DNA of 64,000 nt from Haematococcus lacustris (taxonomy: Eukaryota > Chlorophyta > Chlorophyceae > Chlamydomonadales > Haematococcaceae). Each line of letters starts with the position of its first letter. Positions within the stretch are counted from its first letter, which is position 1. The notes below the pieces were generated by a model, which saw nothing but the letters and a program-made list of their open reading frames with translations, was not told the DNA's origin and searched no databases. The translations under genes and the position numbers were made by a program. The stretch covers positions 8,274,100-8,338,099 of the forward strand of contig JASKMD010000026.1 in the NCBI GenBank assembly GCA_030144725.1, in the 5' to 3' direction. Positions 1-64,000 of the stretch are shown in pieces.

Positions 1-442
1 GGCTGAGTAGAAAAGCAACCGCAGCATTGACAGGCAACTCGCTTGAAGCCACGGAGGGCGCGGCCAGGGGCGGAGGGTGCGCACGTGGGTGGTTCATCTT
101 GAAAGAGTCACCGCTATCACTAAAGCGGGCAATTGCTCGGTTCCCAGTCTCCAGGTTCCAGGTACCAGGTTCCGGCTTCCAGTTTTCAGTTCCCACTGAG
201 GAACGTGAGACACGCAGCTTCCTCGCATCACTCCTCACAGACCCAGACGGGCAACTCCAGCTCTGTCTGGGAGCAAGAATCACACAGCGACTCAAGAGCC
301 GTGTCAATAACTTGAGCTCGGAGACGTGCAGGTGAGCGCGGCTGGTGTGTCGCGGTGAGCGGGTCTCCTGTAGCGATGCGCGCCGAGCACCTCACAATCG
401 GTCTCCGAGCATGCAGGACGTGTGAAGCAAGCAGCAAACAAG

Positions 443-1886
443 ATGCGCATACCCTCCAGCTCCGCCTTCACCACCTTCGCCTGCCTGACAATGGCAGCCC
501 TGCTCCTGCTCGGCCAGCCATCAAGTAAGCACAACCAGTGCTAGTCTGCTGCTGCGACGGCTGTGGGTGCAGCCCAGGACCGTCACAGCAGCGTTGGCTC
601 AGCATCATGTCCCCTCTGCGCTCCTCCCACCCTGCCCTGCTCTGCCCTGGCCGCCCTGCTGGCCCCGCAGGTGTACGTGCTGCTGACTCCATCGAGTGCT
701 CTTCCTGGGGACCCAGCCAGTGTAACAGGCCAGGCGTGCCAGACAAGTGCCCCGGCATGTGCAGCGGCCGTGGCAGCAGCGGCAGTGGAGGTGTGTGGGC
801 CTTACTGCCAGAGCACTGCATTGGCCTGACGCCCTGCAGCCCTCTGCTGCCCCTCCCTGCCCCACACTGCGTGCTTGCACCTTACCCGGACCCTTGCCCC
901 TGACTAGCGCGCCCTTGTTGCCCGCACCCATCCTAACAGCCCGGGCACAGTGACTCTCCTTCCCATCACCCTCACCAGCAAAGCACTGCGCTGTGCTGTG
1001 CAGGTGTGGGTCCTGGCATTGTCATCATCAATGATGGGAGGGCCATCGCAACGGGTGGCACTGGGACTGGCGGTGCTGGAGGCCGAGGTGGCATTGGTCG
1101 CCGCAGCCTGCTGGGCAATGGGGGCGCGGGGGGCGCAGGCATTGGTGGCTCTTCATCAGTGGTTGGCGGCGGCACATCAATTGGTGGCCAGGTCAGTGGC
1201 GTGGCAAGAGGAAGAGGCAGGTGCAGCAGGGGCATGCTGGGTCACCTCACGCATGTTGTGCGGCTATCACGGTCATGAGTGCTGCGCTGCCAGGACAGTA
1301 GGCAGGCAGCAGATCGCCCCAGCCCAGCAACACGACCCCACCCCAACCATCACTGGGCCCTGCCTGGCAGCGGTTGTGCCTGCATGGTGCACAACTGCAA
1401 CGTTTGCTTGCCTGCAGGGCGTTGGTGGAGCAGGAGGGAACGGAGGCGTTGATGTGAACACCGCCATTAAGGCAGCACTCTTTGGCAAGGGAGGCCGCCG
1501 CAGCCTGCTGGGCGATGGGGGCGCCGGCGGTGCAGGCATTGGTGGCTCATCCGCAGTGGTTGGCAGCGGCACATCAATTGGTGGCAAGGTCAGTGGAGTG
1601 GCAAGAGGAAGAGGCAGGTGCAGCAGGGGCATGCTGGGTCACCTCACGCATGTTGTGCGGCTATCACGGTCATGAGTGCTGCGCTGCCAGGACAGTAGGC
1701 AGGCAGCAGATCGCCCCAGCCCAGCAACACGACCCCACCCCAACCATCACTGGGCTCTGCCTGGCAGCGGTTGTGCCTGCATGGTGCACAACTGCAACGT
1801 TTGCTTGCCTGCAGGGCGTTGGTGGAGCAGGAGGGAACGGAGGCGTTGATGTGAACACCGCCATCAAGGCAGCACTCAGGGGCTAG
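443..1886 (+). CDS. Secreted Gly-rich, Cys-containing protein, copy A
   Basis: The five-exon model is 443-524, 671-790, 1004-1191, 1418-1588 and 1815-1886, giving 633 nt (210 residues), with frame kept at every GT-AG junction. Exon 1 encodes a basic start followed by a hydrophobic stretch (residues about 8-24), a classical signal peptide. Exon 2 supplies a Cys cluster spaced C-x7-C-x8-C-x3-C within a Ser/Gly-rich segment. Exons 3-5 encode Gly-rich modules of the type GxGGAGGxGG that include RRSLLG(N/D)GGAGGAGIGGSS. No enzymatic motif is visible. A secreted wall or matrix structural role is inferred from composition only. I do not recognise a named family. Introns 3 and 4 are both 226 bp and almost identical, so the last modules arose by duplication of an exon plus its intron. 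Confidence 0.72.
1192..1814 (+). repeat. Internal exon-plus-intron duplication in copy A
   Basis: Intron 3 (1192-1417) and intron 4 (1589-1814) have equal length and are almost base-identical, including acceptor and donor regions, and separate related Gly-rich exons. The same arrangement occurs in copy B with more divergence in its intron 3. Confidence 0.85.
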
Positions 1887-3564
1887 GGAGGCCGCCACAA
1901 CCTGGTGCCTGTTACAAGCAGCACCCCACACATCACTTGAAGCACCTGCAGCGCCTCACCTGCCTAGCTGGACTGCCAGCAGCAGGGCCCCAGCTACTGG
2001 CCTGCTCACATCCAGCTCTGGCTTGCTGAGCAGCAGCTGGCGCCGACGTGAGGGCGTGTCCTGCAGCGGACGGTGGCTCCATAAAGAGTTACGCATAGCT
2101 TATCTGTAGTTACTTGATTGCTTTTTAACCTTGGCACGCATTCTTGCATTCAATAGCCCATGTAGTTCCTTACTTACACAGCTGTCTCATTGCTTGTTCA
2201 TTGCCTTCATCTGTATGGGTGTGTACTCTGGAGTTCACTTTTCTTTCCTTGGAGCTGTAACAGTGCTGAATGGTTTTACACCGCTGTGACCGTCCGCTTG
2301 GTATGGCTGCTTGGCTTTGCTCAATTGCTTTTTGAACATGAAAACTCAAGTCTTGTGTCAAGACATGCTCCATGGCAGCAAGCACATGAATGGGCGCAAA
2401 CAACTCATCCATGAACTGCCTCAAGACCCAGCTTGCGAAACCTACATCCCCAGCCTGAGGTCTGCAGTGAAGCAAAGATGAGATAGAGCACATCATCCAC
2501 ATCTGTCTCCCCTTGTGCAACTATGTACACACTGCCACCGCGCAATCTCACAGCGCAGACAACAATCATTACAGTGGTGCAAGTCGACTGCAACGATTGC
2601 CTTTATCTTTGCCATGACTGGACATGTCATAAAGTAATGTGACAACAGTGTGCTAATGTTGCTCATGCAATGTATGACGAACACCATGCATCAACATACA
2701 TGGTGCAGATACTGGCATGAGGATGTGAGCATCAGCGAATCTGAGCATGGTTGCGCTGCAACGTTGAGATGGTGCGCGCCACAGTAATCATTAACCACCA
2801 GGAGTCAAGCCTGTCTACCTCTTTACCTAATACTGATAACACGTAGCAAGCTACGTCGCCGACGCAGCCAAGGGTCAGAGGAGACCAGCCATAAACCAGC
2901 AGGGTGCATGCATGGGCAGCAGTGCCGCACCGTGACTATCTGACCTACAACAAGTCAAACTGCTGACACAGGCTTGCTGCAGTGGTCGCATATGTCTAAC
3001 ACCACCAGCCCGTGCCATGTCCGTTCCCCGCCATGACCTCAACATCAACCACAACCCGTGTCATGGATCTCCAAGCAAGAGCCGACAACCAGCTTCCAGT
3101 CCAACGTTGCCCGAAGCAAGACGGCTGAATAGAAAAGCAACCGCAGCATTGACAGGCAACTCGCTTGAAGCCACGGAGGGCGCGGCCAGGGGCGGAGGGT
3201 GCGCACGTGGGTGGTTCATCTTGAAAGAGTCACCGCTATCACTAAAGCGGGCAATTGCTCGGTTCCCAGTCTCCAGGTTCCAGGTACCAGGTTCCGGCTT
3301 CCAGTTTTCAGTTCCCATTGAGGAACGTGAGACACGCAGCTTCCTCGCATCACTCCTCACAGACCCAGACGGGCAACTCCAGCTCTGTCTGGGAGCAAGA
3401 ATCACACAGCGACTCAAGAGCCGTGTCAATAACTTGAGCTCGGAGACGTGCAGGTGAGCGCGGCTGGTGTGTCGCGGTGAGCGGGTCTCCTGTAGCGATG
3501 CGCGCCGAGCACCTCACAATCGGTCTCCGAGCATGCAGGACGTGTGAAGCAAGCAGCAAACAAG

Positions 3565-5008
3565 ATGCGCATACCCTCCAGCTCCGCCTTCACCACCTTC
3601 GCCTGCCTGACAATGGCAGCCCTGCTCCTGCTCGGCCAGCCATCAAGTAAGCACAACCAGTGCTAGTCTGCTGCTGCGACGGCTGTGGGTGCAGCCCAGG
3701 ACCGTCACAGCAGCGTTGGCTCAGCATCATGTCCCCTCTGCGCTCCTCCCACCCTGCCCTGCTCTGCCCTGGCCGCCCTGCTGGCCCCGCAGGTGTACGT
3801 GCTGCTGACTCCATCGAGTGCTCTTCCTGGGGACCCAGCCAGTGTAACAGGCCAGGCGTGCCAGACAAGTGCCCCGGCATGTGCAGCGGCCGTGGCAGCA
3901 GCGGCAGTGGAGGTGTGTGGGCCTTACTGCCAGAGCACTGCATTGGCCTGACGCCCTGCAGCCCTCTGCTGCCCCTCCCTGCCCCACACTGCGTGCTTGC
4001 ACCTTACCCGGACCCTTGCCCCTGACTAGCGCGCCCTTGTTGCCCGCACCCATCCTAACAGCCCGGGCACAGTGACTCTCCTTCCCATCACCCTCACCAG
4101 CAAAGCACTGCGCTGTGCTGTGCAGGTGTGGGTCCTGGCATTGTCATCATCAATGATGGGAGGGCGATCGCAACGGGTGGCACTGGGACTGGCGGTGCTG
4201 GAGGCCGAGGTGGCATTGGTCGCCGCAGCCTGCTGGGCAATGGGGGCGCGGGGGGCGCAGGCATTGGTGGCTCTTCATCAGTGGTTGGCGGCGGCACATC
4301 AATTGGTGGCCAGGTCAGTGGAGTGGCAAGAGGAAGAGGCAGGTGCAGCAGGGGCATGCTGGGTCACCTCACGCATGTTGTGCGGCTATCACGGTCATGA
4401 GTGCTGCGCTGCCAGGACAGTAGGCAGGCAGCAGATCGCCCCAGCTTAGCAACACGACCCCACCCCAACCATCACTGGGCCCTGCCTAGCAGCGGCTGTG
4501 CCTGCATGGTGCATCACTGCCATGTGGGCTTGCTTGCAGGGCATTGGTGGAGCAGGAGGGAACGGAGGCGTTGATGTGAACACCGCCATTAAGGCAGCAC
4601 TCTTTGGCAAGGGAGGCCGCCGCAGCCTGCTGGGCGATGGGGGCGCCGGCGGTGCAGGCATTGGTGGCTCATCCGCAGTGGTTGGCAGCGGCACATCAAT
4701 TGGTGGCAAGGTCAGTGGAGTGGCAAGAGGAAGAGGCAGGTGCAGCAGGGGCATGCTGGGTCACCTCACGCATGTTGTGCGGCTATCACGGTCATGAGTG
4801 CTGCGCTGCCAGGACAGTAGGCAGGCAGCAGATCGCCCCAGCCCAGCAACACGACCCCACCCCAACCATCACTGGGCCCTGCCTAGCAGCGGTTGTGCCT
4901 GCATGGTGCACAACTGCAACGTTTGCTTGCCTGCAGGGCGTTGGTGGAGCAGGAGGGAACGGAGGCGTTGATGTGAACACCGCCATCAAGGCAGCACTCA
5001 GGGGCTAG
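3565..5008 (+). CDS. Secreted Gly-rich, Cys-containing protein, copy B
   Basis: This is the second tandem copy, with the same five-exon structure: 3565-3646, 3793-3912, 4126-4313, 4540-4710 and 4937-5008 (633 nt, 210 residues). The signal peptide, the four-Cys segment and the Gly-rich modules match copy A. Differences are few: a synonymous change in exon 3, a Val-to-Ile change at the start of exon 4, and a diverged 3' end of intron 3 (about 4440-4539). The acceptor of that intron is retained. Absence of stops or frameshifts in a young duplicate suggests it is still functional, though expression cannot be judged from sequence. The function is unknown. Confidence 0.72.
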
Positions 5009-6686
5009 GGAGGCCGCCACAACCTGGTGCCTGTTACAAGCAGCACCCCACACATCACTTGAAGCACCTGCAGCGCCTCACCTGCCTAGCTGGACTGCCA
5101 GCAGCAGGGCCCCAGCTACTGGCCTGCTCACATCCAGCTCTGGCTTGCTGAGCAGCAGCTGGCGCCGACGTGAGGGCGTGTCCTGCAGCGGACGGTGGCT
5201 CCATAAAGAGTTAGGCATAGCTTATCTGTAGTTACTTGATTGCTTTTTAACCTTGGCACGCATTCTTGCATTCAGTAGCCCATGTAGTTCCTTACTTACA
5301 CAGCTGTCTCATTGCTTGTTCATTGCCTTCATCGGTATGGGTGTGTACTCTGGAATTCACTTTTCTTTCCTTGGAGCTGTAACAGTGCTGAATGGTTTTA
5401 CACCGCTGTGACCGTCCGCTTGGTATGGCTGCTTGGCTTTGCTCAATTGCTTTTTGAACATGAAAACTCAAGTCTTGTGTCAAGACATGCTCCATGGCAG
5501 CAAGCACATGAATGGGCGCAAACAACTCATCCATGAACTGCCTCAAGACCCAGCTTGCGAAACCTACATCCCCAGCCTGAGGTCTGCAGTGAAGCAAAGA
5601 TGAGATAGAGCACATCATCCACATCTGTCTCCCCTTGTGCAACTATGTACACACTGCCACCGCGCAATCTCACAGCGCAGACAACAATCATTACAGTGGT
5701 GCAAGTCGACTGCAACGATTGCCTTTATCTTTGGCATGACTAGACATGTCATAAAGTAATGTGACAACAGTGTGCTAATGTTGCTCATGCAATGTATGAC
5801 GAACACCATGCATCAACATACATGGTGCAGATACTGGCATGAGGATGTGAGCATCAGCGAATCTGAGCATGGTTGCGCTGCAACGTTGAGATGGTGCGCG
5901 CCACAGTAATCATTAACCACCAGGAGTCAAGCCTGTCTACCTCTTTACCTAATACTGATAACACGTAGCAAGCTACGTCGCCGACGCAGCCAAGGGTCAG
6001 AGGAGACCAGCCATAAACCAGCAGGGTGCATGCATGGGCAGCAGTGCCGCACCGTGACTATCTGACCTACAACAAGTCAAACTGCTGACACAGGCTTGCT
6101 GCAGTGGTCGCATATGTCTAACACCACCAGCCCGTGCCATGTCCGTTCCCCGCCATGACCTCAACATCAACCACAACCCGTGTCATGGATCTCCAAGCAA
6201 GAGCCGACAACCAGCTTCCAGTCCAACGTTGCCCGAAGCAAGACGGCTGAATAGAAAAGCAACCGCAGCATTGACAGGCAACTCGCTTGAAGCCACGGAG
6301 GGCGCGGCCAGGGGCGGAGGGTGCGCACGTGGGTGGTTCATCTTGAAAGAGTCACCGCTATCACTAAAGCGGGCAATTGCTCGGTTCCCAGTCTCCAGGT
6401 TCCAGGTACCAGGTTCCGGTTTCCAGTTTTCAGTTCCCACTGATGAACGTGAGACACGCAGCTTCCTCGCATCACTCCTTACAGACCCAGACGGGCAACT
6501 CCAGCTCTGTCTGGGAGCAAGAATCACACAGCGACTCAAGAGCCGTGTCAATAACTTGAGCTCGGAGACGTGCAGGTGAGCGCGGCTGGTGTGTCGCGGT
6601 GAGCGGGTCTCCTGTAGCGATGCGCGCCGAGCACCTCACAATCGGTCTCCGAGCATGCAGGACGTGTGAAGCAAGCAGCAAACAAG

Positions 6687-7677
6687 ATGCGCATACCCTC
6701 CAGCTCCGCCTTCACCACCTTCGCCTGCCTGACAATGGCAGCCCTGCTCCTGCTCGGCCAGCCATCAAGTAAGCACAACCAGTGCTAGTCTGCTGCTGCG
6801 ACGGCTGTGGGTGCAGCCCAGGACCGTCACAGCAGCGTTGGCTCAACATCATGTCCCCTCTGCGCTCCTCCCACCCTGCCCTGCTCTGCCCTGGCCGCCC
6901 TGCTGGCCCCGCAGGTGTACGTGCTGCTGACTCCATCGAGTGCTCTTCCTGGGGACCCAGCCAGTGTAACAGGCCAGGCGTGCCAGACAAGTGCCCCGGC
7001 ATGTGCAGCGGCCGTGGCAGCAGCGGCAGTGGAGGTGTGTGGGCCTTACTGCTACCCTCAGCGTAGGCACTCACTGCCAGAGCACTGCATTGGCCTGACG
7101 CCCTGCAGCCCTCTGCTGCCCCTCCCTGCCCCACACTGCGTGCTTGCACCTTACCCGGACCCTTGCCCCTGACTAGCGCGCCCTTGTTGCCCGCACCCAT
7201 CCTAACAGCCCGGGCACAGTGACTCTCCTTCCCATCACCCTCACCAGCAAAGCACTGCGCTGTGCTGTGCAGGTGTGGGTCCTGGCATTGTCATCATCAA
7301 TGATGGGAGGGCGATCGCAACGGGTGGCACTGGGACTGGCGGTGCTGGAGGCCGAGGTGGCATTGGTCGCCGCAGCCTGCTGGGCAATGGGGGCGCGGGG
7401 GGCGCAGGCATTGGTGGCTCTTCATCAGTGGTTGGCAGCGGCACATCAATTGGTGGCAAGGTCAGTGGAGTGGAAGGAGAAGGCAGTAGGCAGGCAGCAG
7501 ATCGCCCCAGCTAAGGAAAACGACCCCACCCCAACCATCACTAGGCCCTGCCTAGCAGCGGTTGTGCCTGCATGGTGCACAACTGCAACGTTTGCTTGCC
7601 TGCAGGGCGTTGGTGGAGCAGGAGGGAACGGAGGCGTTGATGTGAACACCGCCATCAAGGCAGCACTCAGGGGCTAG
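6687..7677 (+). CDS. Secreted Gly-rich protein, shortened copy C (exon fusion)
   Basis: The third copy has four exons: 6687-6768, 6915-7034, 7273-7460 and 7606-7677 (462 nt, 153 residues). Exon 3 begins like exon 3 of copies A and B but ends like their exon 4 (VVGSGTSIGGK instead of VVGGGTSIGGQ). A whole module and an intron have therefore been lost by recombination between the two similar exons, with frame preserved. The remaining intron (7461-7605) is also internally deleted compared with its counterparts. The signal peptide and the Cys segment are intact. It is either a shorter functional paralogue or the ancestral shorter form. The hybrid exon favours deletion, but direction cannot be proved here. 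Confidence 0.66.
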
Positions 7678-8777
7678 GGAGGCCGCCACAACCTGGTGCC
7701 TGTTACAAGCAGCACCCCACACATCACTTGAAGCACCTGCAGCGCCTCACCTGCCTAGCTGGACTGCCAGCAGCAGGGCCCCAGCTATTGGCCTGCTCAC
7801 ATACAGCCCTGGCTTGCTGAGCAGCAGCTGGCGCCGATGTGACGGCGTGTCCTGCAGCGGACGGTGGCTCCACAAGACTTAGGCATAGCTTATCTGCAGT
7901 TCCTATATTGCATCTCAATCTTGCCCCACATTAGTGCAATCAGTAGCCCCGTGTGGTTCCTTGCTGACACAACTGTCTCATTGCTTCTTCATTGCCTTCA
8001 TCGGTATGGGTGTGTACTATGTCGTTCCATTTTCATTCTTTTGAGCTGTAATAGTGCCCTATACATTGATAATGGTTTCACACCGTTGTGACCGTCCGCT
8101 TGGTACGGCTGCTTGGCCTTGCTCAATTGCATCTTGGGCATGAACTCACGACATGCTCCATGGCAGCAGGCACATGAACGGGTGCACACAACTCTACCAT
8201 GAACTGCCCGATGACCCTGCTTGCAAAACCCACATCCTCAGCCTGAGGTCTGCAATGCATTGTCAAATCAAAGATGAGATGCAGCACATCATCCACATCA
8301 GTCTCCCCTTGTGCAACTATGTACACACTGCCACCATGCATTCTCACAATGCAAACAATAATTACAGTGGTGCAAGTCTACTGCAATGATTGTCTTTATC
8401 TTTGCCATGACTAGACATGTCATAAAGTAATGTGACAACAGTGTGCTAATGTTGCTCGTGCAATGTGTGACGAACACCATGCATCAATATACGTGGTGCG
8501 GATACTTGCATGAGGATGGGAGCATCAGCGAATTTGAGCATGGTTGCGCTGCAACGTTGAGATGGTGCGCGCCACAGTAATCATTAACCACCAGGAGTCA
8601 AGCCTGTCTACCTCTTTACCTATTACTGGTAACACGCAGCAAGCTACGTCGCCGACGCAGCCAAGGGTCAGAGGAGACCAGCCATTACTCAGCAGGGTGC
8701 ATGCATGGGCAGCAGTGCCGCACCGTGACTATCTGACCTACAACAAGCCAAACTGTTGACAGGCTTGCTGCAGTGGT

Positions 8778-9143
8778 GATGATGGTTTCACACCGTACAA
8801 CCGTCCGCGACAAGCTCCATGGAACTGTTAGGAAGTGTCACCCAGACAGTCACACCCGAGTTGACCCGGTGACAAAGGTGTTGGTTCAACCTGCGTCTTA
8901 CAAAACCTTGTTTTGCAGGCACTATGCTCGCCAGTGCAGCGTTGCGGGGGTGCAGGGGTTTGATGTCATCACTTTCGTTCGCAAGCGGTGCCGCAGTGAG
9001 TCTGGCAAGCAGCTTCAGATGTAGGACTGAATAAGCACGCTTATTGATGCATGCTTGAGATGCCGGAGACACCGTGCGACTGCGCCCTCCAAATGCTGCA
9101 AAACTCTGCACCTAGGAGCATGCTGACGTGACGTCGTAGGGTA
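8778..9143. other. Intergenic spacer after the tandem array
   Basis: No convincing exon is seen here. It lies between the end of array homology and the start of the LEA-like gene and probably contains that gene's promoter. No TATA box or other element could be assigned with confidence. Confidence 0.4.
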
Positions 9144-12034
9144 ATGCTGGGGCGCCTCGCACGCATTCCGGACTATCCGACCGGGGTGCCGAAATCTCTG
9201 CCGCGAACTTGGCGGAGAGCAAGAAAAGCCAGGTAGAGGCCATTCGCATTACAAATAGCGCGTCAGCCGAGGCTGCTCAGTGCGTGCCATGGACCCAGCC
9301 CGAGAGCTGCTGGGCTTCTTTCCGTAGGTTAAAGAGATGGAGGAGTTACAGGTGGACCGCACAGGGTGGAGGGATCCTGACCCTGATAGGTGCGGAATCA
9401 GGGTAGCAAGGTAACAATAGTCAACTGTTGCTGGAGCCTGCTGTAGGGTCGCTGCACGATTCAATAGATGTGATGGCTTGAGACATGATGCTCTGGGTAT
9501 TGTATCGCCACGAGCCCTGCCGGGTTCAGGCAGGGAGGGGAGCTAGTCTAGCTGACCAGGACATGTGGAAAGGGTAGCACCAGAAGTGAGACAAGGCAGG
9601 GAGAGCAGCACTTGTAGGGGCTATTGCCACAAAGAAGTATCATGCTGCCTGACCGCAGTGGCATTAACACGGCTGGAACTGTGACGGGGACCATTGAGGA
9701 GTTTGCCAAGGGCGACACCCCAAGCAATGCGGTAGGGTGATGCGCCCTCCTGTGGCTCACCCCAGCATTCCCCAGCATTCCCCAGCATTCACTGCCACGT
9801 CTTGCTGGTCTATAGCGGGGTTGCGAGCTCCAGCAGGAGTAAACAACCGAGGCTGGAGGCAGCAGAGACGGGGAGCACACACCTGCTTCTACACCCACCG
9901 CAGCCCCCACAGCTGATCGAGTAGCGCAGTCTGAGTATATCAAACACTGCACCAGGCCCACGGTGTGGTTATGAGTGCAGCGAAAGGCTCTGTGGCATAG
10001 CACGTATGCTGCATGGCCAGCTCCGCAGAGGTCAGGGGAGAACAGAGACCCAGCGCCCTGCACACTGTCCTAATTAGGCGCCTAGCACACTGCACTTCAC
10101 CCGGTGCTTATCACCACTGTGGCACAGGGCCCCGAGTTCCGCGCCGCCAAGCAGGCGTATGCAGACTCCATTGGCTACAGCCAGGAGGAGTACCGGGCTG
10201 AAAACCAGGCGAAGCCAGGGGCTGGTGTGACTGATGGTGAGTGACCGCACCAAACAACATCCGCACTAGTCAAAACCACTTGCCAGCTGTTTCAACCTGT
10301 GCCAAATGTCAGCTGTGCTGAACAGTTGTCTTCATTCTCACCCATCCCACTGCTTGTGATCTGGCCAGACAAGTCTATGTTTGCGTCCCAAGGTCAGGGT
10401 TTACATACGTTCTCACATGACTGAAGTCTGCCTGGCCTGTGCCACAATGTTCAGCAGCCCCTCCGCATTTCATTTGAGCTTGCCGGCCTCACTCACCTGC
10501 TCTCGCCATTTGCTTGCTTGCAGCACTGAATGCAAAGATGGCCAGCAGTGAGGAGGGCACAAAAGTGGGTGCAGTCAAGGCAGGGTTTGAGGGCACCAAG
10601 CAGGGCCAAGTCTGATGCCTTGCAGTTGAAACTGGTTCAGCCACCTTGCATCTCTGCCTGGTCGTGTTGGCTTCTACAACTAGCCTCATGCTATGGTTGC
10701 GCGCGCCAGCTTGGGCCAGTTGGTCAAGAGCTTGAACACTGACAAGGGCAGGACCTGCCAAGCCAAGGGGTTAGGGAGGGGTCTGGGGTAGGAAATCAGC
10801 CAGTCAGGGTAACAAAGGGGCTGGAAAGTGTCGTGTTGATGTGTGCATGTCGGGTACAGTCGAGTGGGAGCGAAGAGTTGGAATGGTGTGCTGTGGTCAG
10901 GAACAGGTCTGGGGTGGAATGAGGTGCCAGCAGAAAGAAGCATTGACTCACTGTGCTCGCCCTACTGGCTTGGTGTAACCTGGCTTACCTGGTGTATGCC
11001 TGGCTGCAGGTGAACCCCTCCACTGGCGAACCCCTGCATGACCAGGGCTCCATGGAGTCCACTGCCAGGCAAGGACCAGGGGGCGGGTAGCAGCAGGGGT
11101 GTGAGGGGAAGAGTTGAGGTGCTGCAGCAAGAGACGCACATCATGGGCTGCTGGCCCAAACAGGGTTGCTCAGAGCACGAGGTCCAGCTGACCCACTTCC
11201 TGGCCTGGCTGGCTACAGTAAAAGGAAGCAGCAACAGCAGGCATCATCTTCACATGACATCCACCACAACGTGGTTCAACAACAGCAGTGACTGGTCCAC
11301 AATAACAACTATGGATCAACAACAGCAGTGACTGGCCCACAATAACTGGTGACTAGCCCACAACAGCATTGACTGGTTTACAACAACTATGGTCCAACAA
11401 CAGCAGTGACTGGCAACAGCAGTGACTGGCAATGACACATGCACTGTTGCAACAGGTTGTGAGGCGCCTGCTCTGGCTTGCTCTGCTTGAGGCCCAATGT
11501 AGCTTACTACCGTGCCTAGTGTACACACAGGGCGGTAGTAGTTGTCCTCCGGTGGTTGCCAGGCAGTGCATTCGGGTGTTTTGCTGTGTTGGGCCCAACT
11601 GCAGCATATGGCAGTAATGAAGGGAAACCTGGTTCATGGGAGCAATGGGGCTGTGATGCTGCCTGCAGGTCAACGGTTGAGTCAGTGGGTCAGCGTGTAA
11701 AGGAGTTTGTGGGGGAGACGATAGAGACCCTGAAGACTGGCGTAAACAATGCGGGCCAGGTGAGATGTTACAGATTAACTGGGCCAGCTGTGTTGCTCGT
11801 GGCTGTGGAGGATAGGCCTACCCATACAGAGCAAGGTAGAAGGTAAGGGTGAGAAATGGAAACCCTGTCGATGCAGGAGTTGGCAGGGGCGGGGTTGACT
11901 GAGTAGGGCTGGGTGGTGAGGGGTCATGAGTGGTCATGAGAATGATTCACGTGTGCGACGCTAAGCAACCACTTCTGTTTGACCTGCACTGTTGCCATGC
12001 CTGGTTGCAGACGGGCGTTCGTGAGAAGCTGTAA
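9144..12034 (+). CDS. LEA-like small hydrophilic protein with possible organelle presequence
   Basis: The seven-exon model is 9144-9232, 9659-9731, 10128-10236, 10524-10609, 11010-11068, 11669-11759 and 12011-12034 (531 nt, 176 residues); all phases agree. The first 30 residues are rich in Arg and poor in acid (MLGRLARIPDYP, then a run with several Arg), resembling a mitochondrial or plastid presequence. The rest is hydrophilic and Gly/Ala/Glu/Lys-rich, with segments such as TIEEFAKGD, VGAVKAGFEGTKQGQ and VKEFVGETIETLKTGV. This composition is typical of late-embryogenesis-abundant or stress proteins, which protect membranes and proteins during desiccation. That role is inference from composition. 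Intron 5 (11069-11668) uses a GC donor (GCAAGG), supported by phase agreement. The gene converges on the helicase gene downstream. Confidence 0.66.
9762..9795. repeat. Short tandem repeat, 10-bp unit
   Basis: The unit CCCCAGCATT is repeated about three times inside intron 2 of the LEA-like gene. Confidence 0.8.
11268..11432. repeat. Intronic minisatellite-like repeat
   Basis: Irregular repeats built from CAACAGCAGTGACTGG and CCACAATAAC motifs lie inside the GC-AG intron 5 of the LEA-like gene. The copies vary in length, so the array is imperfect. Confidence 0.7.
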
Positions 12035-12165
12035 AGAAATGATGGTCTGAAACATAGTGTACCAACACAGACGCGAACAACGGACAGTAGAATGTAGATG
12101 CAACTTGTTGCAGCAGACACATAGTGTAAACGTTGGATATTGCAGCTGCATCCTCTATAATCCTT

Positions 12166-12170
12166 TGTAA
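12166..12170 (+). terminator. TGTAA polyadenylation motif, LEA-like gene
   Basis: TGTAA is the usual poly(A) signal of volvocalean algae. It lies 132 nt after the stop of the LEA-like gene. A second candidate is at 12125-12129. Confidence 0.45.
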
Positions 12171-12269
12171 ATATGCTATCTCTCCTCAATGTTGAACACA
12201 ATGTTCATTCCACACTCTGCTAACAGGACCCGTCTTACGTGAGTGAAGATATGGTGAAGCGTTACTACA

Positions 12270-15200
12270 TCATACCACCATACGCCGTTTGAGCGCCTCC
12301 AATGCCTCAGCCCCCGTCGCGTCGCGGCCTAGAGCAGGTGGGATGACAACCAATCCCACGCGTTTACTTGCTCCGTGATGTGCTGCTTTTCCAACCTTGC
12401 CCACATTTGCAGTTGGCACTGCTGCGCCGCCGCCTTTTCTGCGCTGCTTGCGCGCAGCGCGCTTCGCCAACTCTTGAAAGGCCAGTGCCTCCTTGCTTGG
12501 ATACTTTTTTGGTTGCATCGCTCCTGTAACCGCGATAGACACCTGAGGCGTGCTGGGTGCAGCAGCAACCAGGCGCTGCTTGCTGCGTTTGCTGTGTCGC
12601 GATGATGCGCTCCGGGACCGGGCCGCGACGGCCTCCGAGGCGGCGGCCGCACTACTGGCCAGGTGCTTGGCCACTGCGATTGCTGCTTGTACGGAGCTTG
12701 CCGCCGCTGTGGAGTGTGCTAGCGTCGCTGCCGCTGAAGCACCCGCATCAAACACAGCATCCTCGTTGGCGGGCTGATGTCGCCCCTGTTGAGGCTTGTC
12801 GCGAGCCGTGCCTAGATGAGCGGCAGCAGTACCCGTTGCGGCTGCGGGTGAATGTTGCACGGCCTGGGGAGGCAGTGATCCGCCTCGAGCTGCTGCACCA
12901 CTGACGGCGACCCCGGCAGCAGCTCCGCCAGTGAAGAAAGCCCGCGACATCTTGGGTGCCAAGGGCACGGCTAAAAGGTGCGCCAACTGGGCTTTGAGTG
13001 CCAGAAGACTAGACGCCTGTGACCAAAACAGGCGATGTTACAGGTGACAACTGTCGCGCAGCACAATGTGTTGACGAAGCAGCGGTGGGGGTAGAGCTGT
13101 CTAAATCAGTGCCGACCGCACTATCATACAGTAGGTAGTGCCTCGCACGCACCTGAGCAGCTCTCGCGCGCTTGTTCCTGAGTGTCTGGTCGTCGTCAGA
13201 GTCCTCCTCGTCGTCAGGTTTGTGCGAATCACCTCGCCCTCGCTTTCTGCCTACGCCGTTGCAGGCCACAGCTGGCTGGTCGCTGTCGCCAGGCTCATCC
13301 AGCCCAGCCTCCGCAGCCTGTCGAGTAGCCCAGCTGCTGTTTGCCAGCTCCTTGCGCATTGCGCGCTCCACCTCATCGATCTTGAGCGCCAATTTGACCC
13401 GCTGGACAACCTGTAGCACCATGCGAGTACGGCAGCCTCAGAAAATTGCAGCAGGAGCAACCGGTGGGAGAGGCAGCTGACCGCCGCACCAGGGGCATCA
13501 GCGTTTTGTCAATCGGGAAGCTGGGTGGCAGACTGTCCTTGCCCAGCGCGCGGCACAGTGTGCGAAACTTGACTGCCTCATCCGGGGCTACCAGCGCCAG
13601 CGCCAAGCCGGAGCTGCCAGCACCTCGCCCTGTCCGGCCGGAGCGGTGGATGTAAGTGTCGGCGGACGCGGGGAGCTGGTAGTGGATGACGCACCTGTGC
13701 GACGTCCACCCAGTCGCAGAGGCCGACATGTTGCTACAAGAACCCTCGTGTTGCTCAATCCAGAGTGCGTTCCAGTGACAAGGGACATATGTTTAGATGT
13801 GCATGCCATGCTGCTAAACAAACACCACAGCACACCTGACGCCAGGGATGTCTAGCCCTCGAGCAGCCACGTCCGAGGCCACCAGCACTGCCTGATCGTC
13901 ACTCTTGAAACGGTCCAAAGCCTTGTCGCAGCAAGGGAGTGCAGTGCATCACCCACCAGCTGGTTGACCAGCATGCAGGAAATGCAGATGCTATGAGGGT
14001 GGAGTGAGTTTGCATTGTTTCGCCCCATGAGCACCACAGCAGGGCGACGCCAGTGCACAGCACATCAAAGCAAGCATCCACTATCAGCGCATAGTGCAGA
14101 GGTAGTCTGTACAAGCCCCGATGCAAACAGCAGCAGCAGCAGCAGCAGCAGCCAACAGCATTGACATGGCTTGCTTACAGTCACATCAGCAGCAGCCGCA
14201 GGCCCCACCCCTTACCTTGAGTCGTTGACGCTGTTGCTGCTGGGCGTGGATGGCGTGTGCTGGCAGGCCCAGCACCTTGAGCAGTGCAGCCACCCGACGC
14301 AGAGCAGTGACTGCGTTGGCAAACACCAGGGTGCGCCCTGGGTGCCTGCGCATCAACCACAGCGCTGGCTGGCCCTGGTCTCAGCTGCAGCTGCTGCACC
14401 CAACCACCAGGCATGACAGAGTGGTAGGCAGATCTAGCAGCAGCGAGAGAACTGCCTGCTTTGCACCCTGTGTGGTGGTAGCAGCTAGGACAGAGCCACT
14501 CGGTGCTCTTAGCCCTGCAGGGGTGGGGAGGCATTGAGTGGAGGTGCACCTACTTGACCAGCAGGTAGTAGAGCAGGGCATCTCGGTCACTGCCCTCCAT
14601 GCAGGGCACATAGGCCTCTGTCACGCCTGCTGCCACTTGGTGACTGCCCGCGGTCAGGTCCACAATGGCAGGGTCCCCGCGGAAGGGAACCCTGCGTGTT
14701 TAAGTACAAGCGAAAGAGACACAGCATGATCAGTGCCGTCAGTTGAGTGAAAAGTGAGTTAGGGTGAGGGGAAGATCTGGGTGCCTTTATGGTCGGCTGC
14801 CCTGGCAATGTGTCCAGTGGCTGGCCACCCGGCCACTAGTGGTGAGGACCAGGGCAAGAGCAGGGATTTCATCAGTGTGTTGCAAGGCAGGGGCGTGCTG
14901 CGTGACGGCCATGCCCAGCAGCACTTGCATGTCCATCAGGCTGTCCAGGTCGGTGCTGCCGAGAGCCCCGCCGCCTTTGCCCTTCTTCAGGCGCCGCCGC
15001 ATGTCCTTTGGCAGAGTCAAGGTGGCGCTGAACACCAAGGTCTGCAAAGGGCCTCCAGGGCCCCACTGACCCGCCGCCTTCCGCCCACCCGCCTTCTTCC
15101 CCGCTGCCTTGCCAATGCCTTGCTCCCGCCCTCCTGCCTGCTTGCTGCGCTGAACCCGGCCCGCATTTCCTACTTCCCTCCTGGCGGCCTGTTGCTGACC

Positions 15201-18200
15201 TGCCTCCCCCTGCTCCTCATTCCCGCCCTCCATCTCCTCCCCCTCCCTCTCCTCTTCCTCTCCCATCTGCTCGTCTCCCTCCCCGCCTAGATCCTCTATC
15301 AACCCTTCGCTGGCCCCTTGCTCAGCCAGTGTGCGTGCGCCTGACTCAGTCCGACCAGCTGCCTCCAAGGCGGTGGACGCAGCTAGGGTTTCCTGAAAGT
15401 CTGGCTCATAGGTGGCACCCAGCCGCACGCCTGGCCTGGGGATGAGGTCCAAGATGGACTCCAGCTCCTGCAGCAGCAGTGGCAGCAGCAGGCCAGCAGC
15501 AGCAGCGGCAGCAGCAGCAGCAGCAGCCTGCATGATGGGGTACCAGCCATCAGGCGCAGTGGCAAGCAGCAGTGCATGATGGCAGTTAGCATGACGAGCT
15601 GGGAGCCAGCATGGCGGTTGGAGCATGTGCCCGGCATGTTGATAAGCATGCAAAGCTCTGCAAGACTGCCAGCTCTGTAGTCATTGGTGAGGGGCGAGTG
15701 GAGCAGTCCAGGCTAGGCGCCTTAGTAGAGCATGTGTTGGCTACGGCGGCACTGAGAAAGCCTGCCTTTGAGCCTGCCCTTGAGTTGAGAAGGGCGAGTT
15801 AGGTGCGGTCACAAGGCAGTTATTTGTACCCTGCCATTGCCCGCCTCTGTCCCCTGCCCTGCCCACCCAGCCACCACTGGGTCCCACGCCCCACAGCAGC
15901 TGCTCCACAATGCTGCTGCCTAGCCAGGTCACGTACCGAGGCTGCACTCACTGCACCTGAAAATGGCCCTTCTGAGCCATCCTGTCGGCCTCATCCAGCA
16001 CCAGGAAGCTCAGAGCCCCGAAGTCAGCCAGGTGCGGAGAGCTGGCCTCACGCAGCAGCTCCCACAGCCGCCCAGGGGTGGCCACCAGCACTGACGGCCT
16101 GGCGGCCAGCAGCCGGGTCTGTGACCAGGCACAGGCAGGCCAGAGGCAGGCCAGTCTCAGGGGGTCTCAGGCAAGCATGGTGCTTGGTAGGCACGGCACT
16201 GGGGCAAAGCGATTGGCTTAGTGGCAGGGACAGGCTGCTGCCAACGTGCCTGACCTCGCCGGCCCTGGACTTGGCACTAAGGCTGCAGCGTAACGGGTGG
16301 CACACAAGGCCACCCCACTTACTTGTTTAACATGTGCCAAGCCGCCCACAATAGCTGCCACACGGATCCTGGCTACCTTGCCCAGGGCTGTCAGGTGGGC
16401 CGACACCTGCAATGGCAGCCCCCTACACAGCCTCCAGCAAGCCCACCTCGACACATGCTGAGGCATCCTGGTTCAGCAGCAGCAGCAGCGGCGGTAATCG
16501 CAGCTGCAGCCACAGCAGGAGTGGCGCCAACTGGCAGCAACATCGATAGGTTTACAGGGCAGTGCAGCCTAGGCGGCCTGGATCATGTGCTCCTGACCTG
16601 CAGCGCCAGCTCGCGGGTAGGGGTCATGATCAGGGCGCGCAGGCGACCATCTAATGGGGAGGTGGTAGGCCCAGCCTCTGCTGCTTCCGCCTCCTGCATC
16701 TCACGCTCCTACGTGTGACCCAGAGGCGGCCACAGCACCTCACTCTCTCGTTATGTTGACTGTGGTGCAGGCACCAGGTTATGGAGGAGGCTTTGCCAGG
16801 TAAGGTGCGCACACAGACTCCAACCTGGCCCAGGCCGCCCCTCTTCAGGCACCCTTCACCTCACAGCCCTGCCAATGGGTTGTGCACAAACGCAAGCTTT
16901 ACCTGTCATGCTCACCGCCTGCTGACCTGGCCTGGCCAGGCCTGCCCGGCACAGCCTACACCACCCTGCCCTGCCTTTGCCTGGCCTGGTTCGATCTGAC
17001 CCAGCTTGATCCAACCTGACCTGCAGCAGGCGCTGGAAGATGGGCAGACCAAACGCCAGTGTCTTGCCGCTGCCTGTTTGTGCAGCACCAATAACATCTG
17101 AGCCGTCCCGGCAAGCGGCCGGCAGCACCGCTGCTTGAATTGCCGTGGGCCGAGTGAAGCCCTGGCCACAGCGGCAGAAGAAAGCATGGTACAGCACGAC
17201 ACATTACACAGCAGTGGTTTCGTTGCTGCCTGCCGAGCACCTGAGGGGTGTGCCTCTTGCAAGCTGGTAGTCAAGCCCCCTCAGCACTGGCAGCGGAGGC
17301 TGGAGTGTGTACACTCCCAGGAGTGCACTCAATCAGGAAGTGTACTCAATCAGGCAGCCTGCACACACTCTGACCTGCATGGCTAGGCCTTGCTCCAGCA
17401 AGGGGTGCAGCCCAAACTCCTTCCATGCTGACATGTCAACCTCGCTCCATGCTGCTGCCGCTGCAGTTGCTGCTGCTGGGCGGCATGGTTCCGCAGCGCC
17501 TGGAGCGCTGCTGCTGCTGCCGCTGGCTCTCTTCTTACAAGACCCTGCAGGCCGTCCATGTCCATGCCCTGAGTCCTCATCTACTGGAGCAGAAGGACCA
17601 TCTGCCAAGCTGGATGCAGCAGCTGCTCCTGGTCCAGCCTTGTCTGCCTGCCCCTTTGCAGCCTTTGCTGCCTGACGGGCCAGCCTGGTTGCCGCAATCT
17701 TGGCTTTGCGCAGCTCGACCCATTTGGCAGTCTTTGCTCGCTTGCCTGTGACGGGCGTAGCGGCATCCCCATCACTGGGTCCTGCTAAGTGTGCTACTGC
17801 TGCAGTCCCACCCGTGGCATTGCCAACCTGCTGGCCTTTCAGTTGCCTGTTCTCTGATTCCAATGCTGCCAACCGCTGTTTGAGTGACTCCATGTCATCT
17901 ATAGGAGTAGGGAGGTCTGCCATGCCATCCTCTGCATTGTGCTGTGAGTCGGGATGACTTGCGTGGCTTGCGTCAGCATCCTGCAAGCCTGCAGTTACAT
18001 TAGATGGAAATGTACCTCTGGGGGGGGGGGGTCCAGGTCACTGGCATGGAGTGCAATGCTGGCCCACCCTTGAGGAGGGCTGGGTCGAGAAGAGACGGGT
18101 CCTCCAGCACCTCCAAACCCGCAAAGCCTCCCTCCTCAGCGCCTAGCAAGAAGTCTTCGCCGATGTCTACGCTGGTCCAGCCAGCAGAGCTCGCAAGGCC

Positions 18201-18302
18201 GCTACCGCGCCGCGCCTTAACGCCGCGCTTTGCCGCTTGCTTGGATTTCAGTGATGCTGCGATGCTTGGTGACTGACTGTGCGCGGCCGCAGGCTTCCTC
18301 AT
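12270..18302 (-). CDS. DDX24: DEAD-box RNA helicase, DDX24/MAK5 (RH13) family
   Basis: Thirteen exons, in transcript order: 18302-18042, 17980-17375, 17161-17021, 16708-16598, 16406-16323, 16118-15957, 15467-14929, 14691-14554, 14345-14216, 13921-13836, 13694-13490, 13410-13153 and 13016-12270 (3468 nt, 1155 residues). Motifs in order: Q motif GFTRPTAIQ (290), AQTGSGKT (316), PTRELALQ (366), ATPGR (414), DEAD (443), SAT (602), LVFAN (687), ARGLDIPG (744), HRSGRTGR (769). The LWELLRE and [12 protein letters not shown] contexts, the long acidic insertion between motifs II and III, and LAHLLAVPL near the C-terminus are diagnostic of DDX24/MAK5, a nucleolar helicase for 60S ribosome biogenesis. 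The insertion (about 500-595) is Glu/Gly-rich then Lys-rich. The C-terminus is Ala/Ser/Arg-rich. Intron 7 uses a GC donor (GCAAGT). Intron 1 is a 61-nt proposal containing a 12-base homopolymer and is the least certain junction. Confidence 0.9.
14129..14154. repeat. CAG trinucleotide run
   Basis: About eight CAG units lie in an intron of the helicase gene, between its exons 9 and 10. Confidence 0.8.
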
Positions 18303-18858
18303 TCGCTGCCGCTCGTGCTACGCAGCGACCTGACCTGAGTAAGGCAGGCAAGAAGTACTCAATCAGCCACTTTGGCAAACCTCCTTGATTGCTGGTTTGG
18401 GTTTGGTAAAGTGGTGCCGCCAGCAAGACTTGCATGGTATGCATGCGTGGTATGCATGGCAACCATACATGTCTGCATGTATGAACCGGGCGGAACTAAA
18501 CAAGAATACTCCACCAAATCATCCACCGTAGACCTTCCTTGGCTGAGCAATGGCCATTTGTCTGAGCAAAGGCGACCAGCATCACCAGCATCGAGGAGGA
18601 GACGTGAGCATCGGCAGCAGCCTATGAAGGAATCCGGGTATGCGCTCAATGCGTTTGGACATGGGAAGGGATGATGACACTTTCTCAATTCAACCAGCAT
18701 GCCTGCTTCCCCGTGACAGACCGGCCTGACATCCCAGCCGGGCGTCGCGGCCTCACAGGCAAGCCGGACTCCAGCCCTTTCGCTTTGAACTGCCGCGAGC
18801 GCCAGACATGCCACATTATGCCGTATAAGGACACACAAAGCAGTGGGAGGCGAAAGTG
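18303..18858. promoter_or_regulatory. Divergent promoter region, helicase and 18.9 kb gene
   Basis: This 556-bp spacer separates two divergent start codons. Both promoters must lie here if the models are right. I see no assignable box motif. Open frames across it on both strands lack splice or family support. Confidence 0.35.
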
Positions 18859-19766
18859 ATGATGGCCTCGGGCTCTCCGGCAACAACTCCGCAGCGTGAT
18901 GCTGACAACAGCCAGCACTGCCTCGACTTTGCCTCCCTGACTGCATGCGACCAGGCACCTCCACCCCACCTGCTCACCACCCTGCCACCTCAAGAAGCAA
19001 CCAGGGTCCACGATACCACCCAGGCCCCCATCACAGACATCCAGCAGCTGGTCTTCTACAGCTGGTGGTCAGAGGATTGCGAGTCAGCTGACCTGGGCCT
19101 CCGCATCAGCTGCGATTCCATTGTCGGCGGAGGCATAAAGAAGAGGTATGCCACCGTGACCTATGACCTGGCCAGCAAGTCCTTCAGCCTCTTGTCATCC
19201 CAGGATGGGCAGGACATTGTTCTGGGGCCCGTAGCACACGTCACGAACAGGGCAGGGGGGGCCAGCTGCCACCCAGTGGATGTGTGGGACTTGCATGTGG
19301 GGGCCAAGCTGGGGATGCTGGGCAGGACCGTCTGCCTGATGAAGGCTGAGCTACGCACAGCGCAGTGGATTGAGCACCATGCCCAGCGCCTGCTGAGACT
19401 CAAGGCCAAAACCCAGGTACTCGGAACATCAATGTCCCTCCTCTCTCCCACCTCAGCACCTCCTCACCTCACACTCACCTCACCTCACCTTCCATGACAG
19501 GCTGCAGTCACATTGCACTGGTGACCAGTGACCATGTCAGTATCGACTCACATGAGAGCAGCGTGGGTGCGCTGCAGGCTGAGCTGCAGAAGTACAAGCC
19601 GCGGGCCCACAAGGCCTGCGTGAGCCATGACAAGGGCCAGGGTCCCCTGGGGGGCCTGTGTCTGAGCCACACTGTAAAGCAGCTGCATGTGCTGCTGGAC
19701 GACCTGGCGCAGTACAGGCCATCCGTGGCCACCCAGCTGAGGGAGCAGATCTCGATCCTGGTCTAA
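18859..19766 (+). CDS. Conserved-looking hypothetical protein, two exons
   Basis: Exon 1 is 18859-19416 and exon 2 is 19578-19766 (747 nt, 248 residues), both phase 0. Of the tandem ATGs at 18859 and 18862, the first was taken. The acceptor at 19577 was chosen over one at 19500 because only it keeps the frame, giving an AKTQ-AELQKYKPR junction. The N-terminal 45 residues look disordered. Then comes a beta-rich domain (LVFYSWWSEDCESADLGLR, VTYDLASKSFSLLSSQDG, VWDLHVGAKLGMLGR) ending in a helical Gln/Leu/Lys segment (HHAQRLLRLKAKTQAELQKY). The C-terminus contains LSHTVKQLHVLLDDLAQY. No transmembrane or signal segment is visible. I do not recognise the family; a ciliary or cytoskeletal protein is possible but unsupported. 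Confidence 0.68.
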
Positions 19767-20016
19767 TGTGCAAGCTCTCAAAACGGCGCAAGACAGCAGG
19801 CTGAACCTTGCCGTCCACAGACCCGGGAGCATTGTTGCCAGGCTGTCCCAAAGGTGCTGCGATAAGGAGGTGCTGCGACAAAACCCTGGCATGGGCTACA
19901 TGTTGCTGCAAGACTGCTTACACCAGGTTTAGCAGCGGCAGTAGCCTGTGGCACAGTAGTGTGTGCTAGGGGTTATCTTTGGGCTCCTACCAGCTTACGG
20001 ACCCACAGCCCCTACG

Positions 20017-20161
20017 CAGCAGCCAGGAAGTCACACAGCCTGCAGCCTCAGCGCCAGGGCCCAGCGCTCCCCCGCCAGCCAAGCGCAGCAAACGCACCAA
20101 GGTTGAGCCAGAGGCAGCTGAGCCCACCCAGCCCACCAAGGCTGCCAAGGCCAAGCCAGCA
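20017..20161 (+). pseudogene. Fragment of Fanzor-like ORF (NLS/linker part only)
   Basis: The segment encodes the Pro/Lys-rich linker shared with the other copies (PPPAKRSKRTK-type basic cluster followed by an Ala/Lys-rich stretch). It breaks off immediately before the conserved RWLDRD block. The sequence after 20161 is unrelated to that block, so this is a truncated, non-functional copy. Confidence 0.75.
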
Positions 20162-21230
20162 CCATTTGTCACGCGGATTTTAGTCTGTAGCCTTGTCACA
20201 GAGCTCAGGCAGTGGTGGAGGTGGAAGGCGGCCATGCCATGTGTGCAAGCGGTGTACTCCATGCAGACAGGGCTAGGGCTCCTGTCAGTCTGCCTAGGCA
20301 TTGTTGCCCACTGGGCTGACAAGTGAGGTACTGCCTCAAGGATGCTCACCCACCTGGGGCCATGCCAGTAGCACAGCTTCACGGGCGCTGCACCCTCGCC
20401 TCAGCGTGGCTGAATCTTAAGCACCAGGTTGGGGTTCCAACCTAGCCACCTGCCCCAAGCGGCAGCATGGTCTGGGGTCACAGGGGCGGGAGGGGAGTGG
20501 GTAATCTCGCATGGCACAACATCAGGGCCCGCACTGGCTTGAATTGCTGATAGGCTGAGCATGGTGGAGGAATCTTGAACATGGGTAGTGAACTTCATGG
20601 GGGTGTTTCTACTTATGTTACTCTTGTCACCCCCACTTCACACATCGGCGGGAAGGCGTACACGCAGCAAGTTGCGACTGCTTGAACCTTGGCTTCACTG
20701 AGGGATCCAGCCCCAGGTCGCCGTCGAGTCTTTGATCTATGTCCTTTAGCCCGCATGTCTGGCTATCGGGCATGTCGACGCTGCTCGAAGATTGACAACG
20801 GATCACTGAACTTGTGTGCTCACCCGCGTAAGGGTGCTGTTCCAATCTCTTTGAATATCGTGTGAACATGTCACAACGCCCCTCTCTCCGCGTGTCGCCA
20901 TTCATGGGTGACGAGTGAGTGGGCGTTTCCGCAAGCCTTCGGTCATAGATGCCCATTGCTGTCATTCGTGTGCACTGCACAGGCGAGCAAAGCTTCGGCG
21001 CACACGCGCCAGCCGTGTCCTCTCGCTTGTGAGGTGAGCCTCGCGTCATTGCCGGGGAACGTCGTGTGCGAACTGCTAGGTCGAACTCATACTGCTACCT
21101 TCACCTACCGCGGGCGCAGCACACGCACATATCCCGCGCACCGACCATGCTCGCGCGACCTCCACGTCTCATGCCAATGCTTGCTTGTCTGCTGCTACTG
21201 TGCACAGGTTGTGAAGGGTAGCGCTGAACC
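20162..21230. other. Intergenic region, no gene assigned
   Basis: Scattered open frames lack splice or family support. An acceptor-like CAG at 21205-21207 directly before the small membrane-protein exon suggests that gene has a 5'UTR intron ending here. Part of 20240-20330 resembles sequence near 47985-48030, consistent with a dispersed repeat. Confidence 0.35.
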
Positions 21231-21870
21231 ATGGGTGTGGCAACCCAATTCCTGCTGGCAACGGTGTTGGGGCCCTTGTACCCGATATTCAAAATTGTGT
21301 GCTTCTTGGTGGGCACGGAGGGGGTGTGAGGGACATGCCACAGCAGCCGGAGTGAATGACGATCGAACAGTACACATGAGCAGGGGCTTCACTGATGAGA
21401 TCACTACAAGAGAATCGTCAGACTTGGCAGCATTGATCTTGTATTGGCAGCTTTGGTGTGGCCACCACCTTCAATGATGCAGGTGTGGCTGCCACTTGTT
21501 TGTGCAGGTGACTTTTCCCATGAAGGTATTGAAGTGCGTCTTGACTACGCTGCTGTTCCCCATCCTGCTGCCGTTCTATGTTCTGTGCTTCGTTGTCAAG
21601 ACCGTTGCAGTGAGTCATGGCCCGATCCCCTTGGTTTGGCCAATGCATGTGGGCGGAGGGGCCTGGTGTGCCTTGCGTAGGTTACCCACTGCCACTGCCA
21701 AACAAGATGGACGCACACGCATATGCTGATGACCTTGGCACCCGATTTACGACACTTCCTCCTTGCTGCCCAGCCTAATGTCACTGACCTTGTTGTGCGG
21801 TGTTGCCCTGCAGTGGATATTCCTGTGGCCCATTTTCCTACCCTGGCGGATTATCAGCTACTTGATCTGA
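21231..21870 (+). CDS. Small hydrophobic membrane protein, 78 residues
   Basis: Three exons, 21231-21308, 21508-21609 and 21814-21870 (237 nt), are all phase 0 with good GT-AG sites (GTGGGC and GTGAGT donors; GTGCAG and CTGCAG acceptors). The protein is almost wholly hydrophobic, with Pro-punctuated stretches (FLLATVLGPLYPIFKIVCFL, VLTTLLFPILLPFYVLCFVV and WIFLWPIFLPWRIISYLI) that could form three membrane segments. It has very few charged residues, mainly single Lys and Arg between segments. No family is recognised. A TGTAA motif lies 144 nt after the stop. The start ATG sits only 24 nt after a likely acceptor, so the 5'UTR is probably spliced. It is too short for most gene finders, but consistent phase and hydrophobicity across three exons argue that it is real. 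Confidence 0.68.
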
Positions 21871-22013
21871 GCGCACTGAGGAGAGCATGGAGTTGAGCAT
21901 GGAGTTGAGGACTTGTTGCACCTGCCACAGAAGTTGAGCGAGACTATGCATGCTGCCTCCAGGCTTGTGCCTTGTTGCATGGAAGTGAAGCAGCCTGGGT
22001 TGTTGCCTCGTGT

Positions 22014-22018
22014 TGTAA
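22014..22018 (+). terminator. TGTAA polyadenylation motif, small membrane protein gene
   Basis: TGTAA lies 144 nt downstream of the stop codon at 21870, in the expected orientation. Confidence 0.45.
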
Positions 22019-22127
22019 CTGATATGTTCTTGGCAAACCTCCCAGCGTCGAGCCAGCATCATCTGTTGGTGCCCCGCAGTGAAGGTACATCCAAACGTTG
22101 CAGCATGGCCTGATCAGCTGCCTATAG

Positions 22128-22330
22128 GGGTCGCAACTCTACAGCGCGCACACTAGAAGGGACCCTGGTGCCGGCCTTGATAGATGTGTTGTGCAGGGAG
22201 AAAGCAGTAAGAGAAATGGTTGGGCTGCAGTACGGCGTTGTTCCAGCCTATGCCATGTGTGAGGGAGATGTTAGTTTAGCCTTGGTCGTATGCTACGTCA
22301 GAGTGCAGTGATGGCTGTAGGGGGGTCCAT
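22128..22330. repeat. Dispersed repeat, partner at 47785-48080
   Basis: The stretch with CTCTACAGCGC, GGGACCCTGGTGCCG, GATGTGTTG, ATGGTTGGGCTGCA and TTAGCCTTGGTCGT recurs in the same order near 47785-48080. The 47.8 kb copy has extra sequence between the last two blocks. It lies just upstream of the 22.3 kb nuclease-like remnant and so may be part of the same element. No intact reading frame is shared. Confidence 0.65.
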
Positions 22331-22370
22331 ACCCACAATACCTCAAGCTAAGAGGTGCAATGAGCAATAC

Positions 22371-22679
22371 AATGCCTCAGAGCCAGGGCCCAGCACTCCC
22401 CCGCCAGCCAAGCGCAGCAAGCGCACCAAGGCTGAGGCAGAGGCAGCTGAGCTCACCCAGCCCACCAAGGCTGCAAAGGCCAAGCCAACACCACAGCCAG
22501 GCAGGTGGCTGGACAGGGACTGCAATGCAGCATTGAACATGCAGCGCATTGGGGAGAGCAGGTGGCGCCCGCTGGAGCTGTGCTACTGGTCAGAGCAGGG
22601 AGCTCTGCCAGCCAAGGGCAAGGAGTACCCAGGCCTGGGCTATAAGCGGCTACGAGACAAGCCACCCAAGGCCCAGTAG
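22371..22679 (+). pseudogene. Fanzor/TnpB-like nuclease C-terminal remnant
   Basis: The frame encodes the basic linker (PPPAKRSKRTKAEAEAAE), then GRWLDRDCNAALNMQRIGES, then a WRPLELCYW-type tail and a conserved Lys-rich C-terminus (YKRLRDKPPKAQ). The DRDxNAAxN block matches the RuvC-III motif of the IS605 OrfB/TnpB and eukaryotic Fanzor nucleases, where the second Asp is catalytic (family knowledge). A stop at 22677 truncates the tail by several residues compared with copies that read QQQPAVAQ or QQQPAEAQ. Nothing corresponding to RuvC-I or RuvC-II is present upstream, so this copy is not expected to encode an active enzyme. Confidence 0.72.
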
Positions 22680-22905
22680 CAGCCTGCTGAGGCATAGTAG
22701 CGTGTGCCCCCCACTCTGAGCTGTCATCAGCTCACAATCAGTGCATGATATTCAAGCCAACTCTACACAATAGCCCTCGTGGCCAGGCAATAGTGTAGGT
22801 GGTAGGCACTCATGCATGGCCATGTGAAATGGGTATACTCCACACAGCCCATTAACACCACTTGGGTCGGGCGACTATTGCCCACTTGTGGTCCCTGCTG
22901 GTCCG
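22680..22905 (+). ncRNA. Candidate guide-RNA scaffold downstream of Fanzor-like remnant
   Basis: This conserved non-coding block follows the stop. It holds a perfect hairpin at 22717-22734 (TGAGCTG, loop TCAT, CAGCTCA), then AATCAGTGCATG and GTGTAGGTGGTAGGC. The same order occurs at 35860-36066, and, with a different but still complementary stem, after the minus-strand copies. Known TnpB/Fanzor loci encode their omega-RNA here. Transcription is not shown, so this is inference. Confidence 0.45.
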
Positions 22906-23085
22906 GCTAGTGGCCACTAGTGGTGGACTACCAGGGAGCTAGTGGACTACAAGGGACTATCAGGGAGCTAGTGGTCCGGCTAGTGGATTACCAGGGAGCT
23001 AGTGCCACTAGTGACCACCAGTAGTGGACCACCAGTCCCTAGTATTGCCGCTAGTGCTCCCTGGTGGTCCGGCTCAAAGTAAGGC
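22905..23085. repeat. Clustered CTAGTGG/CCACTAG palindromic repeats
   Basis: Short inverted and direct copies of CTAGTGG, CCACTAG, GGACTACCAGGGAGC and GGTGGTCCGGCT are packed into about 180 bp. The block ends with CCCTGGTGGTCCGGCTC, which also ends the 36.06 kb copy. It is therefore probably an expanded right end of the same element. Confidence 0.7.
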
Positions 23086-23208
23086 CCTAGTGAGGGACAA
23101 TGGGGTTGTCCTGGTTTGGTTGTGCCCACAAGAGCTATGCTACGTTGGCATAATCAACCATCGGCGGTTTACTTCCGCTTCCATACAATTCGACACATCA
23201 CGATGATT

Positions 23209-23213
23209 TTACA
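23209..23213 (-). terminator. TGTAA motif (minus strand) downstream of PSBS
   Basis: TTACA on the plus strand reads TGTAA on the minus strand, 366 nt after the PSBS stop. It is a plausible poly(A) signal. Confidence 0.35.
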
Positions 23214-23578
23214 GCGCAGGGCCACCTCACAGAGCCCACAAACCTGGTTGGGCACCACTCCTAAACCATACATGTTCACAACAATTGTAGGTACACACCA
23301 CTCGCTCTCAACTCTGTCATCATGTCCACGGAACAACAAATGCTCACCGCTCATGCTCCACTGCACGTATGGATGTGCCAACCCCGACCACTTGGGAAGG
23401 CAACTGCTGTGTACACCCAAGTTTGGGCATGTTACCTGGCATGACATACCAGCCCACCCCGGTCTAAGGAGCAATCCAACATGCTGCGGTGCTACTGTAC
23501 TGTGCTGCTGTGAAAAGCCTGTGGGCTCCCATTCTACTTATTCTCATGGCTCGTGGCTGTACATTATGATGCACTGGG

Positions 23579-25394
23579 TCATGCATCTGGGTCCTCCTTA
23601 GCGAAGCGCCCAGTGCCTGGGTTGATAGCTGCACACGGGCACCACATGCAGCAGCACGTCAGCAACTGCGTGCAACCCCTGCCCAGCATGCCATTCAAAC
23701 AAGGTCATCACATCGAGTCAGCGCTACTGATCACACCACAGCCCCACCAGCTGTTCAGATGTTACATGCTAGCTTTCTGCCTCCAGCAGCAGCAGTCACT
23801 TACCGGCAAACAGGAAGAACAAGATGAAGGCGGCCAAGCCAAACTCTGTGTCTTGAAGAGGCAGGCCAGTCTCAATGTCAAACTGGGCTAGCGCCCCCTT
23901 CCCTGTCAGGGTCTCGCCAATGAGGGAGGCAGCGAAGCCAAGCTGAGCTACTCGACCTGTGCAGAAGGGGGCAGCAGCATGCAAAGTTAGCATTACACGC
24001 CACATTACAATGCAGGCTTGAGAGCAGCAGCAGCAGCAGCATGCTGTAACTTGCAAAACATTGCTACAATCACAGACATGTACAAAAGGACAGGACCAAG
24101 ACCAGCGCCAGCAAGCTGATAAGAGCATGGCAGGACATGCCTTGAACCCTTCACCCTCCACAGGTCCAATTAACAGCCGGCAGCAATGGACACCACGCTA
24201 TGTTTCCATACAACTGCAACCGTTCCACCTTCACACCAGCCCATCGGCAGGCACCCACCCTGGCACCACAGAAACCCTGGCACCACAGTAACCCAGGCAC
24301 CGCCCCACGTAGAGCAGTGCCAGCGATGGCAGTCCAGCACTCCCATCGCTCACCCACGAACAGCTCGTTCTCTTTAGTAAACCCAAAGCCCCCAGAGATG
24401 CCAAAGAAGCGTGCAGGGTTGGCCAGGGACACACGAGGGTCCTGCAGCGCGCCCTTGGGCCGCTGCTCCACCTCCTCATCTGGTACGAAAGTGCCAGAGG
24501 CTGGCAGGATAGCCGCCACGAGGTTGAATAGGATCAGGCCCACCACAATCTCATCCACCTGTGACCACATAAGTCAGGAGCTGGGATATAGCAAGCCATA
24601 ACTGTGGAACACCATGTCTATTACGAGCCAGTGTGTCACATTGTACATTTCAGTGAGGGCCAATCACACAGGCCCATGGGGATAACTTGTGGGTTGTGAG
24701 GATGCTCATATCTCACACCTGCAAAAGGTTAACCTTGTCGTCAAAGATCTCATAACCCAGCTGGGCCAGTGCTCCCTTGCCAGTGAGGAGCTCACCTGCA
24801 TGGCCCAACATGAGAGAACAAGACATGGGCTCCTATAGACGAATGCTTTACTGTCCAGGAACAAAAGTGTGCACAAAAAGAGGGTGAAATGCCACAACCA
24901 ATGCAGGCCCCAATCAATGAAGGGCACGAGACACCCGAGCATAACTGAAGCACTACTGACTACCGGCAAGCGTGACATACCAATGAGGCTGAAGGCGAAG
25001 CCGAGCATTGCAGCGCGCCCCTGCGAAGGTTTGTGTGGTTGAAACATGAACAACCGATTTCACTGCTTCGACGATCGCAGCTGAAGAGCACGCGTTGAAA
25101 CCGTACCACGAAAAGCTCATTGTCTTTTGTGAAGCCAAGTTGCAGGCCAACCTGCTTCTTGGGGGTGGCTTGAGAGGGTGCTCCCTTACCCTGAGATCGT
25201 AGTTAGAATGACGGATCGTGAGCGAGGCTGCACGCAGATGTGTACCATTGAGGCGCAACCGCGAGAACCGGACCTACCACAGAAGGCTTTGATGCCGACT
25301 GCTTAAAGAGTGCGTGCACACGGGCAGCTGGGCTCCGCGAGGCACGTGCGGGGCCAAATGCGCGTGAGCCGGGCAGAGTCTTGCATGTCAGCAT
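23579..25394 (-). CDS. PSBS: Photosystem II 22-kDa protein PSBS (qE photoprotection)
   Basis: Seven exons, in transcript order: 25394-25278, 25190-25107, 25020-24981, 24795-24719, 24558-24354, 23956-23804 and 23628-23579 (726 nt, 241 residues), all in phase. The Ser/Arg/Ala-rich N-terminus (about 45 residues) is a chloroplast transit peptide. The mature part is the internally duplicated four-helix PSBS fold. Each half carries GFTK(D/E)NELFVGR, an LGFA-SLIGE helix with LTGKGALAQ, and a second hydrophobic helix. The protein ends AINPGTGRFAKEDPDA. PSBS senses low lumenal pH in thylakoids and triggers energy-dependent quenching. The two lumenal Glu needed for that appear conserved as E109 (QVDEIV) and E212 (QDTEFG). 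Length matches the family. It is probably light- or UV-regulated in algae (family knowledge); no regulatory site could be identified. Confidence 0.95.
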
Positions 25395-25838
25395 TCTTGA
25401 CGCGATGTAGTTTGAGCTTCAGATCTGGGATGCACTGGATGCTGGTACACCAGATGCAGGGATGGATCCATTGGTTCGTGAGAATACGGTCACACCTCTC
25501 ACTTTGCGTTTGTGGCGCGGAATGTATCCCCAACATTTGACTCTTCTGAGCACAGTTCAAGGTACAGTAGACAGCACAACTACCCTATTATACATGAAAC
25601 GTGGTATTGTTTAAGGGTGATCTTACGTAGAGCTACACTCTCGCTGTAGTGTCCGCAGTCGCACCCTTCAGTGAAGATTACCAACCCCATGTTGGGGCCA
25701 CCTGACCTTCACAGCCACAAACACCATCCCGATGGCACGTTACTTACCCAGCCCCATATCGGAATGCGGTGTCTAATGTAGCAAACGTGTCAATTGAAGG
25801 GATCGGGCAGAATTAGACCTTGACTTTTGTCCAGCCAC
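25395..25838. other. PSBS upstream region
   Basis: No exon is supported. It should contain the PSBS promoter and 5'UTR on the minus strand. No motif was assignable. Confidence 0.35.
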
Positions 25839-26012
25839 ATGCCCACCCAAGGTTTCAAGTCCTCGTAGGAGGCAGAGGTAGTAGAACACATCATTCCCAT
25901 TCAGCCCATCACTAAGCCCATCACAAAAATTCATCAAATGACAGGCAGTCGTCTGGCGATGAGCGCATTATTCATTCTTCCCTCGAAAGCTTCACTGGTG
26001 GTGGCACAGGCT
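25839..26012. repeat. Direct repeat, partner at 27557-27736
   Basis: About 175 bp beginning CATGCCCACCCAAGG and ending GGTGGTGGCACAGGCTTGAG are repeated with few changes at 27557-27736. The latter lies immediately 3' of the deoxyhypusine synthase stop. The upstream copy is therefore a duplicated piece of that gene's 3' flank, and about 1.5 kb of foreign sequence lies between the two. Confidence 0.9.
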
Positions 26013-26099
26013 TGAGGGGCAGGAGGAGCAGGAGGGGCAGGAGGAGGAGGAGGGGCAGGAGGGGCAGGAGGAGCAGGAGGGGCAGGAGGAGCAAAAGCA

Positions 26100-26736
26100 G
26101 GAGGAGCAGGAGGAGCAGGAGGAGCAGAGGGAGCAGTCTGTCAAGCAGTATGCACCAGTAAAGCAGAAGGAGGGGCCAACTAGGATTGAGTTGCAGCAGT
26201 TTAAGCTGAGCCTGCGTGAGCTAGTGGACAAGCTAAACGAGCAGATGCCCTCCTACATTTGGCACCACTTTGTAGCTCATCATCAGCTAGCTGTGTTCCG
26301 CCGGCAGCAGCAGGCTGTGCAAGAGGAGGGTGATCATGGGAGGGTGGTCATCTCATGTGATTGGTCATAGCGCCTGGCTGTAGAGCGGCCCACGGAGATC
26401 CAGTCTGATCACTGGCAACATCACAATGTGGGCATCTTTGTAGCATGTGCATACTTTAGGACTGACAGAGATGAGTACCGGGAGGAGACTGTGTACGTAT
26501 TGACAGATGGGAAGGATCAGTCATCTACGCTGAGCAGCATACCCATGTTTGGACGTGTGACAATGGCAAGTGACAAGGAGGAAGATGTTAAGTGCTTGAA
26601 GCTTCTGCATGCACGCGCACCGCACATTGCAAGCTCCTACATGACCTTGACTGTGCATCTGTTGAAGGAGTATGCCCGTGGGTGCTTGGGCTGGAAAGGC
26701 AAGAGGAGAAGAGAACAAGCCATTGCTCAGGGCTGA
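26100..26736 (+). pseudogene. Decayed transposon-type ORF
   Basis: After a Gly/Glu/Gln-coding simple repeat (26018-26130) a single frame runs to a stop at 26736, interrupted by TAG at 26368-26370 where related text would read DWS-E. Recognisable blocks are WHHFVAHHQLAVFRRQQQAV, VVISCDWS, EIQSDHWQHHNVGIFVACAY and ETVYVLTDGKDQ. This fits the layout of widespread element-encoded proteins in which a WH-x-F-x-Q helix precedes an acidic D-W/F-S/A motif and a SDHW block. Family assignment is tentative. It ends in a basic KGKRRREQ segment. It is flanked by the 175-bp direct repeats and is probably part of an insertion. Confidence 0.5.
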
Positions 26737-27179
26737 CATCCTGGAACATTTGAGGTGGGAGCAAGAGATGGAGGAGGATCAGTTGGCTGAAGTGGGGGTT
26801 GACGAGGCAGATGACATGTAAGGCCAAGCACCTTTGATCGGGACCAGCAACAGCAATTGAGCCAGAATAGCACAACTGAGCCGGTATAGGAAATAGAGCC
26901 GAAAATGTTCAGAGTGCCATGCACCCTACTTGCACCGACTTCAGCGAAGCGTGGCGTGAATCAGTCTCGTAGTGTAGTAACGTAGCTCGGTAGCATGGCG
27001 CACTGCGATGGCCTACTGCGCGATACTGCGAGGCTGCCTCTTTAGTGCGAACTTTGCTACGGACGCCACGGAGCGCCTCGCCACCCTGCTCTTGTAGGTG
27101 GGTCGCTGCTTGTTTGCGCTATCTCAAGTTTCGACTGGTGGCGGGCGGAGTGATCTGGGAGGCTTCAGTCTAAAACGCA

Positions 27180-27556
27180 AGTTTTAGCGCGCGCGAGTTA
27201 CCGCGATAGCCTTCGCTATCCTCCACTAGGGCGTGGTGCGATGCGCAGGCCTGGCACGGATTGGCATGGCCAATGGCCGGGGTGACCCTTGGCCTTGCCT
27301 TTGCCCTTGGTGGGCTCAGCTGCAAGCTCAGCCTTGGTGCGCTTGGCTGGCGGGGGAGTGCTGGGCCCTGGCTCTGAGGCTGCTGCCGGTGTGGCGGCCT
27401 GGCTGCTGCCTGGGGCCTGTGGGGGCTTGCGGGGGGCCACTGCTTTTCGAGTTTTAGCGCGCGTGAGTTACCGCGATAGCCTTCGCTACCCTCCACTAGG
27501 GCGTGATGCGAGCGGCAGGCCTTGCACGGATTGGCATGGCCAATGGCCGGGGTGAC
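27180..27556. repeat. 105-bp direct repeats flanking a nuclease fragment
   Basis: Two copies (about 27180-27287 and 27449-27556) of a block starting GTTTTAGCGCGCG and ending GGCCGGGGTGACC bracket 161 bp of Fanzor-like sequence. The copies differ at only a few positions. Confidence 0.88.
27288..27448 (-). pseudogene. Fanzor-like linker fragment
   Basis: The minus strand encodes VAPRKPPQAPGSSQAAT, then SEPGPSTPPPAKRTKAEL and a Lys/Gly-rich run. This is the linker between the WCP and RWLDRD blocks of the 46 kb copy, with the basic cluster shortened. No RuvC motif is included, so this is a fragment. Confidence 0.75.
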
Positions 27557-27736
27557 CATGCCCACCCAAGGTTTCAAGTCCTCGTAGGAGGCAGAGGTAG
27601 TAGAACACATCATTCACATCAAGCCCATCACTAAGCCCATCACAAACATTCCTCAAATGACAGGCAGTCGTCTGGCGATGAGCGCATTATTCATTCTTCC
27701 CTCGAAAGCTTCACTGGTGGTGGCACAGGCTTGAGG
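27557..27736. repeat. Direct repeat, partner at 25839-26012
   Basis: This is the copy adjoining the deoxyhypusine synthase 3' end, 14 bp from its stop codon, and is probably the original of the pair. Confidence 0.9.
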
Positions 27737-27749
27737 TGTTCATGGAGGA

Positions 27750-30700
27750 TCACATGGCGGCCGGCGATGCTGGCTTTGGCTCCCAATGCTTTGCAAACGT
27801 CTGGCTGATGATAAGGGGCAGCAGGATGGTCGCATCCCCATACACCTACAAAACACAGTGCATGCAAACAAGAACATCGCCGCAGGTCCCTTCACTCCAG
27901 CAGCCATGTCAGCGACAGCTGCATGACACCGACCTTCACTGGCTTGGCTTCTAGACGGATCTTCCCCCAGCTCACTGCCTCGTCAGGCCGTGCTCCACTG
28001 TCACTCCCGTCAAACTCCTGCACAGCAGCCAGCTCCTGCTAGATGCAAGCTCCAATGCACAGCCCTTACCCATCATGATCAAATCTTAGCTGCATAGCAT
28101 CTTCCCACTTTAGACTACGCTGTGGCGGCCATCAAGACCATAACCATGACATGGCAAATGTGACCGACACTAGGAGCATTGCCGGTCAGCTGAGATCAGG
28201 GAGCTAGTCAGGCATCTGCCTTACACAGGCACGGCTGAGTTGCAAATGCACGGTGCATTGCTGGGCACCAACCACCCATGGCAACCACCAAGAACAGCTT
28301 TGGGACATGGAAGTTGCTGACAAACGTCGATGCAGGGCAATGGTGCTGTGCTGTGCATGGCTGGGTTTTGTGTTAGGGGATGTGCGGGTGACAGAGCTGA
28401 CCTGTGCTGTGTTCACGTACACCGCAAAGTCAGCTCCGTTGCGCATCAGGTTTGCGTTGCAGATGTGATGCTTGGCCACACCGCCCCCCAACAGGATCAT
28501 GCCTGCGCAACACACAACACCCAATGCTCATGGCCTTTGTTGTGATGTAAGCAGCTGGGCTGTTTGCCAGGAACGCGAGGAAGGCTCAGGTCCAGCTGCC
28601 AGGGGGGATGCCTGAACAGGATGGCTGCTAGGAGTGCACTGCAGCCGAGGTTGGCTGTGTTGACCTCCACCCAGGCTCTGGGGCACACCAGGCTGGTGCT
28701 TACTAGGGTGGTGTAGGGTCGCCTGGCACGGGTGCGCACACCTGTCTTGTGCGGCGCTGCCTTCATGGCGATGTCGTTCATCAGCCGCACGTCCTCCACA
28801 ATGTCACACCTGCCAGCAAATGCCAGCAATGGCCTTTGTACGCCAGCTGATACAACACCCAAACATAGGACCTGTTGTATGACAATGCTTATGGGTTCCT
28901 CACTGTATGCCTCCAGGTTCCAGCAAGCAAGAGTGTTGAAGGCCGCTGCAATGCTCCTGCCTGAATGGGTGAAATGCTTGTCGAATGCTGCCGGGTCTGC
29001 AGCAATAGCTGTGTTTGTGTGGAGGAGGGAGAACCACCCATGTGAAAGACAGGCATGCAGGAGTTCATGCAGGAGTTCTTGCAGGTGAAGGCGTGCTGGA
29101 CTACTACCCCAAGCGCCCCCCTGTACCCCAGCGCGTGGTTCTACAGCCTCAGACACCACAACCAGGCCCCCCATCGACCCACCGCAGCCCCGGCCGCTTG
29201 TAGGAGTGGAAGAACAGCATGTCCCCGATGGAGCCGTCTGTGAGGGGCGGGCAGAACACCGGGATGTTGTTGCGCGCTGCCCAGTACAGCAATGACTCCT
29301 CATTGTTTATCTGCTGCCCGAATCGGTGCAGCATCTGCAGCGCGACCATCATAATCATGTGGTCCTGGTGGTGTCGCCTGGCGGTCCATACGCAGTGCTG
29401 ATCATCGTCAGCATCAACATCATCATCACAACCATCCCCACATCTCATGCACCAACGTGCGGTACAAGTGGATGGCGGTTGATATGCAGTTCTAGTGTGT
29501 GGGACAGCTGGGTGTGGGTAGGCATGCATCCTACCCTTGCACCTCTCCTCATACCCATACCCCCTGAACTTTACAGCCTAAAAGGATGGGTGGGCTGGCG
29601 CACAGCACCACAGGGCCTGCCACTGCAGCTTGCAATGGTGGCTTGAACATCAACGGCTGCTGGATGGACAGCGAGATGCTTGGAAACCCTTGTGCCCTGT
29701 GCCACCTGTGCCCTGGAGCCTTGAGCCCTGTGGAGTCTGCAGCCTGTGACAGCTGTGGCTTAGACCTGACCCAACAGCTTGCCACTTTGCAAGTGGTGGC
29801 AGGCACCTTGGAGGGCGTCCAGTTCGTCCCCTGCTGCTCCTGCTCGTCCAGCATGGTGTTCAAGATCGGCATCATCCAATCCTCAAACGCGCAGTAGTTG
29901 GAGTTGGGCACCAGCATGTTGCCGATGCGGTTCAGGCCCTGAGCCCGTAGCTCAGCACCTGGCCGCAGCGCAGCGCAGATTGGGGCTGAAAGTGTGATCA
30001 CATCAGCATCACACACCTGGCATGCGCCTACAGCTGAGATGGTCAGCCACCATGCCATGGTGTCTAGAATGTGCTTCCCACTGTGGTGGGGGTGGATGTC
30101 TTGTATATGGGGGGCTGTATGGGGTGGACTTGGGTCAGGGTAAGGGCTTGGGTCAGGGTTAAGGCTAGTGCTAGGGCTAGGGCTAGGGCTGAAGTTTCTG
30201 GTGTCTCAACGGATAGGGGTAAACCTGTTGTACCTTTCAGGTGGAAGTCACCCACATAGGTGTGTGCCAGGCACTTGATCAGGTCCTCCTCCACCCCCCC
30301 AGCAGTGGCCACCACAGCATCTACCATACGGTGCTGCAGGAGCCACCTGCAACACAGCAGCATGCAGCGCGGGACAATCCACACCCCATTGACATTGGCA
30401 TCCCACTGGCTTGCTGACACCTCAAGTGCTGGCTACTCACCCTGCTCAGCTGGGCATGGCCTGCACAGCATGCCCCACACAAGTGTGCCAACACACGCCT
30501 CCATGCTATCTGAAGCAATTACGACAGGAGGCGTAAGTGCTGAGGGCTAAGGGTTGCGGCGGCAGCAGTCAGGCAAATCAGGAGAGAGCGGATGCTGCTT
30601 AAGCCGCACCGGATGTGCTCCCTTGTACCAGCTGACCCCAGATTTGAGGTGAAGCCGAGGAAGATGATGGTCCGGCATTGGGACCGGAAGGCAGGGTCTT

Positions 30701-31153
30701 TGTGCTCTGGCTTCGTGGCTGTGGTGATGGGGTCGTCAGATAACCGCCATTTGATCTACAGGACGGGCAGGCATGGATACGTAATGCGTTGTGCTGGCGC
30801 CTGAGTTATTCTTGCAGCGCTGCAGGTACACTGAAGTACAAGGGTCACACAGCACAGGGGACATGCACACCATTCGATTGATTTCAGTGACAGCTTGGCC
30901 AAGGGAGGTAGCTTGGAAGCCAGTTGTGTACATGGCCTCCATGATGCCATCCAGGTCGACTCCTTTGTTGAAGTCCCAGCCCTTAATAGGTGGGGTGTCT
31001 GGGATGACATTGCCGGGGACCAGGACAGCCTGCAAAACAGAGGTTCCGGTAATAGTGTAGGCATTCGCCATGCTTGCCTGCCTTGCCTACACATGGTCAC
31101 GGAGGCGCCACCTGCTCTGCGGGTAGCACCGATTCTTGCTCGGTCTCTGCCAT
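27750..31153 (-). CDS. DHS: Deoxyhypusine synthase
   Basis: Ten exons, in transcript order: 31153-31112, 31029-30871, 30755-30610, 30346-30234, 29958-29807, 29334-29183, 28809-28742, 28502-28402, 28017-27934 and 27845-27750 (1113 nt, 370 residues), all in phase. The enzyme transfers the aminobutyl group of spermidine to one Lys of eIF5A using NAD, in the cytosol. Conserved blocks: [131 protein letters not shown]. The Lys at 330 (SWGK) is the counterpart of the catalytic Lys of the human enzyme. Length equals the family norm. The short first exon ([14 protein letters not shown]) was preferred to the in-frame ATG at 31071, because that ATG lies in sequence best read as intron. It is divergent from NUP58. 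Confidence 0.95.
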
Positions 31154-31373
31154 TGGGGGGTAGGGCCGGCGGGCGCACGTGCACAAGGAGCCGCCAACAA
31201 CACACAAGTTGAACTTAGTCCGGGCTGGGACGGGTAATAGGCGATAGTTGCCTAGCTCGTGCTACAGTATCAGTACACAAACTAAGAAACAGCTAGACAG
31301 TAGTCCGGCAAGGAGTAACCCTCGCGGGTGACAGCCGACTACTGCGGGCTGCAAGTGAGGTGCTGGGACTAGG
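31154..31373. promoter_or_regulatory. Bidirectional promoter between DHS and NUP58
   Basis: Only 220 bp separate the two divergent start codons, so both promoters and 5'UTRs must fit here. No individual element was identified. Confidence 0.5.
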
Positions 31374-34300
31374 ATGGCATTCAGTTTCGCGCCCGCTACC
31401 AGTACACCCGCCTTCTCTTTTTCAAGTGCACCAGCGACGGGATCAACCGCATTCCCAGCATTTGGCGCAAGCCAGCCCGCCACTGCAAGTGCATTTGGAA
31501 CGCCAGCCCAGCCTGCAGCTCAACCTCTGTTTGGTACAACCACAACTCCTGCCCCTGCTGCCAGCAACACTCTAGCGTTGTGGGGAGCACAGCCGCAACA
31601 GCAGCTGCAGCAGCAGCAGCAGCAACAGGCAACACCTCTGCTCTACAGCTCCAAGTTTGATGACTTACCTGCCAACATTCAAAAAGAGTTGCAAGACATC
31701 CAGTAAGTGTACATAACAGCATGTGCACCTGTGTATTCATTGCATTGATGACCATGTTTGTAACGGCATGCAGGCAAGAAATCAGTAGATATACATCAGA
31801 CTGTGACAAGCTGGATCATGAGCCACTGCTGCGTGATAAAGATGCACTGAGAAAGGTGTGGCAGGTGCACACGCATGCAACAAACAATATCAATGTAGAG
31901 TACATCCCCAGTACATGTGACAGCAGCGGTGCGGGGAAGAGGATGCCAAGAAGTGTAGAAGAGCAGAGACATGTGATCTATCAAATGCTTACATGGAGTT
32001 TGCACAAATGCATCCGCTGCTTCAAAGCTCTCTACTGTGAAGCAGCTCGCACCATGTGGCATGTGCTCATGTTGCCAACTCATCAACAGCTGTCCTGGCT
32101 TGCACGCTCATGTATGCTTGCAGCTGGCCGACCCGCCTGCCATCGCCCTGCAGCAAGGGCTACAGGGGCTGGTGGAGGCCAGCAGGTCAGAGGACGACGC
32201 GCTGACCTACTTCAGAGAGGTAACACAGTTTGAGCTTGCAGACCTGCTCGATGTAGGGCCAGGCAGCGTGGGTAGGAAAGCAGCATGAGCTGGTCACTGC
32301 ATGGTGTGGACTTCCCAACCACCTGTCAGCCACCACCTGGTGCTGGTGAGCAACAGGACACCGTGCCCTCCCATAAGCAGCAGGATCCCATGGCCTCATG
32401 GTTAGCAGTCCTCAGCAATGGCTGGTGGGCTGCAGGGTGCAGCAGGCAGGATGGGAGGATGAGGGTGCCACTGTGCAGCTGATCAACACCTCCAGCGCTG
32501 CCTGCTGCCTGTCTTGTAGAAAGTGGTTGGGCTGCTGCACAGCACGGAGCGGGCGGTGCGTACCTTCCAGCGTTCCAAGCTATGGCGGGACGTGCCCACC
32601 CAGTATCGAGGTATGGGGGTGCTGCAGCTCAAAAGCTTACAGATACAGCACACATAGACACACACAGCCCCTTGGCTGCAGGATGTACTTGCACACACAC
32701 AGTGCACACAGTGTGAAGGCAATGCAGTGCAGCAGCAGATGAGCTGAGTAGGTGGTAGGCCTGCGGCGCAACTCCTGTGCACAGCCCCTGTTCTGGGCCC
32801 TTCCATGCCCTTGGTGTGGCGGTTCACGTGCACAGATGACATCCCCTGTTGTTGTGAGGTGACTCATGTTTGCAGTGAACTGCTTGTTGCATACACTCGT
32901 TCCCAGAGGCCACTAGCAGCACCCTGGTTCCAGCCCATGCTTCACAGCGCTGCCCTTTAGGTGGCCCAGCTTGGTGATAAGGTAGCTGTGGCAGGCAGGT
33001 GTCCAAGCATTGCATCATGCTCTGAGCTGGGAGTTTAATGCTTGGGTTAGGGTTAGCCCCTCAGCCACTTGCCTACTGCTGCTGCTACTGCTGATGCTGC
33101 TGCTGCCCTTGTGGTCAGGCCAGCAAATACCACCTCAAGTGCAGGAGATGCTGTCCGCCCCAGTGCAGCTGCCCTCAGCCTTCCTGGAGGCCGCGGTGCA
33201 GGGCTTTGCTGAGACGCTCACAACCTACAGGTGCTGCCTGCACCTCCTTCTGCACCTCCTTACGCAGCCAGGGTTGGGCCTGATTTCTGATTAGGATCAG
33301 ATAACATGCGAGGCTGGTGTGACTCTCACAGCAAGCAGACAGGCAGGCAGGCTGGTGGGCAAGCAGGGTATGAGAATGTCCAGGTGTTGGAAGGGTGGGT
33401 CTTTGGGCACATGGGCTGGCAGCATTGACTTGGACAACTTGAACATCACTGTGGACTGTTTAGAGCAGGGCACATCACACCAGTGCGCCCTCGCCCCCTC
33501 ACAGGCAAAAGGTGGGCGAGCTGGAGGCCATGCTGCTGCCGGGAGCGGCGCAGGCGCAGCTGGGTGGTGCAGGAGGCGAGGTTGGGGTGGTGCAGGCACT
33601 GCCCACCATCGTCTCCCACCTGCACGACTACTTTGTGCATGTGGCTGCCCAGCTGGAGCAGCTGCATGGCCAGGTGACTGACCCCTAGACCCCTGACCAC
33701 TGGTTGCAAGCACATGGGTTGCAAGCATGGTAGTGTAACAAAGTAGTAGTCGCAGTTGCATGGTGTGGTGGTTGGGCTCCAAGTGCTTGGACAGCACCCT
33801 CCACCCACGAGCCTGCTGTCAGTGCATAGCCCATGGCCATAACTCCATCACCCTCCCTATCCCTGGCTAGCTCCAGGTGTAGTCTGACTATGTTGCTGAA
33901 GCAGGGCCGAGACCAAGTACACCTTCCCCTATGACCTGCCCACCTGCCCTGCATACACATGCGGCTGACGGCTTGAATGCTGTAAACCTGACCATGGTAT
34001 GTGGGATCAGCTGGCACCAGGAATGGAATGGACCCTCCCATCCCAGCATTCAAGTAATCGAGCTGTTGAAGCAAGCCTCACATAGAGCTACCCTTGCTGC
34101 TTGCTGTTATCTGCACACTCTCCGAGTGTGAAGAGGGTTGGCTTATGGCAAGCCATGCCACTGTTTTGTGGACTGAAGGAAATTGCACGTGCTGCTCCTC
34201 GTGGGGTTTGCATGGACTATGCTGCAAATGGCAAGGCAGTGCGAAGGCTACTGCTACGGCTACATGCTGCACCTGGCAACTACTGTTCTGCGCCTCCCTA

Positions 34301-35106
34301 ACCTTGACCCCAACGTTAATCACTAACCCAAACCCTGATGCAGATCCTTCTCATTGCTTAGTAGCCCGCCAGGGTGGGATGCCAAGCTGTGTAGGGCTGA
34401 GCGAACAGGCATTTGCTAGGACTTGCAGGTTGCCAGTCTGCTAAGTCCAGAGTTTCGATGTGTGGAGTAGGCAAAGCAGCTGTCACATAGTCAGCATCAC
34501 ACCATGCCGCCGCCACACTGCCCTGCAGGTCGACCAGGCGAAGATGGCGTTCATGGCGCAACGACAGGCGGCTGGGGACTTCTCCGACCCCTTCTGCAAC
34601 TCCCGTCGCATGCTCACCGCTGGGCTGGGCGGCAGTGGGCTGCCTGGCCACTCTGGTGTGACACAGCCCGGCCTGCCGCTGCTGCTGGAAGCCCCAGGCC
34701 AGGCCGCAGTGCAGGCACAGCCCGGCCACCAGATACATGCAGGGTCACCACACGGCCCAGGAGCACCGCCTTCACCAGGTGTGGCTCAGAACGACTGTTG
34801 GGGTGTGCAGCTTCCATGCTTGCGCTGCGCAGTGCTGTACGCTGCCGCTGGGTTGGCGTCATGTCACAGGACCCGGCAGGGGCAGGGAAAGGGGCCACCC
34901 CCTTGTAACTGTAGTGTGACATTGCTCCTGGGTGCTAGTGCTGGGCCCCTTTACTGTTTCCTCCTGGCATTGGTCCAGCAGCGCTTGCTGCTGCTGTGTG
35001 CGTTGCAGGTGCGTTTGGCACGCCACTGCCCAGCCTGTTCGGCACTGGCGTCACTCCCGCGGACTCCAACAAGCGCTCGGGGACCAAGGGTTCCCGCAAA
35101 CGATGA
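31374..35106 (+). CDS. NUP58: FG-nucleoporin NUP58 (NUP58/45)
   Basis: Eight exons: 31374-31702, 31774-31855, 32124-32219, 32520-32610, 33119-33230, 33505-33673, 34529-34778 and 35009-35106 (1227 nt, 408 residues); phases agree throughout. The N-terminus is an FG domain (FSFAPATSTPAFSF, AFPAFGASQPA, SAFGTPAQP, PLFGTTTTP) ending in a Gln-rich run. The middle is helical and coiled-coil, as in the NUP58 part of the NUP62-NUP54-NUP58 channel complex (DLPANIQKELQDIQQEI, KVVGLLHSTERAVRTFQRS, PSAFLEAAVQGFAETLTTYR, LHDYFVHVAAQLEQLHGQVD). The C-terminus returns to FG/GLFG-like text (GAFGTPLPSLFGTG) and ends in a basic KRSGTKGSRKR tail. The protein lines the central transport channel of the nuclear pore. 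An additional small exon between exons 2 and 3 cannot be excluded. Confidence 0.88.
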
Positions 35107-35499
35107 CTTCAGACTATCACATTGGGTTGAGCTCCGCAGCAACACAACACAGCCCTGACTAACATGTAGGAGGTGCATGCGCTGTGGGCGTCATCCATGT
35201 TTGATCTTGGCAGCACGGCTCAGCACACATCAGGGCACGGGGGCTAGAACAACCCAGCTGTGGCATGCACTGTAGATAGCTCCTCTACTTCGCATAGTAT
35301 GGCCTTCCTCCCATGCCCGTTCGCGAGGCGTGTGCGAACGTCATTTAACCCATGCTCCTATCTCCGGTAGCAACCTGCTAGGCTTTGTGCGACCGTTATC
35401 CGTCAGGTTGTTGGCTCAAGCAAGGGACTCTGCATGGTCGCTTACACTATTCGTGCCCCACCTAAAACCCACGTCTCACCACTGACTACTTTTTGCGGA

Positions 35500-35859
35500 T
35501 AGTGGCACCACGCAAGCCCCCACGCAGCCACACAGCCTGCAGCCTCAGGGGCAGGGCCCAGCACTCCCCCGCCAGCCAAGCGGAGCAAGCGCACCAAGGT
35601 TGAGCCAGAGGCATCTGAGCCCACCAAGGCTGCCAAGGCCAAGCCAACACCACAGCCAGGCAGGTGGCTGGACAGGGACTGCAATGCAGCATTGAACATG
35701 CAGCGCATTGGGGAGAGCAGGTGGCGCCCGCTGGAGCTGTGCTACTGGCCAGAGCAGGGAGCTGTGCCAGCCAAGGGCAAGGAGTACCCTGGCCTGGGCT
35801 ACAAGCGGCTACGAGACAAGCCACCCAAGGCCCAGCAGCAGCCTGCTGAGGCACAGTAG
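35500..35859 (+). pseudogene. Fanzor/TnpB-like nuclease C-terminal remnant
   Basis: Homology starts at AGTGGCACCACGCAAGCC, the nucleotide equivalent of the VAPRKPP block in the 46 kb copy. It continues through the NLS-like PPPAKRSKRTKVE and Lys-rich linker, GRWLDRDCNAALNMQRIGES, the WRPLELCYWPEQ tail and YKRLRDKPPKAQQQPAEAQ, stopping at 35857-35859. The first part of the linker is in another frame than the end, so a frameshift has occurred. No upstream domain is present. It lies about 400 bp after the NUP58 stop. Confidence 0.75.
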
Positions 35860-36066
35860 CGTGTGCCCCCCACTCTGAGCTGTCATCAGCTCACAATCAG
35901 TGCATGATATTTAAGCCAACTCTAGGCAACAGTGTAGGTGGTAGGCATTCATGCACTATGTCCATGTGCAATGGGTGTACTCCACTGTGGAGTCTCCACA
36001 CAGCCCATTAACACCACTTGGGTCGGGCGACTATTGCCCACTAGTGGTCCCTGGTGGTCCGGCTCG
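35860..36066 (+). ncRNA. Candidate guide-RNA scaffold, second plus-strand copy
   Basis: The hairpin at 35876-35893 is identical to the one at 22717-22734. It is followed by AATCAGTGCATG, GTGTAGGTGGTAGGC and CACTTGGGTCGGGCG, ending at CCCTGGTGGTCCGGCTC. Conservation downstream of a broken ORF, beginning 16 nt after the stop, is the main evidence. Transcription is unproven. Confidence 0.45.
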
Positions 36067-36583
36067 AATGTTGTAAAAATGCAACCTAAATATCTCGACC
36101 ATGTCTTGCATAAGCTGCGCAACAATCAATCCCCCAATAGCCATGAGTAACCACAAGTAGCGTGTTGTTTTGTCACACGCGCCGTTATTTCCTTTTCAAT
36201 CCCTACCGCCCTATATACGCCCCAACCATATTGCGCGCACGAGTGCTGTGAGACCTTCTTACGCGTGCGCTAATGCTCCGTCTATGCGAAGTAACCACGC
36301 CGCTGCCGATTCGTAATAGAACGGCAAGTGCTGTGCTTGCGGGATGCTGCTGGCTATGCAGTCCTCACAGCTCGGTGACTTCAATTGGCCGGCTCACATA
36401 GCAGTCTCTTTGGACCCTACAGGCACCCAAAACCCAATTGCAAGAAGTCGCAGATATGTCCTTGAGTCGCCTACAAGGTACTAGCCGTGCAAGCAAACCC
36501 CATCAGACAATGCAAGCAAGCATGTTGAGTTTTTGCATTGCAATGCAACGTATTGAGCAGGGGACATGCGCAAAGAATGCGAG
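36067..36583. other. Unassigned region
   Basis: No supported gene is seen. The sequence is AT-richer than its neighbours around 36070-36270. It might contain the promoter of the exon proposed at 36584. Confidence 0.3.
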
Positions 36584-36745
36584 ATGGGCTCCCTTGGCTC
36601 ATCGGTTCTCCTCTGCGACGGCGTGGCCGACTTAGGACCAGGGTCAGCATTGTCGCTGAGCATGCTGGGCTTTGACTCAGATAAGCTCCACCATCTTCAA
36701 ACTCAGGCCCTATCACCTTCTGGCGAGCAATTCCTCAAGGCCCAA
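36584..36745 (+). CDS. Possible first coding exon, gene unknown
   Basis: ATG at 36584 opens 54 codons (MGSLGSSVLLCDGVADLGPG onward, ending SGEQFLKAQ) up to a good donor GTGAGT, phase 0. Composition looks coding, with a helical Leu/Gln segment. Its partner exons are unresolved. The coiled-coil gene at 43.3-45.6 kb enters in phase 0 and is a candidate continuation, with transposon copies lying between, but nothing proves the link. Confidence 0.35.
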
Positions 36746-37059
36746 GTGAGTAATTTGCTGCTCTACTCCTCACAGCGGTAACGCTATTGTGTGCGACCGG
36801 CAACGCTCTCGAGTACACCTGCATCTGTGTCTGTACCGTACATGTTGCTAGTGCTGTTCGTGACACCTTTCATGACACATGTGCGGTGTCCTGCCACATT
36901 CACGTGACCTTTATCACAGCATTGTACCCAGAAAGGGCAGCGGGCGAGGGTGAACACATAGCGAGAATGAGTTGTATTGGTGCTATGTGCTACTCATGCA
37001 ACATCTCTATCCATCTTCATTCTGGTGCCATCGAATCTGGCGCACTGTCATGGTAAGCA

Positions 37060-37140
37060 GCAGAGACTGCAGCGGAGCCTCGATGTCGGACCTGGTGACC
37101 GAGCTGCAGGAGGATGGCACAGGGAACTATCAGGGACATG
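37060..37140 (+). repeat. Exon-like SMSDLV-ELQEDGTG block, copy 1
   Basis: This encodes ASMSDLVTELQEDGTG. A second copy with ASMSDLVAELQEDGTG lies at about 39180-39240. Each is preceded by an AG and followed by a possible donor, but the phases of the two differ. They may be duplicated or decayed exons of one host gene. Confidence 0.5.
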
Positions 37141-37451
37141 GTCTCAGCAGCCCATGGATGATGAGCCCCACATGTGCATGATGCCTGATGTGTGCAGAAC
37201 AGGTCAGAGTCTCTAAGTTGTGCCTTCAGCGCATCAACGTCCTGCATGGTCACATGAGACTAGACATTAGGAGCCTGCTGCTCACCCGACGCCTGATGGT
37301 CCTGGTCACCAGCTTGCTTGCTAGGGCCAACAGAGCAATTTACCAGCACAGCTGGCACAGCTGGCACAGCCACTTCGCTATGTTGCACTTTGGCAATCTG
37401 CCAATCGTTCACCAGCTTGAAGCCCTACTTGCCAGGTTCTGACAGGCCTTC

Positions 37452-37491
37452 CAGCACCTTGGCCCTCAACCTTGAGCCTTCATTGCAGTCG
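37452..37491 (-). mobile_element. Solo 40-bp end of the Fanzor-like element
   Basis: It begins CAGCACCTTGGCC, like the ends at 38141, 41530 and 45772, but stops after CATTGCAGTCG. It is followed directly by GCAGCAGCTGGCGG, the sequence that flanks the other end of the 41.5-42.76 kb element. This looks like an almost complete internal deletion of an element. Confidence 0.7.
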
Positions 37492-37636
37492 CAGCAGCTG
37501 GCGGCCAGCACAGGACTGGTAAGGCAGGCATTGCCATTGGGTTAGCAGGCTCAGCCTACAGTCCGAGATGGAACATGGACAGCTACCGCACCACCAGGGT
37601 CAGCTCAACAGTGAATGCTATATGTCAGCACTTAGG
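37492..37636. repeat. Duplicated flank, partner at 42757-42906
   Basis: About 145 bp from GCAGCAGCTGGCGGCC through GTCAGCACTTAGGTCA recur nearly unchanged next to the 42.76 kb element end. Confidence 0.88.
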
Positions 37637-38140
37637 TCACACCTGGTAGGACAGGCCTTCCAGCACATTCTCAGGAAGCGCTGCACAGTCTTCCCCAATG
37701 GGCTGGAAGCTGAAGCATGGGTTGGTGTCCTAGTCCCATCACCTTTTCCATTGGGTTGGCTAGCGGGGGTGGCACTACGCATGGTGCCATGTGCACCAGG
37801 GGCATGTGCCTGCACCCAACCATCAGACCTGGGCTGACCGCCGTCCAGCCGCTGCTGGCATGCCACCTGGCCTTGATGCCCCTCCTTCCCTGATTGCCAG
37901 TACAGGCAAAGTGGGTGACAGACAACCACCAGCTGCTCCATCTCTACATAGGCTGCATGGGTACCGCATCCACTGTTGGTGACCCCCACTGGTCAAACCC
38001 AGGCCAGCTGCAGTCACACCACTTCACAGCCTCTGCTTCTTCACCTCCACTGCTGACACCCAGTCACTGGCCCTGCCCACCGCTTGAGTTATTTACACAT
38101 ACCTGCTGCATCTCTGCTGTGCGCTTCGTGGACCATCTCT

Positions 38141-38404
38141 CAGCACCTTGGCCCTCAACCTTGAGCCTTCATTGCAGTCGAACACACTAATTGTGAACCA
38201 CTACAAAACAGTGTTTTGTCTGTGTGGTGTTCCCATCGCATGGCATGCTCATGGCCTATACATGGCATACACATGGTCACGGTCGCCTACCACCTACAGC
38301 ATTGCCTGACCCCTGTGACAGGGCTACACCGTAGAGTTGGCATGACAAAACATGCACTGATTGGAAGCTGATAGCAGCTTCAAGTGGGGGGGGGGGCACA
38401 CACA
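38141..38404 (-). ncRNA. Candidate guide-RNA scaffold, minus-strand copy 1
   Basis: A conserved tail of about 260 bp follows the stop codon. The hairpin at 38364-38381 (GAAGCTG, loop CTAT, CAGCTTC on the minus strand) is followed by AATCAGTGCATG, GCCAACTCTA and TGTAGGTGGTAGGC, then an end specific to this subfamily. The stem differs from the plus-strand copies yet remains fully paired. Confidence 0.48.
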
Positions 38405-38857
38405 CTACTGTGCCACAGCAGGCTGCTGCTGCTGGGCCTTGGGTGGCTTGTCTCGCAGCCGCTTGTAGCCCAGGCCAGGGTACTCCTTGCCCTTGGCTGG
38501 CAGCTTCCCCTGCTCTGGCCAGTAGCACAGCTCCAGCGGGCGCCACTTGCTCTCCCCAATACGCTGCATGTTCAATGCTGCATTGCAGTCCCTGTCCAGC
38601 CACCTGCCTGGCTGTGGTGCTGGCTTGGCTTTGACAGCCTTGCCCTTGGCCTTGTTGGGCTCAGCTGCCGGCTCAGCCTTGGTGCGCTTGCTGCGCTTGG
38701 CTGGCAGGGGAGTGCTGGGCCCTGCCTCTGAGGCTGCTGCCTGTGTGGCTGCCTCGCGTTGTTTGCCTGGAGTCGTGATGTGACCTGCGCTGGCATGAAC
38801 AGCAGCGGTGTGAGCAGCGCGGAGCTCACTGGACTGCACAGTTGCAGCGGACCACAT
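38405..38857 (-). CDS. Fanzor/TnpB-like C-terminal ORF in non-autonomous element
   Basis: This 150-codon open frame encodes, after an element-specific start (WSAATVQSSELRAAHTAAVH), an Ala/Gly/Pro linker, a basic cluster PLPAKRSKRTKAEPAAE resembling a nuclear localisation signal, a Lys/Ala run, then GRWLDRDCNAALNMQRIGES and the conserved tail to QQQPAVAQ. Only the RuvC-III portion of the nuclease is present, so no cleavage activity is expected. The tail is extremely well conserved among copies. That suggests recent spread, or selection on the nucleotide sequence as part of the guide-RNA region, which overlaps the 3' end of the gene in known TnpB systems. No start codon is proven. Confidence 0.55.
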   Translation of the reverse strand: MWSAATVQSSELRAAHTAAVHASAGHITTPGKQREAATQAAASEAGPSTPLPAKRSKRTKAEPAAEPNKAKGKAVKAKPAPQPGRWLDRDCNAALNMQRIGESKWRPLELCYWPEQGKLPAKGKEYPGLGYKRLRDKPPKAQQQQPAVAQ

Positions 38858-39582
38858 TGCGACTACGACGAACCTCGTTTTCGCGGGCTTTCAATCGGAA
38901 GCGGCTCTTGCTCCGCGGCAATGGGCCGCTTCCTCGGAGGCATTGCGCCACTAGGCGCATATCTACTAACACCTGCTGATACCTATTAATACCCAGGAGG
39001 CGATGTCACTTAATCTCGCACTCCCAAAGGGCACTTCCAAAGGCCACCGCCAAGCACCTCCAGCACCTCAGAACAGTCCAGTACCTCAGAACAGTCCAGT
39101 GACTTGATGCAGCAGCGAGACGGGCAAGATCACAGCAGACCTAGCCAAGCGCCATCTCCTGCATGCAGGACCATCTCTCAGCTTCTATGTCGGACTTGGT
39201 GGCCGAGCTGCAGGAGGATGGCACAGGGACGTCCCTGGGTCACATGCCAGGTGGGAGGGCACACTGTAGGGCGCTAGCTCAGTACAAGCAATGTGCTTGG
39301 CCTTCAGCCCTGCGGTCTCCTGGGATTCCCTCTTGCAGTCGTGGGCCTGATTAGTTGGAACACAGCTTCAGCATGTTGGGCCCCCTTGCAGCAGACCTGA
39401 CCACATGCCACACGGCACCCCCATGGCACTCAGCAGCCTGGCTCGTGGCACACAACACTGGCAGCACTGAGGCAGCCCTAGGATGCCCTGTGTCCATGAC
39501 AGCGGCCCTGTGGCTGCGGGTACCTACCCCCTGCACTGTTGCTTGACCCCCAAGAGGGCGTCTAGCCAGTTTGGCGTCACAA

Positions 39583-39638
39583 ATATGTAAATATAAGCTT
39601 ACACAGCTCAATATGTAAATGTAAGCTTACACAGCTCA
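39583..39638. repeat. 28-bp tandem duplication
   Basis: Two copies of a unit ATATGTAAAT(A/G)TAAGC-TTACACAGCTCA lie directly next to a Fanzor-like fragment. Confidence 0.85.
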
Positions 39639-39750
39639 GGCTGCTGCTGAGCCGTGGGTGGATGATTATGCAGCCGCCTGTAGCCCAGGCCTGGGTACTC
39701 CCTGCTCTTGGCTGGCAGGTTCAGCTGCTCTGACCACCACTAGCACATCA
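39639..39750 (-). pseudogene. Diverged Fanzor-like tail fragment
   Basis: The plus-strand text with GTGGATGATTATGCAGCCGC, CTGTAGCCCAGGCCTGGGTACTCC and CTTGGCTGGCAGGTTC aligns with the C-terminal coding end of the other minus-strand copies but carries many changes and a short deletion. It is an old fragment. Confidence 0.65.
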
Positions 39751-40358
39751 GGCATGAACATCAAGTGTCAACATCAACCATCTTCAAGCACTGAGTCAGC
39801 GCTGGACTGCAGGCTGTATGCTGAGATGGCTGGTCCACTTCCCAGCTACGCTGCCTGGCCCCTTGGAAGAGCTTTCAGCCATTTAGCATGACATGCTTCC
39901 AGGATAGGCCTGGGACATGAGCATGGCCCCCATGTTGTGTGTGCTGGCATACCAGGTGGCTTCTTTACACTGGCGCACAAGCTTGAGCACCTGTCTGCAT
40001 CTCTGCAAGTGGCCGAGGGGCACGGTGGAGCGCTGCGTCAATGTGCAAACCCTACACTGGGTGGTGAGCGGCCTTGCAGGGCCCACCCTCCCTCACCTGG
40101 GAGCCCTTTGCCACCTTACCTGCCACCTCCAATGTCGCCTCTGGCATCAAACTGGACGGGGCTAGGTATGCTTGCGGACTGCTGCTGCTGCTGCTGGTGC
40201 TGCTGCTGTACAAGCCAAGACCTTGATCAAGGCAGCACCACTGTGTCCCCGCACCACACTGGCAACTGCAGACTTTACCCAAGCAATGACAGCCACAGGG
40301 TGGAGCACACACCAAGCAAGCAAAACATCACCACCTCAGAAGCCGTCCCCCTCCTCCC

Positions 40359-40579
40359 CCCTCCCTCCCTCCCTCCCTCCCTCCCTCCCTCCCTCCCTCC
40401 CTCCCTCCCTCCCTCCCTCCCTCCCTCCCTCCCTCCCTCCCTCCCTCCCTCCCTCCCTCCCTCCCTCCCTCCCTCCCTCCCTCCCTCCCTCCCTCCCTCC
40501 CTCCCTCCCTCCCTCCCTCCCTCCCTCCCTCCCTCCCTCCCTCCCTCCCTCCCTCCCTCCCTCCCTCCCTCCCTCCCTC
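40359..40579. repeat. CCCT tetranucleotide microsatellite, about 55 units
   Basis: An uninterrupted CCCT (AGGG on the other strand) array of about 220 bp. The SLPP/GREG open frames through it are artefacts of the repeat. Confidence 0.98.
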
Positions 40580-40954
40580 ATCATTTGCAGGTCATTCCCA
40601 CTGTGCCAGCATCACTCATCTATAGGCACAGCAGCTGGTTCACTGTCCAGTTTTGCACCAATTGTGTACAGGGGATGGGTGGATGCCAAGCCCACCAGAA
40701 GCAACGCAGCCAGCCATCCCTGGTGCCGTCGCTCCCCCGACAAGTAAGGCTGACCACTGGCACTCAAGAGTTTCACAGACGATAACTGAACTGCATTAGA
40801 GAAAAACTGGTTGCTGGGCACTAGGGTGCTGAGCAGAAGCAGCAGCCTCTAGCACACTAGTGTGAACATTAGGCTCTATTCACACTGTTGCTTACGTGAG
40901 AGCATGTGTTTCATGCCAACGGTGTCCCACCCCACCTCCAGATTGGGCTGGGGC

Positions 40955-41140
40955 CAAGGGATCACAGAGGCATCCGCGAACCCCTGTGCTTGCATAGTTA
41001 CTATTTGTGAAGCGGCCAGGCTCCCTTTCTCAGTTCTTTACCTGTGCCTATTCAAGAGTACCTTTTTCTAATCAGGCAAACAAAACTCATTAACATGGAA
41101 CAACCTGTTTGCATGTGGGTCATCTCACTCAGCTACTCTT
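40955..41140. repeat. Direct repeat, partner at 41295-41481
   Basis: About 185 bp containing GATCACAGAGGCATCC, CTCAGTTCTTTACCTGTG, AATCAGGCAAACAAAACTCA and ATGGAACAACCTGTTTGC recur in the same order and spacing at 41295-41481 with roughly one change in ten. No coding potential is recognised. The second copy ends just before the element inserted at 41530. Confidence 0.88.
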
Positions 41141-41294
41141 GATGACTACAGCCCTCACACCGGTGGCACTCTTTCCCAATAGACCACTGGGCACCTCACC
41201 AAAACCAACACCTTAATGCTAAAAGGGTTACAGGGTGCAGGGCTAGGAAGGCCGTCAGAGAGGTGAGGCAGGGGACCTTTTTCCAATCAGTGGA

Positions 41295-41481
41295 GCCAAA
41301 GGATCACAGAGGCATCCACCAACCCCTGTGCTTGCATACTTACTGTTTGTGAAATGGCCAAGCTCCTTTTCTCAGTTCTTTACCTGTGCCTATTCACCAG
41401 TACCTTTTTCCAATCAGGCAAACAAAACTCATTCAACATGGAACAACCTGTTTGCTAGTGGGTACTCTCACTCAGCTACTC
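41295..41481. repeat. Direct repeat, partner at 40955-41140
   Basis: This is the second copy of the 185-bp block, 155 bp after the first. Confidence 0.88.
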
Positions 41482-41529
41482 CAAACAAGTTGAGGCATCT
41501 GGGCAGACCTGCGCACCGTCACCATTACC

Positions 41530-41794
41530 CAGCACCTTGGCCCTCAACCTTGAGCCTTCATTGCAGTCGAACACACTAATTGTGAACCACTACAAAACAG
41601 TGTTTTGTCTGTGTGGTGTTCCCATCGCATGGCATGCTCATGGCCTATACATGGCATACACATGGTCATGGTCGCCTACCACCTACAGCATTGCCTGACC
41701 CCTGTGACAGGGCTACACAGTAGAGTTGGCATGACAAAACATGCACTGATTGGAAGCTGATAGCAGCTTCAAGTGGGGGGGGGGGGCACACACA
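41530..41794 (-). ncRNA. Candidate guide-RNA scaffold, minus-strand copy 2
   Basis: The conserved tail after the stop has its hairpin at 41753-41770 and the same AATCAGTGCATG and GGTGGTAGGC blocks as copy 1. The low-coordinate end is CAGCACCTTGG. Confidence 0.48.
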
Positions 41795-42052
41795 CTACTG
41801 TGCCACAGCAGGCTGCTGCTGCTGGGCCTTGGGTGGCTTGTCTCGCAGCCGCTTGTAGCCCAGGCCAGGGTACTCCTTGCCCTTGGCTGGCAGCTTCCCC
41901 TGCTCTGGCCACCAGCACAGCTCCAGCGGGCGCCACTTGCTCTCCCCAATACGCTGCATGTTCAGCGCTGCGTTACAGTCCCTGTCCAGCCACTGCTGGC
42001 TGGGCAGGGGCACGCAGGGGGAGTGGGGGTAGGGGTGCAGCATCCAGTGCAC
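41795..42052 (-). pseudogene. Fanzor-like tail with replaced 5' part
   Basis: The frame contains WLDRDCNAALNMQRIGES and the conserved tail to QQQPAVAQ, with CWWPEQ in place of CYWPEQ. Upstream sequence (PYPHSPCVPLPSQQ) is not homologous to the usual linker. An acceptor-like CAG directly precedes TGGCTGGACAGG, so the block may be used as a spliced exon, but no partner exon was found. Confidence 0.6.
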
Positions 42053-42756
42053 GGGGAGGCTGCACGGCTGGAGGTGTAGGGGCGCTGGGGTACCCCGGGG
42101 TGGAGTAGCCCACTAGGCATGTCAGGAAAATCCTGAGCACATACAGTGACGCGATGACGCGGAGCTGGCTGTGCACCCCAGCCCTCAGCTGGAAATGTGC
42201 CAGTAGCTTTCGCTTCGTCTTCTTGCAGCCGCGCAGCACGGCGCCACCCGGGACTTTGATGACCTGCAGGAAATTACGAGCAACACTTTGACAGGCCGGC
42301 ACACAAGGCGGGGACACAAATAGTGCGGGGACACATTGCGGGGGCATACAAGGCGGGGGTGCGTACCTGTCGGCGCTGGGTTTTCCATTCAGCCCTTCGC
42401 TCCTCGCGTTGTTTACCTGGAGGGGTGATATGACCTGCGCTGGCATGAACAGCAGCGGTGTGAGCAGCGCGGAGCTCACTGGACTGCACAGTTGCAGCGG
42501 ACCACACTGTGACTACGACGAACCTCGTTTTCGCGGGCTTTCAACCGGAAGCGGCTCTTGCTCCGCGGCAATGGGCCGCTTCCTCGGAGGCATTGCGCCA
42601 CTAGGCGCATATCTACTAACACCTGCTGATACCTATTAATACCCAGGAGGCGATGTCACTTAATCTCGCACTCCCAAAGGGCACTTCCAAAGGCCACCGC
42701 CAAGCACCTCCAGCACCTCAGAACAGTCCAGTACCTCAGAACAGTCCAGTGACTTG

Positions 42757-42906
42757 TTGCAGCAGCTGGCGGCCAGCACAGGACTGGTAAGGCAGGCATT
42801 GCCATTGGGTTAGCACGCTCAGCCTACAGTCCGAGATGGAACATGGACAGCTACCGCACCACCAGGGTCAGCTCAACAGTGAATGCTATATGTCAGCACC
42901 TAGGTC
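42757..42906. repeat. Duplicated flank, partner at 37492-37636
   Basis: Matches the 37.5 kb block and joins the 42.76 kb element end. Confidence 0.88.
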
Positions 42907-43265
42907 AACACCATTACCCAGTACCATTCACCTTCACCTGTCCTACACGTGTGTCTTACAATGCACTGCTTGTTGCTTAGCCTACCATTACTCAATCCAT
43001 TCTTTGCCAATCCTTGCCATGACCTTGGCATGTGTAACCCCCTGAGCAGTGTGTAGCTGTGTGTTGTGCTCAGCCTCAGTGACACCCCCACGCCTGACTA
43101 GGCAGCGCGCCCTACTGGCTTGCAGCACCCGCCCTCCCAGTTGGCCCAGGCCCGTTTCTAAGTACCTTAGTGTTGCTGCGCCGCCAGGGTCAGTACAAGC
43201 TCTCAACTGTGCCTCCAGCATCCCACTCTGCCCTTCGCTGAACTGCATGGGCTGCGCCGCAGGTC

Positions 43266-45600
43266 TGGTCCAGGCCCCACACCTTGTGACCAGCGCCTGG
43301 CAGCAGTGGCAGCCACCCTTACCCACCTCCGGCACCAGCTCCCCCGGGCTCCCTTGCACCCTGCTTCCCCAGGACTCCCAGCCTCACTGCCCATCAACAG
43401 CCTGTCTAGCCCCTGACGCCAGTGCTGTGTGCGGCAAGCGGCGCCGTGAGCAGCATGCACCCCCCATCTCTCAAGACTGCATAGAGCGCCCACGGAGCTC
43501 CAGCGGGCTGAGCAACACCAGCAAGGTCAGCAACATACCTATAATCAAGCTTTGCCACACACCTGTTTCTTCATGTCATGTAGGGTCCTGCTTGGTGCTC
43601 TTGGCATGCCCAGCTCTGCCACATGAGCCAGCTCTGCCACCCTTGCTGCGATGGCACTCAGCATGGCCAGCATCAGCAAACTTGGCGGCGTTGACGTGCT
43701 GGGAAGGCTAGCAGGGGGGTTGGGCAAGCAGAGTAAAGGGCGTCTGGCTATGCACGTGCATCAGGCTGCTGGGGTTGTAGGGGGCCCTACCAACAACCCC
43801 TCAAGCACAGATGTGCAATGGCTTTGGGGCAACACCACACCAGGGGCGCAGGCATGCAGGGCAGCAGATGCACATGCTGATTAAGCTGTCACGACATGTC
43901 ACATGCTGATTAGGCTGTGCTGTCACGGTTGCAGGAGACAGACATGCAGCATGCTGCAGACCCACACCTCAGCGCCCTGTGCGCAGAGCAGGCACAGCTC
44001 ATCAAGAGGCTGCAAGACGAGAAGCAGCTGCTTGTGTCACACTCCATGGTGAGCCCATGCTGCCCATGCAGCGCATGCCCGGATTTATGCCGCCAACTGT
44101 GCACAATTGAGTGCCATGCCTGTGCCGATCGTCAGTTACCATAGGACACCACAATTGCTCACATGTCACCTTTTCCATCACTTTAGTTTTCACTCTTTAT
44201 TCCGTTCTCACTCTACACAGTCCGTGCCTGGCCAGCCAGCATGAAGGGCAAGCCAGAGCAGGTGATCGCCTAGCCAGTTTGGACGAAGTGCCATGCCGCA
44301 TGTCAGCACCTAGGTCACACCTGGTCACACCTAGTCAGTGCGCTGCCAGCATGCACAATCCGCGCCCCACTGTCCTGCAAGCTTGTGAAAGCAGGTGGCT
44401 GTGAAGCCTCATATTTGTGCATTGAACCAGAACTTCTCATTGACCCTAGGGCTGGTGAGCTCAGCCAGCTCTTGGGGAGGGAGATGCACATGGCCCTGTT
44501 TCAGTGGCCACGCGCGCCTGCAGTCCTCACTGCCTCTCCTGTAGGGACTCTACGGCTGTCTCTGCAGGCTTCAAGCAGGTTAAGAGGGGTATGTGGCGCC
44601 CTGTGGGCTCAGGGTGGTGGCACCGGGCATGGTGCCATGTGCACCAGGGGTGTGTGCCTGCACCTGCCCTAGTATAGCCCAACCCTCTGGCCTAGGGTGA
44701 CCGCTGACATCAATGACTGCTCTGCCATTCATGTTCATTTCTGCAGGCCCTCTCCGCTCGCCTTGCTGCCCTGGAGGGCCCTGCGGCCTGCACTGGCACT
44801 GGGTACCCTGCGCCCTCCGGCTCCCTGGCCATGTGCGCCCCTGCCTGGCAAGCCACCCCTAGCACCGCCTCCCAGCACCCCTGCACTGGCCTGTACCCTC
44901 CGCATCCTGTGCCACCAGCTCCCGCAGCAGTCCAAGCGCCGGCACCAGCGGCACGCCTGCGTCTCCACCACTGCCTGGAGACTGGCATGTGCAATGGCAC
45001 CAGCCCGCCCGCTCCAAACACGCCGGCATGCATCAGCCCGTGCCCCACGCCAGCCCCACACGCTCCTGCCACTGCAACCGCTGGATGCATGCTAGGTCAG
45101 TCAGCAGGTCGCCTCCTGCTGCCTGACTGTCCTGACACCTTGGATGTCAACTGCAGCCGTCACATGCTTGCATGCAAGCATTGCATATAGCCACACGAAG
45201 TCACAACTGGTGTCTGACATGCTGCTTTCTCCCCGCTCAGGGCTCTTCTCATGCCGGTGCAGGGGCATCAACCTCAGGGGCGCTGCATGCTAGCCATGCA
45301 GCTGCTCCTGGCCCGGCCTACACTGGCTTGGAGTGGCCCCAGCTGCGCACACAACAGCTGGCGTCTGGGATGTGCGGGACATTGCCAGCAGCCCTGCAGC
45401 AGTCCGCACCAGCCCTCCTGCACCAGGCACCCGCCCCAGACCCGCACACAGCAGTGTCACACCAGGCCAGGGTGGCCATGCAGCACGCCCATGTGGTGGG
45501 CCCCATGCCACAAGACGGCCTAATGGCGCAGCTGGCAGCACAGATGGAGGTGGCTCGGGCTGCCCTGCAGCACCTTCGCTGCACTCGGAGCCAAGAGTGA
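43266..45600 (+). CDS. Probable coiled-coil, Pro/Ala-rich nuclear protein (partial model)
   Basis: Four exons agree in phase: one ending at 43525 (start uncertain, about 43266), then 43935-44048, 44747-45095 and 45263-45600. The first contains a basic GKRRREQHAPP segment (nuclear-signal-like) and SSSGLSNTSK. The second is a clear coiled coil (LSALCAEQAQLIKRLQDEKQ). The third starts ALSARLAALEG and becomes Pro/Ala/Cys-rich. The last is Ala/Gln-rich and ends MAQLAAQMEVARAALQHLRC. The acceptor at 45262 was chosen because the nearer AG at 45240 breaks the frame. In the first exon a competing frame also looks helical, so its reading is unsure. The 5' end is unresolved. The Fanzor-like element end lies only 172 bp after the stop. 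Function is unknown. Confidence 0.48.
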
Positions 45601-45771
45601 CTGGCAATGGCGCCAAAGTGGGTGAGGCAGCTGTCAGGCAGGGATGTGCAGACATACAAGTACAATGGATCACTCATGGGCACTGCTGAGGTGCTCAGAA
45701 ACCAACACTTCCTCCCACGCACGCACAGTTGAGCTGACACAAGTGGTGTGGAAGTCATCTACAAGCCAAGT

Positions 45772-46036
45772 CAGCACCTTGGCCTTCAACCTTGAGCCTT
45801 CATTGCAGTCGAACACACTAATTGTGAACCACTACAAAACAGTGTTTTTGTCTGTGTGGTGTTCCCATCGCATGGCATGCTCATGGCCTATACATGGCAT
45901 ACACATGGTCATGGTCGCCTACCACCTACAGCATTGCCTGACCCCTGTGACAGGGCTACACCGTAGAGTTGGCATGACAAAACATGCACTGATTGGAAGC
46001 TGATAGCAGCTTCAAGTGGGGGGGGGGGCACACACA
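45772..46036 (-). ncRNA. Candidate guide-RNA scaffold, minus-strand copy 3
   Basis: The tail downstream of the longest ORF has its hairpin at 45996-46013 and the same conserved blocks and end as the copies at 38.1 and 41.5 kb. It is the best place to look for a transcribed omega-RNA, because it sits with the most complete protein. Confidence 0.5.
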
Positions 46037-47168
46037 CTACTGTGCCACAGCAGGCTGCTGCTGCTGGGCCTTGGGTGGCTTGTCTCGCAGCCGCTTGTAG
46101 CCCAGGCCAGGGTACTCCTTGCCCTTGGCTGGCAGCTTCCCCTGCTCTGGCCAGTAGCACAGCTCCAGCGGGCGCCACTTGCTCTCCCCAATACGCTGCA
46201 TGTTCAGCGCTGCGTTGTAGTCCCTGTCCAGCCACCTGCCTGGCTGTGGTGCTGGCTTGGCTTTGACAGCCTTGCCCTTGGCCTTGTTGGGCTCAGCTGC
46301 CGGCTCAGCCTTGGTACGCTTGCTGCGCTTGGCTGGAGGGGGAGTGCTGGGCCCAGGCTCTGAGGCTGCTGCCTGTGTGGCTGCCTGGCTGCTGCGTGGG
46401 GCCTGTGGGGGCTTGCGGGGGGCCACTACTGGGCACCACATCATGCCCCGCACTGGCTGGTCACGCTGCTGGCTCCAGGCTGGGCGCAGCAGGCGTGGTT
46501 CCACCTGCCCTGCTGGGGGCTTCCAGCCTGCACGCCTGGTGGCCCTGCGCTTGTTCAGCTGCCTCTCACAGGGCTGCTGGCCATTCACAGCTGAGCTGAC
46601 TCGGCTGGTGCGGTGCTCATTCACTAGCACCACCCTACCCCGCCGCTGGTCTGTCCCCCTGGGCCTGCACACCACCTTGCAGCAGGCCCGCAGCACTGCA
46701 CCAGCACCCCACCCACCCCCAGTGCCAATGGTAGCAGCGCCAAAGAAGACCACCAGCTGCTTGGCACGCCCATGGCGCTCCATGGACACCTCAGCCATGT
46801 CCTCCTCCAACTGCAGCCATGCACACAAGGCACACACATGGTGGCTGACATGGTGTTACAATGTTAGGCATGGCACAGTCAGCTACTCTTCCCACCACCC
46901 TCCCCCTCTCAAACAGTTAGGCATGGCACAATCAACTATTCATGCTCACTTCATACCAACCCACCACCTCCCAGTCCCTGACCCTTCCTCTCTCCTACCC
47001 ACCCTCACCTTCTTGAAGAACTGCTCCATTGTCCGGTCCTGAGCTCCGTACAGTCTCAGCCGCTGCTCTGCCCACTTGGGGTCCAGGTACACCTCCCACA
47101 CCGCATCCCAGGTGGCCAGGGTGACGGTGATGTGCTTCAGCTGCGGGTTTGTTTGAGTTGCAAGCCAC
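46037..47168 (-). CDS. Fanzor (eukaryotic TnpB-like) nuclease, C-terminal half
   Basis: Two in-phase exons (47168-47009 and 46810-46037; entry phase 2, junction phase 0) give about 310 codons. Exon 1 has TWDAVWEVYLDPKWAEQRLR and YGAQDRTMEQFFKK. Exon 2 has LEEDMAEVS, KQLVVFFGAATIGT, VLRACCKVVCRPRG, VVLVNEHRTSRVSSAVNGQQ, RGMMWCP, a basic PPPAKRSKRTKAE linker, and GRWLDRDYNAALNMQR. This order is that of TnpB/Fanzor: the Glu of NEHRTS is the RuvC-II candidate, a zinc-ribbon region follows, and DRDYNAA is RuvC-III. The zinc-ribbon Cys pairs look reduced to single Cys. RuvC-I is not found. Another possible exon lies about 47360-47530 but phases do not join. Such proteins are RNA-guided DNA nucleases; activity of this copy is doubtful. 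Confidence 0.68.
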
Positions 47169-47174
47169 CTGCAG

Positions 47175-49185
47175 GAGTCACATGGAGTATGAGTGGTGCA
47201 GATGGTCCTGGCCTTTCTCTTGCGTGCAAAGCTGCTCCATGCTGTAATGCATGCACTGATCGGCTATCCCCACAGACGCATCTAGTCCAGGCCTCCTCCC
47301 TGCCCTAACAAGGCAGCTTCAGCTAGAAGGGGGCATCCTGCTCTTGCCTCCAGCACCTGCACTTGTCTGTTCCCTTGCAGGTGCAGCAGACGCCGCCCTA
47401 CTCCAGTGCACAGCAGAGAGGTGTACTGGACTGGATCCATGAGCGAGTGGCGGTTTCCACCCTGTGACATGGGGAATGCCTCTGCTGTGCTGGAACCTGG
47501 CAAGAAGCTGGGCTGTCAGGTGACGTGTGAGGTGTGTGAGGGGAGCTTGCCTGGTGTGGGAGCCCAAGCCTGGCAGCTCTGCTGGCGTGCATGGCTTGCT
47601 GCCTGGGCCTGGCTGAATAGGCAGCTCCAAGTACTTGGTTTTTAGACCTGGTACTTGCTCAGATGACCCTAGTTTGCTATTGTCAGGAAGCGTTGAATTT
47701 AAAACGGAGTAGGGATGAACCATGCTGGAGTCTCGCAGCGAGTCCTGACCTCACTGGTGTGGGTGTTGAGAGTGGCTGCCTGTAGGTTGCAGCTCTACAG
47801 CGCACACACCAGAAGGGGACCCTGGTGCCGTCCTTGAAAGATGTGTTGCGCAGGGGGAATGCAGTAAGAAACAAATGGTTGGGCTGCAATGCGGCCTATG
47901 TCAGCCCTTGCCATGTGAGAGGGAGATGCTCTCCACACTGGCAAAACACCACCCCATCTCTAAAGGGACCTGGTTTCGCCTTTATGTTGGTATGTGTTGC
48001 CCACTGAGCTGGTGAGTGAGGTGCTGGTTTAGCCTTGGTCGTGTGCCACGTCAGATTGCAGTGGTGTCCGCAGCCAATGGGGCCAGGGCCGTGGCTCTTC
48101 TTAGTGAGGATGTTCCTCCACACCCTATCTGCAAGGGCACCATGCTGAAGAAATACGCGCATGGACAGGACCTGTAGCTTTGGCAAGCAGCCTTGCAGCA
48201 GCGAGACGGGCACGATCACAGCAGACCTAGCCAAGCGTCTAAGCATGAGACAACAGCTGCCAGTTCTCCAGTTGTGCATCCAAAGCAGTCATCCTACTGT
48301 TGGCCTGCATGGACGCCCAGTGGTCCCCCGTGATGTTGAGACTCATGGCTGGAGGGGCAGCTTCCCGGGCAGGGTTGAGGGAACATATGTTTTTGGTATG
48401 CACACCATGTATTTCACTTTGATGTCCAGTAAGGCGCACGCGCATCTGCATGCGTGTTTGGTATTCGAGCTGGGTCACCAAGCAAGAAGAGGGTGAAGGC
48501 TCATTGGGACACATGCCAGACTTTGCATGAATCTTTGCATGAGTCTTTGCATTCAAACCAGTGATGAAGCAAATTCATGCCAGAACTACATGTTGTTTGC
48601 CACATGCCACTGGTCTGAGCAGGTAGGATAACATGTTTGTTGGTAGCTGGTGATATGTTGCAGGAAGTCGCAATGACGCACTAGGGTCATGAATCAAGGG
48701 TGGTGGCCTGTCTATGCTCCTCTGGGGCTGCTCAGCTTAGCGTTGGGTGGGCTGGGCTGGGCATGGGGTTTGTAGCTGTCAAGGGTGCCCCGGATATGAA
48801 GTGGTAGAGGTGGAGGGAGAGTACCCACAGGCCCGCACCCTTACAGGAGATGTTTTACGTAGGAAGGAGTGGTATAATTGTCTGTGCTGCTGGACTGAGC
48901 ATCCGCTGTTGAGCTACGTAAAACCTTTTGAAGGGTTGCATGCAAGCATTGAGTTGGCTGATCCAGTCAACTAGCCCCAATGAACCAAACCGTCAGTAAA
49001 GCATCATCAATGCTGAAGTTGGCGGCCATCTTCGGAAAGGTTTGCATGAAGATTTTGCAAAGGAATTACGCAGGAACTCGCAGCGTAGCCTTCTGCCACG
49101 CCATACAGGTATGTTGTACATATCAGCCAGGAGCATCCAGGAGCATGTTGCAGCCAACAGCCTTTGCTAGCCAAAAGCCTCATTG
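47175..49185. other. Unresolved repeat-rich stretch before the gap
   Basis: Contents seen: a possible extra minus-strand nuclease exon (about 47360-47530); the dispersed repeat at 47785-48080; and a block at about 48190-48235 (GCAGCAGCGAGACGGGCA) that matches 39109-39155 beside another element end. There is also a 43-codon plus-strand frame at 48980-49108 ending at a GTATGT donor, whose neighbours fall in the gap. None is secure as a gene. Confidence 0.4.
47785..48080. repeat. Dispersed repeat, partner at 22128-22330
   Basis: It shares the ordered blocks listed for 22128-22330, and carries additional sequence before the TTAGCCTTGGTCGTGTG block. Confidence 0.65.
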
Positions 49186-49685
49186 NNNNNNNNNNNNNNN
49201 NNNNNNNNNNNNNNNNNNNNNNNNNNNNNNNNNNNNNNNNNNNNNNNNNNNNNNNNNNNNNNNNNNNNNNNNNNNNNNNNNNNNNNNNNNNNNNNNNNNN
49301 NNNNNNNNNNNNNNNNNNNNNNNNNNNNNNNNNNNNNNNNNNNNNNNNNNNNNNNNNNNNNNNNNNNNNNNNNNNNNNNNNNNNNNNNNNNNNNNNNNNN
49401 NNNNNNNNNNNNNNNNNNNNNNNNNNNNNNNNNNNNNNNNNNNNNNNNNNNNNNNNNNNNNNNNNNNNNNNNNNNNNNNNNNNNNNNNNNNNNNNNNNNN
49501 NNNNNNNNNNNNNNNNNNNNNNNNNNNNNNNNNNNNNNNNNNNNNNNNNNNNNNNNNNNNNNNNNNNNNNNNNNNNNNNNNNNNNNNNNNNNNNNNNNNN
49601 NNNNNNNNNNNNNNNNNNNNNNNNNNNNNNNNNNNNNNNNNNNNNNNNNNNNNNNNNNNNNNNNNNNNNNNNNNNNNNNNNNNNN
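49186..49685. other. Assembly gap, 500 N
   Basis: Exactly 500 N, a conventional placeholder, so the true size is unknown. It probably hides the 3' exons of NAA20. Confidence 1.
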
Positions 49686-49790
49686 TATGCCTAGGAGCAG
49701 CAGCCCGCAGCACTATCCAGGCCCTGTTGAGCACTATTGTAGCCGTGCCAATGTTGAATACTGGAACATGAAGCACGCACCCAAACTCAC

Positions 49791-50085
49791 AGTGACCGCT
49801 GTCACGTGCCCATGCCACAGCTCGCCCTTGCCTTCAGCCTTTCCAAGGATGTAGGCCATGAGCTGCTGACCAGGCCCCTCCGCAACCTGCAGCAAGCTGG
49901 GCTCGCTGGTGGGTTCAGGCTGGTGGCCGCTGCAGCAGGCTGAAGCTGAACACCTGACAGTACTCCGGCCAGCGAGCCAAGTATAACAGATAGAAGGGCA
50001 AGTTGTATGTCTCTGTCAGCACGTCCAGGTTCACGTTGTTGAAGTTAAAGAGGTCGTCGCACGTGAAGCGGCGGATCGTGGTCAT
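49791..50085 (-). CDS. NAA20: N-terminal acetyltransferase B catalytic subunit NAA20, 5' part
   Basis: Two exons, 50085-49954 (44 codons) and 49886-49791 (32 codons), join in phase 0 and end at a GTGAGT donor. The start MTTIRRFTCDDLFNFNNVNL and PFYLLYLARWPEYCQ are nearly diagnostic of NAA20. Next comes QLMAYILGKAEG and WHGHVTAVT, the first part of the GNAT fold. NatB acetylates nascent proteins starting Met-Asp/Glu/Asn/Gln on the ribosome. The acetyl-CoA-binding loop (RxxGxA) and the C-terminal half are absent because the 500-N gap begins about 105 bp later. The known part shows no disruption, so the gene is probably intact in the genome. An upstream in-frame extension (to 50196) was rejected in favour of the conserved MTT start. 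Confidence 0.92.
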
Positions 50086-50570
50086 GAGAACTTTGCACTG
50101 CCGTGCGCGATGCTCTTTTTGGCGGATGTACTTGAACACGGCACCCCACACAATATCATCTTCAATGAACAGCATGTTGCAAAGGTTCTTTGCCATGGGC
50201 TGATGGGCTTTGCTGGAGGCCGCAAATGGTCCTTACCTATTATAAGGTGCCTCTGCTTAGGTTGTTTCCTCATCCAAGCTTCACCTTCTCAGATGGCTTT
50301 CAAGAGCCACCTCTTTCGCCACATCTGTATTCATCCAGCCAGACTGACACTATCCAGCGCTGCTGCCCTGGGCATCACTCCCCCCCCCACCCATGTCACC
50401 CACCAGGATCGTTTGAAACATAGTCTACGTCGTGTACGATTACGACGTAACGCGGCACGGTGGTGTAAGCCGCCAGCCCGAGGTGCTAGAAGACAGCGTC
50501 GAAGGCGACGAGGACCAGGAGACATTGGAGCCTGCTGCGCGTGCTATGTGCTTCCGCACCTTCCTAGCTT
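50086..50570. promoter_or_regulatory. Divergent promoter region, NAA20 and kelch gene
   Basis: This 485-bp spacer lies between divergent start codons. It probably carries both promoters and 5'UTRs. A frame at 50432-50560 with an acidic VEGDEDQE segment has no splice support. Confidence 0.4.
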
Positions 50571-53500
50571 ATGAGCCGCTGGAGGCAGCTCACAAGCACG
50601 CGTGGGGGCGAGCCGGGCCTGGTTCTGACCCGAGCTAGCCACAGCGCCACAGCGGTCGGCACCCTCATCTATGTTATCGGTGGTAGGAAGGGGTGAGCTG
50701 CTGACTAGACTAGAGGCTGCAGTGCTGACACGCCTCTGTAAGCTCATCCCACTGCCTGCCTGCTGTGCGCCCTGCACCCTGCACGCTGTGCTGTGCTGCC
50801 CATGGTGCCCAGGTCCACCTTCTTCCATGACTGCATCCGCTACGACACCGTGCAGCAGCAATGGCAGCGCGTGTTCAGCCACCTGCCGTTTGAGGCGCGA
50901 GCAAACCACCATGCAGTGCAAGTGGGGAGCAGCATCTGGGTGTTTGGCGGGGCCAGCAAGACCACCGTGCACGCCGACTGCTGGACGCTGGACGTCAACA
51001 CCCTGGTCTGGTCCCAGGCCAGCCTGGGGTGCGTGTTTGTGGCCCTGCCTGTATAGTGCATGGCACAAAGTCTCAGGTCAAAAGGGGTGGAGCAGGTTGA
51101 GGTGCTCAGCAGTGCACAGTGCCATCATAGCCCTGAACCAGGGTTTGGCAGTGTGGTGTCATTGTAGCCTAAACCCCAGGGAGTCTGCACCTGCCGCAGC
51201 ATGCAGCTGACTGGCTGTGAAGGCACCCGGCACCTCATCAAGCCCGGCCTAATACTGCATGGCTGGTGACATGGTGGCACGCATGGCACACTGCTATGGT
51301 CGAGCTTGCAACCTCATACCACACTTCATTCTTCCTCGCTCTCAGCCCTAATCAGCTCCCTCACTCCCTCTTCTGTCCCCCCTCACACCCACATCACACT
51401 CCCTCTCCCCACACCCACATCACACTCCCTCTTCCCCACACCCACCTCAGTGCCTCCCACCCACACCCACAGGGGCAAGCCGGAGCTGCTGGGAAGGTGT
51501 GCTGCGGGGGTAGCCCTGCACCCTACCCAGCCGCACCAGATCCTCATGTTCGGTGGCTACGGGATCTCCAGCCCCACCAGCCCGGAGTTCAACCACTTCA
51601 ACGACCTGGTGGTGATTGACACGGCCAGGTGGGCCAGCAGGGCGGCGCAGCCCCTGACGACTGCTGTGCAGGGCAGGGCTCGCAGGGCCGCGGGGCAGCA
51701 GGCGGCAGGAGCAGCGGTCGGCAGTCCACCCACTGGGGCAGGCAGGGGCCACGGGGGCAGGAGAGGGGGGTGGGGGGGCAATAGATCCTGCACGTGCTGT
51801 TCATGCAATCGCAACCTTCCATGGGGATGCATGGGACAACAGTGAGGGCTGAAGCGATGTCCTGTTGCAAAGCAATGTGATGAAACGCCTTAGCCACTGC
51901 TCCTTGCCTTAGTCTGGGCTGTGACCCAGGCCCTGGCATGGGGGGGTGTGCAGTGAGGGTGGAGGGGTCCTGGTCATGCAAGCAATGGCTGGCCCTGGCC
52001 CTGGCCTTGATCCCTCTAGCAGGTCCCGCCACAGCAGTCTGCTGCCCTGACCCTAGCCTGCCGCTAGCCCTGGCCCTGGCCCCCTGAGCTCTAGTAGGCC
52101 CTGGGCCCTGGCCCTGGGCCCCTGGCCCTGGCCCCTTAGGTCAGCAGGTCAGTAGGTCAGGTAGGTTTGCTGTGTGCTGTGGCTGGCCCTGGCCTTGGCA
52201 TTCAGGCTCTTAGCATCTCAGGGGCCACAGCAGCCTCTGTGCCCTGGGCCGGCTGCAGGATGCAAGTGGACGAGGTGGCGGTGGCGGGCAGGCTGCCGAA
52301 CCCTCGCTGCTTCCACACTTTTACCGCAATAGGCAACAGGTGTGATACCTCCTGATCTCACTCCTTCCCTCACTTGCTTTTTTCCCTAACGCAGGATCCT
52401 CATGAACAGCCAGTCCAGCTTCCTCCCGCCTGCCCTGATTTTGACCAGCAATTGTAGCTGCTGTCGCACCCGCCCTGCTCCTCCCTAACCTTGAGAAGCC
52501 AGTGAGCAGCTTAGGGCGCTGAGTAGTATGATTGTGTGACCAGAGTTTGGGGAGTGCCTGAGCTGCTGGGTAGTGCTTCAAGGCAGGACAGCTGCAGGCA
52601 ACAGGCTGGGCGGCCTCACCTCCACAGCCTAACCAGCCTGAGCAGGCTTGGTGGGCAGGGAAGTGAGGTGGGCAGGGGGGTGAGCTGAGCAGGGAGCTGC
52701 CTGGCCTCTGGTGACGCTGTGCAAGTGCCACTGATGGGCCAGCAGGCGGCCTTGGGGGACCACAGCCTGCTGCCCTGCTGCTCCCCTGCCGCCCCCCTAT
52801 TGCCCTCCTGCTGCTCCCCTGCCGCCCCCCTATTGCCCCCCTGCTGCTCCCCTGCCGCCCCCCTATTGCCCCCCTGCTGCTCCCCTGCCGCCCCCCTATT
52901 GCCCCCCTGCTGCTCCCCTGCCGCCCCCTGCTGTCCCCCCACTGGACCCAGGTGCTATGTGGTGGGTGGCAAACGGATCAATGAGGGCCCCATGCGGGGG
53001 CGCAACGTGTTGGCCGTGCTGGACACCTGGAGCGGCTGCTGGCTGGAGCCTCTGGTCAGCGGGCCAATGCCTGAGGTCCTGTCCAGCCACCAGGTCAGGC
53101 GAGACAGGGGCGGGGCGGAGCGGGGCGGGGCGGGGCGGGGCGGTGGGGGGCGGGGAAGTCATAGGGCAGGGGCACGCAGCCTAGCCTGCCAGCCAGCTTG
53201 CCAGGTGCCAGGTCCGCCTGGTGTGAAGCGCTGCGGGGCTGCCCCTACCCACGCCCGCCCTTGCCTGCCCCTGCCTTGACCCCCTGGCCTGGGCCCTGCG
53301 ACCTGCCAGGTCAGGTCCCCTGTGCCGCTCAATCAGCCAGCCCAGATGTGAGACCTCCCCTGCCCCCGCCCCCAGCCCCCTGCCCCCAGCCCACCAAGCA
53401 TTTCCAACCCCCTCCTCACCCCCCGCCCCCTGGCCACCCCCATCATCCCCAGCCCCCTCCTCTCCCCCATGGACCCTGCCCCTGCCTGGCACCAGGCCGT

Positions 53501-56500
53501 GGCGCTAGGCAGCCGGCTGATCATCACTGGCGGCCTGGTGGACAACGGCGACGGCTCCCTACCCTGCAGCAGCCAGGACCTGGTGATCACACTGCGCGTC
53601 ACACAGCCCCAGCGGACCGCACCCGGCTCAGCCGCCGCCACCGCTGTGCATCAGCCCCACCTAGTGTGGGCGCATGACGACAGGCCGGATGCCAGCGGTG
53701 ACACGGACCATCCCCAGGGTGAGTGGGGCAGTAGTGTGAGTAGGGTTAGTAGGGTGCAGTAGTGTGAGTAGTGTGAGTAGGGGCAGTGTGGCCCCTTAGG
53801 GCTGCCAGCGGGCTGCCTGTGGCGCACCCCTGAGCCACCCTGCCTGCCCTGCCTCCCTGTCACCCCTTCTCCTGGCGCTCAACTGCTGCCCCTCACCTCC
53901 ACTGGGGTCTCCCTCTCATGCCTGTCTAGGCACTGCTGTTGGGCTGCTGGGGGCTGCTGTATTCAGTGCTTGTTGACGCTCAGCTAGGTTTCTCGGCTTG
54001 CCTGCTGCCTGCTGTCCTGCCTAGACTGCCTAGTGGCAGCCGGGGCCAGGATGGCTGACACGGGCTGCCTGGCCGCCGCCTCGCAATCCAATCAGTCAGG
54101 CCTGCCCGCCCCCCCTCCACCCACACTCTGCTGCCCCCCTCCCTCCCACTCCACAACCCCCCCACTTCCTACCTCACCAGCCCCCTCCACCAGCTGCAGC
54201 CTGGTTACAAACCAGGTGTACAAACCTGCACCTTCCCACTGCCCTAGCTGCCCCCTCACTCCGTCCCTTAGCCTATGGACAGCTGCAGTAGGGACACCCC
54301 CCTTTACCTGGCCCCGCCCAATAAGAGCGGCTGCAGGGGCACCCCCACACCTGCCCTAATCCTGCCCTGCCCTGCCCTGCCCTGCCCCGCCCCTCCACCG
54401 TATGAGCCCCATGCAGGTCGAGGTGCCCACAGCTGTGTGTTGATCGACCGCTGCCTGTACCTGTACGGAGGCTACACGGCCGGCCGCGTCTTCCTGCCTG
54501 AGGTGCTGGCCCTGGACCTGGGGCCTGACCCCTCCCCCCAGCAGCAGCAGCAGCAGCAGGTGGCTGGGGGGGCGGCAGACCAGGAGGGGGGGGCGGCAGC
54601 AGGCTGGAGCAGCAACAGCAGCAGCAAGGTGGCAGTGGCCATGGGGCCAGTTGAGGGACCAGCGGGGCAGAGTAGGGTGGGGGTGGGCCCAGGGGCTGGG
54701 GGGGAGGGGGGCCAGGGCACACTCAGGCGGTCAGGGCCAAGGTCGGGGCCAGGTGCAGGAGCAGATGGCACGCCTGGGAGGGCAGCGCTGGGGCAAGGGG
54801 TGCAAAGGGGTCAGCCTGGGGCAAGGCCAGGCGCAGAAGCAGGTGGGCAGCAGCAGGCCCCCCAAGCAGCTGCCACCACCCCTACCACAGCCAGGCTGGG
54901 GGCAGGGGCAGGGGCAGGTGCGCAGCCAGGGCAGCGGCCTGCTGTCGGGCAGGAGGTGGGGAACAAGCGCTTGCGCAGTCCCAGCCCCTCTGGCCGGGCT
55001 GCTGCTGCTGCTGGCCCCCCTGAGCATGGTGAGCGGCCTAGTGGGGGTGGAGGCAGGCCCCCCGGTGTGAGCCCCACCAGGGCCCGGCCCCCCTCCCCTG
55101 ACTGGCTCAGCACCAGGACCCGGCAGCGGGGCAGGCTGGAGGGCACCAGCAGCCCCCCTGGGGCGCAGCAGCCGCAGGGTCAGGGCCAGGCCCAAGGCCA
55201 GGGGCAGGGCCAGGGCCAGGGCCAGGGGCGCGCAGCAGGGCACAAGGTCCCGCCCACTGCCGACCGTGTTGCTGGAGCATCAGGCCAGGCTGCGCCCCCT
55301 CTGTCCCCCCAGGGTCACCTGTCCACCGCCACCGCCACCACCGCCATGGGCTGCGTCACCATCACGGCCGCACTCCAGCCTGACGGCCAGGCGGCTGGGG
55401 TCAGGGGCACCCTCTCCCCCCTGGCTCCGGGCAGAGGAGCAGCAGCAGCAGCAGCAGCAGCAGCCATGCCGCCCGATGCACGGGGCAGCGGTGGGGCTGG
55501 CTGGCAAAGCAAGGGGGCGGGGGGAGCCGGGGGGCCAGTGGCGGGGCGGGGCAGTGGGGGCGGCACGGCTGGGGTGGGGGCGGGGCCCAGTGGGGCGCCA
55601 CCTGCCCACCCCGGCCGCAAGTCCGGGCCGCGGTCAGGTGGTGTGGGGGGCCTGGGGTCAGGCGCCAGCACCCTGGTGGCCGGCACCCCCCAGAGCCCCG
55701 CCGACAGGTCCTGGACAGCCAACGGCGGCCTAGTGCAGGGGCGGGGCCCAGGCCCCCTGGCATTCAGCTCAGGCACAGCAGCAGCCGTCCCAGCCACAGC
55801 CGCCGGGGGGGGGTGGGCTAGCCCCTCCGGCCCTGGGTCTGGGCGGGGGGCCGGGGGGGGGGGCTGCCATGCCAGCCCCAGAGCCTCTGGCGCCCAGGGG
55901 CTGGCCGGGCACCAGGGTCAGGGTCAGGGTGTGGGGTCAGGGGGGGGGCAGCAGGGGCAGGGGCTGGGCCAGGTGCAGGGTCAGGGTCAGGGTGATGTCT
56001 ACGCTGAGGGGTACTACCAGGGGCAGGCTGCTGCCCAGGGCCAGGCGGTGCAGGCCCAGCAGCAGCAGTGGGCGCTGCAGATGGAGCTGCAGGCGTTCCA
56101 TGCTCACATAGTGGACACGCTGCAGGTAGGGGGCACGAGGGGGGGGTGGGGGGTGGGGAAGGGGGGCATTGGAGGGGGGACGGGGAGGAGGGGGGGCTGG
56201 AGGGTGGTGATTAGGGGTGATGAGGTGTGATGTGATTGCAGTGTTGTGGGTCAACAAGGACTGGTGTTTGCAGGGTCAGGGGCAGGGTGAGGGAGGAGGG
56301 TGAGGGGGTGAGGAAAAGTGGAAAAGATGAGTGGTGTGAAGAGTGGTAGGGGGTGAGGGAGGGCACTGATTTGTGGTGGTGGTTAGGTGGCTGTGCCACC
56401 AGGTGGTGTCTGTTAGCAGTGGCAGGCTGAGCGGGGGGCAAAGGGGGAAGGGGTGCCACAAGCAGCACTTCCAGGTGACGCAAAGGATGTTCTGCTTGTC

Positions 56501-59103
56501 TGCCTAGCTACTACCTGCCCCTGCCCCTGCCCCTGCCCCTGCCCCTGCCCCTGCCCCTGCCCCTGCCCCTGCCCCTGCCCCTGCCCCTGCCCCTGCCCCT
56601 GCCCCTGCCCCACCAGCCTGTCACCCGGCTTGGCTGCAGACCGAGGTGGCCAGGCTGCGTGGTGAGCTGGCCAGGGTGGCAGCAGAGGGTGCCGCCATGG
56701 CAGGGCGCGCCAGCAGCAGTGAGGCGCAGGCGGCGCAGGCGCAGCAAGACGCTGCAGCAGCGCGAGCAGCCCTCCAGCAGCGGTCGCTGGAGCTCTCTGA
56801 CCTGCAGAAGAAGGCAAGGCAGTCAGGGAGGGGAGGGGAGGGAGGTGATCCTGGCAACCTGGTTTCCCTGCCTTCCATGATCCGCTTTGTTTATAGAGCA
56901 CTGTGGTGTTCTGCCCATGCTCCAGAACAGCATCAACCTTAGCTGAAGCTGGTGCCGCTGTACCCTCCTCCCTGCTCCCCCCCTCCTTCTCCCTCCCTTC
57001 CTCATCCTTCTCCCTCCCTTCCCCTCCTCCCCCCTCCCCCTCATCCCCCCTCCATCCTACTCCCTCTGTCCCCCTCCCCCCTCCCCCTCCTCCCTCCCTC
57101 CCCCTCCTCTTTCAACGGCTCAGCACTGCGGAACATGCTACTCCCTTCATGATGTCTGCCCGTCATGGTGTCTCTGATCAGGCCAGCAGTTCCCTGGCGC
57201 AGCAGCAGCAGCTGTTGGCGGACAAGCTGGCGCTGCACACCGCGCACAACCAGCTGCTCCAAGACCACGCACAGCTAGAAGGCAAAGCAAGGTGAGAGGG
57301 GAAACCATGGGCTTGGGGTGTATCAGGAAGAGGTCTGGGGGAGGGTGAGGTAGAGGGGCAGGTGAGTGGTAAGTATAGGCAAAGTACGAGGGTATAGCCC
57401 GCTGATCCTGCGGCTCCCTGCATGAGCCTGTCAACCTGGCCCCTGCAACAGGGAGCAGGAAAGCCGTCTCCATGCGGCTGAGTCAGCGCTGGCAGCTGTG
57501 CGGCAGCAGCAGAGCACCCAGGTGGCTGAGGCTGACAGGAAGCTGGCGGAGGCCAACCGCCAGGCAGCAGCTAACAAGGCGTCGCTGGACAAGATGATGC
57601 TGTCCTACAACCAGTTGTCTGACATGCACAGCAAGTGGGTGCCTGCAGCTCATGTGCTGAACCACATGTTGTTCTTGTTATTCTTGGCTCACAACGCTTA
57701 GCCGCGGTTGTGTGCTAGGTCACTGTCAAGCAAGACTAAGGCATTCTCAGCAACCAATGGCAGCAACGAGCTTATGCAGGCGGTTATCTGCCTGGCATGC
57801 ACCACCTTCATCACTCCGGCAGCAGTGCTTGTCAGCCCGCCCCTTTCGCAACTTGGCCGTTCACTGCATAGGAACGTCGAGGCACTCACCCGGGTCCAGG
57901 CAGCTGCTACTGAGGCCAGCGAGGCGGCGGCGGCAGCAGCGCGCAGGCATGCCGCGGACTTGGATGCTGCAGTCCGCAAACACGAGGATGAGGCACGTCG
58001 GTCGGTCGCACGTATTCAGAGCCTTAGCGCTGAAGTGCTTGCTGCCAAGGTATGTCAGTCGTCACAGCAAAAATACGCATTTGTCCTGCAAGTAACGGTT
58101 TTCGCTCCCTGCAGGTTTTAGGATGCTTTGCGTCAATGGACCTAGGCAGGGAGGGCATAGAGGCGGACTTGAGCTGCGATGTCGCCTCTTGCTCGCTTAA
58201 CTGCTCTCCAGAAATGCTTGGCCAACGCGGCGCTGGTTTTGCTGCTCTGCAGGCCACTGAAGCGGACCTCCGTCGGCAGCTCAATTCCGCGCAGGACTCT
58301 GTGACGCGCATCGAGCAGGAGCTGCGCACCACTGGCGAGGAACTGCGGGAGTTGCAGCGCCGACATGACCGGGTGGTTGCGGGAGGGGCCGACATGGCGC
58401 AGGTAGGGGCTCAATGCGTGTACACGGAGTGATGCCAGGCTGCTAGCACTACACTTAGTATACAGCTGGGCATGCATATGCAGGCAAAGTGCTCATTCCT
58501 GCTCTCTGGCCTCATGCAACTAGACTGCCTTCCCCTCCCCTCCTCCTGCTGCTGCTGCAGGCTTGCATGTCCAACCACCTACACCGGGCTGACGATCATA
58601 ACTGTGTAGAGCCATCATCATCATCATCATCATCATGTCAGCTTCATATGTCCAGCGCATGCTGGGCCACTACCCTCACACTCAGCTGCGTGCCATGTAC
58701 TTCCCTTGTGCAGGACGTGCGCAGCATCTTCGATGTGCTTGGGCGTGTGCGCGAGCGCAGCGCGGTGTTTGAGCAGGAGGCTCTGGCGCTACGGGTGCGG
58801 CAGCGGGAATTCGGCAGCCAACCCCAACCAGCAGGCCAGCCGCCCGTCCAACAGTATACCCACCACCCGCTGGCTCACATCCAATACTCCATACAACAAC
58901 AGCAGCCGCAGCAGCAGCAGCAGCAGCAGCAAGGAGGGGCCCAGGGACCAGGTCAGAACGGGAACCAGGTCGGTCCAGCGCAGGGCGCAGCCATCACGTA
59001 TGTGGCGCAGCAGCCCCCGCCTGCTAACCAGCCTCTGTACCACCAGGCTGTGGCGGTCCAGCCCTACCTTCATCTCCCCATGGGCGAGCGTGGGGTGGGC
59101 TGA
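50571..59103 (+). CDS. Large kelch-repeat and coiled-coil protein
   Basis: Thirteen exons: 50571-50692, 50813-51028, 51473-51628, 52259-52339, 52952-53093, 53496-53718, 54417-56125, 56640-56813, 57182-57291, 57452-57634, 57872-58049, 58253-58402 and 58714-59103 (3834 nt, 1277 residues). All phases agree. The N-terminal 330 residues form a kelch propeller (HSATAVGTLIYVIGG, HHAVQVGSSIWVFGG, HQILMFGGYG, CYVVGGKRIN, SRLIITGGL, CVLIDRCLYLYGGY). About 530 residues of Gly/Gln/Ala/Pro-rich disorder follow, coded by one GC-rich exon. Then comes a long coiled coil (ELARVAAEGAAMAG, HNQLLQDHAQLEGKAR, TEADLRRQLNSAQDS), and a Gln/Pro-rich tail. The kelch-plus-coiled-coil layout resembles Tea1-type polarity proteins and kelch ACBPs, but no acyl-CoA-binding domain is seen. 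Intron 8 has a GC donor (GCAAGG). A TGTAA lies at 59592-59596. Confidence 0.82.
52786..52930. repeat. 33-bp minisatellite in kelch intron 4
   Basis: About 4.4 copies of a C-rich unit (CTGCCGCCCCCCTATTGCCC followed by CCCTGCTGCTCCC) end just before the acceptor of exon 5, where they form part of the pyrimidine tract. Confidence 0.93.
56517..56612. repeat. CCCCTG hexamer array, about 16 units
   Basis: A perfect hexanucleotide array in kelch intron 7, ending about 27 bp before the exon 8 acceptor. Confidence 0.97.
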
Positions 59104-59285
59104 GGGGCTGCGTTCCACTGGCGTTGTACATGCGTATTTTGTGATAGGGAGTGTAGTGCATGTCGTATGCTGCATAAAAAACTGTATGCACAGGTACCAG
59201 TATGGAGGCACGGGCTCCGTGTCTGTGACGTGCTAGTAGTTGGTTCTGTTATGCTTGGCCAGGATGTTTGCAATTCACAGACAAG

Positions 59286-59290
59286 TTACA
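59286..59290 (-). terminator. TGTAA motif (minus strand) downstream of PRP8
   Basis: TTACA on plus reads TGTAA on minus, about 610 nt after the PRP8 stop. It is a possible poly(A) signal but rather distant. Confidence 0.25.
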
Positions 59291-59364
59291 CACAGTCCGA
59301 TTCGCTGCTGCACACGGTTGTTTTGTCCTTCGTTAGTCCTTGTTGCCACCAGATGCACAGAGGG

Positions 59365-59484
59365 GGTAGTGGATGACGCCATGCATTTCATCTTTGAGTG
59401 CACTGCCACGAGATCCATCAGGGAGCAGCCGGAGTTTGCCATGTCTTTTCAGAACAGTATTGAGAACTTGCATGACTTCATTTG
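59365..59484 (+). pseudogene. Tail of a LINE-type reverse transcriptase ORF (relic)
   Basis: The frame reads DDAMHFIFECTATRSIREQ-PEF and ends NSIENLHDFI before a stop. This matches the usual end of non-LTR retrotransposon polyproteins, where an H-(F/L)-x-F-E-C-x-x-x-x-x-I-R block precedes a short LHxF(I/V) end. Only about 37 codons remain. It lies in the convergent spacer between the kelch and PRP8 genes. Confidence 0.5.
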
Positions 59485-59899
59485 AATCCCATGTGCACCT
59501 TTGATTGTACACCTGACTTTGAAGTGCGTTGCAGAAAGTCCCGAACCCCTAGAGGGCGGCCAAGCAGCCTAACGGCTGACGGCTTAAGCGGTGTAAGCCA
59601 CCTATCTATAGTGACAAGACACCACCCCTAGTGAGGGGACGTAATAACACCCCTTCGTTAGTCCTTGTTGCCTGCCAGGCTTATCATTAGGTGCTGGATT
59701 GCTGCAAGCCCTGTGGCCCTGCCTTACGAAAAACAGCATGGTGGTTGGACCTCAGCGCACCAGGTATACATGGACTCAGCACACAAATACTCTCAGCGTT
59801 CATTGCAACAACCTCGCCACCAATCTAGGGTACGGGTCTACACCAATCACAGCTGTACAACGTCCATACCCATGATGCTGGCCACTGCAGGGAGGCGCA

Positions 59900-63992
<4,093 letters not shown>

Positions 63993-64000
63993 CTGCAAAC

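Follow-up and report, generated by a model that had tools for sequence, protein, structure and literature searches.

We consider it quite probable that Haematococcus lacustris harbors thousands of copies of a non-autonomous element carrying a Fanzor1-like gene. On the best reading of the sequences, these would be a new variant, in the form of zinc-ribbon-less, greatly expanded Fanzor1-like elements. The directly observed features are RuvC motifs in the order DPG, shifted glutamate, and DRD, dN/dS ratios well below 1, introns, fixed 3′ and variable 5′ ends, short duplications, and the lack of a C4 ribbon.

The window, i.e., the whole 64,000-nucleotide stretch of DNA analyzed here (G000:C143:8274100-8338099), lies within a 308-Mb assembly of 597 contigs. 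A blastn comparison of positions 45500-47700 with the window recovered all eight loci, on both strands, that the first-pass annotation had listed (E <= 7e-11). A ninth relative, relic A, had been overlooked. The relatives and their flanking duplications are as follows.

20002-20164, plus strand: 20.0-kb linker fragment (blastn), rearranged with a tail fragment (19883-19965) that stands ahead of it
22374-22908, plus strand: 22.4-kb copy (blastn match 22374-22826), of the same subfamily as the 35.5-kb copy
27292-27444, minus strand: 27.3-kb internal fragment (blastn), between 108-bp direct repeats at 27180-27287 and 27450-27557
35504-36064, plus strand: 35.5-kb copy (blastn match 35504-35924), of a subfamily with a different 3′ end
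37458-37649, minus strand: relic A (also placed at about 37452-37643), 5′-end and 3′-end sequences joined, without the coding blocks
37441-37457 and 37650-37666: 17-bp duplication of relic A, with GTGCTG common to the element end
38145-39167, minus strand: copy B, internally deleted (blastn match 38140-38757)
38130-38144 (3′ copy) and 39168-39182 (5′ copy): 15-bp duplication of copy B, with GCTG common to the element end
39640-39736, minus strand: 39.6-kb tail fragment (blastn)
41533-42908, minus strand: copy C, internally deleted (blastn match 41530-42002)
41520-41532 (3′ copy) and 42909-42921 (5′ copy): 13-bp duplication of copy C, with CTG common to the element end
45772-47141, minus strand: copy D (the 46-kb copy), a 5′-truncated Fanzor-like gene with the fixed 3′ end

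The shared block and the basic linker, reported earlier as whole or partial, are each present in five loci: the GRWLDRD(C/Y)NAALNMQRIGES-type block at 22.5, 35.7, 38.6, 42.0 (where it reads QQWLDRD), and 46.2 kb, and AKRSKRTK at 20.1, 22.4, 35.6, 38.7, and 46.3 kb. Three window copies are 97–98% identical to each other (blastn) and the duplications are intact at A, B, and C, in agreement with the proposed recent spread of the family. The 108-bp direct repeat that brackets the internal fragment (27180-27557, 93.5%) resembles a very long target duplication. Elsewhere, the window contains a tandem duplication at 1-8777 (step about 3.1 kb, 98.5% identity across 4.4 kb), two overlapping minus-strand ORFs at 29149-30205 that match deoxyhypusine synthase (PF01916, E 3e-16 and 1e-12) and belong to a multi-exon host gene, a plus-strand exon at 31359-31706 resembling an FG-repeat nucleoporin (PF13634 under the cut-off), and a long simple repeat at 40275-40600 that reads (SLPP)n.

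Copy D has the most informative layout in the window, with all of the following features on the minus strand.

47009-47141: remnant of the upstream exon, LKHITVTLATWDAVWEVYLDPKWAEQRLRLYGAQDRTMEQFFKK, with similar sequence in paralogues
46811-47008: 198-bp GT..AG intron, GTGAGGGTGG...ATGGCTGCAG, read also in L087
46040-46810: exon encoding RuvC-II, the degenerate ribbon region, the basic linker, RuvC-III, and the tail
46604-46633: VVLVNEHRTS, with the alternative RuvC-II glutamate (most often VVLVDEHRTS in the family)
46430-46450: RGMMWCP, aligned to where the lost zinc ribbon would have its third cysteine
46310-46333: AKRSKRTK basic linker
46202-46228: DRDYNAALN, RuvC-III
46037-46039: stop codon
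45772-46036: 3′ untranslated region to the element end, a candidate guide-RNA scaffold site
45772-45811: fixed 3′ terminus ending GGTGCTG

The two motifs noted previously in this copy, VVLVNEHRTS and RGMMWCP, were thus confirmed, and the suspected upstream exon is real, parted from the RuvC-II exon by the 198-bp intron. Copy D consists of one full exon and a piece of the preceding one. To judge from this sequence, it cannot itself be a nuclease, because RuvC-I is absent. Its 3′ end is that of A, B, and C with one base changed; no flanking duplication was found within 5 kb, and its 3′ untranslated region folds no more stably than shuffled sequences (z -0.30). The locus occurs threefold in contig C143 (L087, L088, L089) with identical flanks, and the region around it is therefore probably segmentally duplicated.

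How are the ends of the elements built? In the window, A, B, and C have the common 3′ end ...CTCAAGGTTGAGGGCCAAGGTGCTG, and each is bracketed by direct duplications (17, 15, and 13 bp), whose first 6, 4, and 3 bases (GTGCTG, GCTG, and CTG), respectively, are common with the element end. Across the genome, the fixed 3′ terminus is in place at 27 of 30 loci, and the similarity drops stepwise toward the 5′ side and stops sharply at the 3′ end, as had been anticipated from the 3′-preserving fragments in the window. The second subfamily ends with GGGACAAGGGGGCTG, found in 19 of 24 loci. Flank matches of at least 9 bases, counted wherever the upstream match lay relative to the 5′ limit of similarity, occur in 9/27 loci of the first subfamily, as compared to 12/702 mismatched pairs. 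In the second subfamily, they occur in 7/19 loci, as compared to 2/342 in the control. Since L087-L089 are three copies of the window locus, and L092/L093 and L091/L105 share flanks, the numbers of independent loci are lower; in addition, L131/L132 are duplicates, and L135 is doubtful, as its upstream match falls within another element end. When four loci were inspected over 10 kb, all three with the first-subfamily terminus had 16-bp duplications, shared bases included, enclosing elements of 4,166, 3,793, and 2,779 bp; this terminus is missing from the fourth, L121. The 4,166-bp copy (L118) contains a very long simple repeat in its coding region, reading (DP)n.

The accepted duplications span 10–19 bp with the shared bases counted (L091/L105 and L104 share none), and most of them start with GCTG, usually as TGCTG or GGCTG. 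The base before GCTG in the target is T in 9/11 cases for the first subfamily, which ends with TGCTG, and G in 4/4 cases for the second, which ends with GGCTG; this count takes duplicate loci once, includes L090 (8 flank bases), and leaves out C, L091/L105, L104, and L131/L132, whose targets are without GCTG, as well as the doubtful L135. The match between this base and the subfamily's own end hints that the element 3′ end pairs with the target. No T-rich tetranucleotide is common before the duplications.

The exact termini are abundant. In the 308-Mb assembly, 1,315 exact matches were counted for the first-subfamily terminus (26 bases) and 1,791 for that of the second subfamily (22 bases), with 0 for the reversed patterns; these numbers refer to ends, not genes. 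A third subfamily gave 256 matches. The published account of an H. lacustris assembly gives 30,575 genes, with transposable elements at 50.8% (PMC10400597), and the words Fanzor and TnpB are absent from its main text. We found no published account of the Haematococcus family in the open-licence literature on Fanzors and green algae.

The introns of the elements bear on how they move. Among the loci with both exon edges (54 read, 42 distinct), 49/49 have an intron-length insert and none is intronless. In 46/49 loci (39/42 distinct), the insert is an intron of the GT..AG type whose ends hardly vary; the other 3/49 give 72 nt, which arises from a loose acceptor match falling elsewhere. Moreover, read-through from exon A directly into the following exon, as expected of a spliced copy, is seen in none of 60 exon-A matches. 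Retrocopying of spliced mRNA by LINEs is thus disfavored, and we dropped it, because the introns are retained.

Target-primed reverse transcription by LINE- or Penelope-like machinery that recognizes the 3′ end, with the nuclease gene as a passenger, is a more serious alternative, and it is compatible with the Fanzor1-like identity of the protein. The variable 5′ truncation, the fixed 3′ end, the duplications of mostly 12–19 bp, and the frequent identity of the target start with the element 3′ end (TGCTG or GGCTG by subfamily) all agree with it. Against it stand the intron-length insert in every locus with both exon edges, the lack of spliced run-on, the absence of a poly(A) tail at the ends examined, and the absence of a reverse transcriptase family in one element. 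These observations only weaken the proposal, because Penelope-like elements can keep introns; we hold such a mode of spread to be possible, but less than an even prospect. The element concerned, 3,793 bp in length, has 17 ORFs of at least 100 aa with no Pfam match over the cut-off and no reverse transcriptase family; its ORFs gave one weak PF07282 match (15.3 bits) and two chance-level matches. Because of this lack of a Pfam match over the cut-off, the element probably moves in trans.

The 3′ end was also considered as a source of RNA. Elements of the second subfamily contain a 13-bp stem, whose end lies some 30 bases short of the terminus. With up to three changes allowed per arm, both arms were found in 17 loci, where they pair at 11–13 of the 13 positions, and both partners of a pair are changed in L122, L124, and L134. 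The stem could belong to an RNA scaffold, or could be no more than an end hairpin. All Rfam matches were under the gathering scores of their families, mostly to miRNA-like repeats.

Next, we analyzed the protein. The longer paralogues have the order GIDPG, a long stretch predicted with low confidence to be helical, the strand KQLVVFFG, VVLVDEHRTS, QPCE, GLMWCP, the basic linker, and GRWLDRDCNAALN. The TnpB/Fanzor-like RuvC motifs therefore stand in the right order, with the DPG of RuvC-I, missing from copy D, supplied by these paralogues. The genome-wide copy with RuvC-I that the first-pass annotation had called for was accordingly found: among 326 scanned proteins, DPG is present in 121 of the 125 in which the pattern located RuvC-I. 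In the alignment of 80 rows (A1), which like A2 (74 rows) was picked by hand out of the 326 proteins and 15 loci, the RuvC-I aspartate is present in 60/80 rows, with a gap there in nine, the alternative glutamate in 72/80, the threonine at +3 in 77/80, the RuvC-III aspartate in 80/80, and the arginine just before it in 78/80. In the reference row, 183 residues separate the RuvC-I aspartate from the alternative glutamate, and the threonine follows three further, inside the 125–275 residues of the Fanzor D-to-[TS][TS] spacing. The canonical glutamate position, judged by eye in the alignment, holds glycine, 41 residues before the alternative glutamate. Yoon et al. (2023; PMC10711439) told Fanzors from TnpBs by the RuvC-I DPG and by a RuvC-II glutamate shifted to six residues before the ribbon, and both marks are present in the Haematococcus family.

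The zinc ribbon itself is missing. The first-pass annotation had placed a zinc-ribbon region beside the linker, but there is no C4 ribbon between RuvC-II and RuvC-III, and CxxC follows the alternative glutamate in 0/326 proteins. The first ribbon cysteine position (E+7) is serine in 296/309 stretches and cysteine in one, as well as serine in 74/80 rows, and E+10 is valine, leucine, or methionine in 299/309 stretches. Two other cysteines are retained, that of QPC in 77/80 rows and that of WC in 74/80, and in the 15 third-type loci they are present in 15/15 and 13/15, respectively. In the main type, a basic, proline-rich linker of 50–60 aa lies ahead of RuvC-III. As KRSKRTK occurs in 122/236 main-type proteins, and KRSK in only 3/76 proteins holding just the second-type block, the linker would serve as a nuclear localization signal in part of the family at best.

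Is the coding capacity maintained? The protein search of the genome gave at least 142 places, all scored ones matching at 87% or more, of which 110 are stop-free (counted from the listing), and at least 60 loci were scored for the RuvC-I exon, 43/60 of them open. Within and between the two subfamilies, dN/dS is 0.17–0.40, a range biased low, because selecting the loci by protein similarity reduces dN. The window copies, chosen by DNA similarity, gave 0.17–0.44 between subfamilies. Within a subfamily, they gave 0.09, 0.14, 0.29, and 0.87, based on 57–65 codons with few changes, the value of 0.87 coming from the pair C–D with four changes. In some predicted Haematococcus proteins (P0161, P0165, P0234, P0256, and others), the element is joined to unrelated Pfam domains; such combinations probably reflect artefacts of gene modeling, or elements inserted in genes.

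Could the protein have ceased to be a nuclease? Nuclease-dead TnpB relatives regulate or help their elements, and a TnpB-derived protein with a decayed ribbon might likewise bind RNA or DNA in such a role, as the loss of the canonical ribbon pairs and the long basic, proline-rich linker of the main type would allow. However, the three catalytic acidic positions are retained in most copies, and dN/dS in the core is 0.18–0.40. Cas12a-like relatives, too, cut without a zinc ribbon. We therefore regard a non-nuclease as unlikely. At the other extreme, a ribbon-free Fanzor clade might use its nuclease for insertion itself. The 3′-end RNA, composed of the terminal part ending with GCTG and the flank, would pair with a target that starts with the same pentamer, the shifted-glutamate RuvC would cut, and the cut end would serve as the primer from which the unspliced element is copied, 3′ end first. 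Such a mechanism would explain why the subfamilies ending with TGCTG and GGCTG seem to insert at TGCTG and GGCTG, respectively, yet we judge it very improbable.

The relationship to TnpB was assessed with profiles and structures. The 46-kb product matches 1,215 database proteins at E <= 0.001, the best 120 of which are all from H. lacustris, in accordance with the alga presumed in the first-pass annotation; each of three protein searches gave Haematococcus proteins only among its best 120. The profile match above threshold that the first-pass annotation had demanded was not obtained with single sequences: PF07282 scored 16.4 bits on the window copy and at best 25.3 bits among the scanned proteins with bit scores, under the cut-off of 26.3 bits. 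At E values up to 0.1, PF07282 matched 28/80 members of one alignment (best E 0.0029) and 24/74 of the other (best E 0.0015). The precomputed Pfam column gives PF07282 for P0001, P0097, P0129, P0130, P0183, and P0221 among the matches listed, and at least two of these six carry tandem copies. No TnpB model matched in the NCBIfam search, and the PDB sequence search gave chance matches only, none better than E 0.6. Two AlphaFold models had mean pLDDT values of 48.3 and 47.4, too low to judge the RuvC fold and probably due to few diverse relatives; a Foldseek search with the first model is meaningless at such a pLDDT.

We then compared profiles with profiles. In this comparison, hhalign aligned the core of three subfamilies to a profile built from TnpBs and a single viral TnpB/Fanzor at a probability of 79.6% (P 1.5e-5), in register at the alternative glutamates, at WC and the third ribbon cysteine, and at the RD pairs, while the best of 30 block-shuffled controls reached 3.2%. 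The TnpB profile comprised 23 of 80 loci, InsQ, and 29 cyanobacterial TnpBs. The two-subfamily core gave 58.9% with the TnpBs plus the viral sequence. With the viral sequence removed, bacterial TnpBs aligned at the RuvC-III block alone (14–30%), and the viral sequence by itself gave 4.5–8.4%, about level with the best of 34 decoys (5.6%). The viral protein (L084:1340-2788, minus strand) is a TnpB/Fanzor with the alternative glutamate and a full C4 ribbon. It is among three loci found with a second cysteine-motif pattern on the viral contigs; a first pattern had given two loci, neither of them a Fanzor. When the family alignment was run against the viral contigs, no relative turned up, and the L084 protein, searched against the viral collection, matched its own locus only.

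Homology of the family to TnpB is thus likely, although unproven, because the support comes from the motif order and the profile comparison and is weaker without the one viral sequence. Membership in the Fanzors, as claimed in the first-pass annotation, is favored by the motifs and, once the viral sequence is included, by the profile–profile comparison, but not by single-sequence Pfam or by a C4 ribbon. That another RNase H-fold transposase or resolvase resembles TnpB in its DRDxNAAxN by chance, as the weak single-sequence scores and poor models might suggest, is very improbable, given three motifs in order with the Fanzor-type DPG and shifted glutamate, the in-register profile alignment, and the fact that no other family matches more members.

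The preferred reading, in which a non-autonomous element carries a Fanzor1-like gene, has a close parallel in CRe-1/2/3 of Chlamydomonas reinhardtii (PMC3627910), likewise non-autonomous elements with an intron-bearing Fanzor1 gene. Both systems show 5′ truncation, internal deletion, over-abundance of the 3′ part, short duplications, and extra bases at some 5′ ends, a pattern that Bao and Jurka (2013; PMC3627910) explained by one-ended Helitron2 transposition. The CRe elements insert after TTTT or T-rich tetranucleotides, whereas the Haematococcus targets are usually (T/G)GCTG; the CRe families have tens to 150 loci each, as compared to the 1,315 and 1,791 exact 3′ ends; and the C4 zinc finger, strictly conserved according to Bao and Jurka (PMC3627910), is absent from the Haematococcus family. 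The Fanzors SpuFz1 and GtFz1 (PMC10432273, PMC11423790) share with the family the DPG, the shifted glutamate (PMC10711439), and the RuvC-III acidic residue, but SpuFz1 retains a CCCC zinc finger (Saito et al. 2023, PMC10432273) that the family lacks. Fanzors are RNA-guided DNA-cutting enzymes, as the Haematococcus protein may be. The TnpBs of IS200/IS605 (InsQ and the cyanobacterial proteins) have the same DRDxNAAxN at RuvC-III and a TS motif ahead of the ribbon; the 29 cyanobacterial TnpBs, from 31 loci, possess the canonical glutamate and the C4 ribbon but lack the alternative glutamate, whereas Haematococcus has glycine at the canonical position and a glutamate 41 residues later. According to the Auxenochlorella paper (PMC12633428), green algal genomes contain diverse Fanzors of sporadic occurrence.

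Activity of the Fanzor1-like protein: the protein would fold as RuvC and pair with an RNA made from the element 3′ end. By analogy with TnpB and Fanzor, we infer that the unique flank beyond GCTG acts as the guide. The protein may then cut the matching empty site or a sister copy, whereupon the element would be copied or kept.

Movement of the element: transposition in trans would proceed by one-ended copying from the 3′ end, into sites usually beginning with (T/G)GCTG.

If this reading is correct, few natural collections of Fanzor-like nucleases might be larger than that of this alga, as judged from a single genome. With its ribbon-less proteins, the need for the ribbon in RNA-guided cutting could be tested directly, and guides and target motifs could be read from the exact ends, which run into the thousands, together with the flanks next to them. 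About a thousand annotated Haematococcus “hypothetical proteins” would then probably be transposon genes (1,215 matches, the best 120 by name), some of these models also carrying host domains. If the Fanzor1-like identity holds, the system could help show what Fanzors do for their elements.
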